NCBI GenBank assembly: GCA_003024785.1 | Contig: PUQB01000034.1 | Coordinates: 406,269-470,268, forward strand | Source: Selaginella tamariscina | Lineage: Eukaryota > Streptophyta > Lycopodiopsida > Selaginellales > Selaginellaceae | Direction of reading: 5' to 3' | Length of the DNA stretch: 64,000 nucleotides | Shown: positions 1-64,000 of the stretch, one piece after another | How the letters are laid out: each line of letters opens with the position of its first letter | Position numbering within the stretch: position 1 is the first letter of the stretch | Notes under the pieces: model-generated | Told to the model about the DNA's origin: nothing | Databases searched by the model: none | The model's input: only the letters and a program-made list of their open reading frames with translations | Program-made: the position numbers and the translations under genes

Positions 1-209
1 CAATCAAAGTACTATATATTGCTCTCTCATGAATATATATAATATATATATATTATATATATAGCGTGTGCGTGTGTGAATATCAAGCATACAAGATCTG
101 TCAGCTTAAGCAACTTATAACATACACAATGACGATGTAATAAGAAATATATATAAATAATAAAGATTAGATTATGTATGCATAACCGGATTTTATCCAG
201 AAAACTCAC

Positions 210-330
210 CGAAAATGGCGATACCAACGCCTCTGCCATCATACGCTGATCGGCGCTTAGGCATCAATCCAGCGAGTAAAGTTGAGGCATCAATCGTGTC
301 GATCCTGCAATTTCGACGATCCGTTGGCAT
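210..330 (-). CDS. TPP2: Tripeptidyl peptidase II, first coding exon (partial)
   Basis: The exon opens with an ATG at 330 and runs about 40 codons to a GTGAGT donor at 209. It ends in LMPKR followed by YDGRGVGIAIF, with the first base of the next codon before the intron. In tripeptidyl peptidase II this segment directly precedes the catalytic Asp of the subtilisin-like domain (…AIFDSG…), so the Asp codon should be split by this intron. The rest of the gene lies left of the window, and I see no second exon in bases 1-200. TPPII is a giant cytosolic serine protease that removes tripeptides from peptides released by the proteasome. The family call rests on this short but characteristic motif. 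Fragments of the C-terminal part of a TPPII gene occur at 38-44 kb. Confidence 0.72.
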
Positions 331-932
331 TTCGGACCGCGCGGTACGACGCCGATTTCAGATGGACCCCTAGTTCATTACTCTCTTCACCATTGAGAAA
401 TTTTAGAACCCTAATTTTATTTTATGATTAAACATATGGTTTAAAATTTAAATTTCATGAATGGGTGAAGTAAGATATGTTAACTTTTATTTAACTTTTC
501 ATAATAATAATTATGTAGGGCAAATGCCCTAATTAAGGTGCTAAACTAATTAGGGTTTATAATGAATTAATTAATAAGTATTCAAGAAAAATATGAACAG
601 AAATAAATGATAATTAACTATAATATTAATTTTAAAGCTAATTATAAATATTGAAAGACTTGTGAAGATAATTATATATATATATATATGAAATTAAAAT
701 CCCATTATAGATGTGTATGCATAGTAAAATTACATGCTTTTATTATTTAATATAAATATAATAATAATTTGTTAATGAGCTTACCTGAGTCACAAGTGCA
801 TATTGAAGAAGCAAAGGACATAGTTGCCATGGGAGATGAATATAATCAAATACATTGAAACCTTCGAATTAATACCTGTTTTTAAGCAGGAGGGCTTCAT
901 TCACAACCACTGAATTTCATATACTAATTTAA

Positions 933-975
<43 letters not shown>

Positions 976-1033
976 TATATATATACATATGCGTGTGACA
1001 CAAATAAACACACTAGGTTAGGGTTTAGGGTTT
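331..1033. other. AT-rich intergenic spacer
   Basis: No gene is visible. The spacer separates the divergent TPPII exon (minus) and Cpn60 relic (plus). It is strongly AT-rich, has a (CA)n tract at about 934-972 and ends with two TTTAGGG-type units just before the Cpn60 relic, a motif common in plant promoters (telo-box). Confidence 0.6.
934..972. repeat. (CA)n microsatellite
   Basis: An uninterrupted CA dinucleotide run of about 39 bases upstream of the Cpn60-like relic. Confidence 0.95.
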
Positions 1034-2642
1034 ATGGCGACGAGAGGCGCTGAGCGCTGTCGTCTATATTCTTGGTGAGTCGCATATCAAAAATGCATTC
1101 AATTTGTAAAAACTCGATCATACTCGTGTGTATATGTATCTATACCGCAGAGACACACGAGTATCTCTCTACTCTCTCTCTCTATATATATAACACATAT
1201 AATACATGCAAAGTGTTGTGTGCACAGAGAGTTCAAACACGGGGAAGAGTAGCTCCATATATGATTTGTGCGGATGCTAAGAGGATTGCGTATGGAGACG
1301 GCTCCAGGCTTTGCGCTTCAAGCAGGAATTGATAAGCTTGTTGATACGATTGGAGTTACTTTAGGACATCGGGGTCTGCGTATCATTCTGAAAAGCTAGC
1401 TGAAAGGATTGCAAAGCTGACCGGTGGCGTTGCCATTATAAAGGTGTGCTTGTTAGCGTCATATTATGCCCATATATACACAAGCTCACACACACACAAA
1501 GTGATTTTGAGCTATCCGCCAGGTTGGGGCTTCGCGTATTGAAGATGCCAAAAACTCCACATTTTTTGCTATCAAAGAAGGCATTGTTCCAGGCATGAAC
1601 GTGTGAGACACACACGCGCACACACACACACACAATGTTTATATTATCTTGGAGGGACAGCTATGGTTCATTTGTCAACACTTATTCCAATACTCAAAGA
1701 GAAAATTAGTGACCCAGAAGAGCAAGCTGGAGCTGATATTGTACAGAAGGTATAATATAATATATACATTGACGTGCAACACGCACACACAAATATCTAT
1801 TGTATGTATCTCTCTTTGTGTGTTGTTTGTGTGTATATTTAGATCCTGTGTATATCTATTGCATGCAATTATAGATGAGAGAGAGAGAGAGTTACCTTTC
1901 CGAGTAATATCAATTCTCCTACTCTTCTTCAGGTATTCTTTTGAGTAGTTGCACGGAAAAGACTATAATGAAATATATATATATGTGTGTTGTGTAAATA
2001 TTCTTGACAAGGAGCTGTAGCAGCATTAATTGCTGCGGGGTATAATTTGTACATCTAGAATCTAATACTTAGCATGCATACATATAATGTACCAATAATA
2101 CCTGCGCGTAAATAATGTTTGTTTATATTTATTAATAATTCGAATCTATTATCGGTAGTGAAGGACGTCTGGCTTTAGAAGATAAAATAATAAGATACTG
2201 TTAGACTATACACATACATGTATGCATATGTGTGTGTTATATATATAACTTAAATACGTATACACGGGTAACATGTCTGGTGATATTGTGGACAAGGCAC
2301 TTCTGGGACCAGCATCATTAATTGCAACAAATGCTGGTGTCGAGGGGCAATGGTGGTGGAAAAGGTACTCCAGAGTAGATGGGAAACTGGTTATAATGCA
2401 ATGACATACAAATTTGAAAACTTGATTGAATCCGGAGTCATTGATCCCACAAAGGTATGTTGTATATATATTATGGTATTATATGGTATCATGACCTTAT
2501 TTTGTTAACATAAAAGGTTACAAGGTGTGCTATGCAAAATGCTGCGTCGATTGCTGGGTTAGTGTTGACAACCCAGGCAGTTATCGTTGACAAAGTCCGG
2601 AAGCCAAAGCCTGCTGTACCTGGAGTGACAGATCAAATATAG
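1034..2642 (+). pseudogene. CPN60A: Chloroplast chaperonin Cpn60-alpha-like pseudogene
   Basis: Exon-like blocks separated by GT-AG introns translate to pieces of Cpn60 alpha in the right order. An N-terminal block (about 1255-1370) has ADAKRIAYG and LQAGIDKLVDTIGVTLG. A jump follows to EKLAERIAKLTGGVAIIK (about 1395-1442), then RIEDAKNSTFFAIKEGIVPG (1530-1592), MVHLSTLIP (about 1660-1748), ASLIATNAGVEG (2275-2455) and a last exon [20 protein letters not shown] ending in TAG at 2640-2642. The whole apical/equatorial middle between LTLG and EKLAERIA, some 300 residues in the family, is missing. There are frame slips near 1308 and 2345. Functional Cpn60 is about 540-580 residues and folds Rubisco and other stromal proteins in a 14-mer. 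This copy cannot encode that. The first ATG exon at 1034 is tentative. Confidence 0.82.
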
Positions 2643-2659
2643 GTACTTAACATATGCCA

Positions 2660-2692
<33 letters not shown>

Positions 2693-3661
2693 AGAAATAG
2701 ATATATACAATGTATGGTTTGTTTAAGCTTTTATGACAAGTACAGGCAAGAAAAATTAGTATATTATCGATCATGTGGGCTGCTGCGATTGTTGGTGGGG
2801 AATTTGGAACCTTCGGTGAGTGTGTCCGTTTTGTCTACTTCTACTGAATCGGATTGTGACACCTAGCAAGATCGTCTAAATTCTAAACTAAAGCGAAAGT
2901 AACAGAGTAACACAGGTAACATGTATGATCATTGTATAACATACATTTATTTAACTTAATAATGAGATAAATTAACAAGGCTGTGTTTCACACTTGTAAT
3001 GTTTATTTATGTATAGTATTCCGGAATAATAGTTGACTTGAAATGAGTAGCCAGAGAATATACACTAAGTGGAAGTATATTGAGAATAACTTTTCTCGTG
3101 TGTAAGGCGTGCTCCATTTGTTCTGTTCCGTAGTAATACTAAGTCAAAGGATTACTCTCTAAATAAATATCATTAACATGTCAAAGCTTGGGAATCTTGG
3201 ACTTAGTGATCATATATATCCCACGGATTGCTAGTATTATATCATCGTCTAGAGTCTAATTGTTGCTTGTCGTACTAGCCTTAAACTAATAATTTCCACC
3301 TAGATTACTCTACAAATGCCTCATGCTTTGCTGGGGCATCTCTCTCTTTCTCTAAGTCGCACTCCTATTAACATTAATCTAATGTTTATCACCTGAGACA
3401 GTATTTCAGAGTCTAACTCTTTGGCTTAACACAGTTATCTCTTAGTGCCGAGGGGAACTGCTCCGTTCTAGTCTGGACACGACAGGAGTGAATAGTGGAG
3501 CTTTGTGTAAGAGTGGTTGGAGGCCGTCCATAAACAAGAAAAACGTGCAGTCAAGATAGCAGCTGGGGAGTGCATTTATTCCTGGTCAGTATTTATTGGA
3601 AGCAATGTGAGCTTCGGTTTACTGAATCAGCTGTGGGTAATCGCGTCTACCTGGGATAGAA
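2643..3661. other. Intergenic spacer
   Basis: I see no gene. The first part has a (TA)n tract near 2657-2684, which is transcribed 3' sequence of the Cpn60 relic or spacer. The part before 3662 is less AT-rich and is the likely promoter and leader of the CYP74 gene. Confidence 0.5.
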
Positions 3662-5035
3662 ATGGCTGCTGCAGCTTGTAATATGAATGCGAGTTTTGTA
3701 TCCTCAAGAGACTCCACATTCTCTAGAGGATCAGGGGGCTTGGTGAGAAGAGGCAGTTTTCCTGTTCGACATCTGCCAAGTTGGGTTCCTTCCTTGACTT
3801 CATCAAATTCTATATGTGCCTCGAATTCACCGAAGACACCTGCTGCACAGCCATTCACCACGAGCACTGTGACAACTGATACTGAGGAGGAAGTGAAGGT
3901 GCTGCGGGACGTCCCTGGTGGGTATGGGCTGCCTGTGCTCGGCTCAGTTGCGGACAGGCTCAACTATTTCTGGTTTCAAGGCAGGGATGAGTTCTTCAAG
4001 AGCAGGATGAAGAAGCATGGTAGCACTGTGTTTCGGGTCAACATGCCTCCCGGATCGCCGTTCTTCCCGGATCCTCGCGTCGTGGTGCTCCTCGACTCAA
4101 AGAGCTTCCCTGTCCTGTTTGATGTTTCTAAGGTAACATAAATCCAGTGTGTGTCATTTTGTAGTTGTCATATGTGTATAAATCTCCGTATATGGTTTTG
4201 TCCGTTTGTTTTGATGTATAGAGAGACCTCTAGAGAGAGGGAGAGAGAGAGTAGCTCCATTTAAACTTCATTATTTAATCATTACCTGGGAAGAAGTTGA
4301 GAGAAGCTTAAGAAAACATTACATCAACTCACAATATGCAACTTCCTGTTTACTTATGGAGTTAGATACACACACACATCACCAAGACTAACTTGGTATA
4401 CTTGTCTTACAAAAGGTGGAGAAGCGGGATTTGTTCACAGGTACTTACAGACCGAGCTTGGAGTTCACAGGCGGGAAAAGAATCCTCTCTTACTTAGATG
4501 TGAATGAGCCACTTCATGCACAGCTGAAGAACTTCAGCATGAACATGCTCAGATCCAGAGCTCCACATCTTCTTCCACAGCTACACTCTTCGTGCTCCCA
4601 CTACTTCAACCAGTGGGAAGAGTCTATTAAGCTGCGGTTAGAACTATTCTTCCTGTGTGTTCGATATATTACGTGTATATGAATATATGTATGTAATGAG
4701 TTATGTTAGAAGCACGTACATGTGTTAAGTTATGTTATATACAGTGGTGAAGCAGAAGTAAATTCTACGCTGGAACTATTGGTTCTTCGCTTCCTTACTA
4801 GTTTCCTCATGGACCATGATGCCACTCTTCCAGATGGGTTGCCTCCAGCAACCATCAACAAATGGATTGGACCGCAGATTGCTCCTGTTCTAGATAGAGT
4901 TCTTGGACTTCCTCCTCCGTTTGAAGAACTTTTGTTTCACACATTCCCACTCCCTTTTGGACTTGTCAAGTCAGCTTACCAAGACATTGCTAAGTACTTC
5001 TCAGCTCATGCCGGCCACTTCTAGAGGTAGGTGCA

Positions 5036-5070
<35 letters not shown>

Positions 5071-6257
5071 TGCGCCTGCGCGATGCTGTACTGTAGTGTG
5101 TTTGGCAATGTAGTTATAGATAATATTTGATATGAGGTGTTATGGGGACTGATGTTTACAGTATACAAATCATTTAGTATACCAATTAGATGTAATATTG
5201 CACATATAAGTGGTAATATTACAATAAAGAACACCTATCTCGCATTAGTTTTCTTATAAGAAACTTCTAACTTATAAATTATTTATTTACTTATTTATAC
5301 TCTATTAGATGGCTGAGGCGCAGTATGGTGTAGAAAGAGAGGAAGCACTGCACAATCTTATATTTATCGTGTGTTTCAACACATTTGGTGGCCTTGCTCG
5401 ACTTCTACAACAGTAACTTACACAATTACGAAACCGTGAGGACGTCCAGTCCGATCTTAAGTCCGAGATCAGAACCGCAGTTGCCTCAGCAGGTTAGATG
5501 GAGGTGTGGGTGTGCGCCTATGTGTAGATACGTGTACAACACATAATGTGTTGGCTTACGTATATATATAAACGATACAAATATTTGATAATAAGGTGGG
5601 AAACTTACCATTAAGGCAGTGGAAGACATGCCCCTGCTTAAGTCAGTTGTGTACGAAGTCTTAAGGATTGAACCACCAGTTCCATTTCAATATGGACGTG
5701 TAAGAGAGGACATGGTTATAGAATGCCACAAGGAGGCTTTTCGTGTTAAGAAAGGGGAAATGCTTTGTGGTTTTCAGCGTTTTGCTATGCGTGAATCCAT
5801 GGTTTTTGACCGCCCAGATGAATTCATAGCGAACAGGTATATATATATCTAGTGCGCGCAACACACACGCGCGCACACACATCAAAACATAAGAAGTTAA
5901 ACATAAGTTATTACAGGTGTAGAGAGAGAGAGAGAGAGCACTAAACACAATATAGTTGTAGACATGTACGTGTGTGTGTGTGTGTGTGTGCATAACATGG
6001 ATGTGCTTGTACAGGTTTGTGGGAGAAGAGGGGAGGCACTTCTTAAGTAGTGTGTGGTCTAATGGACGGGAGACAGAGGAACCAAGTGCTTCAAATAAGC
6101 AGTGTGCAGGGAAGGACTTCATTGTTTCGTGGCGAGGCTGTTTCTTGCAGAGTTCTTTCTACGATTCGACGGATATAACATGGATGGGCCTGTTCAAAAA
6201 GGACCAAATCACATCTACACACTTCACTCACTGTCCATTATAAACAAAAATAAATAA
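3662..6257 (+). pseudogene. CYP74: CYP74-family cytochrome P450 (allene oxide synthase-like), three disruptions
   Basis: Six exons: 3662-4132, 4416-4636, 4745-5026, 5309-5492, 5596-5836 and 6015-6257. Together they would give about 547 residues. Residues 1-75 are Ser/Thr/Ala-rich and look like a plastid transit peptide. Family landmarks are clear: PGGYGLPVLG, GRDEFFKSRM, STVFRVNMPPG, KSFPVLFDVSKVEKRDLFTG, the I-helix region CFNTFGG, RIEPPVPFQYGR, FDRPDEF and the heme-Cys loop NKQCAGKDF. CYP74 enzymes rearrange fatty-acid hydroperoxides to allene oxides, aldehydes or divinyl ethers without O2 or reductase. AOS and HPL cannot be separated here. The frame is broken by a one-base loss near 5021 (creating TAG), an in-frame TAA after LLQQ near 5417, and a one-base loss near 6134 just after the heme loop. 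All splice sites and landmarks are otherwise intact, so this is either a very young pseudogene or a gene with sequence errors. Confidence 0.82.
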
Positions 6258-6476
6258 AATTCAAAAAATAATTAAAAGTGAAATAAAATTAGTTTTACAA
6301 TATCTGTTTAATATTCGTTCTTATTTAAACAAATCTAAATATTAGTGAATGATATTAATTAAATATTAGTAAATAATAAAATATTTTATAAATAGCTATA
6401 TTATATTAAATTCTATGTATTTACAACAACAAAACGACCATAAAAATGCATAATAATTACAACAAAAAAAAAGGTT

Positions 6477-6771
6477 TTACATATCTGTCTCTATAATTTC
6501 TACAGCCCAATACACATCGAACGAACCTGTAACAAGGGGAATGGGAACATCGTGAGTTACAGTGCCTCTCCAAGGTGGAGGACCCCCGTTTGCTCGAAGT
6601 AATGACCCAACTCGCGTCTTCAGCATGATCAACGACCCAAATTCCTCCGGAATCCAATCGGATAGATCGTCAGACTTTGTTGGATTCGTCTGCACCACTT
6701 TCTTACTGTACAACAATCAACTGCATATTAGTTCCACAAGATTATTAAGTTACTACACATTATGTGTGTGC

Positions 6772-6808
<37 letters not shown>

Positions 6809-7006
6809 TATAACATGCATTATACAGTACTTAACATACATCATACTCAATACAGTAACTTACATTATCTAAGGTGTGCGTGTGCGTGTGTGTGTGTTGC
6901 GTGTGTGTGCGTGTGCATGTGAGAGAGAGAGAGAGAGAGATTATAACACAGTACTTAACATACATCATACTCAATACAGTAACTTATTGAGTATACATTA
7001 TCTAAG

Positions 7007-7045
<39 letters not shown>

Positions 7046-7420
7046 TATAACATGTATTATACAGTACTCGTACTCTATACAGTGCTTATTGAGTATAAGT
7101 TACTAACACATCATCTAAGGTGTGTGCGTGTGTGTGGGAGAGAGAGAGAGAGAGAGAGAGTATAACATGCACGCATAGTGTGATTACCCGGTCATGCCCA
7201 GGAGGAAAGGGGTATGTGAGCCTGTCAAGTAACACTTGTAGCAGCTTCTAAAGCGGAGTCTCTCCTTGTTATCCACAGTTACCCGTCTCACTTCCCAAAT
7301 TGCATTTGCCTCGTCACCTTTTCTACTTTGAGACACCGTCTGTTTGTCACTGTTTGCCCACAGATACTTCCCATGGCAATTGGAAAGCCTCACAAACTTT
7401 GCTTTCTCAAAGTACTCCAT
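6477..7420 (-). CDS. DUF569 domain protein
   Basis: Two exons, 7188-7420 and 6477-6705, joined by a 482-base intron, give an uninterrupted 153-residue protein. It starts MEYFEKAKFVRL and contains GKYLWA, FRSCYKCYLTG, PFLLGMTG, then KKVVQT and LRANGGPPPWRGTVTHD. These are the standard signatures of the plant DUF569 fold, a beta-trefoil related to fascin and actin-crosslinking domains. Many family members carry two domains and are longer; this one stops after a single domain, a known short form. Function is not established for the family. The start was chosen because MEYF/MEFF is the usual family N terminus. The intron is unusual: it is four degenerate tandem copies of a (GT)n(GA)n unit. Confidence 0.85.
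6762..7163. repeat. Four tandem (GT)n(GA)n composite units inside the DUF569 intron
   Basis: Units of about 100-120 bases repeat four times. Each has a (GT)n run, a (GA)n run, then TATAACATG, ACAGTAC..., ATACAGTA and ATCTAAGG leading into the next GT run. The units begin near 6762, 6873, 7005 and 7119. They make up most of the intron. Confidence 0.85.
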
Positions 7421-8414
7421 TGCCCTCCTGTCAATACAAGAGTATTATTTTTTTTTATAGAAATACGTTAAATTTTTTAATTTAAGATGCATTCGTTCAA
7501 AATAAGATTTAATTTAGCTTTTTAATAAATGTTAATATTTTTAATTTAAAATTTTTAAGAATTACGCAAAGAGTACATCCGCACATCCATGCATACATGC
7601 GTAATACGGTTCCAGTCGTGTCACACACACACACACACTGCATTATTTACGCAACGTGCACATAAAGAAACATCTGTCAAAGCTTTATATGTATGTATAA
7701 TGGATGCCATATATTACCTGCCCATAATACTTATAATATTTAATCAAATATTAACTAATGAATATTATTAATTTTTATTACTATGTGTGTAGGTTGCAAG
7801 AAAATCAAATAGCATGTGGGAACTCCAGACATAGACGAACAGAAACAGACAAAACATAACATATATTTCATCATATAAACAAACTTACATACATAGCACA
7901 TTCACTGATTAAAAGTGCTCTAGAGACCATAGCCAGGTTAGCTATAGATACTGAATGAGATAGGAACACTTAAAAAAACAATATCTACACACACCGCATA
8001 CAAACAAACACACCAAGATTGATGAAATTAAAGCGAGTTTTTGAATAAAAACTTACAATCAATTTCCGGGCACCCCAATGTGCGAAATATGTTTAAAACA
8101 TCCAACCATCTCCAAATAGAATTAATCGAAAAGACTTAGCCATGGAGGATGACGTAATGAAATTATAAAATAATATTAACTCTTGAAGTGGACTATTACA
8201 TGTAAAAACAAATGAAAGAAGAAGCAAAGAAATGTGGCAACGACGCGCTGCCACACGGAAAATATAGAATATGATATGTTTAGTATATTAAACTATTTGG
8301 ACACCATTGATATATAATTAGAGCCACGTGGACATTCTAGTATATCTAAACTCTAAGCATATTTGAAACATGGAGGTTTAATGTATACTGAGAAGTTTTT
8401 AGTTAGTTTACCTT
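7421..8414. other. AT-rich intergenic spacer
   Basis: Lies between the start of the DUF569 gene and the 3' end of the TPR-SET gene. It holds only short (CA)n tracts and no recognisable coding sequence. Confidence 0.5.
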
Positions 8415-11400
8415 TTAAAATGGCCTCAACTTGGAAGCCTCGAGAACAAGAGCATCATAAACTTCAGGCTTTTGATGTCCAAACATGCGCTTGCAAAGCC
8501 CGTAAACCACTTCTTTAGCAGTTTTTAGCATCCCCTCTTCCCAACTCTCCTTGTCCACGTACTCCCTCAACTTCATTAGTTCCCCAGATCGCAGTATCAG
8601 CGTCCTAATCATGTCAAAATTAAGTCCGTGGCTGTCTGTTCTTCCATATATGTATAGATAGATGTGTATGCACGCTACAAAGAGTATACACATACATATG
8701 CAAGAGAGAGAGAGAGAGATGCTAGACTAGAAAAACTTCACACAGTATGTATGACAACCATAATGTAGAGCACACACACGTGCATACAGTTTATTGAATG
8801 TTGAAAAATTATAGTACCTCCAATGCCCAGGAACTGTCTCTTGAAAACTCTCCACCATATCTTCATTAGTTGGAATCTTTGTGATAAAGTCCTCGAAAAA
8901 CTCCAATGATGAAAATCCTACATACACATACATGTAAACAGATTTCATACACAAACACACGCACACAAGTGTGTGCACTAACCTGCTAGAAATGCTGGTC
9001 CGTATGAAGATTGTAACCAGCATCCCGTAGAACCAATGTATGCCAATTCTGCTTGCACCTTTACAGCCAGCTGTGCGAAGTTCGCACAATTGGGTAACAT
9101 CCCGGGAATCTATCATTACAGCGTCATAATCGTATTATATAAGTAGCTCTTCACACACGCACACACACAATGCAATAATAACTACCTCCTTCCCGGCTTC
9201 TGCAGCAGCGTTTATTTCCTTAAAAGCCCGCTCATATAAAATATTATATTGATCGTTTATTTTCTTAAGCAACTTTGCTGTTCCTCGTTCAGAATAACAT
9301 CTTTTGCATTGGCATGTAAAATCCCATTTATTGGTCATTTCCTGCACTTGTAAATGTTTTAGCTAAGGCTCGTTCGTATATAAGATAAATATCAACGAGA
9401 ATAATACTCGAATAATAAATAAGTGAATCGATAAACATCAAATTACTATGAAAATAAATTAGATATACCTGTCTGATATGTAGAGGCACTAGAGCGTCGA
9501 AGTACGGTATTGTGATCTCCTCCCCAGCCATAATATCTCTCGCAGCATGTATGAACAATGCTTTGCCAACCTATAAAACACACACACACACACTTGATAT
9601 AGTAATGCGTACGAATGTTATATAGGACATTTTGTAAATTTTACAAACTTGGAAAAGTTAAAAGTTACCTCAAGTCGAGAAGCATTTGGTAAACAAGAAT
9701 GGTTAATCAAACCCGGTAAAAGCCAGAGTCCATAAGACGTTGAATTCATTATCGAGTCGGCACTGTCCTTACCTTGGATAATGACATCGAGTCAATACAC
9801 TCAACATATATGCACGTATGTTCGTGAACAAACCTTCAAGGTTGTGTGTCAGGAATTGTCCAAAAGAATATTCCTTCACAAGTTTCCGGATATTCTCCAG
9901 GTGTAAGCGAGGCTCATTGTTGCCTGCATCAAAGAGTTCGGGATACCATTTGCTATTCGGCCTGAAGAGGTCCAGTGAAGGGATCTTTGCAGAGCTGGAC
10001 GAGAGCAGCGCGTTTACCTGAAAATTATGATTAATTACACACACACACACACACACACACAATACATGCATAATACTACATTTGTCTATATTCTGCTTGA
10101 TAGTGGCATCTATTATATACACACTGAGTTGATACAGTCATGACAATAACCAAGATCAATATGAAAACCATTAGACATTTTATATTTACATATGTATCCT
10201 ATACTCATACAGACACAGACAGTAAGTAGAGTATATGACAACCAGTACTATCATATGTGTTATACTGATGATAAAGCCTGTCAGACGATCTATAGTGTGT
10301 GTGTGTCCATATCTATCTATCTATCTATCTATCTATATATATTAGTCATGCGAATGCTTGTTTGTACATGACTAGATCGAACTGAAGTCCACTAGTTCAT
10401 ACTGGTTAAAAATAAGTATGAACGGTGAGAATAAGAGGTGCTAATATATTACTAAATAGAAGTACAAGTTGGTCATACAAATGTACCTGTTGCACGGCCC
10501 TACGAGAGATGACTAAAGCGGCCATGGTTTTGGTAACCAGATCATCTTGCAAAACATTCTGGTTCCCCATAGACTCCCCATAAGCAGCTGCAAGTGCATT
10601 AGTCACGAGTAATAAGTCCCCAGCTTTTACATCTTCAGTCACAAACAGTCCCCGTCCAGAGATTCCCGACTTCTTTATCGTGATGGTACTGATATAATCG
10701 GCACAAGGAGGTGCTTTATCCCGTATTCTTCCTCCACTCAGAAAGTTCCCGATGTCGTATTTCCCACTCTTGCTCTGCTTGACACTAGTTTCCATCTGCT
10801 GCACTATGTTATTTATCTCGCTTCCTAGAATACATACACGTTATTATAAGAATAACAGTATAGAACATATATCATATAGATTATACTATATACACTTACA
10901 TTATGTAATTAATGTGCACACGTACCCCAGTGGGAGCTCACACAGAAACAAATGCATATGAAGGTGTAATCGACTGTGTATGTGTGCATCTACCATATTC
11001 AACATGATTATTTTCATGCAATTCCTCTAGAATATAAAGCTTACAACGGCAGAGGCAGAACTTCAGTGTATGCTTCAAGATACATTAATAACTGAACTTC
11101 ATACATAAACGAAAGTAGCAGATAGACAAACACTTTTGTGTGGAGTGTATGTGTAGGTGTTTGTGAACACACTTCAAAATACCGTGTTAATGATGTTAAT
11201 GATATAGATGACATTCAAATCTACTGTTGATATATTACATTACATGCATATGAGTAAATTATACAAGAATATACATATATAAACTACAAACCTCCCAGCT
11301 TCTTCATGTTATTCTTGTCAGCCCCGACTTTCTTGAAGCAAGACAATGCGAAATCGTACTCGTGAAGTCCATGGAGAGCTCGGGCTTTGCGAGAATGACT

Positions 11401-12544
11401 CTTTACATTAGAAGAGTCGAATTTTATAGCATTGTTAGCATCTGCCAATGCCTGCTCAAAATTTCCTATTCGCAGAAACGCTTCTGCCCGATTTGAATAT
11501 GCAGATGACACCAAGTTGTTGTCCGAGGATACATTAACGCTTCAATATAAATCAATGTTAGTATTTAATCGACATGTATGAATGTAATAACTGGTCTTTA
11601 ATGTTTAAACAAATACGACTTTCCAGCAAAACTACGTGTCTCTCTCTCTCTCTCTCTCTATGGGTGCGTGTGTTTTACGAACTTGTATAGAACATGTTGG
11701 ATGAGAAACCGCTTACCTAGAGATGCATCGAGTATATGCCTCGGCTGCCGCAAGCCAATCCTAGCAATTAAATAATAGCACAATGTATATATTTATATAC
11801 ACAGTCACACATACATAAAAATGGCGTTCTTATATAAAACTTCAGTACATACACAACAAATTTGAAAACAAGAACACATTACAGGACACATACACAGCAG
11901 ACACACGCTTGCATTTTGTGTATATACATACATACGTAAGTATAATACATACCTTGTTTACAAAGAACTTGTTTCCTTCAAGTTTGAGCGTGAGAGGATC
12001 AACGGTCTCCTGGGCAAGAAAATTTCCGTCAAGATCATGCAGCACCAAAACCCTTTCAAAATTGATCAGATTATCAATCCGTAAGACAAGAACTCCCCCT
12101 TTTTCACGCTTGAGTAGCGGCTCCTTGACAACCACCTTCATAAACCAATCAGTTTAGTCTTATATATACAGATATATGTATATAGTTATGTAATACCTTC
12201 ATCCCAATGGGAAATCTCTGCTTGATACAGGAGCTACTGGTTGAAGAAATAGCTACATTGTAGAAAGAGAGAAGAAGTGCACGACCTGCACAATCTTCAA
12301 GAACAGTGTGTACTGCCTGGGGGCTTTTGTATGCATCAGCACATAGAGTGCCATATAATGCAAACCCAGAGTGAAGCTTGCCTGGTTTGAGATCGCCTAT
12401 GAAGATTGGCTGCAGCTTGTTGAGCTGCGGCGTCGGTGGCTGCGATAAACATTCTGTAGTCGTAGACAATGCAGCCGATTTACCTCGAGCGGTATGCAGC
12501 TCCAGAACTCTTGCCTTGGTGGTGAGATCCTCGTCCGAATCCAT
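8415..12544 (-). CDS. TPR and SET domain protein (SMYD-like lysine methyltransferase family)
   Basis: Twelve exons with GT-AG borders: 12197-12544, 11953-12135, 11717-11760, 11292-11539, 10487-10824, 9834-10017, 9669-9772, 9469-9570, 9186-9341, 8983-9109, 8818-8917 and 8415-8604. They sum to exactly 2,124 bases, 707 residues and no internal stop. A TPR region (AYSNRAEAFLRIGNFEQALA … SRKARALHGLHEYDFAL) precedes the SET part. There GISGRGLFVTEDVKAGD gives the N-terminal SET strand, NHSCLPNASR the substrate/SAM-site motif, GEEITIPYFD the conserved C-terminal SET motif, and CQCKRCYSERG the post-SET zinc cysteines. The order matches the plant TPR-SET group (SDG35/ATXR1-like). The target, histone or non-histone, is unknown. 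It is transcribed away from the tRNA thiolase gene; only 76 bases separate the two ATGs. Introns carry many (CA)n tracts. Confidence 0.9.
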
Positions 12545-12620
12545 GAAGAAGCATAAGATATAGGGTTCTTCAGCAATCTGTTTTAGGGTTCTTGAGAAAC
12601 TCTGCTTTAGGGTTCTTCAG
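12545..12620. promoter_or_regulatory. 76-bp bidirectional promoter/leader between SET gene and tRNA thiolase gene
   Basis: The ATG of the minus-strand SET gene (12544) and the chosen ATG of the plus-strand thiolase (12621) are 76 bases apart. The gap holds three copies of TAGGGTTCTT, two of them in longer repeats of the form CTGyTTTAGGGTTCTT. TTAGGG-type telo-boxes are common in plant promoters of translation-related genes. True leaders may extend into either gene. Confidence 0.6.
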
Positions 12621-14733
12621 ATGAGTTCTATTCTTTGTGGACAGGCGCCTCAATTTGTTCACTGCAGACAATATGCTTCCAGGATTAATGTTATTAGATC
12701 GCTCAATGCACGAGCTGTAGCGAATTCTGTGCAGATTGACACTAGTCTGCTCGATAAATCGTGTTTGAGCTGCTGTGAGACTGAGAAGAAATTGAGAGTG
12801 GCGGTTCTTCTCAGCGGAGGTGTGGTGGATAGTAGTGTTGCTTTGCGGCTACTTTGTGCAGCTGGGCATTCTTGCACGGCCTTTTATCTCAAAATTTGGT
12901 TCCAGGTAATATGATATGCATATACATAAATATATACACATATATGCATTTACATATATACACATTTTCTTAAATTTGAGTACGGGGTAGATCATAATAC
13001 ACTGTGGTTAAAGGCATTATCTTGCAAAGAACGAACAACTACACACACACACAGACGTTTTGCTATTTGTTTATAGGACGACTTTGACAACTTTTGGTCC
13101 GCTTGTCCGTGGGAAGATGATATGAAATACGCTCAACAAGTTTGTGACGAGGTTTAGTTAACCAAGTGTATGGTTTCAGTCACCTTGTGTGTGTCCGTGC
13201 GTGCGTGCATGTGTGTATGATTCCTTTATGGATCATATGTTAAATTGTGAGATATTATTAAACTTTTCTTGTGTACAGGTAGGAGTGAAACTGGAGATAG
13301 TTCACTTGACAGATGTGTATTGGAATACAGTGGTATCCAGATGTATTTCGGAGGTTCAAGCCGGACGGACTCCCAACCCAGATATTCTCTGCAACTCTAC
13401 CATCAAGTTTGGTACACACACACAACGTGCATATACATGCATGCAAGCATCTTTCAACTAATCCTCATGAACTGATACAGGAGCCTTTCTAGATCACATT
13501 CATAGAACTAGGTTTGATCGAGTCGCATCTGGTCATTATGCTCGAGTGGAGCACTATTTAGATGAGCAAGGAAAATCTCGGCCGTCATTGAAGCTGTCTA
13601 AAGACAAAGTATGGACATATATATAAAATGTAGAATAAGTTACTAATTTCTTTGATAAACAGATAAAGGATCAGACATATTTTCTATCACAGCTCTCACA
13701 AGAACAGCTGGGGTCTCTCATCTTCCCTTTAGGCAGTCTCACAAAGGTACTCTTGTTCTGTTTTGCTTAAGCATCTTGTGAAGCTGTCCTTTTCCTTAAT
13801 CAGCATGAGGTTCGACATCTCGCTGGTAATTTGAACCTTCCCAATAAAGACCGCAAGGACTCACAGGGTATTTGTTTTCTTGGTAAGGTACGTTTGCTCA
13901 CGCATGCACGCATACAAACGTATACACACACAAAGGCACATCTCTTCAACTTGTGTGTGTGACGAGTCAACTATGGACATGCACGTCCATAGAAATTATA
14001 GCAAGTTAAGACATGTTGTTTATGGTAGAATTATATGTTGAGTATCCCCTTTATGTGTATGTATATTGACAGGTGAAATTCGGTGAGTTTATTGAAAGAC
14101 ATCTAGGAGAGAAACAAGGATTGCTTATTGAAGCAGAGACAGGGAAGACTATGGGAACTCATAAAGGATTCTGGTTCTACACAATTGGTCAAAGACATGG
14201 CATACGCCTATCACATGGACCATGGTAATTCATTAACTAATAATTTCATGTATGAATCATATTAACATGTTTTTGTTTTCCAAGGTACGTTGTTGCAAAA
14301 GATGCAGAAAAGAATGTGGTGTATATTTCTACGAGTTATTTCTCTGGCGACAAGAAGAGACGTAACTTTCACGTTGATGGTCTAAACTGGTTTTCAACAA
14401 GACCCAGCCAAAACTCTACTTTACAATGCAAGGTCAGAAGCAGGTGTGTGCGTGTGCGTGTGACATTATACGTGTCTGTGTATATAGGTACGTCACGGCC
14501 CTAGTTTCTACGATTGTAAACTAGATTTTGAAACGGAGAGAGGTGCTGTCGTGAGGCTGTTAGAGGACGATCAAGCACTTGCAGCTGGACAATATGCTGC
14601 ATTCTACGATGGTGAAACTTGCTTAGGATCCGGAGTGATCACCGACTATTTGGACGGCCTCAATTCATGCACGGTTTCACCTCACGATTTGACCTCCAAA
14701 CAAAGTATGCCTACTAGTCGTACTTTGTTCTAG
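12621..14733 (+). CDS. mnmA: tRNA-specific 2-thiouridylase (MnmA/TRMU family), probably organellar
   Basis: Nine exons: 12621-12905, 13077-13151, 13279-13411, 13481-13608, 13663-13746, 13804-13887, 14073-14224, 14285-14432 and 14488-14733. They total 1,335 bases, 444 residues and are fully open. The enzyme uses ATP and a persulfide to thiolate U34 of tRNA. An N-terminal extension of about 55 residues rich in Ser/Arg/Ala suggests plastid or mitochondrial import. The PP-loop is [17 protein letters not shown]. The two catalytic cysteines are visible in [13 protein letters not shown] and QGICFLGK, and [21 protein letters not shown] and [12 protein letters not shown] are all standard MnmA segments. 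The oddity is one extra Val inside the PP-loop, where the family has SGGVDSS. The 5' end abuts the SET gene promoter. Confidence 0.9.
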
Positions 14734-15761
14734 GGAGATCATTCTTTTTTAAGTCTAGTTTTAGGTACTAGGCACAGATATGATATGCGTGCGTGCGTGT
14801 GTGTGTGTTTACATAATATACCACACCTGGAATGCTAGGCATCCTATCAAACTTTTAAGAATGTCGACATTGAGTATGATTGTTGAATAGTGGTCTTTGC
14901 TTTGGAATTCATAAAGGCTGTGATTTTGGTGGGGTACAAACGAGCATAAGGTTGTTGATTATATTTGCATAACTATTTAACCAGTGCATTATGAGACAGA
15001 TGTAGTTGTAGGTATAAAATAAAGTTTAAAATAAATATTAAAAATATATACATTTTTATAAGAGGTTGTGTAGGTGTAGGTACAGGAAAGCATTTCAGTT
15101 CATGAGAGGTTGGAAATGTATGTGTATGTCTGTGTATACGTGTGTCTATATTAGTTGTAATTATAGTTGTCTCTGTGTTTGTATATAAGAGATACATATA
15201 CAGTAACCCCTCTCTCTCACACACACACGCACACACACACATCTTACCACAGTTACAGGTACATGATTGATTATACGAGAGATTATGGTGTGATGATTAA
15301 CTGAACAAACTCTATATCAATATGAATATATTCTTGATGTCCAGATGTATACTAGTTATCCGGTTGGTCTTATCGACTAGCGTATGAACACACGTGTATG
15401 GGTTACGGAACGTATATATAATAATGTGTATGTATACGAAGTTAAGAATGGTATTATACATCGAAACAAACAAAAGCATGGGGCAATTAATAACTGGGTG
15501 GTTTTTGAAATCATGGTGTGTGGGAGATCTCCAAATATCAGAACAGAAAAACTAAAACTAACAACAACCAACAACACCGATCCTCCTTGTCAGCAGCAAA
15601 CAAAAACAGACACTTCTTGCTACTACATGTGAAAGATAAACGTACAGCTATGGTTTTTACTTTGAGAAGAATACAAAGGCCCTGGTGGTACACCTTAACC
15701 AGATCCCACATGTGGAAATAAGAAGAAACAGAAACAAAGAAATTGTCTCACAACAGATTCA
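14734..15761. other. Intergenic spacer, convergent 3' ends
   Basis: The thiolase gene (plus) and ERF gene (minus) converge here. Short (GT)n/(CA)n tracts occur near 14785-14808 and 15221-15241. No coding sequence is recognised. The part next to 15762 probably includes the ERF 3' UTR. Confidence 0.5.
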
Positions 15762-16570
15762 TCAGCTTGTGCTGATCCCTGCATTCTCTTCTTCAGCCGG
15801 CGGCTGGTTCAGATCAAGAAGCGGGACCTGCTTGGGAGACTCCCCGTCGATCACAGAAGAGGATGAATCACAGTCACTCTGATAAGTCTGATGCTCGATC
15901 TTCACTCCCGGATGTGTAGCCGGATGGGCGATCCATTGCTGGCTATGGAGGTGGTGAATCGGATCAAGAACAACTGCTGAAGAGCTGTTGCTCTTCGCCT
16001 TCTTCAATTCGGGATCGGGATGGGGAGCGGATCTCTTGCTGCCCACCATCTGGATTAGATGCCGTCTCTGAACAATTGGAGTTGCAACAGGGATCGGTTC
16101 AAACGGACCCCTGGGCCGGAAGCTGGAGATTGAGACACCGGATTCGGGCTGCATCATCTGGATTGTGCCCAAGTCGGACATTGAGAGATTGAGGTCGATA
16201 CATCCTCGATTCCAGGGGAGATCAGTAGGGACCGGGATGGGAAGAGGAGGGTTCTCTGGTGATTAGATTGCTGCTTGGAGCCGCTCCAAGATTCCACAGT
16301 GGAGCTCTGGCTGGTGCTCTGATCGTGATCGGATGCCGGTGTAGCGAAATTCGTCTTGGCCTTTGCACCGCGCAGTGTGCGCGCTGCATTGTCGTATGCT
16401 CGCGCGGCTTCCTCCGCTGTGTCGAATGTGCCAAGCCACACGCGTGTTTTCTTCCAGGGATCCCGGATTTCTGCAGCAAATCTTCCCCATGGCCTCTTCC
16501 TCACGCCCCGGAAATGCGCCTCTTTTGTTGCACCCGATCTTTGTGCTGCTGCCTCGCCTGCAATCTTCAT
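15762..16570 (-). CDS. AP2/ERF transcription factor with EAR repression motifs (one frameshift)
   Basis: A single-exon gene of the ERF type. From ATG 16570 it reads [13 protein letters not shown], then a complete AP2 domain from about residue 19 to 76: [56 protein letters not shown]. The Ala and Asp that mark the ERF (GCC-box) branch are present. The C-terminal half is in another frame; the switch needs one base near 16180-16264. That half carries [11 protein letters not shown] and, near the end, LLDLNQPP, both matching the DLNxxP/LxLxL EAR repression motif that recruits TOPLESS-type co-repressors. With one frame correction the product would be 269 residues, typical of ERF repressors. Either the indel is an error or the protein is truncated before its EAR motifs. 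A GC-rich leader/promoter lies upstream at 16.6-17.0 kb. Confidence 0.82.
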
Positions 16571-19500
16571 GGTGGGATCGGATCACGAAGATGAATCAAT
16601 CCCAAGAGAAATAAGAACCCTAAGTTTTGCGCCTCCTGATATTTGCCGGCTGGTTCACTTTCCCCGGGCCAGTATGCGGCGGCGGCGCAAGAGCCGGCGA
16701 AACGGCCGGCCGGCGCGCACACGTCAGCCCTAGGATGGTCCTAACCCCTACGGAACCGATCCAACGACCGAGATCTGGGCATTCAGGGTCAAATTCCTGG
16801 TCAAACTCGCGCCGACGTGGACCGCTGTACCTTAGTCAGGGAAACGGCCGGCAGCAGAGGACAGCGATGGGCGGTGGGTCCCGCCTTTTGTTGACGGGCA
16901 CTGACGGGCGGTGATGGCCGGATCCGGCATAATTGTGCGCGCGCGCCGCCGCGCCCGCCCTTCAATGCGCTGCGCCGTCCAGATCGGTCCCACCACTTCA
17001 CAACACACATGCATGGTCATATTTTGTGTGTTTTGCTTTATTTTACTTGCTATAACCGTTATACAAAATTTCACGAAATTGTCAAAGTAACCTTCACATA
17101 TGATTAAAATGTATAGCTGGCACACATACGACAAGTGGCACTGACACATGGCTACACACGTGGCATTCATGTATGTAGTTGCTTAAAATGTGATATCTGC
17201 GTTTAGTTGTTTTGAAATGCAGAACACTAATAAATAGGATTTTATAACATGCATTGTAAAAAAATTACAGTATATTAACACTAATAAATAGGATTTGATA
17301 ACCTGCATTCTCAGTAAGGACCATATCAATCGTATAAACAAATCATAAACATTGTAATTAACATAATTAAAGTTCACGTAAACTTATGTTCTTAAATATT
17401 TAATTGAATTATTTAAATAAACCATTTATTTAGTTAATCAATCATGTAATCATCTGTAATTTTGTATAAGAACAAATATCAAAGGTAGATTTATATAATT
17501 TATATTTCAGAATTAATTATTAAATCTTCACTTAATCAAACCTTGTTCGTATAAACCACTTTCAAAAGGTAATTATGAATGAGAGACATCCATTCTTTTA
17601 AAATGGTGAGTGTTATGGTTTTACCATTATGAATTAATTATTTGATTTATAAAATATGTAAAATAAGCCAAACGGACCTAAATTAAGTATCAAATGCCCC
17701 TTTTCATAAACATTATTGCATTTGAATAGAATAAATATGAAATTTTATCTTCAATGTTAATTTTATTTTGAATTCAATAAGTATACATTTTTAACTAAAT
17801 TAATAAAAAGTGAATGACTAACTTAAGTAAATTTTATTTTAATTTTAATGACCAAAATCAATTGAACCTAAACTTTTAACTTTATAAATAGCTTATAGTG
17901 TGTAACAACCATTGATTAAATTATTAAACTTAATATTAAATTTTATGACGAACTCACCAGGTTAGTATCGAATTGCATATAAATATCAAAAACTCATTAA
18001 CATTTTTTTAAAACAATTTGTTAAACATATTTTAATATTAGACTGCTTAATAAAACAATTTGTTAAACTGGTTCTAATAGTATACAGATTAGCACAGCAC
18101 TTTAAATAATTATTCATTCCAGATATGTTGAAAATTCTGCTATCACAATTGCAATATCAAATATAATTAAAAACATAAAGCAAAATTAATTTTAAAATTA
18201 GATATTAAAAGACATTAAAAAATGAAATAATTTTTTTTTTTAAATCCTACTATATACATAATACACGTGACAGGTGGCATCAGCACATACCATGTGGATA
18301 ATGTACAGTAAGCTACAATTTACAACATGGTTAATACGGAGAGATCATGTACTGACACGGATAGCATTGGTCGGTGACGATGTCAAGACACGTGGCTTGC
18401 GGCAGAAGGTATGGGCCCGAGGCCGCATGTCATATTCCATACGGTGTCTGTCTGCATTTCACGTACGCGCTAACCGGAATCATTCGCCGAGCTGATGCCA
18501 GCATTGGGCCATGACCACAATCATGGTCCACATGGACAAAACTATTTAGTGCGGCGCCGCCCGTATCTGTACGGTCATGCATAAGCCATGTCATGTCCTC
18601 AGCATGAGGTGGCGGGCGCCGCCCTGTGAGGGTATCCGTCAGCGAATATCCCACCCCCGAGGAGCACGCACACTTCCGTGCAGAGACTTGCCGCCGGCCG
18701 TACATGCAGAGCGCCGTCAAACTGGTTTTTACCCCTTGGTCACCGACATTTCTCGGTCTTATGCTTACGTTTACCTCGCGTAGAAACTGCCCGTCACTCT
18801 CTCTTCTTTAAACTCCGCTCATCAATGGTGTTACATATCAGCATAGAGGTTATGATTATGATGTTGTTAATGTTCCCTTGTGTGGCTACAAATTCCCTGT
18901 AACTCCCGATTAACGGCCGTAGTAAAACGGGCTTACCCTTTAATCCGTGCGTTACGGCCACCCTAAACCGGGCTTAGCACACTGCCGGCGGTAGAGAGAC
19001 CACGCGTGCCATTTGCCGGGTACAGTGCAGAGGTATCCTGTTACCGCCGCCACATTTTTCACCTACAAGAACCCTAGAAACGGGGTTTCAAAAAAAGCCT
19101 GCAATCATGTGGCCATGCATGCGGTTTGTATGTCGCCGGCCTCACCTACCAAACCGTACGCATTTTAACCTGTGCCCCAGTGTCAGTAATTGCTTGTGTT
19201 GCGGTTACCATATCTGCTCATGACGGCGGGTGGGTCTCACAGGAATATGCGTGCAATTTGAATTCTGCCGTTGGATTTAAAGCTTTCCATCTGACCGTCC
19301 GATGGAAAATCGATTTGAAAGGACAGGCGGCGGCCGTGGGCGGCTAGACCGTAGCAATGGGTGCCACGTGTCGATTTTCGAATCGGTGGGACCCGAGGTC
19401 TCCGCCGGCGTCCAGGGCCCAATGCCCGTGCGCCTGTCGGCGACCTGTCGGGGAAGATCCTCCTCATTTACTTAGCCTTACATGACGTACACATGGCAAA

Positions 19501-19677
19501 AGCTGTACGAACGTTTAATTAGTAGTCAGATTAATTTAAGCAAATGCTTTCGTTTTCGGCAATGCATATGTTTATATTTGCTTGTGTATATTATGATGTA
19601 CGTCAACGGAGCAGTGAGTATATATATATGAAGGAACAGTAATTCGAATATTATTTCTTAACTAGCTCTACAACAAA
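16571..19677. other. Long intergenic region with GC-rich ERF promoter, AT-rich middle and GC-rich island
   Basis: 16,571-17,000 is GC-rich and directly upstream of the ERF start. 17,000-18,250 is very AT-rich and featureless. 18,260-19,480 is GC-rich with many short palindromes and a CCACGTGTC (G-box core) at about 19,364. Its open frames have no recognisable protein. MAK16 ends at 19,678. Confidence 0.55.
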
Positions 19678-21634
19678 CTAAGCAAATGCCATTGGTGCCC
19701 TTTGTTGCTGATATTCGTCCTCGTATTCAACCTGCAGTACGACAAGTTAACAATACATACACATATTATAGATTACTACAAAGAAAGCAAAGATAGCATT
19801 CATTCCACACGCGCGCACACACGCACACGGTCCTTTGAACATGTATATGTATATCCATCACACATGTATACGAGTAAGTAACGATTGACCTTACAATATA
19901 TTATAAGGTATGTAGTTTCACGTACCTGGACAGTCGGCCTTCTCCTCTTTGTAGAAGACTTAGGAGCAGGCTCTTTCCTTTTACGTGTCATTTCATCTTC
20001 ATCTTCGCTTTCTGCATCACTTTCGTCATCATCTTCATCTTCACTCATTACATCTGCGAAATGTACAAAACGTTAGTTGATGTCTATCTATAATATGTAT
20101 ACAAGTGGATATATATATAGTCTGTATACATACAAAACTTAATTTACAAGTATTACCATCTTCCCCAACCATGTCCATTCCAGCAAGATCTTCAATCTCT
20201 TCTTCATCCTCCTCATATCCTTCGACGTACTCGGGCACAGGTTCTTCCTGAAATCGTAAATCAAGTTTCTTTATCCGTTTATTAAAGCCTTAAGTAGTCG
20301 ATTGGATAAATACATGGATACATAAAGCATATGCATCACACACACACACACACACAGATATATATATATATGCGGGAGCGTGTGTGTGTGTGTTAATTGG
20401 ATAGAAACACAATATTGTGGTTAGTTTGTATATACGCTTATATGCTTATATGCATGTTTGTGAATTTGGAGATGCAGATTCTTATATAACAAACATGATG
20501 TTATTTGTAAACATTCACATATATACATATGTATGCAATATACAGTGCATTTGAGTCCTATTTTCGATATGTCGTTATATAAATATATATAAATAAAATT
20601 ACATATCATGTAGTAACATTTCATACGACTTACCTCCTCCTCTTCTTCTTGTTCTTCTTCTTCCTTAATCCCCTCACGATCAAGAATATCAAGAAATTCA
20701 GGAGAAATGTTCATGATATCATTGCCGTACACACCCTTCTTCAGCCTATCGATCAGCTGCTTTTCTACCGCCTTTGAAAACGTACAAGATCAATTAATAA
20801 GAAGAAATATATCACATATGATTAAATTAGATTGTATATAGAATATATCTCGAAGAATATATTTCGGATTAGTACTTACCGTCTCAAGCTTTGCAGCTAT
20901 TTCCGCTTTAGCTTCCCTACGAGCCTCCCTCACCACTTGCTTCCTTGGCATGGTTACAATCTTTTCGCTGCAAAATCAATACTGACTCATTAAAATGCTG
21001 GCTGTGAAAAATGTGTATATAGATTGTGCGTGTGTTGCATAAGGGATATATATATAGGCTGTACCTGTCTTTAAGAGCAAGCTTGCGGGTTCGGATTAAG
21101 TACTGAGTCATCTTAGTGAGACGCTGCTTAGTTTTGTGTACAAGAAACTTAGGCCAATATTGCTGAAAACCAAATGAATGTGGACATTAAACCTCTAGTT
21201 TTTCCGTTAAACAAAAACAGCTTACCAGATACTTGTCAATAAGCTCCAACGCCTTAGCATAATTCCGAGGAAGCTTGAGCCTCTCCCACAATTATTTGGA
21301 GTGTGTGCTCTCTCTATACTTTTCATATAAAGGTACAATATTCCTGCAATTAAAGTATACATATTCTATCCTTTATACATATTAAAAATACATTATATAC
21401 ACCTACCTTCGTGTTCTCTGATTGTCGCATAACGGCTGTTCGCGAGTGGGCAAGAGCTCCGATTACAGAAGCCGGTGAGATTATACTGATTCCGGCAGAA
21501 ATTTTGGGTCTCTAGCCTGCATTTAGGTGTGTGTGTGTGAGAGAGAAGAAGAGGAGGGGGGGGGGGGGGGGCTTACTTGACCCGAAAGCTGCAATTATTG
21601 TGATCACCTGCCATATTACCTCGTCGTGCTGCAT
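19678..21634 (-). CDS. MAK16: MAK16 ribosome-biogenesis protein (two one-base disruptions)
   Basis: Nine exons: 21577-21634, 21407-21516, 21226-21343, 21065-21162, 20880-20967, 20634-20771, 20157-20247, 19926-20053 and 19678-19731. With one base restored in exon 1 and one in exon 3 they give 294 residues, the family length. Signatures are [31 protein letters not shown] with the conserved cysteines, [38 protein letters not shown], then the acidic tail ([16 protein letters not shown]) and a Lys/Arg-rich segment before [13 protein letters not shown]16 is a nucleolar factor for 60S subunit assembly and is essential in yeast. The breaks lie at about 21,590-21,600 and 21,288-21,295. All splice sites are intact. 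Because the gene is normally essential and single-copy, sequence error is a serious alternative to pseudogenisation. Intron 1 starts GTAAGC followed by 16 consecutive C (plus strand G at 21,556-21,571). Confidence 0.85.
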
Positions 21635-22471
21635 AGTCGGTACTCCGTCTTCACAACCCAAAACCCTAACCCTAGAGATTGAAGCATATACTTTCGTTGT
21701 AAGGGCATATACTCCATTTCACACATTTAAAATATTGAAAAGAAATCCCTTGGTTTAATGAAGATAAATTCTGGGGAAATGCCTCTTTAATAATTATTAC
21801 TATATAAAATCAATTAGTATATGTAATTAAATTGGTTAATGTTAAAAATTAAATGTATCATATGTTCACCACAGTCATCTCATACAAACTCACACGTTGC
21901 AGTCATCTCTCTCTTTCTCACACACGCACGCACGCACGCACGCACGCACACATACTCTAACTCGCAGTTGCACATACATTTAGTAGTTAATTATTGTGTG
22001 ATTATTGCTGACAAATAAAATTGCAGTTTTATATGGAGATTAATATCCAAAACTAAAAAAAATTGTTATTATAATCTTTAATAAAAGAATAATCAAATAT
22101 TTTATTATCTTTTATTACATGGACTCACATACATTTAATTTAGAAAATGTTTCAGAAATCAGTTCTCAATAGTTTTTACTTTAATTTTGCTAAATATATT
22201 AATATAACAGTGCATACCACTGGTTTAGGGTTCAGGGTTTATAATGCATATGTTCATGATACATAATATGACGGCCATGTATTATACATTATGTATGTAG
22301 ACTTGTATTTTAATGTTTATCGTGTGTCATTTGCATTATCTTGTTTCTATTATATTGTGTATGTATATTTCTTTGTTTTCAGTGATAGAAATAAATAAAA
22401 ATAGCATTTCTTTATTTATTCTTAGATAATTTTTTTTATTGTTTGTATTGATATATTTGATTTAGTAAAAT

Positions 22472-22516
<45 letters not shown>

Positions 22517-22948
22517 GGTTATTTGCATTTTTCTTAATATATTATTATTTTGTTTTTTTTTTTTTCTTTAATAATAAAAACATCAACTATTCATAATTTA
22601 CAATATATACAATGTGTTAAACATTTAAAAATCAATATGATAATTATTATTTCTATACTTTATATTAAATTTATATATCTAAACTATGAATCTTTTATAT
22701 AAATTATCACATGTGATATAATATTACATCTCACTATAGGTAAATTATATGTGCACGAAGTATTAAATTTTTTAAAAGTCCATATTTATTTTCTAATATT
22801 TTTTTATAAGTTATAAAAAAAAAAATTTACTTGATAATAAATTAAAGTTAGTATGCATATTAAATGAAGATTTATTGTTAAACTTCTTATGAATTTAAGA
22901 ATTTTAGATTGGATATAACATGCAATTAGAAAAATACATAATTAAACA
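21635..22948. other. AT-rich spacer
   Basis: No gene seen. It holds a CACG tetranucleotide tract (about 21,920-21,950) and a perfect (TA)n tract of about 38 bases at 22,474-22,511. Confidence 0.6.
22474..22511. repeat. (TA)n microsatellite
   Basis: A perfect TA run of about 38 bases in the spacer before the first polyphenol oxidase copy. Confidence 0.95.
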
Positions 22949-24595
22949 TCAAAAGAATTCGTGTTCAATCTGAATGTCCTTGAAGATCACAGGAAAGGTT
23001 TTACCCATTGTTTTGGAAACAATAGTTACCAGGATGTAGTCTTCAGTGATTCCAAGCTGCTCAAGCTTATCGCCAATCCCAATTCTAAATGTCGTCTCCC
23101 GTTTAGGATTCATCAGTCTGTGGCTTGAAACGCTTACAAAACTTCCAGCGTATTCCACCGCGCTAGTTGGTGTCTCTCGGTTGGCATTCGGTAAGTTTAT
23201 GAAAACATCAAACATAGTGGCATTCCCACTGTCAAATTCCACCCCTAGAATCACTAAAACCTCCTCTTCGTCTCCTTGATATGTCATTCGAACCGGCCTC
23301 TTCACACGGCTCGTATATCTGCCCTCCACTTTAGGACCAAATTCATGTAGTTCGTTTTACCACGTTTAGCACCCAGCGTTGAAGGTTTTGCCGTCACCCA
23401 TGGGTTGTTCACTTGTTGATACTTGTACCCCAAATCAGTGGTGTCGAGCGAATCAGCTACTCTAACCTTGACAAGCCTTGCATTCTCGTCGTAAAAGGAA
23501 GAAGTTAGTGTTAAGCCAGTCGGAATGATTGAGATCGGTACGATGGCCGCCTGGGATGGTTTTCCACACTTCCCATATACGGTCCACATTGGCATGATGT
23601 GCATAGAATATCGGATCTCTCCCAGCAGAGTACAGAGCACCCATGTTTCATTGAAACTTTCTAAATCACTGCCTGTCCATGTATGCACGCAGCCGTGAGG
23701 GATATATTGGATAGTTCCAGCCGAACCATTTTCTCCTAAAGGCTTTCCTAAGAAGAGGGAGGGCGTTTTGGAACCAGAGACGATATGCTGGTACATAGCG
23801 TTGTTGTTTTGGTCCCTGATATGTGGCTTAGGCCTATCATCCTCTGGGCAATCGTAGTGCAGGTCAACCAGCCTTGGTGGCATGTGATTACTGTTTCTTA
23901 ATCCATCCATAAGTGCATTTGAGTTTAAGTACATGGCTGGAATGACGTTGGCAAGCGGTGTAGAGATCGATTGGTCGTCCCAGTTCCAGAAGGGTAAAGC
24001 GAAGGCGTCGTCATTAAGCATCTTGGCAAGAATCCGCTCGTGGAAATAGAGAAACCAACGATGCCATGGTAAGAATAGCCAGTTAAAGTGGACTTCCAGA
24101 ATGGTACCATCTTCCTAGTTAAAATCTCAGGTGAGGAGGATATATACACAATACAAGACAGTGTTTTTTACTAACCTGGTGTAATGAACCACTGCAGTAG
24201 GCACAATGCAAGTCGGCTTGATTTGATAGCTTTCTTGGATCGCTATCCGGAAGGGACCTTAGTAGCTCATAAGCGCGATTGTACTTTTCAATGTATGTAG
24301 AGTCGACCAGATGTGCAGCTGGACGGATTCGAATTGGCGGCTTGGATTTGGGAAGAACATATTGAATAGGATCTGTTTCAATACCTGGAGGGCAGCATGC
24401 TATTGGAGTACCATATGCATCTCCAGTTTGGCATTTGATAGTTGAGTGGCTGCTGCTGCTGCTTTCAAACAAGTACAAGGTACCAAAAGCATTACATAAA
24501 TAATTGGAAAAGATCATGAGCTGTGAACTGTACATGTACAATGCTGCCAAAGGAAGTAGGATTATCAACGTCAATGCCAATACAATCTTGGCCAT
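22949..24595 (-). pseudogene. PPO: Polyphenol oxidase (tyrosinase/catechol oxidase) copy 1, frameshifted
   Basis: Two exons, 24176-24595 and 22949-24113. The N terminus MAKIVLALTLIILLPLAALY is a hydrophobic secretory-type signal or anchor, not a plastid transit peptide. CuA is complete: HCAYCSGSLHQ at the end of exon 1 and WLFLPWHRWFLYFHERIL in exon 2, with the thioether Cys. Middle motifs are LPFWNWDD and HTWTGSD. The CuB block ([20 protein letters not shown]) is present only in another frame. One G is lost near 23,647 and one base is gained near 23,493, so the main frame resumes at [11 protein letters not shown] but replaces about 52 residues including the copper ligands. A third slip near 23,340 breaks the join to the C-terminal KFDV-type domain (FDVFINLPNAN). 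PPOs oxidise o-diphenols to quinones. This copy should not bind the second copper as read. A close relative lies at 44.8-46.4 kb. Confidence 0.85.
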
Positions 24596-24701
24596 TAAGG
24601 CGTATACAGCGTGCTATACGATGTTCTATATAAATGTTCCAGACAGACTGGCTACGCGTTGTTGTATAACGAATTATAATATATACATGGAGTGCAACTA
24701 A

Positions 24702-25019
24702 ATTAAACGCACATTGTCAAATTGCTAAATGCACGTGATTAACATATTTATTTAATTATTTTTATATATGATTATATATATATATATATTTTCTTATTTT
24801 ATTTAACTAGAAAAATGCAATATATATATCTCTACTTTATATGCTTAGCAATTTCAAAAGCATATACCATTATATAAAAATAGAAATATATATAACACGT
24901 TTCTAACTAAATAAAACAAAATTATATTATATATATATATAATATATAAAATAATTAAATAAATATGTAAAAAAAACGTGTGATCATGTGCATTTAGCAA
25001 TTCGACCGTGTACGTTTAG
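24702..25019. mobile_element. MITE-like foldback element
   Basis: The left arm (from TAAACGCACA, through AATTGCTAAATGCAC, to ATTTATTTAATTATTTTTAT) is mirrored by the right arm (ATAAAATAATTAAATAAATA … GTGCATTTAGCAATTCG … TACGTTTAG). Arms are about 65 bases and imperfect, around an AT-rich core. There is no coding capacity. Parts of the same arms occur, rearranged, at 46,560-46,900 next to PPO copy 2. Confidence 0.65.
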
Positions 25020-25496
25020 TCGCGCCCATATATATACATATTAAAACCATGTATGCCGTTCCAAACTGTAGCTTTGGCTGCATAAAACAGCTGTCAGAAC
25101 AGAACATCTTCGAGACGTGAGCAAACTAGAAAAAGCTGGCACCGGTGTGTGTTAATAGAAAATTAAAACATAAATGTACGTTATAGCTAAAATGGGAATG
25201 TCTATATTCCCATTTTCTTAATAATTAATAATTTTAATTATTTAATTAGCATTTTTTATATAAAGAAATAATTTTTAAAATAATATATGTTTAAAGAAAG
25301 AACATTCTTTAAAATGTATGTTTAAAATATTAATAATTAATACGTAAGTATTCATTAAAAAAATTAATTATATTCTTATTTTCATGTATCATTGCTATCT
25401 TGGTTACAACGTTCGTATAAAGTACTTATGTAAAATTCATATTTTATAGGAACAATGGTACGTATTTTCTATATAAGGTAATATTACTATATGTAA

Positions 25497-25628
25497 TAAA
25501 TGAAATATATAAAACTATAACAATATAATGCATCAAGAGATAACTATGAGACTTATATACTACTCGAAAATCTCTACTTATACTTTAAGCAGTCATCGTC
25601 TACCTGGATAATAAAGATGTTTCTCCAG
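25497..25628. repeat. Dispersed repeat unit, copy A (ends at MULE insertion)
   Basis: Sequence with landmarks AAAACTATAACAATATAATG, ATCAAGAGATAACTATGAGA, AAAATCTCTACTTA and CTGGATAATAAAGATGTTTC. It recurs at 33,507-33,690 and 47,105-47,290. The MULE copy 1 sits at the end of this unit. Confidence 0.7.
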
Positions 25629-25821
25629 TGAGGCGAAAAGGAGGCTCCGGCTCAGGAGGCTTCATATTATTCTAGTATATTCGCGGATATTCCAGGTTAT
25701 TCTAGCATATTCTAGAAATATTCTCAAGAATATTCTAGAATATATAAGTTTTTTTAATATGCCGACTGGCTTAATATATGCCGACTGGCTTAATAAAGCA
25801 TTATCCTAAACCCTAAACCAT

Positions 25822-28800
25822 TTATCCTTGTAGCACCGGTGGGTCATGAACTCTGCTGCAATTCACCAGCAAACGGTGGACCTCCATCTCACTGAGCGAT
25901 CGCCTTTGTAGAAAATATGTGACGTCCGGGTTCAAGCCAAGCACACGGCTATAGACGAAGTACATGTGTACACATGGGCTCCAACTTTTGCTCTTCTGAA
26001 AGGTAGAACAACTGCATGTAGGATAAGTATTAATAGTCACCTTTGCAGAGTCATTTCCTGCCGACACAACGAAAGCCTCCTTCCGTCCTTAGTGTCACTT
26101 CAACATTTCGCACACGACCTAAAAACGTCTTGGCCTTGCGGAAATTCTTCTCTTGTTCCTTAGACATTTTTGTTGGAGTCCGGACCATACGTCCTTCGAA
26201 AGGTGGAATTGTTGTAGATCCAGCTCCACGTGGTGGCGATGGTGTTTTGTCCTTCTGACCCTCATCTACTTTCCTGCCATCCCCTGTAAACCTTCCAAAC
26301 AAAGCCTGCATCCTGTAGTTCTCTGACCTCCTCACTTGTCAGCTTCGTTTCCTTGAGCACAGGCCAAACCGTTGGTGGTGTTGGAATTCGTGACGAAGAA
26401 TTTTGCCGTTTGGCCGCGTGAAACACCCTGAATCTTTTGGGCAGAACCACATCATCTGTTGTACATACTCCTCATTCCCCAAGGCATCAATGTACATTCG
26501 TTTTCCATAGAATCCTGGTGCTGGCACTCTGCTTGGATAACCGATTGGTTTTCCACACAGAGCAGTTCCTTCCTGATTCATCCCCAAACACTTAACCTTA
26601 CTGGATGCTCCGATTCGTCTGATGGCCCACTCTGTTTGAGCAATCTCTCTCTCCGAAACCTCTTCGAACCTTAACCTCTTTCTCCTGTTGTTTTGGACCA
26701 CCCGCTCTGTGTACTCTACATCATGTCTGTGTGAACGTCGAGCATCAGACTGTTCTGTTCCTGTGACTGTTCTCCTAACAGTTTGCACTCGAACGTTAGT
26801 GGTACTCGTGAACTCCGGGCTGGTCAAGTGTTCCTCGCCTTCCACCAGATTGATAATTGTTGATGGAGATACACTTTTCCCCTCAGAGAGTTTGCGTTGC
26901 ACTCGTTTCAACAGAGTTTCCTTCGAAGGCCCTGACCCTGTATACCTCCCTTCTATTGCCGCTTTCACCTTCGCACTCTGCATAACTGCATCGGTGAGGT
27001 CTAACATTGTCGCCTCCAGCAGTGGTACTCTTTTGGCCAATCTTGCTCTTCTTGCTCTGCGTGAATCACTTCAGCATTGTTTGTAGTTGGAACGCTCGCG
27101 AGTCCTTCTTCTGTCATGTCTCCCAGTTCCGCCATGGAGATGTGGTCCTCATGCCTGATCCACCAAGACAGCCATGTCTTCAAAGCTCGAATGTTTGACG
27201 CTCGTCCTTCCCAAAAAGACTCGAGAATTGCCAGTTGTTCTTTCTTAGATTGTTCATTCAGTGCTGCAGGCCAGGCACGAGCAAGCTTCATGTGTTCTTC
27301 GCGATGTTCTTCTGCGATCCATTTCTTTGTCACCTGACGCACGGATTGCATAAAGTGAAACAGACAGCTTCTTTCCCTCCCTTTCATCTTTGCTCCGTTG
27401 TTGAATACTTGGCGCAAGGCTATCCATATCGCTCCAGCCTCATCCGACATGAAACCAGCAAAGTTGACATTCTCCAAACCCTGCTTCTTACAAACCTCTA
27501 GCATTGTGTTCAAGAACTTCAGCACTGCAACATTATCTTCGCGGCACATATCTGCGTAAGCTATAGTCACCATGGATCTGACACTGCAAGAGAGCGTTAG
27601 ATAACGAAGATTAGAAAGTGTTATGAAGAGTTTTACAACTTACAATGGGTCATAAAGGTGTATTCCAATTGTCCCAGTCTGGTATGCGGTGCGTGTGGTC
27701 CAGAACAACCCATTGATCATGAAGGTCTCCTCCACTTTGACACCTTCTGATGTACTTCAACTCCTGAACCCGGTCCCTCAAACTGTCATTTTGAAGATCA
27801 GAGGCTGCTCCTCAGCACCATGCAGTTCCATCCCTGGAACATGTATGACGTGAATGAAAGGTATTGGCAGCTTTGTCTTCAGCTCCAGAAGACCCTCGTA
27901 ACCCTCTCTAAAGTGTGTCTCCTTCTGTCTTGATTGTGTAATCCAGTCCCGAGTCCTAAAGAAAAGGTCACGTCAGTGTGTAGAGATCTAAAGAAAAATA
28001 CCTTCGATGGTTTGTTAGAGGTTCAAGTTTTGAGAGTAAACCAGTGTACGAGACTTCTCCTTCTTCCTTGAAAAGTTCTTCAAAGATGAGCTCACGCGCG
28101 CTTGAAACTCAATCACTCGTTGATTGGTTCGCGGACTGCTCTTTACCACGTTGCTGACACTAGATCTGGCTCGCTGAACGTTTGAAGCTGACACTGAGGG
28201 GCTGACTGGATGCTGATGAACACCTCTGTGAATGAACAACCTTGTAAAAGAAATGTCGTCTGGCAGAATGTAGTACACATAAGCCGGACAAGTGTGCACC
28301 AGCAATGGCTCCTCTCCACAATGCTTACATTTATGCCTATTACTTTGCCTGTCTCAGTTGTCTTTGCCTTCTCCACAGCACCCTTGAAGTGACATTCATT
28401 TGCTTTCTTCTCAAAAGCCAAGTAGGGGCAGGTAGGATTGATGCATTTGAGATGTCCGACACATGAACTTCGACTGACTCGCGCCGGAACATGCCAGTGT
28501 GTTGTGCTCGTGTGTTCAATGGTAACAGCCATCCTTGCGATTCATCCCAATACTTCTCTGTGCTTTCTTTCTAGGGGGAAGTTCGTAAATGACATTTCCA
28601 TTGTATATCTGCGGTAGTTCAGAGACTCGTTTAACTTCAGACGAACCAATGAGATCCTTCCCTATCCTACATTTGTCTGCTCTTAGAAGACACACCAGCA
28701 TGGATTCCTCACGCTCCTCTGTCCGCAACCTGAACAACGGGCCCTTTGCCGGGCACAATGTGTAAAAGACAAACTGGTTTGATGCATTGCCTTCTGGTAA

Positions 28801-28974
28801 CAACTCCACATCTTCTCCAGAACTCGCAGAAACTGACATCAATTGAACCACATGTATACTGAACCAACAAGGAATGTTGAAAGCAATGTGAAGATCATGT
28901 TCAAACACAAAAGCATTTCCATCTTCATCGACTGGGAAATCTTTGTCAATGCCTTCATAGGTAACTCTGGCCAT
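25822..28974 (-). pseudogene. MULE transposase, copy 1 (broken)
   Basis: Same gene as at 55,385-58,548, collinear throughout. Readable blocks are the N terminus from ATG 28,974 (MARVTYEGIDKDFPVDEDG), the Cys/His block (28.1-28.5 kb), the exon with VVLDHTHRI (27.65-27.95 kb) damaged by indels, the DDE block GFMSDEAGAIWIALRQVF, the block with TTNNAEV, and the C-terminal SWIM finger ending at 25,822. Frames change repeatedly, for example near 26,335, 26,400, 27,040, 27,700, 28,080 and 28,540. The T-run at about 27,210 is intact here (five bases), whereas copy 2 has four and is frameshifted, so each copy preserves a frame the other lost. Confidence 0.85.
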
Positions 28975-29499
28975 GACAACGCAAGGAGAAAGCTCGGTGG
29001 TTTAGGAAAGCAAAGCAAAAGATTAAACACACTTTCTTCGCCAAAAAAAAATTACAATCGTTATAATAAACGTGAATACACGTTTGTATATAATTAATTC
29101 TATGCTGCCCAGTCACAGTGTTCTTAATGATGTCCTCTCTAGTATCACCGATTTAATTTAATTTCTACCTTTTATGATTTGAAATATCTTCACATTTACC
29201 AATTATTCACATATTTTAAAATAAACCCTAAATATTAATGTCACATTTATTCCGTAGGGTTCACTGTTTTCATTGCGGCTAGGGTTTTTTGGTAGATAGG
29301 GTTTACTGTTTCCATTGCGGCTAGGGTTCTTTCAATCTCAGATCTGTTTCCACTGCGGCAGATCCAGAGGGTTTTTCAATCTCAGATCTCAGAGTTACGG
29401 TTTCCACTGCGGCGCCATCCATTTCGACTCGATTCGTGCAGCGCCCAAGTATAACAATGGAGATTTCTGTGCCGATTTAGATTGTCGGCACCATCCTGC

Positions 29500-30096
29500 T
29501 CAGTCGGCGCCACAAGGGTATGTGCAATTTCTGTATTTATGATTTGCGGCTCAAAGTAATTTCTTTTTCAGAGATAAAGGGTCTTCCCATTTGTGCCGAC
29601 TGAGAGCGACGGCACCATCCTGGTTCAGTCGGCAGCCACAAGGTATTTTCGATTTGTTTATTTTTTTTTTTTGCGGCTCAAGTATCATATCACAATGTTT
29701 TTTTTTCAGAGTTAATGTGTCTTCCCATTTGTGCCGACTGAGAGTGACGGCACCATCCTGGTTCAGTCGGCAACCACAAGGTATTTTGAATTTGTTTATA
29801 TTTTGCTTTGCAGCTCAAAGTATTTTTTTTTCAGAGTTAATGGGTCTTCCCATTTGTGCCGTCTGAGAGGGACGCACCATCCTATCTCAGTCGGCACCAT
29901 TATCTCTTCAGTGCCGTCTGAGAGGGTCAGCACCAACTATCTCAGTCGGCAGGATTTGTTCTTCTACATCTCTCTGCGACTGAGAGGGTCGGCACCATCT
30001 AGCTTGAGTCAGCCACAAGGTTAGTCATCTTTGTTTGTTTTTTTATTTTGTCTCCTAATCAATTGACTTGTGTGTTTGCTTTCCAGAGTTTACAAA
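29500..30096 (+). repeat. Tandem exon/intron leader array, copy 1 (three units)
   Basis: Three full units carry CATTTGTGCCG, inverted CGACTGAGAG…CAGTCGGCA, CACAAG then GTATTT (donor), a T-rich tract and CAG (acceptor). They start near 29,571, 29,709 and 29,833. A degenerate tail has extra GCCGTCTGAGAG/CTCAGTCGGCA pairs to 30,020. The final GTTAGT…TTTCCAG intron leads to the ATG at 30,097. Copy 2 has six units. Confidence 0.75.
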
Positions 30097-33000
30097 ATGG
30101 TGAGAGCTTCAAAACGTCTACTAGAGACTGCGCCTGATGAAGAGCCACTAGAAGAGAAGAGGATATCGAAAGACAAGCGAGGCAAGAGAGGAGAACCATC
30201 TAATGTAGCAAAGGAGGATCCTCCAGTGACTCAGTCTGGAAGTAATACCAATTGAGCAGGAGTAGCCTCCATCAACCATCACAGATTTCCCGGAGAGCTC
30301 GTCGCAGTTGCCTCCTTCATCCGCTGAGGTTGCAGTCATGAACGAGCAAGTGCAGATGACAGAGGCAGTTGAAGCTAGTGAGGACGACTTGGAGGAGGCA
30401 GTCAGCAAAAAGAGAGGCCGCGGGAAAGCTGATCCAAAAGGCAAGAAGGCGAAGAGCGATAAGGAGCCGAAGGAGTTTATACAGCATACCGGCTAGCCTG
30501 CATTTGGAGAGCTCAGCGAACCTGCTCGACAAATTACTGTCAAGGACTTGGTGATCCTCCTGATGTGCCCATCTGTAGAATGCATTCGAACGAGGTGGTT
30601 CGACGAGTGAACCCAGGGGACTTGGACAGGCTAGTGTCATCTTGAAGAAGGCTGGTTATCTACGCAACACGGCCTTGTTCATTCTGTCCATCGGATCGAC
30701 TCACTGCTGAGGAGCTATCGGAGCTGTCGAAGGACACAGTTCAGTACGAGCAGCACCGGTCTTTCGAGCAAGCTCTTACTCAGCCGGAGTACAAACAGTG
30801 GGCTTCAAGGCTCTCAAACCGGAAGTTCAGCTGCTGGGACGGGAAACCATAGGCTACAGGCTTTGCAGAAGCTTACCGGGAGGATGCAGAGGACAACCAG
30901 CGATGGGCTATTCGCATTCGATCGAGTTTCATCTCCAGGAGAACCTCGACAATCTTCAACTGGTTTCGATGTTCCAATCGATTAACATGTGAGTATTTTC
31001 TTTTCTTTTTATTAAGAGTTAGACTTACAGTTTCTTTGAACAGATCAACAGCAACATCTGTGGAAACAACACTACCACATATTCTCCTCGCTGTAAAGGC
31101 CGTCTGCACTAGTACCGAAGGAACTCAGAAAATCCTCGAGTCACTCACGGAGGTTGATCGTCTTGAGGTGCGGAGTGGAAGGAGAGTTCAACAGGAAAGA
31201 CGGCTTGGCATCCTTTTCCGAACCTGATCTGCGCAAAGAATCCTTTTCAAGGTAACCTAATTTGATTATAGGAAAGAAGTTTTTAACTTATTTATGTGCA
31301 GAACGAGATCGACGATGATCTCGACAGAGCAGTCACCAGTGCTAAGGGCAATCCACAGGTTGGTGAACCTGAAGCAGCTAGTGTACAAGAAGCATGACAA
31401 GCGTATGCACAAGTTCCTCTCCATCATAGACCCAGACTTGGGGGAGGAGTGGTTCCAGAAGGTGACGAACATCTCTCATAAGCAGTGTCGCTGGATGGGC
31501 ATTGAGAAGCTGTATGCGATGTCAAAGGCGAAGATTCCAAACATGCTGCGACTCCGATACTTGAACAAGCTCACCCGTCTCGAATCCAAGGCAGAACAAC
31601 AGACACTTGGGCTACCAGGCATGCAGGACAAAGAGTGGATCAAGTGGTTCACCTTGGACTTATATTGGAAGGCTGTGCGCAAGGAAGCCATTCAGATCCT
31701 TAAGGGGTTGCGAGAGGATGGTGAAGAAGTTGGAACGGATGTCGACTTCATGAGCTGGTTTGACGAGATGCGAACTCGGAGCAAGTGCCTGGTCTTTCAG
31801 CCCTTCCATGACTGCATACGGTTCACTTATTCGATGGAGCCGAATGAGTTTCTGGAGCGTGAGGAGTCTGCGGTCGGATGATATGGAGGTAAGCTTTCAT
31901 TCCAGCATTGCTACTGTCTGACTTTGTGTTACAGGTTCATACTGGCAAAGAAAATGGCACCGTCTCAGACGATGAAGCTGTGGACAGATCATACAAGCGA
32001 GCCTCACATGTGGTCGAAGAGCAGAGGAGCTCTAACACCGTTCGAACGGGAGCATGTTCCATTCTGGCTCGACTGTCCGTCGCAACAGCCACCAGCTTGG
32101 GAGAGCTCACTATTCGACGTGCACGGCAATGATCTACCAGCGATTGTTTGGGAGCCGGAACGAAGTAGAGGCTATCAAGAAGAGCAAGATGAAGAAGACG
32201 GTGCGGAAGACAACTACACCTGCAAAGGGATCGGGAGCGGGACCAAGCTCTTCTACAGCACCTGCCGGCAATCGACTTTACAATCAATGAGGTGCAGCCA
32301 CTTGTAGCTAGTTTGGACATCAAGGACGACCTGATGACCTTCATCCCGACCCTGGCTGCATCCCGTGGATCCTACGACCTGGCTGTGTGCGATATGGAGG
32401 AGATGAGCAGGTCTTTCTTCGAGCCGGGTGCTTCCCAGACAAGGTGTACACCAAGCTCCGACAACAGGTTGACAGACTACATACTGAGTCACAAACGGTG
32501 TTCCAGGAAGTGGTAGGTGAATACGGCTTCAACCTCATCATCCTCGACTTGCCCAATGAGCTTGTATATGGAGGTGCTAGCATCAACAAGGACATTGTGC
32601 AGCTAGATCCGGTGAAGTTTGAGGAGGCCTTGCAGTTCAGTGGAATGCACTTGGCAGCGAGTGGTTTCATGGTCGTCTTCGCGAGTTCTCCTTCTGTTTC
32701 GGCGGTGATTCAGGCGGCTGCAGTAATCAACTTGGAGGTTGCAGGGACTTACAGCGTCTACCGTGCACGAGGCTGGGGATACCGTGACAAAATTAAGGTA
32801 AGCTAGCTATTCAAGTTCAAGTTTAACTTGGTCTATGTGGCAGGATAACTTGTTAGTTCTCTTGGTGCTGCAAAGCTCTGAGAAGAAGTCGAAGAGGCCA
32901 AACCCTCTGGCGTTGACGAACACGATCCTCGTCGACACCGCCGACCGTTTTCAGGAGGCTTGGTAAGGAAGTACTTTGCTTTGTTTATCCTAATGGAAGT

Positions 33001-33304
33001 TTGTGCAGGATGATGATTCAACCGAAGAGTGTTCGACTCATGCAGCTTTTGATCGAGCGTCTCAGTAGACCTGGCGACCTAGTCTGGGATATTGGTTCCG
33101 GAACCGGGTCATCGTTGTTAGCTGCGTCGAGCTCGGAAGGAATATTATAGGAACCGAGAAGAGTTTCGAACTCTCTAGGTTGGCAACAAACAAGCTCGCA
33201 GAGAACATTAGACCAGAGGAATTACCTACTCAAACACCTCCACGTCCAAGCTAGCTGGTGGTTCGAGAACTGCAGCTTTACTTAAGATGAAGAAGAAACT
33301 TTAG
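30097..33304 (+). pseudogene. ParB/Srx-DNA methyltransferase fusion gene, copy 1 (broken)
   Basis: Collinear with the gene at 60,088-63,313. Recognisable blocks: MVRASKRLLETAPDEEP at the start, a Lys/Arg-rich segment, the ParB-like block (RVNPGDLDRL; the DGNHRLQAL equivalent carries an indel), VYKKHDKRMHKFLSIIDPDL, LIILDLPNEL, and the C-terminal SAM motif DLVWDIGSGTGSS. Breaks include an in-frame TGA and frame change near 30,250, and slips near 30,470, 30,690, 30,840, 31,165, 31,360, 31,870, 32,155, 32,270, 32,440 and 33,125. The G-run near 32,049 keeps three G (copy 2 has two), so copy 1 retains the ancestral frame at that point. Confidence 0.82.
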
Positions 33305-33506
33305 CTAATGTATATTGAGTAATAAATTAAGCTAATATAAAAAAAAAAAGATAGAAATACAACAGTTTTATAGAATTCTTTTTTGCCGACTGAGGCCAAT
33401 ACTGCCGACCAGAAAGAATATTCTAAAATATTCTAGAATATTCTAGAATATTCGAGCCCAGGCCTCCTGGGCCCCAAGCCTCCAAAATGGCGGCACTCTT
33501 CTCCAG

Positions 33507-33690
33507 CTTATATTCCATTAAGTAGTATAGAGCGTTGTATGTATATATGTATAAAACTATAACAATATAATGCATCAAGAGATAACTATGAGACTTATAC
33601 TACTACTTGAAAATCTCTACTTAATGGATCGTCTGCCTGGATAATAAAGATGTTTCACCCCCTATTCAGCTGGCTTATATTCTATTATAA
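33507..33690. repeat. Dispersed repeat unit, copy B
   Basis: Right of MULE copy 1. Begins CTTATATTCCATTAAGTAG and repeats the same landmarks as 25,497-25,628 and 47,105-47,290, ending with GGATAATAAAGATGTTTC and CTTATATTC again. The pattern suggests the units were tandem before the MULE insertion. Confidence 0.7.
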
Positions 33691-34620
33691 TAAATATGTT
33701 TTGGAATAATAATTATTATGTTATTGTTCAATTACTATATATATATATATGACAATTAACAGTTATTTGAAGTATTGGGTGTACAAAATCATAATATTTC
33801 ATCTCAATCATATGTAGGATCTCTAGAAGATATGTAGATAGATAATACATGATAGATAGAAATATTAAATATATCAATATACAAACATTTATAATACTTA
33901 CAATATTTGAATATTGATCTGATTTAGTAATGATTTATATTAGACATCAATTAAATATACATATATAAAAATGTATAGAGGGTAATTCTATACAGTGAAA
34001 TATACCGTAGTAAAAAATGCTACGGATTAATAATTAAATTAGATTAATAATAAAGTAAATTAGGAATTGAATAAATCCGTAGCGTTTTTTTACTACTGCG
34101 TATTTCACTGATTCTATATATTTAATCTTAAAGACATACCGCTGATTTTGATCTTTTGCGTCACTCTTTATAGCAACTAACCTCAACAAAGTTGATAATT
34201 TGGTCCGCTGCTTCAACGATCAGCAATAAAGTTGTAGCAAAGTTAAACTTAAGATTCTGTTAAACTTACTAAGTAGTCAAACGTACAAAATTATAAACAT
34301 TATACATAAGATAGAGCTTAATATGCATGTATATATCATATATGCATATATAAAATATTAAATGATGAGCCATTATCGTATTCATCATAATAATTTACAA
34401 GCTTATTCTATAAGGTATTTAAGTAAAAATGCTTATGGATAAGTTAAAGCTATATGTATGTATAAAACCTTTAACGCTCAGCCTTTACTAGGAGAGCTGT
34501 TGGAGACCAGCACACAAGACGTTACAACTTCAAGAGAGACATGCCTAACATTTAAGTGTACTTTGCAACTTGTTATAATCTCTTTAATAGACATACTCAG
34601 TCTTTCATATCTTGTTAAGC
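33691..34620. other. AT-rich spacer
   Basis: Apart from the foldback element at 33,993-34,110 and short TA tracts I see nothing. The last 150 bases may be the 3' part of a copia LTR, because a primer binding site follows. Confidence 0.5.
33993..34110. mobile_element. Short foldback (MITE-like) element
   Basis: Ends CAGTGAAATA and TATTTCACTG. Inside them GTAGTAAAAAATGCTACGGA is mirrored by TCCGTAGCGTTTTTTTACTA. Arms of about 38 bases flank an AT-rich core. It is non-coding. Confidence 0.65.
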
Positions 34621-37600
34621 TAACCTGGTATCAGAGCTATAATCATCTATGTTTAGTGAATAACTTTAAGTGGTGATTAGTTGCAAGAGTAATTATGGAA
34701 AAGGAAGGTGACATCAAAGTTTAAAAGCTCGCAGTGGAAAATGTTTAACATTGGTTCATCGAATGAGATTCATTTTTAAAGGTTCCATGATTTGGGAGGC
34801 CATCGAGAAATATGAAGTTGCTCCAGCGGCACTTGATGCTACTGCAATTGCAAATACAGTGAAGAAAAAAGATTATAAGAAGTGACAAGAGGTCAATAAC
34901 AAGGCATTCGTGTATATTCGGCATGCACATTCTCAAGTTGAAGTAACTATGGTTTAAAGTTGTAGCACTGCAAAGGAGACATGGGACATGTTAGAGAAAA
35001 TGGTTAATTAAAACACTTGGGATATAAGAACAAGTTCATAAAGGAACTCTATCATGAGCAAATGAACCTAAAAGATATGGCTCATGCATCCATTAGAAGG
35101 ATATGTGATTATAGTGAGAAGTTGAAGGCAATAGACTTGTATATGGGAATACAGTATTCAAACTTTTAAAAAAGTGAAGTCAACGTTGGGATGGAACACT
35201 AAAGAACCGAACCAGAGTTAAAGAAAGTTATTGCAAAATTACTTAAAGTTAAAGGACTTCAACCAAGTCTGAGTAGTTCAACTCCAACCCTAACATCACT
35301 TACCATTGCAACTCTAGTCATACAGCTACCTCAAGTTTGCAATGAAACAACGATGATACAATACAACAACATTAATCACAAGAAACATAGAATTATGAGA
35401 TAACGGAAGAGCAATTGTAAATATTACCAAAATAGAATCTGAACAATGAGTGTTTTGTGAAGTTAAGATTTTGATTAACGTTAGTAACATATTGTGGCAA
35501 GACTCAAGAGCTACACATTATATGACATCATACAAAAGTCATTTTTTAAAGTTAACATTGGTGAAAACTAAAAGAATTGTGGGTATTGCAAGTGGACAAC
35601 AAATATGCATTAAAGGTCACAGTGATGTGTATTTAAGATTCTTGAATTGAATCATTTAGAGAGTGCTCTATATTCCTAAATTAACAAAGAACCTACTAAA
35701 TGATTGATATTGGCTTTTTCTTTGTATTTGCCAACAACACATCGAAAAAGAGATCTTTATGCTATAAATGACGAGGATGATATTAAACTATTGTAGCCTC
35801 TCCAAATGTAAGTAGCTCTATTGAGTTGTGGCACCAAAAGTTCAAACATGCATGTGCTAGACGACTCCATATGATGAGTAAGACGGTGCATGAAGTGCAA
35901 ATTAATTTAAATGAAAAACTTTGAGAAGGATGTGAAGCATGTGCTCTTGAAAAACAACAAAAGCCGTCAATATTTGCTAATGGACACAAAACTAAGAAGA
36001 TTCTTAATTTGGTTTATATTGATACTTGTGAAGCTTTTTCTATAGTTCAAACATTCTTTGGAACTCAATACTTCTTAGTGATTATGGATGATTATAATCG
36101 TAAAGTATTTATTTACTTTTTAAAGTGAATTTCAGAAGTTGTTGATTGGTTATATGGATGGGTAAACATGATTGAAAACACAATCAATAAGACATGAAAG
36201 TATTTTCATATTAATAATGAAAAGAATTGTTAAGCCTTCTAAGTTCCAACATTTCCTTGAGCAGAAAGGCATTGTTAGGCAGCTATCTACTCCGCATGAA
36301 CATGGGCAAAATGAGAGTGTAAAACTTAAGATTTAAAGTCTTGAGGACATGGCTCATTCCATGCTAAAAGCTAGATATGTGAATGAAAGGCTTTAGCATG
36401 AAGCAATGAATACAATAGCCTATTTGATCAATCGTTGTTGTAAGAGGAATGACACTCAAAGAAGCTTGGTTAGGAAAAAAATCTAAGGTGGATCACTTGA
36501 GAGTTGAGTCTCCTTGTTTTGCATCTGTTTCAGTGAAAGAACATGCCAACAAGCTTGTTGATAAAGGAATTAGTTACATCATGGTGAGCTATAGTGAACA
36601 AAAAAAAGCTTATAGGCTATGGGAGCCAATAGATATTGGTTCATTGTACTGTGGTTTTTCAAGCAGGTGCACAAGAAACATAGTTTCCAATTATGTAGTT
36701 TCCACAATTGACACTAGAGCAGACGCCACCTCGGTAACAGATACCAAAGATGGCATCTTAATAGTAAATATTAGAGATGCCATCTCAGCCGCACAATGAC
36801 AATTTGAACAAATGCAGTTTGGAAAACTGCAACAAGCAGATGTGGCTCCTCAGTTAACACCTGAGGAATTAATATAGTTTTTATATGACTATGATGATGA
36901 TGATTAGTTGTTTGAGAAACTTGCAGATTACATTTCTTGATCTAAAAGATGTCGAGCTGAATACAAATATGAATGTTGAACCATAACATGAGAACCAAAA
37001 CGAAAAGGAACATCTACCTTGTAAGAATGCTCGATAACCAATTTGGCATAGTTAGAGAACTTGGAAACCAACATAGAAATATTAAATTTAAGACAATATG
37101 TAGGGGACATGGTTGTACACATGGCAAAAGTTAATGACATACCAACACATATAAGAAAGTTATGAACTCTCCACATTCTCAACTCTAGAAGATTGAAATG
37201 GATGAGAAAATCCAATTTCATTATGAACAATGTCTTAGGACCTTGTACCACCTCCACTAGGGTGTAAACTCATTGATTGTTGATGACTCTTTCTGATCAA
37301 GTATACTACTAATAACACAATAAGTCATTTTAAATTTCAACTTGCAAGTACTTGGGATTGACTATTAAGAAATTTTTTTCCCAATAGTTAAAGCAGCTTC
37401 CCTTTTATTAGCCATTACTGATAAATACAACTTGGAGCTAAGTCAAATGGATGCTAAGTGTGCTTGCTTGCAAGGGTACCTCACAAAGGAGATTTATATT
37501 TTGGATTCCAAGCCCATAATAAAAAGGATTAAGCATGTCAACTTTGCAAGACCAATTTCCAAGAGTGTAATATATCAATTCTTTATTTTCATTGAAGCAT

Positions 37601-38410
37601 TGCTGGTTGGAACATTTATGTTGGCATTGACAAAAAAGGAGTAACCATCGTTGTTATTTATGTTGAGGATTTGCCAATTGTAACTAGTACACCCTTGTAT
37701 GAATCAAGTCAAAACTTAATAATAAGTTTCAAACGACCAACTTAGGCAAGCTTCAATATTGTCTTGGTTTACAAATTTGATGTGATCGCACAAGGAAAAC
37801 ACTCTTTCTTCACCAAATAAATAAGTACATTGAGGATATCTCTAACAAGTTTGAGTGTTTTTTAGCAAGTCAGTCACTGCCAAATTAGCAAGTATTTGAA
37901 TTGATCGCGATAAGGGGGAACATCCAAAGATGAAGGGCTTGCCGTATCAAAATGTTGTTGAAGCTGTACTTTATTTTGCTGTGTCAACAAGGCTGGATAT
38001 CTTTGTTGCAGTAGTAGTAATAAGTGTTGCAAGGTATATGAAAAAACCCAAGACTACAACATGGGGGAGCTCATGACAAGTACCATCAACTTGTAGGGTA
38101 TATTGATGTAGATTAGGCATGGGATATCAATGGTCAAGTATCTAGAACAGGATATTGCTTCAAGTTATTTGATGTAGCCATCTGTTGGGTAAGCAAGTGA
38201 CAAAGTTCAATAGTTACATCCTCCTATGAACCTGAGTACATAGTATTAACTACAACAACAAAAGGAAGTCATCTGCTTATGCCAAATTTTAGAAGACATG
38301 GGACTCGGACAGTCTCAACCCACAATAGCCTACAACGACGAGCCAGCATTAAAGTTGCCTAGTAATACATGCCAAAACTAAGCACATTGATGTGGCACAG
38401 TGCTTGAGCT
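34621..38410 (+). mobile_element. Degenerate Ty1/copia retrotransposon
   Basis: TGGTATCAGAGC at 34,626-34,637 is the classical plant copia primer binding site (initiator tRNA-Met). Downstream, in element order, come a gag-like stretch, a protease relic (WQDSRATHYMTSY, family form DSGAxxHMT, near 35,490), a GAG-pre-integrase/integrase relic (FKHACARRLHMM, LVYIDTCEAF, YFLVIMDDY near 35,840-36,100), an RT relic (LSQMDAKCACLQGYLTKEIYI at 37,435, family form MDVKTAFLNG), and an RNase H relic (SGYCF-like, near 38,140-38,280) ending KTKHIDV near 38,385. Stops and frame breaks are everywhere. No 3' LTR is visible; a TPPII fragment starts within about 20 bases of the end. Confidence 0.78.
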
Positions 38411-38424
38411 AACAATGCTTGAGC

Positions 38425-39353
38425 TTGCTTAGATCACTCTGCACGTTCTTCGTCTGTGGGTCTCAGAAGCAAGGAAAACATCTCTAACCTGCAATGTGTG
38501 TGTGAGAAAAGAGACTTACTTCTTCCTCAATTTCCTTGTAGGGGATCTTTGTTGTGCTGGTTCCTTGTCCTTGCTTTTGTTGTCGTTCTGAAGAAAAAAC
38601 TTATAAGACCTTGTGTGTGTGCGCGCGCGTGCAGTGTGGTGCGTGCGTAACAAAATATGAGTTACCTTAGGAGGTGGTGCAACTAGTACTGTAACTCCTA
38701 CTAACGCTGGGCATGCTTGTCCATTTTGCTCACCTTTATTATTTGCTAAGGCAACGTCATTTTCCAACAGGCGCATCCTAAAAACAACAATTTACAAAAC
38801 ACACACACGTGACTATCTATACGATTACCTTTGGGGCTTTATCATCTCCAGGAGAGGCCACATAGACTGTTCGTCTTTCCTTGTTGTAAACACACACACA
38901 CACACACACATATATAAACTTCATATTGTATATGTCTATTGATAAGCTTAAACAACATACCCTGGAGCTAGTACTGTAGGCTTGAAGCTATTTGTACTAG
39001 TTATGGCACTATCGATGTTCTCAATTTTATGAAATTCTCAATAATAATAAATACAAATATGTGTACACACGTACAAATGCATGTGTGTGTACACACGTAA
39101 TATGTGTATTGATATAATATATAATGAATTATATCCTTATTATCAGAAACTTAATTCGATGATCAATAAACAGAACTGCCTTCTTCAGCTTCTCCAGGTA
39201 GTTAGAATTATCGTGGCTACAAAATATAGAACAGTATAGAACCACACACCCACGCGCACACGAGGCATAAGGTTACCGTATATACAACCATATTGAGTAG
39301 TCTCCTTTGGGAAGTTTCACACCTTTCTCCCATCGCCAAAACACTGCATATAA
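38425..39353 (-). pseudogene. TPP2: Tripeptidyl peptidase II C-terminal fragment
   Basis: Seven exon-like blocks in order on the minus strand, with GT-AG borders, match the C-terminal region of TPPII: KLPKGDYSIW (about 39,300), RHDNSNYLEKLKKAVLFID (about 39,170-39,230), NSFKPTVLAPG (about 38,950), ERRTVYVASPGDDKAPK (about 38,830-38,890), a block with GVTVLVAPPPK (about 38,665-38,776), EIEEEVRDVFLAS spanning 38,513-38,590 and 38,460-38,488, then TDEERAE followed by TGA where the family has Trp. One base is inserted before TDEER. The gene is cut on its 5' side by the Harbinger element (starts 39,354) and on its 3' side by the copia relic. Earlier parts lie on the opposite strand at 43.7-43.9 kb. 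Confidence 0.75.
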
Positions 39354-39924
39354 GGGTCGTTTTGCACCACACTTAACTTAATTGGGCTTAAGTAAGGGAA
39401 AATGGATTCGTACTTGCCCTTAAGTTGAGTAACCACTTACTTAACTTTTTTAAGGGTTTGACCACTAAGGGAATTGAATTCGCACCTGCCCTTAACTTAA
39501 GAAGCCACTTACTTAAGATTTTTTAAGGGTTTGACCACTAAGGGCAGTGCTTTCGCAATCTTCCCTTAACTTAACTTAATTTAAAGGAATAGTGAAAATT
39601 TGCAAAGAAAATTTAAGGGAGGTGGGGGGTCCCTTAACCCCCTTAACGACTCACGAGCTCGCCACCTTTTTCGCCACCTTCTTTAAAATAAAATAAAAAA
39701 TAAAATTTTACATGCGTAATGTGCATTTTTATATGTAAAATATATATTTATATTTTATATTTTTATTTTAACATATATAATTTAAAAGTAAGAAAATAAT
39801 AATATGAATTTCTCATTATTCTTAGTATATTCTTAGTATATTCTAAGTATATTCTCCTTCTACCCTAATTTCTGTAGGTTTCTACGCATCGGATAGAAAA
39901 GAATTTAGGAGAAATCGGGAGAGA

Positions 39925-41030
39925 ATGGCAGAAGAGCAAGCAGATCAGGTAGTCTTCTTTCCTTTCTTCTTCTTTTCTTGCATTCATTTGCATTCATTTG
40001 CATCAGGAGGCGGCCATAAAGACTACTAGATCTATTCGAGCTCAAGGGAGCCCGACTAACTGCAGTCGGGCTTTTAGCTACCCCTGGCTGGGATGGCACG
40101 AGCTCGGCCAGCCGAAAGCCCGACAGCAACTGCTGCCGGGCTTTCTGTCCACCATAGCTGTCGGGCTCATGGGCTGGCCGAAAGCCTGGCAGCAACTACT
40201 ACCAGGCTTTCTGCCGATTATGGCTGGGCTGGCTTGAGCTCGGCCAACATTGGTCGAGCTCATGGGCCGGCCGAAAGCCCGGCAGCAACTGCTGCCGGGC
40301 TTTCTGCCCACCATAGCTGCCTGGCTCATGGGCTGGCCGAAAGCCTGGCAGCAACTACTCCGGGCTTTCTGCCGCCCCTGGCTGGGCTGGCTTGAGCTCA
40401 GCCAGCATTGGCCGAGCTCATGGGGCCGCCCAAAGCCCAGCAGCAACTGTTGCCGGGCTTTCTACCTCCCCTGGCCACCCACGAAGCCTAGCAACAAGTG
40501 AAAGAACTCGGGCTAGGTCAGCTAGGTATGTCCGGTCGAGGAAACAACAACAATCTTCAAGGGTGGTGGGCGAAACAATTGACATTAGTGATAATGAGGG
40601 CCAGGGCCAGGGTTTCGAAGAAACTTCACATGAGATTGAAGGGCAAACAAGAAGCAAACGACCTCGGTCTCGGAATTGAACAATGGACGAGACAAAGACG
40701 CTTGTGGAGTTGAAACAACAAGAGTTCATGGCTAAGTTACAGATGTCAACTAGGCAACTTGTCAGTGTAACAGCAAATGCACGTTGGAGACAGATTGCAA
40801 AAGAAATGCAAGCACAAGGTTTCGACGATCGTGATGGAGAACAATGTCATAAGAAGTGGAAGAATTTGATCAACGATTATAAAGTTATTCACGACCACAA
40901 CAGGAAGTCGGGAGCTGCTGCATATTTGAGCTTGTCGAATCTAGAAAACAACGCCTTGGATTGCCAAACATGGACTTGGACCTGTTTGATTTATTGGATT
41001 CATTTCAAGGTGACCGAAGCTGCATGATGT
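39925..41030 (+). pseudogene. Harbinger Myb/SANT-like (trihelix) accessory protein, broken
   Basis: A first exon MAEEQADQ (39,925-39,948) with a GT donor may splice to EAAIKTTRSIRAQ from 40,007. The DNA-binding core is at about 40,676-40,920: an N-terminal Trp-containing segment (needs one base near 40,680), DETKTLVELKQQEF, ANARWRQIAKEMQAQGF, DGEQCHKKWKNLINDYKVI. This is the Myb-like trihelix found in the second gene of PIF/Harbinger elements, which binds the ends and helps import the transposase. A GC-rich tandem array (40,086-40,470) lies inside the locus and interrupts the frame. Frame breaks also follow the core near 40,960. Confidence 0.65.
40086..40470. repeat. GC-rich tandem array of palindromes
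   Basis: About six units of 55-65 bases. Each contains GAAAGCC(C/T)GGCAGCAAC followed by its inverted copy (GCTGCCGGGCTTTC) and a spacer of the type CCACCATAGCTG…GGGCTCATGGGC. In the best unit 13-base arms flank a 4-base loop. Base composition is unlike the surrounding AT-rich DNA. Confidence 0.8.
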
Positions 41031-41488
41031 CCCAACATGTAAACGACTCTGAAAATGATCCACCGATGACTCCAGTTTCACAAACAACTTCCACAAGTGC
41101 ACCTTTGACTGCTGATCACTCAGATGATGATGGAGATGGTGTCACTGCGACGAGAAGGCAAGCGAAGAAGGGAAAGTCTAGTTTGGTTGAAGCGGTTAAT
41201 GAAGGTACAAATGTACGGTTGAGATGAGGAGCCGCCAATTTGAGAGGACAGTAGAGTTGAGGAGGGAAAAGAACGCTTCTATTGAGAAGTTCGCATTGGC
41301 TATGACACGAATTGCTGATCACATTTGTGGACAGAGAAACAAAGACTAGATTAGCATGGGTGCATGTAGGTTGCATATATTTATCATTTGCAAGCTTTTA
41401 TTTGGATTATGTTAATGCATTTTTGTTTGTTATTTATAATATCGATTATATTATTTTTTCAGGACGTTTAATAAAATTAGCCTCGACC

Positions 41489-42712
41489 ATGGCTGGAGAT
41501 TTTTTTGTTCAATTCATCATGAACAACTCGGATTCTGATTCGGATGCTGAAGATGAAGAACGTGACAATTCAGATGATGATGATGCAGTAGTTCAGTACA
41601 TGCGGAGGTCAACACAAGCTACAATTAATAGGTCTTCTCCTTCACAGTGGGTTCGACTACGGAGTGAGGCATGGTGGGACACTTTTATGATGTCACACTA
41701 CGATGATGAGAGGTGGATAAAACTTCTTCGAATGCCACGGAGAACCTTTGTTATGATTTGTAATGTATTAGAGGATGACATCTCAAGGCGGGATACCCAC
41801 TACAGAGAAGTTGTACGAGTGGATATTAGAGTTGGAGCTACACTTTGGAAGATGGTGAGAAACAGTGACTACATGGACATTGGTGAGAGGTTTGCTATTG
41901 GAACTTCGACTGTTATGGTTGTGTTTGTAGAGACGACAGCAGCTATTTGTCGACGTTTCTGGTATAAGGTGGCATTTCCATCGACGGAAAATGAGGTTCG
42001 TGAGATGGCACATGAGTTCCAAGATGTGACACACACTCATTTACCAAATGTTGTGGGGGCCATAGATTGCACACATGTGGAGATACTTCAGCCTTTTACA
42101 AATGACCGAACGGACTACTTTGACAGGAAGCAACGGAATAGCATCATTGTGCAAGGGGTTGTTGATGCACGTAAGAGGTTTATAAATGTGAATGCTGGAT
42201 GGCTAGGTGAGCAAGTTACATTCATTTTGATTATGTTTGTGTAATGTTTTGGTATTTGCAGGTAACGTGCATAATATGCGAGTTTGGAAGAATTGCTCAC
42301 TTCATCAAAAGATCATTGATGGGGTTTATCTTCATGGACCTTTGGAGGCTGCTCATGTTGATTTGTGAAGCCTTATATTGTGGGTGATAAAGGATACCAA
42401 TTACAACCATTTTTAATGGTCCCATACACAGGCATGTAAAGTTAATATATTTATAACATATTTAACTTGAGTTTTTATAGGTGTCATCTTAATCTTGGTC
42501 AGGAGACCTTCAATAAGGAGCTTACTAAAGCACGATTGGTGGTTGAGCAAGCATTTGGCCTTTTAAAGCAAAAATTCCATTGCCTTGATTATAAGTTAAG
42601 AGTCCACCTTCCACACATTCCGAATACTGTGAGTGCTTGTGTTATTCTCCATAACATCTTCATTGATGAGGGCGAGGCCAATTATGAGGCAACTTTACGA
42701 GTAAAGGAGTGA
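41489..42712 (+). pseudogene. PIF/Harbinger DDE transposase (one frameshift, one catalytic change)
   Basis: Three exons, 41489-42206, 42262-42435 and 42481-42712, give 374 residues if one base is restored near 42,366. After an acidic N terminus (SDSDSDAEDEERD) come the helix-turn-helix region and the DDE core: VVGAIDCTHVEI (first Asp), GWLGNVHNMRVWK, IVGDKGYQLQPF (later Asp) and ARLVVEQAFGLLKQKFHCLD (Glu), then ILHNIFID. In active relatives the second block reads GSVHDSRV; here the Asp is Asn. Both the frameshift and this change predict an inactive protein. Confidence 0.85.
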
Positions 42713-43716
42713 AGAATTCGGCAACGTCAAGAAAGAAGAGATTGGGTGGAGTATGATAATCCTTCACAAGATCCTCAAGAACTTGGTGAGTAGGTACTAC
42801 TACACATGCTCGCACTATTAGATCAGCTCTTGAAGCTCATCTTATTTTTGAGACGCCATTTGTTAGGCATTAATTTGGAAATTGTTAATTTATGTTTTCT
42901 TTATTATTATTTTTTGTTTACCACAATAAATATCATGTGTTAAAGATAAACATGAAATATGAAAAGGATGTATACTAGAAATAGAATATATTTAGTATTT
43001 TTTTGTTAAATAAATAAAAATATTAAATGCAAATACATGTATACACACATGTTAACGCACATGCATATGTATATATAATATTTTTCATGAAGTTTTTACT
43101 TGTTCAAACATATCCAAAATATATAAAATTTAATTATCTATAGAATGTACCCATATACAATATTATATATAAGTATATAATTTCATCTCACCATATTTTT
43201 TTTTTTTTATAATAAGTAAAATTACTTTAAATGTTAATAAAAATTAAGGATGCACATATTATTTAAATCATAAATATTATAAATATATTTTAAAGTGGTT
43301 AAAAATATTTATTACAAATTAAAAATTATTTAAAAATATTTATTATAACTTGACATAATAATGTTAAATTAAATGTAGATATGTTAAGTTCATTAAAAAT
43401 AATTAATTAATAATCTTAACTTAAATGTAAATATAAAAGTATATTATATTAGGGCAATATTCGAATTCATTAATATTTTTATTAAGTATCTATGCGAATC
43501 CATTGCCCTTAACATAATTCTTTAATTTAAGTAAAAAAATTAAGGGTTGATACAAATCTAAAAACCCTTAACTTCTCTTTTAAAGGAAGAGTTGGTGCGA
43601 ATCAAATGCACCTTTAACCTTTACTTAACTTATGCATGCTAAGTTAAGTTAAATGTGTGCGAAACGACCCATAGTCGTGATTAATAAGTACATATATCAT
43701 TAAGCTAAATTGTTTT

Positions 43717-43934
43717 AATGATTTTGTTAATCGTCCAACTGAATGGAAGCTAGAAGCCTTGTCTGCAGAAAGAGATAAGTTAACGGATGGTGGACAAATA
43801 CAGGCCTTAACATTAATGATTTAGATTTATTAGTTTCTCATTGTGTTGTGCAGATAGACGGCGGAAAAATAACACCTCGATTTCCTGCTTTGAATAGTCA
43901 AGTTTACGACAACACGATTTACGATGCTAACAAG
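43717..43934 (+). pseudogene. TPP2: Tripeptidyl peptidase II fragment, opposite strand to the 38-kb part
   Basis: Two blocks on the plus strand: PTEWKLEALSAERDKLTDGG (43,717 to about 43,810) and, after a CAG acceptor, IDGGKITPRFPALNSQVYD ending YDANK with a GTATGG donor (43,854-43,934). In TPPII these precede the LPKGDY segment found at 39.3 kb on the minus strand. The two pieces are therefore neighbours in the protein but point towards opposite strands, so an inversion has occurred. They are separated by the Harbinger element. Confidence 0.55.
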
Positions 43935-44782
43935 GTATGGCGCGTCATATATTAACACGTGCGCGCGCACATGTCCAAAGTTTTCTTATATGTATGTCAT
44001 ACAGATTAATAAATAATATCACATCATATTAATACAAGAGTAAAATATATATCATAACTGAATATATTATATATTAGATACTTATTAGTTATCTACTATT
44101 TAAATTTTTACATTGGAGGTTATACTTTATAACGTATAACATAAATTATACTCTCAAGTTAATATATAATATACTCTCAAGTTAATAATATACTCTCTAA
44201 CAATAGTTTAACCACTCTCAATTTAAAGTTATATATGTCACCAGTTTTAGAATAATTTAACCAGGTATTACATATTAACGTGTAGTGTCACGATTTCTCA
44301 CTACCCCAAACGGTCGTGCGGCAACATACATTGCCTCTTCTAGGTTTATTATAGCCCCAAAATTTATAAAATTTATCTGCCTGCGTCCACTCGTGCGTGA
44401 AAGATTTTCACAAGAATGATTCGCACACTCCTGTCTCCTTCCGTGCAACACGCGTACGGAGCCACGCGCACATTAGCCGCTCTCTCCTCACACAATTAAA
44501 TCTAACTTAAGAGTTAGATTTAATTGTGTGACTTGTAATTGATGTATAAGTATATATAATTTTACTTTCTAATTTTTTTATTTTAGGGTTAGAAATATAT
44601 TTTGATACCTTCCAGGTGCCCTAAAGAAAATTCATTTCTTATAAAGATTATAGTTTAGAGTTTTCTCTTAGGTGTTATTTCAGTAAATATAAAACTACTC
44701 CGTGTACGTGTATGTACCATGTACATGTTATTAACTTAAACAATTCTTCTATATCTCTTAATATATCGTTTGCAACAATTGT
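43935..44782. other. AT-rich spacer with a perfect inverted repeat
   Basis: No gene seen. It contains a perfect 19-base inverted repeat at 44,489-44,530 (see separate entry) after a short GC-rich patch at 44,390-44,480. Confidence 0.55.
44489..44530. repeat. Perfect 19-bp inverted repeat with 4-base loop
   Basis: The left arm starts CACACAATTAAATC and the right arm ends GATTTAATTGTGTG. Arms of 19 bases match without error around TAAG. The repeat could fold as a stem-loop or be a joined pair of element ends. Confidence 0.85.
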
Positions 44783-46441
44783 TTAAAAGAATTCGCGTTC
44801 AATGTGAACGCCCTTGAAGATCACTGGAAAGGTTTTACCCATTCTCTTGGAAACAATAGTTACCAGAATGTAGTCTTCAGTGATTCCAAGCTGCTCAAGC
44901 TTATTGCTGATCCCAATTCTAAATGTCGTCTCCCGTTTAGGATTCATCAGTCTGTGGCTTGGAACATTTACAAAAGTTCCAGCGTATTCCACCGCGCTAG
45001 TTGCTGTCTCTCGGTTGGCATTTGGTAAGTTTATGAAAACATCAAACATAGTGGCATTCCCACTGTCAAATTCCACCCCTCGAATCACTAAAACCTCTTC
45101 TTCTTCATTTGTCGATCGATCCGGCCGCTTCACACGGGTCGTAAATTTGCCCTCCACTCTATGGTACTGCCCGGCCACTACCTCACCAAACTCTTGGTAG
45201 TTGCTTTTACCACGTTAGCACCCAGCGTTGAAGGCTTTGCCGACACCCATGGGTTGTTCACTTGTTGGTACCTGTACCCCAAATTAGTGGTGTCGAGCGA
45301 GTCAGCTACTCTAACCTTGACAAGCCTTGCATTCTCGTCGTAAAAGAAGAAGTTAGTGTTAAGCCAGTCGGAATGATTGAGATCGGTACGACGGCCGCCT
45401 GGGATGGTTTTCCACACTTCCCATATGCGGTCGACATTGGCATGATGTGCATAGAATATCGGATCTCTCCCAGCAGAGTACAGAGCACCATGTCTTCATT
45501 GGAACTTTCTAAATCACTGCCTGTCCATGTATGTACGCAGCCGTGAGGGATATATTGGATAGTTCCAGCCGCACCATTTTCTCCTTTAGGCTTTCCTAAG
45601 AAGAGAGAGGGTGTTTTGGAACCAGAAACGACATGCTGATACATAGCATTGTTATTTTGGTCCCTGATATGTGGCCTAGGCCTATCATCCTCTGGGCCTT
45701 CGTAGTGCAGGTCGACCAGCCTTGGTGGCATGTGATTACTGTTCCTTAATCCATCCATAAGTGCTGTTGAGTTTAAGTACATGGCTGGAATGACGTTGGC
45801 AAGCGGTGTAGAGACGGATTGATCGCCCAGTTCCAGAAGGGTAAAGTGAAGGTGTCGTCGTTAAGCATTCTGGCAAGAATCCGCTCGTGGAAATAGAGAA
45901 ACCAACGATGCCATGGTAAGAATAGCCAGTTATAGTGGACTTCCAAAATGGATACCATCTTCCTAATGTAATGACATCTTAGGATATATATATATATACA
46001 TACTATAAGACAGTGTTTTACTAACCTGGTGTAAGGAACCACTGCAGTAGGCGCAATGCAAGAGGGCTTGATTTGATAGCTTTCTTGGATCGCTATCCGG
46101 AAGGGCCCTTAATAGCTCATAAGCGCGATTATATTTTTCAATGTACGTAGAGTCAACCAAATGTGCAGCTGGACGGATTCGAATTGGCGGCTTGGATTTG
46201 GGAAGAACATATGCAATAGGATCTGTTTCAATACCTGGGGGCAGCATGCTATTGGAGTACCATATGCATCTTCAGTTTGGCATTTGATAGTTGAGTGGCT
46301 GCTGCTGCTGCTGCTTTCAAACAAGTACAAGGTGCCAAAAGCATTAGACAAATAATTGACAAAGATCATGAGCTGTGAACTGTACAATGCTGCTAAAGGA
46401 AGTAGGATTATCAACGTCAATACTAATACAAGCTTCGCCAT
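44783..46441 (-). pseudogene. PPO: Polyphenol oxidase copy 2, frameshifted
   Basis: Duplicate of the gene at 22.9-24.6 kb with the same two-exon layout; the intron lies at about 45,963-46,025. The secretory-type N terminus, CuA (HCAYCSGSLHQ; WLFLPWHRWFLYFHERIL), HTWTGSD and the C-terminal domain (GVEFDSGNATMFDVFINLP) are all readable. Breaks relative to copy 1: one base lost in a C/G run near 46,240, one near 45,826 (after WNW), one in a G run near 45,490 (just before the CuB block [20 protein letters not shown]) and one near 45,208. The frameshift before CuB sits within about ten bases of the one in copy 1 but is a different change. As read the protein ends shortly after the middle domain. 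Confidence 0.85.
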
Positions 46442-47042
46442 TAGGGCGTATACAACGTGCTATACGAGGTTCTATATAAATGCTCGAGACAGACTGGCTA
46501 CGCGTTGTTGTATAACTACTCTCCATGCAAATTGTATTTATATGTAATTATAATATATACATGGAGTGCAACTCAATTAAACGCACACGTGGTTATTAAC
46601 TATATTTATATATGATTCCGTCACACCTGATAACAATTGTGTGTGGTGCAAACCACACACCAATAGTTCAGAGTTGATTATATATAGATATATATATTCT
46701 ATTTTATTTAACTAGAAAAATGCTTCTACTTTATATGGTTTTCTGCAGCCAAAGCTACAGTTTGGAACGGCATACATGTTCTATATATATATATATATAT
46801 ATATAGCAATTTGACCGTGTGCGTTTAGTCGCCGAATTGCTAAATGCACATGATCACACGTTTTTGACATTTTTATTTAATTATTTTTATATATCAGTTA
46901 TATATATATATATATATATATATGATATAATTTAGTTAGAAACGTGTTATATATATTTCTATTTAAGCACCAGTGCATATACGTGTGTGTTAATAGAAAA
47001 TTAAAACATAAAGTATTTACGTAAAATTCATTTTCTACAAAG

Positions 47043-47065
47043 GTTTAGGGTTTAGGGTTTAGGGT
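47043..47065. repeat. Interstitial TTTAGGG telomere-type repeat
   Basis: Three consecutive TTTAGGG heptamers (preceded by GG), the plant telomere unit, in non-coding DNA. Confidence 0.9.
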
Positions 47066-47104
47066 CCCATGAACCTTAATAGTAAACCCTAACCAAAGAG
47101 GATA

Positions 47105-47290
47105 CTGTATGTAATAAATGAAATATATAAAACTATAACCATATAACGTATCAAGAGACTTATACTACAACTCGAAAATCTCTACTTATACTTTAAGCAG
47201 TCAAAGTATGGATCGTCTACCTGGATAATAAAGATGTTTCTCCCCCCATTCACCTAGCTTATATTCCATTAAGTAGAATAGAGCGTTGAT
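47105..47290. repeat. Dispersed repeat unit, copy C (uninterrupted)
   Basis: Same unit as 25,497-25,628 and 33,507-33,690, here without a MULE between its halves: GTAATAAATGAAATATATAA … CTGGATAATAAAGATGTTTC … CTTATATTCCATTAAGTAG … TAGAGCGTTG. It serves as the empty-site comparison for MULE copy 1. Confidence 0.7.
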
Positions 47291-47609
47291 ATAGATAGAT
47301 AGATAGATATATCATTTTGATAGGTTTGTGCAAACCGTACTTAATTATATATACTTTCCAAACTTTACTATACTCTATATATATATATTATCAATAACGT
47401 GAGAACAAATAAAACATGTCAAATCATATATTATATATAAAAAAAAAGAGTCAATAAAAGTCCAGGGGCATATGACTAATTTCTGAGAAGTCCGGGGGCA
47501 TGCTTGAAATTTACTGAAAACTCAGGGGTATAAATCAAATTTCCTTATATTTCTGTGATCATAATACATCGTGATGTTTTATTTTATATTAAAAATGTAT
47601 ATGTATAGT

Positions 47610-47760
47610 GGTGGTAAAGTCAAGGATGCGTATTAAGACAGCTTTCCTTAACGGTGAGTTACAAGAAGAAGTCTAGTCGAATTCTGCAAGCGCATCAGTG
47701 ACTGCCTCCCGGTTATGTTCATCCCACTTTTTGTTGCGTTCTCTCTGATTAAAGGAAAAC
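47610..47760 (+). mobile_element. Copia reverse-transcriptase fragment
   Basis: IKTAFLNGELQEEV (about 47,632-47,672, after a one-base slip; family form DVKTAFLNGELxEEVYM) and PPGYVHP (about 47,706-47,727) are typical copia RT residues in the right order. The rest is too degraded to follow. Confidence 0.6.
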
Positions 47761-47893
47761 TTAACTATTGATCAAACCATTAAAGAGTATTCACTTCACC
47801 TTCATACGAGAAACTTGCACAGATGGATTCTTCCAAGATTCATTCAAATGCAATGTTGCCAAAAATCTATATTAGCATACAATACACACGCAC

Positions 47894-47896
<3 letters not shown>

Positions 47897-47957
<61 letters not shown>
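47897..47957. repeat. (TA)n(GA)n compound microsatellite
   Basis: A TA run followed directly by a GA run, about 60 bases in total. Confidence 0.95.
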
Positions 47958-47962
<5 letters not shown>

Positions 47963-48244
47963 TATACATATATCTATATATTCATGCACACACAAAACAC
48001 ACACACACACATATATGTTGACATCTAAAACTATCAGTCTCTTAAAGTTAAGTGGTAGTTAATTTTAAGTGTTAATATAATAAGCTATATAAGATATAGT
48101 TTAAGTGTTATATAAATTATTATTAACTTTAAGTGTTTTTAAATGAAGTTAAATATAAAAGAAAGCGATTTATACTATTTATATAATTTATTAATAAGAT
48201 TTCATAGTTTAGAAGTAATAAACAATGATGAATTGTATCCTTGT

Positions 48245-48504
48245 TATATACGTATCATGTTCCAGGTGGGTGGCTACTTAATTCTTGAGGATATTCCTAT
48301 CTTCAACCAACCAGAGGCCAGAGACGAAGACGGTATTACTGTAAGCATATTCTTTCTTATTCAAATTAGATTCATTAAACCAAGCTAACTAGGCGGAGCC
48401 TGAATACCATCTCTATACGCTCTACAACGAATCGTATAAGGTTACAATGCACGCTTCCCAGGCAAGTTGCACACACACGTTTGTATGTATATGGGCTAAA
48501 CATC

Positions 48505-48549
<45 letters not shown>

Positions 48550-48683
48550 CCATTAGTTATATATACTATAAGGCTATTATATGTTGTGAAAACCAACCAT
48601 CTATAGCAACACTTTTCTAGTATAAGTGCAAGTTTAGTAGAGACATCATCTCACTGCAAAAACATGTGATAAAGTTTGATGAA

Positions 48684-48756
<73 letters not shown>

Positions 48757-48775
48757 TGTGTGTGTGTGTGTGTGT

Positions 48776-48806
<31 letters not shown>

Positions 48807-48970
48807 CGTGTGTGTGTTACAGATGGAAGACCATTGAATTTGGATCAAATACAAAAGGACCCTCGAGGAGCTATGAAAACATCGATGGACATTGTGTGTG
48901 TGTATGTGATAACCAACATGCACAAACGAATCCTGAACAAGTTATGTTAACGGAGACTCTATGAAACAGG
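48245..48970 (+). pseudogene. Unidentified gene remnant (three exon-like blocks)
   Basis: Not recognised. Block 1 (about 48,265-48,339) reads VGGYLILEDIPIFNQPEARD and ends at GTAAGC. Block 2 (about 48,393-48,462, after TAG) reads AEPEYHLYTLYNESYKVTM. Block 3 (from about 48,822, after TTACAG) reads GRPLNLDQIQKDPRGAMKTS. All have coding-like composition and plausible splice borders. The introns hold long (TA)n and (TG)n tracts. It could be the remnant of a gene split by rearrangement in this region. Confidence 0.35.
48690..48828. repeat. (TA)n(TG)n compound microsatellite
   Basis: About 50 bases of TA followed by about 88 of TG with a few GC interruptions. It lies just before block 3 of the unidentified remnant. 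Confidence 0.95.
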
Positions 48971-50342
48971 TAAACTGGAAGAGACTGCAATTGTGTGTGT
49001 GTGGTGTGTGTGTGTTATTACTATTTTACTATTTACTTTAATGTAAATATTAATATTAATATTTTATTATTTACTTTAATATTAATATTTAATAAATATT
49101 ATGATTTTTTATTTTTTTTAAAAGCTTAATTGCCTGCCATTCAAGTAACAAGCTCACCTGTTAGATATTCTATAAGCAATTCTTTATATTATCCGAGCAG
49201 CCGACAGATATGTAGTCAAATATAGTCTAGAAAAATATGCTCATTTTTTTTAATAATAATATTAATAATGTATAATAATATATTAAAATATAAATATTAA
49301 AAATAAATATGATTATTTTTCTGTTGAATATTAATATTTGTTTATTAAACAAGTCTATAGTTTCAGTATCCCTTTGTTTTAATAGTTTTAAATATGCTAG
49401 AGTAAAAAAACATAAAAAACTAAACTGGACGTAAATAATAGTTTCGCTTTCCTCGTCTTTAGATTCCGGTAGTGTGAAACTTAAGCAAGAATGGTGTAAG
49501 TACTTTCATATATAATATGACAATGTAAATATCTATACTTAAATATAATATCGTACAATATAATGAGCTGTCTTAAAATAGTATAATATGATAATGATAT
49601 TTATTAATATAATTGTAAGGATATAATAGTATAGATGAAGTTGTGAGTAAGGGAGATCCTATTGTAGTTTCAGCAATATGTTGAAGATACAAGTTTTCTG
49701 TGTGTGTGTTAATGCTATATATATGTATGTGCGTGCGTGTGTGTGTGTGTGTGTACACACACACACACACACACATACACACACACACACACACATACAT
49801 ATATGTATATGCAAGAGGATATTAAGACACTCTTTAGTTTCTTTGAACTTGCATCTTCGTGACCTGTGTATATTAATACTGAAGTTTGATTATTAACAAC
49901 TAATACCTTTATATATAAACGAAACTTATACAACAATTATTTAAGTAACTGATAAAACATGATTATATAATCTAATTTTATATTTTAGCTGTATAGTTCT
50001 TATCAACATATCCATCAAATGTGTTAGAATTCAATTTATAAAGTTTATGTATTACATATTAACTTGATCTTGTAATTTCACTATCTAATTCTATATCAAC
50101 CCTTATATAGTTCTCAGAAAGAAGAATGTATATACATATAGTAGTGAATGTCTATACATATACAATATACACAATATATTTTACATACACATACGTATAT
50201 ATATAATAATCATATATTACAGTATATATACAAACATATATACTTACAATACATATATGCATATATTATATAAATATACACATATGGAATGCTCTGCATT
50301 TACACAAGGTTGAACATTCTTACATATAGGAGAACACACATG

Positions 50343-50409
<67 letters not shown>

Positions 50410-53400
50410 ATTTGAACACAAAAGTAAAATACCTGCAGGCCAGTAGTACCAATTCATGCGAAACTATACTATATTTTATATCTTTCTATTCTATAGTAGT
50501 TATAATCCATATAATAATATAATCTACTAGTATTGTGCAACTTTAATCCACCGTTTATAAGCTTAATTATTTAATAATAATTTATTAATTAATGAACTCT
50601 TAACTTTATCATTTTACTTAACTTTATTCTTAACTTTTCCTAAGCTTAATTATTTAATGATTTTTAACTTAATAATTTTCTTTTTAATAACCCAGTTGTT
50701 ATACTTAATATGGCAAGTTAGACCCTTAAGTTAAGTATTCTTAACTTGGTAAGTGTATTTTTATTTAATGACTCTTAACTCAATTAACATAATGAATTTA
50801 TTTTTAATTTGGACCCCTAACCTCCAAGATTTACCCTTAACCTATCATCGATGGACTTAATTATTTAATAATAATTTATTAATTAATGAATCCTTAATCA
50901 AATTTTTATATTTAATTTATTCTTAACCCAATTATTTTTAAACACCTATGCATGCCTAATTTAAATGTCTTAATAGTGCTGTGTAAATTTAAGATTTAGA
51001 ATGGTTAGTAATGAGCTTAATTATTTAATAATATATTATTTATTTAATTATCTTAGTGAGTTTATCTTTTTAAGTTCCTAGGTTTACTCATGCTTATTAA
51101 ATTAATGAAATATCATCAATTTTGTAATGAATTTGCTGTTAATAATCTAATTTAATTTCTTTTTGTAATAAATTTATTATTTTTGTTTTGCTCTAATTTA
51201 TTCTCGTTTATTAACATAGCATTTATTTGTTTATTTATTCCATCTTAAAAGATGTAGTTTAAAAAATCCATAATTAATGTAAGTTATAAAATATATAGAT
51301 TCTTTAAGAATATATATAAATATTTATTTTTAAACCTTATAAAAGTATTTTGAATTCATATAAAAACAACCCAAAGTTTAATTTGAAACCTTCCTTAATA
51401 AGTTTTCATTGCAAATAAAGTGTAAATGGCTATTAAAATGGCTATTATGACATTTTCTTTTGAATAATAAAAGATATAATGTAATAATGTTTTACATGGC
51501 ATTAGAAAAAATCATTTCATAAAGTAGTTCAATGTTTTAAAAACTTTAATTGGCATTATGTTTTAAGAATTTTGATTGGCATTATGTAAGAAGAAACATT
51601 ATTGTTGTTTATGACATTAATAATTGTTGTTTCTATATAATTATATCTTTTTTAACATAAAATAATAAATTCATTACGGAAATGGATAAGATCAAATCAT
51701 TAGTAACAAATTTATTAATGATGATTTCTTATTTAAAATCTTAATTTATAAATTATAATAATTTTTAGTAAAATTTATATTTAAAGATAAAAAAACCCCA
51801 TTGTACAATTTTATATTTAATGTAAAGTTAATATTATATTTCAATATTTAATTTATAATACTAATATATTCAATTTATAATATATTTTAAATGTACAAAA
51901 TGTATAATATGTGCAATTGTTAGGCACCACTACGTACAAACTAGAGATCCTCACAAAACCACCCAACCTCCCCCGAGCTGTCTCTAATCTCCACACACTG
52001 CTCTCCAAAAGGCTTCCAATCTTAGTGTGCCCTTAATTGTCTTAGATCTAGGTATAGCTCTTTAAGAATATTCTATACAACATTAATTAATGTACTATAT
52101 TAATGATATAAATAATATAAATTAAAGGTATATAATATATAATTTATAAAAAGAAAGATACAATCTCTCTAAATTTAAAATTATAAGTGGCATATAATTA
52201 AAATAAGTATATTTGATGATGTATGATAAATTTAAAGTGTTAACACATAATAGACTCATAATTGTATCACATTTTTATGGTTTCTTATGAATTAATGAAT
52301 CCTCTACTTTACACCTAAGTCAAGAATAATATATATTGATTCTACAATTATTTTTAAAAATACAAATATATATCAATCCTATGAATATTTTTACGTATTT
52401 AATCTCAAAAGAGAAAAAGAGCTTTATTTTGAAACTATATGTTAAATAATTTAATTTAAAATATTATATTAGATAAATTAGATTATATATATATTAAGTT
52501 TTATTAAAATTATATTAAGGTTATATTAAAATTAGATTATATATATTAAAGTTTTATTAAAATTATATTAGAATTATCTAGTTTAAATATTAATTTAAAC
52601 TTACTTTTAAATAATAAAATTATTAATGTTGTGGTGAACTTACTACGTTGCCATTACTATTTACAATATTGTGATGAATTGTTAAGATTATTTTTAAATT
52701 GATTTATTTTTGTCTTAATCTCTTATACATTCATATTTTTTAGTCCCCATGTAATGATATGTATTGTATATTATTTATAAACCAACAAAGATATTTAAGT
52801 TATATAATATATTAAGTCTTTAATAATCTTAATCTCTTTATTTATTTATAAACCACCAAAACATATTTAAGTACAAACGATAATTTTTTTAAAGATTATA
52901 GAAGTATTTATTTTTAAACTTTATAAATAAATTAAATTAATAAATCAACGAGTTAAAGAAAGTCCTTTAACAATCAAAAGATACCTAAAGAGTGTAAAAC
53001 TTAAACCCTTATTATGACGACCGACATGTAAGAATATTCTTATATACCTCTCAATGGAATATACTTTGACACTGTTTATGTTTTTTTTTTTTTCCTTTTA
53101 ATTCTTAACAAACAATTTGTGTAGGTTTGCAAGTTTATTTATCATAATATATTCAAAATTTACTTGTAAATGATTGTATCCAATATAATCTTATTATGTT
53201 TTTGCATTAGTATTAAATGTCCATTGAGAGAATGATTACAAGTTTTTAATGTATTATATTTGATAAAAGGCTAAGACTAAAACAAGTTAGTAAAACAACC
53301 ATTTTCTTGGGTTTAAGTAGTTCATATTCAAATTATTTTTTATATCTTTATTTTTTTATGGAATTTTTACAATATCGTATACGAACATTAATAAAAAATG

Positions 53401-54859
53401 TATATGCGAAGTGAATGAATGATTTATTTACCACAATTCATTTTGTAAGCAGATTTCTTGATTTTAAAAAGGAAAGTTATGATGCAACAAAATTCTTATA
53501 GGACTTGAAGGTCTCAAAAATATTTCATTTAATAATGATACATTTTAATTAAATCTTAATTTCATGATACATATGGATGAACATGTTTATATTCTACATG
53601 AGGACATCTCATTTGATAAATGTTAAGGAATTATACCGATGCAATGAATTCGAACATGTCAAGTTGTCGCCTTTTACTGTTATTTTTTATCAATAATCTT
53701 ATACTAGTCCTTCTTATCATATAGGAAAGTCAATTTTTAATGATTTCAATGTTAATAAACCCGAGACCATTAAAAAGCCATTCTTATATGATTCCTTATG
53801 CATTTTGGTAGTCACATAGGGAATATCTTAACTAAATGCAAGTGAGTGATATGTACTGACGTTCCTTAAGTATACGATGGTGCTATAATTTTTGAATTTT
53901 CTCATGTTCCTAAAGAGAATAAGGATCACTAGCATGAATGCAAGGAGTAAAGGGTGACCATGTTTAGATTATAAGCCATGAATTGCATTGAAAAGATTTC
54001 ATTACTAGTGTTAGAGTTAGTGGTTGTGGTGGATATCTTTCATACAATAACATTAATTATTTATTTCTAAATAGGAAGGTAGGATTGAACCAACAATTTT
54101 GAAACTACATGTTGTAATGCAAACCATATGTAGGACAACTCAATCTTAACCATAAAAAAGTGAGGTGTAAGTTTTATGGATTTCAACCAGAATGCTTGTA
54201 TACATATGATGTTGTATGGTATATTGTAGTTTCTTTTAATATACACACGACAAGAGTATTTATTTACATTAGTCAGCATAGTTATCCTATTCTTTCAAGT
54301 ATATCTCATGAATTAAAAGAATCCATGTTGAAAAAAGTATAAGAATGTTTTATTATAATTCCTAAAGCAACATTGAGTACCATTCAATTGAATGTGATAT
54401 GGAATTTTATTTTTAATTGATTGATAAATATCAACCCATCACCATCACTCCATTAACATAGAGGGAACTGCAAAACATCCTTCGTGAGATTTTATCGTTA
54501 ATTAATAATTGTAAATATGTTCATTAACTTAAACATTTTTGACATCGAAGATAGTCCCAATTACATTAAATTTTGTCCTTAACATTAATGTCACATTGAG
54601 GTCCATTCTCCTCCTATACTTTTTGAGATTGTGTTGTCCTTGGTGTCAAGAATAAAAAATGTTTTATAATTTGAACTTTAAAAAGGCTTTGAAATAGGCC
54701 TTTCCATCCTTAGTGTTGAGGATGGGAATTGCTCCATTAAACAATCATCCTTGGTACTGAGGATGGTTGTCTTGAGACTCCTTTGATGCTAACAACGAGT
54801 TATTGTATTTGAATATTTTGTCCTCGATAACGAGGACTAGTACTTGAAATTAGCTCAAT
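48971..54859. other. Long AT-rich, gene-poor region
   Basis: I find no coding sequence I can support. Content: (GT)n(AC)n inverted microsatellite at 49,736-49,796; (CT)n(TA)n(TG)n at 50,340-50,407; loosely repeated CTTAATTATTTAATAATAAT blocks at 50,561, 50,855 and 51,013; long AT-only stretches to 53.4 kb; and weak stem-loops at 54.63-54.85 kb. The latter part (53.5-54.86 kb) may be the eroded 5' part of the copia element that follows. Confidence 0.55.
49736..49796. repeat. (GT)n(AC)n inverted microsatellite
   Basis: A GT run turns directly into an AC run, so the two halves are mutually complementary and could form a long hairpin or cruciform. Confidence 0.9.
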
Positions 54860-55178
54860 TTCTATGGAGTTACAGATTTACAAGTTGAATAAAGCCTTGT
54901 ACAAACCTGGTATGAGAAGATGGACACTTATCTTCTTTCTCTTTACTTTCACAAGAGTGCTACAGACAACAACGTTTATCTTAACTCTCTACTGATTCAA
55001 CTCAGCTCCAGCAGTTGAAGCAGCAAATGTCTTCTCGGTTTGAGATGATAGATTAAAATTATACAGGGACATCAAGATTCAAGAACAGTTATCTTATCAC
55101 ATAAACAATATGCGATTTATCTTCTACAGTAGGAAAATTTAAGTCCAGCAAATACATCAATGCAAGCTAATTTTCATT
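54860..55178 (+). mobile_element. Copia element, left part (reverse transcriptase), split by MULE copy 2
   Basis: WYEKMDTYLLSLYFHKSATD (about 54,911-54,970; family form AWYxKIDxYL…FxxSxxDxxLY) identifies copia RT. Further downstream are KQQMSSRFEMIDLKLYRDI and the segment PANTSMQANFH (family form PxxTPME). The reading continues across the MULE at 63,509 with FHLSREMSPQTEVD, so the two halves are one element. Frame breaks are present. Confidence 0.72.
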
Positions 55179-55384
55179 GGGTCTCGGCGAAAAGGAGGCT
55201 CCGGCTCAGGAGGCTTCATATTATTCTAGTATATTCGCGGATATTCTAGGGTTATTCTAGCATATTCTCAAGAATATTCTAGAATATATAAGTTTTTTTA
55301 ATATGCCGACTGGTTTAATATACGCCGACTGGCTTAATATATGCCCACTGGCTTAATAAGACATTATCCTAAACCCTAAACCAT
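55179..55384. repeat. Left terminal/subterminal region of MULE copy 2
   Basis: A GC-rich tip, then ATTATTCTAG, TATATTCGCGGATATTCTAG, CAAGAATATTCTAGAATATA (HSE-like), then ATGCCGACTGG, ACGCCGACTGG and ATGCCCACTGG in direct repeat near 55,303-55,352. The transposase stop follows at 55,385. Confidence 0.8.
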
Positions 55385-58300
55385 TTATCCTTGTAGCACC
55401 GGTGGGTCATGAACTCTGTTGCAATTCACCAGCAAACGGTGGACCTCCATGTCACTGAGCGATCGCCTTTGTAGAAAATATGTGACTTCCGGGTTCAAGC
55501 CAAGCACACGGCTATAGACGAAGTACATGTGTACACATGGGCTCCAACTTTTGCTCTTCTGAAATGTAGAACAACTGCATGAAGGATAAGTATTAATAGT
55601 CACCTTTGCAGAGTCATTTCCTGCCGACACAACGAAAGCCTCCTTCCGTCCTCTAGCTGTCACTTCAACATTTCGCACACAACCTAAAAACGTCTTGGCC
55701 TTGCGGAAATTCTTCTCTTGTTCCTTAGACATTTTTGTTGGAGTCCGAACCATACGTCCTTCGAAAGGTGGAATTGTTGTAGATCCAGCTCCACGTGGTG
55801 GCGATGGTGTTTTGTCCTTCTGACCCTCATCTACTCTTCCTGCCATCCCCTGTAAACCTTCCAGAACAAAGCCTGCATCCTGTAGTTCTCTGACCTCCTC
55901 ACTTGTCAGCTTCGTTTCCTTGAGCACAGGCCAAACCGTTGGTGGTGTTGGAATACGTGACCGAAGAATTTTGCCGTTTGGCCGCGTGAAACACCCTGAA
56001 TCTTTTGGGCAGAACCACATCATCTGTTGTACATACTCCTCATTCCCCAAGGCATCAATGTACATTCGTTTTCCATAGAATCCTGGTGCTGGCACTCTGC
56101 TTGGATAACCGATTGGTTTTCCACACAGAGCAGTTCCTTCCTGATTCATCCCCAAACACTTAACCTTACTGGATGCTCCGATTCGTCTGATGGCCCACTC
56201 TGTTTGAGCAATCTCTCTCTCCGAAACCTCTTCGAACCTTAACCTCTTTCTCCTGTTGTTTTGGACCACCCGCTCTGTGTACTCTACATCATGTCTGTGT
56301 GAACGTCGAGCATCAGACTGTTCTGTTCCTGTGACTGTTCTCCTAACAGTTTGCACTCGAACGTTAGTGGTACACGTGAACTCCGGGCTGGTCAAGTGTT
56401 CCTCGCCTTCCACCAGATTAATAATTGTTGATGGAGATACACTTTTCCCCTCAGAGAGTTTGCGTTGCACTCGTTTCAACAGAGTTTCCTTCGAAGGCCC
56501 TGACCCTGTATACCTCCCTTCTATTGCCGCTTTCACCTTCGCACTCTGCATAACTGCATCGGTGAGGTCTAACATTGTCGCCTCCAGCAGTGGTACTCTT
56601 TTGGCCAATCTTGCTCTTCTTGCTCTCGCGTGAATCACTTCAGCATTGTTTGTAGTTGGAACGCTCGCGAGTCCTTCTTCTGTCATGTCTCCCAGTTCCG
56701 CCATGGAGATGTGGTCCTCATGCCTGATCCACCAAGACAGCCATGTCTTCAAAGCTCGAATGTTTGACGCTCGTCCTTCCCAAAAGACTCGAGAATTGCC
56801 AGTTGTTCTTTCTTAGATTGTTCATTCAGTGCTGCAGGCCAGGCACGAGCAAGCTTCATGTGTTCTTCGCGATGTTCTTCTGCGATCCATTTCTTTGTCA
56901 CCTGACGCACAGATTGCATAAAGTGAAACAGACAGCTTCTTTCCCTCCCTTTCATCTTTGCTCCGTTGTTGAATACTTGGCGCAAGGCTATCCATATCGC
57001 TCCAGCCTCATCCGACATGAAACCAGCAAAGTTGACATTCTCCAAACCCTGCTTCTTACAAACCTCTAGCATTGTGTTCAAGAACTTCAGCACTGCAACA
57101 TTATCTTCGCGGCACATATCTGCGTAAGCTATAGTCACCATGGATCTGACACTGCAAGAGAGCGTTAGATAACGAAGATTAGAAAGTGTTATGAAGAGTT
57201 TTACAACTTACAATGGGTCATAAAGGTGTATTCCAATTGTCGCCCAGTCTGGTATGCGGTGCGTGTGGTCCAGAACAACCCATTGATCATGAAGGTCTCC
57301 TCCACTTTGACACCTTCTGATGTACTCAACTCCTGAACCCGGTCCCTCAACTGTCATTTTGAAGATCAGAGGCTGCTCCTCAGCACCATGCAGTTCCATC
57401 CCTGGAACATGTATGACGTGAATGAAAGGTATTGGCAGCTTTGTCTTCAGCTCCAGAAGACCCTCGTAACCCTCTCTAAAGTGTGTCTCCTTCTGTCTTG
57501 ATTGTGTAATCCAGTCCCGAGTCCTAAAGAAAAGGTCACGTCAGTGTGTAGAGATCTAAAAAAAATACCTTCGATGGTTTGTTAGAGGTTCAAGTTTTGA
57601 GAGTAAACCAGTGTACGAGACTTCTCCTTCTTCCTTGAAAAGTTCTTCAAAGATGAGCTCACGCGCGGCTTGAAACTCAATCACTCGTTGATTGGTTCGC
57701 GGACTGCTCTTTACCACGTTGCTGACACTAGATCTGGCTCGCTGAACGTTTGAAGCTGACACTGAGGGGCTGACTGGATGCTGATGAACACCTCTGTGAA
57801 TGAACAACCTTGTAAAAGAAATGTCGTCTGGCAGAATGTAGTACACATAAGCCGGACAAGTGTGCACCAGCAATGGCTCCTCTCCACAATGCTTACATTT
57901 TATGCCTATTACTTTGCCTGTCTCAGTTGTCTTTGCCTTCTCCACAGCACCCTTGAAGTGACATTCATTTGCTTTCTTCTCAAAAGCCAAGTAGGGGCAA
58001 GTAGGATTGATGCATTGGAGATGTCCGACACATGAACTTCGACTGACTCGCGCCGGAACATGCCAGTGTGTTGTGCTCGGGTGTGTCCAATGGTAGCAGC
58101 CATCCTTGCGATTCATCCCCGAGTACTTCTCTGTGCTTTCTGTCTTAGGGGGAAGTTCGAAAATGACATTTCCATTGTATATCTGCGGTAGTTCAGAGAC
58201 TCGTTTAACTTCAGACGAACCAATGAGATCCTTCCCTATCCTACATTTGTCTGCTCTTAGAAGACACACCAGCATGGATTCCTCACGCTCCTCTGTCCGC

Positions 58301-58548
58301 AACCTGAACAACGGGCCCTTTGCCGGGCACAATGTGTAAAAGACAAACTGGTTTGATGCATTGCCTTCTGGTAACAACTCCACATCTTCTCCAGAACTCG
58401 CAGAAACTGACATCAATTGAACCACATGTATACTGAACCAACAAGGAATGTTGAAAGCAATGTGAAGATCATGTTCAAACACAAAAGCATTTCCATCTTC
58501 ATCGACTGGGAAATCTTTGTCAATGCCTTCATAGGTAACTCTGGCCAT
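55385..58548 (-). CDS. MULE transposase (WRKY/GCM-like N terminus, DDE core, SWIM finger), one frameshift
   Basis: Three exons: 57569-58548, 57212-57523 and 55385-57151. With one base restored in a T-run at about 56,782-56,786 (four here, five in copy 1) they give 1,019 residues. The N-terminal third starts MARVTYEGIDKDFPVDEDG. Residues about 180-290 hold Cys/His pairs (CVGHLQCINPTCPYL, CKHCGEEPLL, then HRGVHQHP), like the zinc-chelating WRKY/GCM1-type domains described in MULE transposases. The DDE core is seen as VVLDHTHRI (near 411), GFMSDEAGAI with CLFHFMQSV (near 476) and TTNNAEVIHA with the likely Glu (near 601). A SWIM finger CSCSTFQKSKSWSPCVHMYF lies near 960. The role is cut-and-paste transposition acting on the element ends. 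It is transcribed divergently from the methyltransferase gene. Confidence 0.87.
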
Positions 58549-59033
58549 GACAACACAAGGAGAAAGCTCGGTGGTTTAGGAAAGCAAAGCAAAAGATTAA
58601 ACACACTTTCTCTTACCAAAAAAAAATTACAATCGTTAACAATAAACGTGAATACACGTTTGTATATAATTAATTCTATGCTGCCCAGTTCACAGTGTTC
58701 TTAATGATGTCCTCTCTAGTATCACCGATTTAATTTAATTTCTACCTTTTATGATTTGAAATATCTTCACATTTACCAATTATTCACATATTTTAAAATA
58801 AACCCTAAATATTAATGTCACATTTATTCCGTAGGGTTCACTGTTTTCATTGCGGCTAGGGTTTTTTGGTAGATAGGGTTTACTGTTTCCATTGCGGCTA
58901 GGGTTCTTTCAATCTCAGATCTGTTTCCACTGCGGTAGATCCAGAGGGTTTCTTTAATCTCAGATCTCAGAGTTACGGTTTCCACTGCGGCGCCATCCAT
59001 TTCGACTCGATTCGTGCAGCGCCCAAGTATAAC
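58549..59033. promoter_or_regulatory. Divergent promoter zone of MULE copy 2
   Basis: Lies between the transposase ATG (58,548) and the methyltransferase leader array. AT-rich on the transposase side, then repeated blocks CATTGCGGCTAGGGTT (58,850 and 58,892), TTTCCACTGCGG (58,924 and 58,978) and AATCTCAGATCT (58,911 and 58,956), with several AGGGTTT/AAACCCT boxes. Transcription starts cannot be placed from sequence alone. Confidence 0.55.
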
Positions 59034-60087
59034 AATGGAGATTTCTGTGCCGATTTAGATTCTCGGCACCATCCTGCTCAGCCGGCGGCCACAAGGTATG
59101 TGTAATTTCTGTATTTTATGATTTGCTGCTCAAAGTATTTCTTTTTCCAGAGATATAGGGTCTTCTTATTTGTGCCGACTGAGAGCAACGGCACCATCCT
59201 GGTTCAGTCGGCAAACACAAGGTATCGTCGATTTATTTATTTTTTTCCTTGCGGCTCAAGTATACGTGTCACAATTTTTTTTTCAGAGTTAATGGGTCTT
59301 TCCATTTGTGCCGACTGAGAGTGACGGCACCATCCTGGTTCAGTCGGCAAAAACAAGGTATTTTCGATTTGTTTTTTTTTGCTTTCTGGCTCAAGTATTC
59401 GTATCACAAGGTTTTTATTTTCAGAGTTAATGGGTCTTCCCATTTGTGCCGACTGAGAGTGACGGCACCATCCTAGTTCAGTCGGCAGCCACAAGGTATG
59501 TTCGATATATTTATTTTTTGCTTTCTGGATCATGTATTCGTATCACATTGTTTTTTTTCAGAGTTAATGTGTCTTCTCATTTGTGCCGACTGAGAGTGAC
59601 GGCACCATCCTTCTTCAGTCGGCAGCCACAAGGTATTTTGAATTTGTTTATATTTTGCTCTGCGGCTCAAGTATCCGTATAACAATGTTTTTTTTCAGAG
59701 TTATAGTGTCTTCCCATTTGTGCCGACTGAGAGTGACGGCACCATCCTTCTTCAGTCGGCAGCCACAAGGTATTTTGAATTAGTTTTTTTTTTCTTTGCG
59801 TCTCAAGTATTTCTTTTAAAACAGTTAATGGGTCTTCCCATTTGTGCCGTCTGAGAGGGACGGCACCATCCTATCTCAGTCGGCACCATTATCTCTTCTG
59901 TGCCGTCTGACAGAGTCGGCACAAACTATCTCAGTCGGCAGGTTTTTTCTTCTACTCTCTCTGCCGACTGAGAGGGTCGGCAGCATCTAGCTTGAGTCGG
60001 CAGCCACAAGGTTAGTCATCTTTGTTTGTTTTTTTATTTTGACTCCTCATCAATTGACTTGTGTGTTTACTTTCCAGAGTTCCCAAA
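59034..60087 (+). repeat. Tandem exon/intron leader array of the methyltransferase gene (six units)
   Basis: Units repeat every 130-140 bases (starting near 59,152, 59,286, 59,424, 59,560, 59,698 and 59,823). Each is a predicted exon of about 71 bases opening after a T-rich tract and CAG, and closing at CACAAG with GTATxT as donor, then an intron of about 65 bases. The exon contains TGCCGACTGA and, 24 bases on, its perfect inverse TCAGTCGGCA. Most units have ATGGGTCTTCCCATTTGTGC, an upstream ORF that stops at the GACTGA. After a last degenerate unit, GTTAGT…TTTCCAG leads to the ATG at 60,088. Confidence 0.8.
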
Positions 60088-63000
60088 ATGGTGAGAGCTT
60101 CAAAACGTCTACTAGAGACTGCGCCTGATGAAGAGCCACGGGAAGAGAAGAGGATATCGAAGCAGAAGCGAGGCAAGAGAGGAGAACCATCTAATGTACC
60201 AAAGGAGGATCCTCCAGTGACTCAGTCTGGAGTAGTAGCAGTTGAGCAAGAACAGCCTCCACCAACAATCACAGATTTCCCGGAGAGCTCGTCGCAGTTG
60301 CCTCCTTCATCCGCTGAGGTTGCAGTCCTGAACGAGCAAGTGCAGATGACAGAGGCAGCTGAAGCTAGCGAGGACGACTTGGAGGAGGCAGTCAGCAAAA
60401 AGAGAGGCCGCGGGAAAGCTGATTCAAAAGGCAAGAAGGCGAAGAGCGATAAGGAGCCGAAGGAGTTATACAGCATACCGGCGAGCCTGCATTTGGAGAG
60501 CTCAGCAAACCTGCTCGACAAAATTACTATCAAGGGACTTGGTGATCCTCCTGATGTGCCCATCTGCAGAATACATTCCAACGAGGTGGTTCGACGAGTG
60601 AACCCAGGGGACTTGGACAGGCTGGTGTCATCGTTGAAGAAGGCTGGTTATCTACGCAACACGGCCTTGTTCATTCTGTCCATCGGAGATCGACTCACTG
60701 CTGAGGAGCTATCGGAGCTGTCGAAGGACACGATTCAGTACGAGCAGCACCGGTCTTTCGAGCAAGCTCTTACTCAGCCGGAGTACAAACAGTGGGCTTC
60801 AAGGCTCTCAAACAGGAAGTTTAGCTGCTGGGACGGGAACCATAGGCTACAGGCTTTGCAGAAGCTGTACCGAGAGGATGCAGAGGACAACCAGCGATGG
60901 GCTATTCGCGTTCGATCGAGTTTCATCTCCACGGAGAACCTCGACATTCTTCAACTGGTTTCGATGTTCCAATCGATTAACATGTGAGTATTTTCTTTTC
61001 TTTTTGTTAAGAGTTTAGACTTACAGTTTCGTTGAACAGATCTTCAGCAACATCTGTGGAAACAACGCTACCACATATTCTCCTCGCTGTAAAGGCGGTC
61101 TGCACTAGTACAGAAGGAACTCAGAAAATCCTCGAGTCACTCACGGAGGTTGATCGTCTTGAGGTGCGGAAGTGGAAGGAGAGTTCATCAGGAAAGACGG
61201 CTTGGCATCCTCTTCCGAACCTGATCTGCGCAAAGATACTTTTCAAGGTAACCTCCGATTTAATTTATAGGAAAGAAATTTTTAACTTGTTCTATGTGCA
61301 GAACGAGATCGACGATGATCTCGACAGAGCAGTCACCAGTGCTAAGGGCAATCCACAGGTTGAGGTGAACCTGAAGCAGCTAGTATACAAGAAGCATGAC
61401 AAGCGTATGCACAAGTTCCTCTCCATCATAGACCCAGACTTGGGGGAGGAGTGGTTCCAGAAGGTGACAAACATCTCTCATAAGCAGTGTCGCTGGATGG
61501 GCATTGAGAAGCTGTATGCGATGTCAAGGGCGAAGATTCCAAACATGCTGCGACTCCGATACCTCAACAAGCTCACCCGTCTCGAATCCAAGGCAGAACA
61601 ACAGACACTTGGGCTACCGGGCATGCAGGACAAAGAGTGGATCAAGTGGTTCACCTTGGACTTATATTGGAAGGCTGTGCGCGAGGAAGCCATTCAGATC
61701 CTTAAGGGGTTGCGAGAGGATGGTGAAGAAGTTGGAACGGATGTCGACTTCATGAGCTGGTTTGACGAGATGAGAATTCGGAGCAAGTGCCTGGTCTTTC
61801 AGCCCTTCCATGACTGCATACGGTTCACTTATTCGATGGAGCCGAATGAGTTTCTGGAGCGTGAGGAATCTGCGCGTCGGATGATATGGAGGTAAGCTTT
61901 CAATCCAGCATTGCTACTGTCTGACTTTGTGTTGCAGGTTCATACTGGCGAAGCAAATGACACCGTCCCATACGATGAAGCTGTGGACAGATCATACAAG
62001 CGAGCCTCACATGTGGTCGAAGAGCAGAGGAGCTCTAACACCGTTCGAACGGAGCATGTTCCATTCTGGCTCGACTGTCCGTCGCAACAGCCACCAGCTT
62101 GGGAGAGCACACTATTCGACATGCACGCCAATGATCTACCAGCGATTCTTTGGGAGCCAGAAGAAGTAGAGGCTATCAAGAAGAGCAAGATGAAGAAGAC
62201 GGTGCGGAAGACAACTACACCTGCAAAGGGATCGGGAGCGGGACCAAGCTCTTCTACAGCACCTCCGCCAGCATTCGACTTTACAATCAATGAGGTACAG
62301 CCACTTGTAGCTAGTTTGGACATCAAGGACGACCTGATGACCTTCATCCCGACCCTGGCTGCATCCCGTGGATCCTACGACCTAGCTGTGTGCGACATGG
62401 AGGAGATGAGCAGGTCTTTCTTCGAGCCAGGTGCTTCCCAGACAGAGGTGTACACCAAGCTCCGAGAACAGGTTGACAGACTACATACGGTTGAGTCACA
62501 AACGTTGTTCCAGGAAGTGGTAGGTGAATACGGCTTCAACCTCATCATCCTCGACTTGCCCAATGAGCTTGTATATGGAGGTGCTAGCATCAACAAGGAC
62601 ATTGTGCAGCTAGATCCGGTGAAGTTTGAGGAGGCCTTGCAGTTCAGTGGAATGCACTTGGCAGCGAGTGGTTTCATGGTCGTCTTCGCGAGTTCTCCTT
62701 CTGTTTCGGCGGTGATTCAGGCGGCTGCAGTAATCAACTTGGAGGTTGCAGGGACTTACAGCGTCTACCGTGCACGAGGCTGGGGATACCGTGACAAAAT
62801 TAAGGTAAGCTAGCTATTCAAGTTCAAGTTTAACTTGGTCTATGTGGCAGGATAACTTGTTAGTTCTCTTGGTGCTGCAAAGCTCTGAGAAGAAGTCGAA
62901 GAGGCCAAACCCTCTGGCGTTGACGAACACGATCCTCGTCGACACTGCCGACCGTTATCAGGAGGCTTGGTAAGGAAGTGCTTTGCTATGTTTATCCTAA

Positions 63001-63313
63001 TGGAAGATTGTGCAGGATTATGATTCAACCGAAGAGTGTTCGACTCATGCAGCTTTTGATCGAGCGTCTCAGTAGACCTGGCGACCTAGTCTGGGATATT
63101 GGTTCCGGAACCGGGTCATCATTGTTAGCTGCCGTCGAGCTCGGAAGGAATATTATAGGAACCGAGAAGAGTTTCGAACTCTCTAGGTTGGCAACAAACA
63201 AGCTTGCAGAGAACATTAGACCAGAAGAGTTACCTACTCAAACACCTCCACGTCCAAGCGTAACTGGTGGTTCGAGAACTGCAGCTTTACTTAAGATGAA
63301 GAAGAAACTTTAG
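60088..63313 (+). CDS. ParB/Srx-like domain fused to beta-class DNA methyltransferase (transposon-encoded), one frameshift
   Basis: Six coding exons: 60088-60983, 61040-61247, 61302-61891, 61938-62804, 62851-62969 and 63016-63313. With one G restored at 62,051 (GG here, GGG in copy 1) they give 992 residues. Residues 1-140 are Lys/Glu/Pro-rich with likely nuclear-localisation runs (KKRGRGK, GKKAKSDKEPK). Residues about 155-285 resemble ParB/Srx: PICRIHSNEVVRRVNPGDLD, LKKAGYLRNTALFI and SCWDGNHRLQALQKL. A long helical middle follows. The C terminus has the beta-class order: motif IV-like FNLIILDLPNEL (Asp near 771), ASGFMVVFASS, then SVRLMQLLIERLSRPGDLVW and the SAM motif DIGSGTGSSLLAAVELGRN near 920, with IGTEKSFELSRLA. 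Bacterial and phage N6-A/N4-C methylases share this plan. The catalytic tetrapeptide is DLPN, not DPPY. Its role may be to mark element DNA. Confidence 0.8.
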
Positions 63314-63508
63314 CTAATGTATATTGAGTAATAAATTAAGCTAATAAAAAAAAAATTAAAAAGAAATACAACAGTTTTAATAGAATTCTTTTTTGCCGAC
63401 TGAGGCCAATACTGCCGACCAGAAAGAATATTCCAAAATATTCTAGAATATTCTTGAATATTCGAGCCCAGGCCTCCTGGGCCCCAAGCCTCCAAAATGG
63501 CGACACTC
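63314..63508. repeat. Right terminal/subterminal region of MULE copy 2
   Basis: After the stop come ATAAATTAAGC, then GCCGACTGAGGCCAATACTG with a second CGACC, then AGAATATTCCAAAATATTCT, AGAATATTCTTGAATATTCG and the GC-rich tip ending CGACACTC. It mirrors the left end in order and content. Confidence 0.8.
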
Positions 63509-64000
63509 ATTTTCATTTATCTAGAGAGATGTCCCCACAAACAGAAGTTGATCGTGAATAGATGTCCCTTATAGTCAGGTTGTCGGGAGTCTAATTTATC
63601 TTATGGACCAGATATAGCCTACGTAATTGGTGCAGTTGCAAAGTTTATGCAAGATCCTGGTTGGGAGCATTGGCTAGCAATTAAGAGAAATTTACGCTAT
63701 CTCAAACGAACAACATATCTTGTACTTGCTTATAAGCGTACAACAAATTGGGAGCATTGTGATGCTGATTTTGCTGGTGATCCTGACTCATGACACTCAA
63801 CTTCTGGTTATTGTTTTACACTTGGGCAATGCAATTTATCACATGGAGCAGCAAATGCCAATTGTTATTGCTCTCTAGTGTGGAAGTTGAGTATATTGCT
63901 CTTACTATTGCAGCTCAAGAAGCCATTTGGCTTAGACAACACTTGGATAGGCTTCTTCTTATCTCCTCACGGCGCAACACCTCCATATTGTGACAATCGA
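63509..64000 (+). mobile_element. Copia element, right part (RT end and RNase H), runs off the window
   Basis: Resumes the copia frame after the MULE: FHLSREMSPQTEVD, then IAYVIGAVAKFMQDPGWEHW, LRYLKRTTYLVLAYKRT, CDADFAGDPDS, STSGYCFTLGQ and VEVEYIALTIAAQEAIWLRQ. These are the standard copia RNase H residues (DADWAGD, STSGYxF, EAEYxAL). A TGA after DPDS and a frame slip near 63,830 show decay. Confidence 0.85.

Follow-up and report, generated by a model that had tools for sequence, protein, structure and literature searches.

TnpA, encoded by the En/Spm element itself, is a regulator whose binding sites are repeated motifs near the element ends, and VANDALs are Mutator-type elements. In the VANDAL elements of Arabidopsis, which carry the accessory gene VANC, the short motif YAGTATTAY is tandemly repeated in non-coding DNA and the number of units varies between copies (PMC5735166). 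ParB-methylase genes in algal transposons are also already in print. The Sola1-1_Ec32 element of Ectocarpus, a 21.5-kb member of the Sola superfamily in a brown alga, encodes, on the strand opposite the transposase, a 1104-aa product that joins a ParB-like part to an N4-C/N6-A methyltransferase domain, and similar proteins are mentioned from green and red algal transposons (PMC12477816). In a literature search covering mostly titles and abstract openings, this was the only one among the papers listed to show ParB-methylase genes in transposons. The element described here shares the opposite-strand ParB-methylase gene with Sola1-1_Ec32, but it is about 8.3 kb long, is flanked by 9-bp duplications, resides in a land plant and contains motif arrays. 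Its protein has 992 aa and carries DLPN at methyltransferase motif IV.

Positions 55170-63517 of the window (the whole 64,000-nucleotide stretch of Selaginella tamariscina DNA that was analyzed) constitute a single mobile unit, copy A. It is bounded by a perfect 9-bp target duplication and carries a gene for a DDE transposase together with a second gene, of six exons, that runs divergently. The initial annotation had proposed a perfect 9-bp duplication around the unit, and ATTTTCATT at 55170-55178 is indeed identical to the sequence at 63509-63517. The ends lie in inverted orientation, as also proposed, but their resemblance is weak over 40 bp: the left terminal region (GGGTCTCGGCGAAAAGGAGGC..., 55179-55215), which recurs beside 9-bp duplications in other copies, is a weak inverted match to the right one (...GCCTCCAAAATGGCGACACTC, 63470-63508). 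A GAATATTCTAGAATATT-type repeat, which we take to be heat-shock-element-like, occupies the left subterminal region (55226-55290, with GAAnnTTCnnGAA at 55272), and a GAATATTC repeat is found in the right subterminal region (63426-63463, with a four-unit GAAnnTTC pattern at 63446). The GAAnnTTCnnGAA pattern has no matches in the window beyond copy A and a second copy, B. Close to the left end, a 19-bp repeat containing TGCCGACTGG-like sites occurs three times (55301-55357), and a lone TGCCGACTGA site on the plus strand, present in a second family too, is close to the right end (63394-63403). The divergent promoter contains an array (59046-60012) whose unit, approximately 137 bp long, carries TGCCGACTGA / TCAGTCGGCA sites in inverted orientation. 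Scanning the window for Rfam families and tRNAs gave no matches.

The element moves as a unit and exists as many near-identical copies and as two families with one layout. Copy B (25621-33507) has the gene order of copy A, with many frame breaks, and is flanked by TTCTCCAGT and TTCTCCAGC, which are alike at 8 of 9 positions. This collinear copy had been read as the sign of a family rather than an accident, and the genome agrees, with at least 46 copies of the six-exon gene (ParB-MTase) and at least 45 of the transposase listed. For twelve ParB-MTase copies, a transposase in divergent orientation lies at a distance of about 1.5-2.1 kb. Both ends were read for 11 copies, seven of which have perfect 9-bp duplications, two match at 8/9 positions and two have none. 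All six of the 8.7-kb copies that were fetched hold both genes, so the homologues are not found exclusively outside transposons. The second family, represented by locus L075, repeats the layout of the first and is about 57% identical to it (58% over 876 columns for ParB-MTase, in an L075 sequence pieced together by hand, and 57% for the transposase), and its gaps fall at the intron positions of family 1. A chance neighborhood or an assembly artifact is a practically negligible explanation. The two one-base homopolymer breaks in copy A could be read errors, but dozens of copies lie at separate sites, with their own duplications in 9/11 cases, which refutes this explanation for the unit as such. 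Protein-database searches, one of which scored only the 8000 best candidates, returned no relatives outside this genome, and scans of viral contigs found none either. A tblastn search against phages gave 76 records; among the 20 matches listed, at most 29% of the query was covered, at the methylase end.

MULE transposases carry, in order, D, D, CxxH, E and then a SWIM finger. The transposase of copy A is encoded on the minus strand in three exons: exon 1 at 57569-58548 (open in other copies), exon 2 at 57212-57523 with the first catalytic D (VVLDHTH), and exon 3 at 55385-57151 with the second D (FMSDEAGA), CLFH, the E (TTNNAEVIH) and a SWIM-like CSCS..CVH. The frame in copy A has a one-base break near 56781, and 1019-aa frames are open in five of the six best-scoring loci elsewhere in the genome. 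The series LDHTH, MSDEAGA, CLFH, NNAE and CSC..CVH fits the MULE order at the motif level only. Terminal inverted repeats are weak in the element, and some MULEs have none. The 9-bp duplication lies within the 8-11 bp range of MULE target-site duplications (PMC6446971). The Mutator-like SWIM/DDE transposase of the initial annotation is upheld by motifs and duplication length, but not by profiles. The SWIM profile remained below its cut-off (E 0.04), the Mutator transposase domain (PF10551) gave no Pfam or NCBIfam match at thresholds of E 1 and E 10, and hhalign against the genome's top-scoring MULE family, a single family with almost no diversity, scored 18.7 versus 20.9 for the best of 60 shuffles. 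Because profile similarity to the MULE domain is absent, we call the element Mutator-like in anatomy, on the basis of motifs and the 9-bp duplication only, and do not claim proven MULE membership.

ParB-MTase is located divergently on the plus strand and is spliced as originally described. Its six exons are at 60088-60983 (with the ParB-like part from about 60550 and DGNHRL at 60832-60849), 61040-61247, 61302-61891, 61938-62804 (motif IV DLPN at 62553-62564), 62851-62969 and 63016-63315 (SAM motif DIGSGTG at 63095-63115, and the N6_N4_Mtase match). The reported length of 992 codons is correct for locus L041, where the full 992-aa frame is open (one of the 11 sequences covered end to end), but a one-base break at 62049/62050 means that this gene is not open in copy A. 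Comparison of copies A and B gave a pN/pS of 0.27 for ParB-MTase (39 synonymous and 37 nonsynonymous differences, p 2.5e-8); the C-terminal half of ParB-MTase taken separately also gave 0.27, and the transposase 0.32. Purifying selection has maintained the ParB-MTase gene, and the view that a gene derived from a methylase travels in a multi-copy transposon family is borne out, with the cargo under selection.

The C-terminal part is solidly predicted to adopt the beta-class DNA-methyltransferase fold, with motif IV ahead of a C-terminal motif I. N6_N4_Mtase was the sole profile above its cut-off (Pfam, 1.1e-8), and hhalign against six phage methyltransferases (L077-L082) gave 98.1% with an E of 9e-14. 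The beta-class amino-methyltransferase that had been proposed, motif IV first, is thus matched in its fold by sequence profiles. The same motif order and a C-terminal SAM motif are common to the phage enzymes, CcrM, MboIIA and DpnA. The six phage proteins are 211-269 aa long, with no room for a ParB part, and carry DIPY, DVPY or DPPY at motif IV, whereas the element protein has DLPN. In beta-class methyltransferases, the catalytic motif IV has the consensus [DNS]xP[YFW], and its aromatic residue stacks on the target base. DLPN, not DPPY/DIPY, was found in 50/50 matches, family 2 included, and the SAM motif DIGSGTG is kept in 48/51. Because DLPN lacks the catalytic aromatic residue, methylation is doubtful; and because motif IV departs from the consensus, we claim descent and fold, not membership among the enzymes.

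These data bear on the initial proposal that the element marks its own DNA. An active methylase could modify A or C in or near the TGCCGACT motif of its own element, either against host silencing or for timing transposition. The retained SAM motif, the purifying selection on the methyltransferase half and the hydrophobic second position of DLPN, which resembles phage DIPY/DVPY, would all suit such an enzyme, and the same role is proposed for the Ectocarpus relative (PMC12477816). The replacement of the motif IV aromatic residue by Asn in every one of the 50 matches, across two families, argues against ordinary amino-methylation, and we consider self-marking unlikely. DNA methylation by ParB-MTase is possible, but it is not our default reading.

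ParB identity of the N-terminal part is weakly supported. The ParB/Srx domain originally assigned shows a weak resemblance in hhalign but is not recognized by the profile libraries, which gave no ParB match in ParB-MTase. For the whole region, hhalign against ParB_N yielded a probability of 1.7% and a score just above those of 60 shuffles, and removal of an insert by hand gave 34%, with a cut that was chosen post hoc and is accorded low weight. Eight of ten ParB_N loci were used; L101 and L102 were left out, as the picked frame was not ParB. L098 is below the family cut-off. A sequence search of the PDB returned chance-level matches, and a single-sequence AlphaFold2 prediction of the ParB part had a mean pLDDT of 32.5.

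Arrays of TGCCGACT lie between the two genes in both families, with 17 sites in copy A and 21 in L075 (0.26 and 0.15 expected), and TGCCGACT is the top 8-mer common to the intergenic regions of both. Most sites are between the genes, and single sites are found near both ends in both families. The conserved unit mostly continues with G, and it forms an abutted palindrome in family 2. This 16-bp palindrome, AGTCGGCATGCCGACT, occurs 1142 times genome-wide, compared to zero for the reversed control. Among the eight contigs listed with AGTCGGCATGCCGACT arrays, six have the array 3.15-3.17 kb upstream of a listed methyltransferase exon, and the other two have no methyltransferase exon among the 150 listed. 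The initial annotation had cited VANDAL proteins that act on motifs repeated in their element, and the non-coding arrays do recall VANDAL/VANC in layout, although the motifs differ, with YAGTATTAY in one case (PMC5735166) and TGCCGACT in the other. The TGCCGACT arrays probably serve as sites where an element protein docks.

Two other readings of the sites were weighed. Copy A contains 22 GCCGAC cores and L075 contains 26. In family 1, GAAnnTTCnnGAA is present at either end, and in family 2 at the left end. Because GCCGAC is also the plant DRE/CRT core, the arrays could serve host factors. The TGCCGACT arrays (DRE/CRT) and GAATATTC repeats (heat-shock) would then switch the transposon on, much as heat-shock elements (HSEs) activate ONSEN, and ParB-MTase would act elsewhere. 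We regard this as possible, if on the unlikely side, because the conserved unit is longer than the core, is palindromic in family 2 and occurs singly near the ends, all of which suits an element-encoded binder. The sites could also be subterminal and internal repeats bound by the transposase, with ParB-MTase as a passive passenger. The single sites that each family has close to its two ends are consistent with this possibility, but it is made quite improbable by the location of most sites between the genes and by purifying selection on a ParB-MTase gene that is retained in two diverged families.

We favor, with a probability of about 0.5, an autonomous cut-and-paste DNA transposon family of a land plant whose ParB-MTase-like protein is a sequence-specific, SAM-binding regulator of the element, similar to VANC or TnpA. 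The likeness to TnpA is in regulation only, as the protein is unrelated and En/Spm is a CACTA element. The divergent genes would encode a DDE/SWIM-type transposase and a protein composed of a ParB-like part, a long middle and a beta-class methyltransferase fold. The TGCCGACT arrays would be bound by the ParB-MTase-like protein, the transposase being a less likely binder, and SAM could be a structural or regulatory ligand of the bound protein. By analogy, the regulator may keep the divergent promoter and the ends open, or it may organize the ends for transposition. In a more specific version, which we put forward tentatively and consider doubtful, a prokaryotic ParB-methyltransferase has become a SAM-sensing, non-methylating regulator that loads on a parS-like 16-bp palindrome (AGTCGGCA-TGCCGACT) or on half-sites, with more than 1000 perfect copies in the genome, and builds an element-specific anti-silencing nucleoprotein complex.

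Few element-coded factors are known that help transposons stay expressed despite host silencing, and how they do so is still an open question; this land-plant family adds a candidate. Some of its copies are intact, its DNA motif is concretely defined, and its methylase fold bears a fixed alteration of the catalytic motif. Together with the algal elements, it suggests that the ParB-methylase cargo of algal transposons extends to land plants, where it is carried by a different type of element. The family makes it testable whether a bacterial-type methylase marks plant DNA or has instead been converted into a binding protein.

We searched the 300.7-Mb genome assembly (1391 contigs) with both proteins of the element at 55170-63517 (copy A), which encodes a DDE transposase on the minus strand and, divergently, a six-exon ParB-methyltransferase gene on the plus strand. 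The ParB-methyltransferase query gave 111 matches that merged into at least 46 copies, and the transposase query gave 63 matches corresponding to at least 45 copies. Because each list keeps just its top-scoring candidates (46 out of 3249 and 45 out of 3359, respectively), both counts are lower bounds, and absence of a partner gene from the other list is uninformative. Pairing across the lists placed a divergent transposase 1.5-2.1 kb from at least 12 ParB-methyltransferase copies; a thirteenth pairing, on contig C113, has its transposase neighbor in another arrangement. Both genes align in all six fetched 8.7-kb copies. These copies, together with the second collinear copy in the window (copy B), confirm the proposal of the initial annotation that the element belongs to a family (family 1). 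In one fetched locus, L043, the central segment at 3282-4811 is inverted; it takes in the promoter array as well as some of the 5' end of the transposase.

Copy A (55179-63508) is bracketed on both sides by the 9-bp word ATTTTCATT, as originally described, and its ends are inverted relative to each other with weak mutual likeness. We read its flanks as degenerate copia-like sequence, which would be the insertion site. Copy B (25621-33507) carries the duplication pair TTCTCCAGT/TTCTCCAGC, identical at 8/9 positions. Among the 11 copies with both ends readable, seven have perfect 9-bp duplications (copy A and those on C890, C335, C1293, C893, C483 and C1137, with the boundary in C890 and C1137 set by the left-end G count), two have 8/9 duplications (copy B and C113:185k) and two have none (C512 and C1358). 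In four further copies one of the two ends was not found, and in L043 the left one could not be placed. Elsewhere in the window, a polyphenol oxidase gene fragment (23302-24114, minus strand), the only host-type gene checked, matches the Tyrosinase and PPO1_DWL profiles and points to a probable land-plant host, and a plus-strand open reading frame at 41306-42244 resembles a PIF/Harbinger transposase in our reading.

The N6_N4_Mtase profile has at least 150 matches in the genome (739 candidates). Three of ten inspected loci (L070, L071 and L073) belong at the match to a second, diverged element family (family 2), with ~72% identity to the family 1 last exon; the others are family-1-like. A 106-residue family 2 open frame appears common to most of the listed matches. 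Locus L075 (contig C639) has the layout of copy A: its minus-strand transposase is 57% identical to that of family 1 over 975 residues, and its plus-strand ParB-methyltransferase, a pieced-together sequence, is 58% identical, with alignment gaps that coincide with the copy A intron positions. We placed its ends at 359 and 8510, flanked by the 8/9 duplication GTTGGAGAA/GTCGGAGAA. In L073 and L074, methylase exons of both families lie no more than ~1.0-1.3 kb apart, in nested or adjacent elements. Our literature search, largely outside subscription papers, found no report of a ParB-methylase gene in a land plant or Mutator-like element, and neither ParB nor methyltransferase occurs in the main text of a paper on Mutator diversity (PMC6446971).

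Copy A has a single one-base break in each gene, so the predicted spliced 992-codon gene is interrupted there, but it is open throughout in L041. The other ten of 11 sequences covered end to end, including copy B, are broken; L009 and L042 in this set are the same copy, and 14 other-strand loci lie outside it. The last 878 codons are open in 9 of 12 further, hand-picked loci, and 1019 transposase codons are open in five of the six best-scoring loci. By a simple count that ignores the mosaic look of the copies, pN/pS between A and B is 0.27 for ParB-methyltransferase (976 codons, 15 skipped), with 0.16 in its ParB part and 0.27 in its C-terminal half. For the transposase the same count gives 0.32, from 19 changes only (1005 codons, 13 skipped). 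Divergence is below 1% from 55670 to ~57900, which is most of the transposase gene, and mostly 1-9% outside it, with some windows at 0. This mosaic pattern suggests exchange between copies or gene conversion.

The transposase carries D, D, CxxH and E, which is the order of MULE transposases, together with a SWIM-like finger. However, no MULE profile matched in the searches run. A separate classical MULE family (L001-L008; 16 equal-top-score matches, E = 8.3e-25) has a 637-residue frame open in five of eight fetched loci and shows no profile relation to the element transposase.

The C-terminal part has a methyltransferase fold with a SAM motif, as first proposed: Pfam N6_N4_Mtase passes the cut-off (E = 1.1e-8) over the SAM-motif part, which also matches MboIIA, CcrM and DpnA in the PDB. 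A profile of both families matched six phage methylases with 98.1% probability (E = 9e-14); the confident part of this alignment spans 67 columns about motif I. Motif IV, proposed to lie before the SAM motif, is aligned at a laxer setting only; the alignment then reaches 203 columns and sets DLPN opposite phage D[IV]PY. In the PDB search, CcrM DPPYNL..GG aligns to DLPNEL..GG with a score below chance. DLPN occurs in all 50 tblastn matches (56 sequences searched); these matches are non-independent, with some loci overlapping one copy. DIGSGTG occurs in 48 of 51 and DGNHRL, in the ParB-like part, in 35 of 40. The aromatic residue of motif IV is thus lost in both families and the SAM motif retained. 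A change common to two families that are under selection is not decay, and the protein is predicted still to bind SAM.

The ParB domain was recognized by no profile library run, and a PDB sequence search gave chance-level rows only. Aligned with eight ParB_N domains, the full region reached a score of 17.8 (probability 1.7%), against 17.4 for the highest of 60 shuffles. Removal of a 43-residue insert raised the score to 25.4 (probability 34%, E = 4e-4), against 22.0 for the highest of 100 shuffles. We take the annotated ParB/Srx-like domain as likely.

TGCCGACT, which forms an array between the two genes, is present (both strands counted) 17 times in copy A, nine in copy B and once elsewhere in the window; TGCCGACTGA occurs 14, seven and zero times, respectively. 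L075 has 21 TGCCGACT, and Markov expectations are 0.26 (copy A) and 0.15 (L075). The rearranged L043 and the partial L076 have seven each. In the best blastn rows, family 1 and family 2 intergenic sequences align in short stretches only, nearly all of them around the motif sites, and TGCCGACT is their top common 8-mer (15 and 19 copies). The sites lie within a ~137-bp unit in family 1, unequal in number between A and B, and within a 40-bp unit in family 2 as the palindrome AGTCGGCA-TGCCGACT, with eight perfect copies. This palindrome is absent from family 1 copies and occurs 1142 times genome-wide (read-backwards control, 0). A methyltransferase exon lies 3.15-3.17 kb from the array on six of eight contigs with listed arrays; for those on C1 and C13, none is among the 150 matches listed. 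Single TGCCGACT-type sites lie close to both ends in either family. Heat-shock-element-like GAAnnTTCnnGAA repeats (GAAnnTTC) lie near both ends in family 1 (window 55226-55290 and 63426-63463) and, in family 2, near the left one (L075 401-455); in the window, the three-unit pattern is absent outside copies A and B.

These arrays look like VANC targets, which are short motifs that recur in non-coding DNA in differing numbers of units (PMC5735166). We infer that an element-encoded protein probably binds TGCCGACT. The transposase is a live rival for this role, as are host stress factors, GCCGAC being the DRE core. The first candidate for the TGCCGACT-binding protein is the ParB-methyltransferase, since ParB proteins target palindromes of the parS type and the array and this gene have been conserved together.
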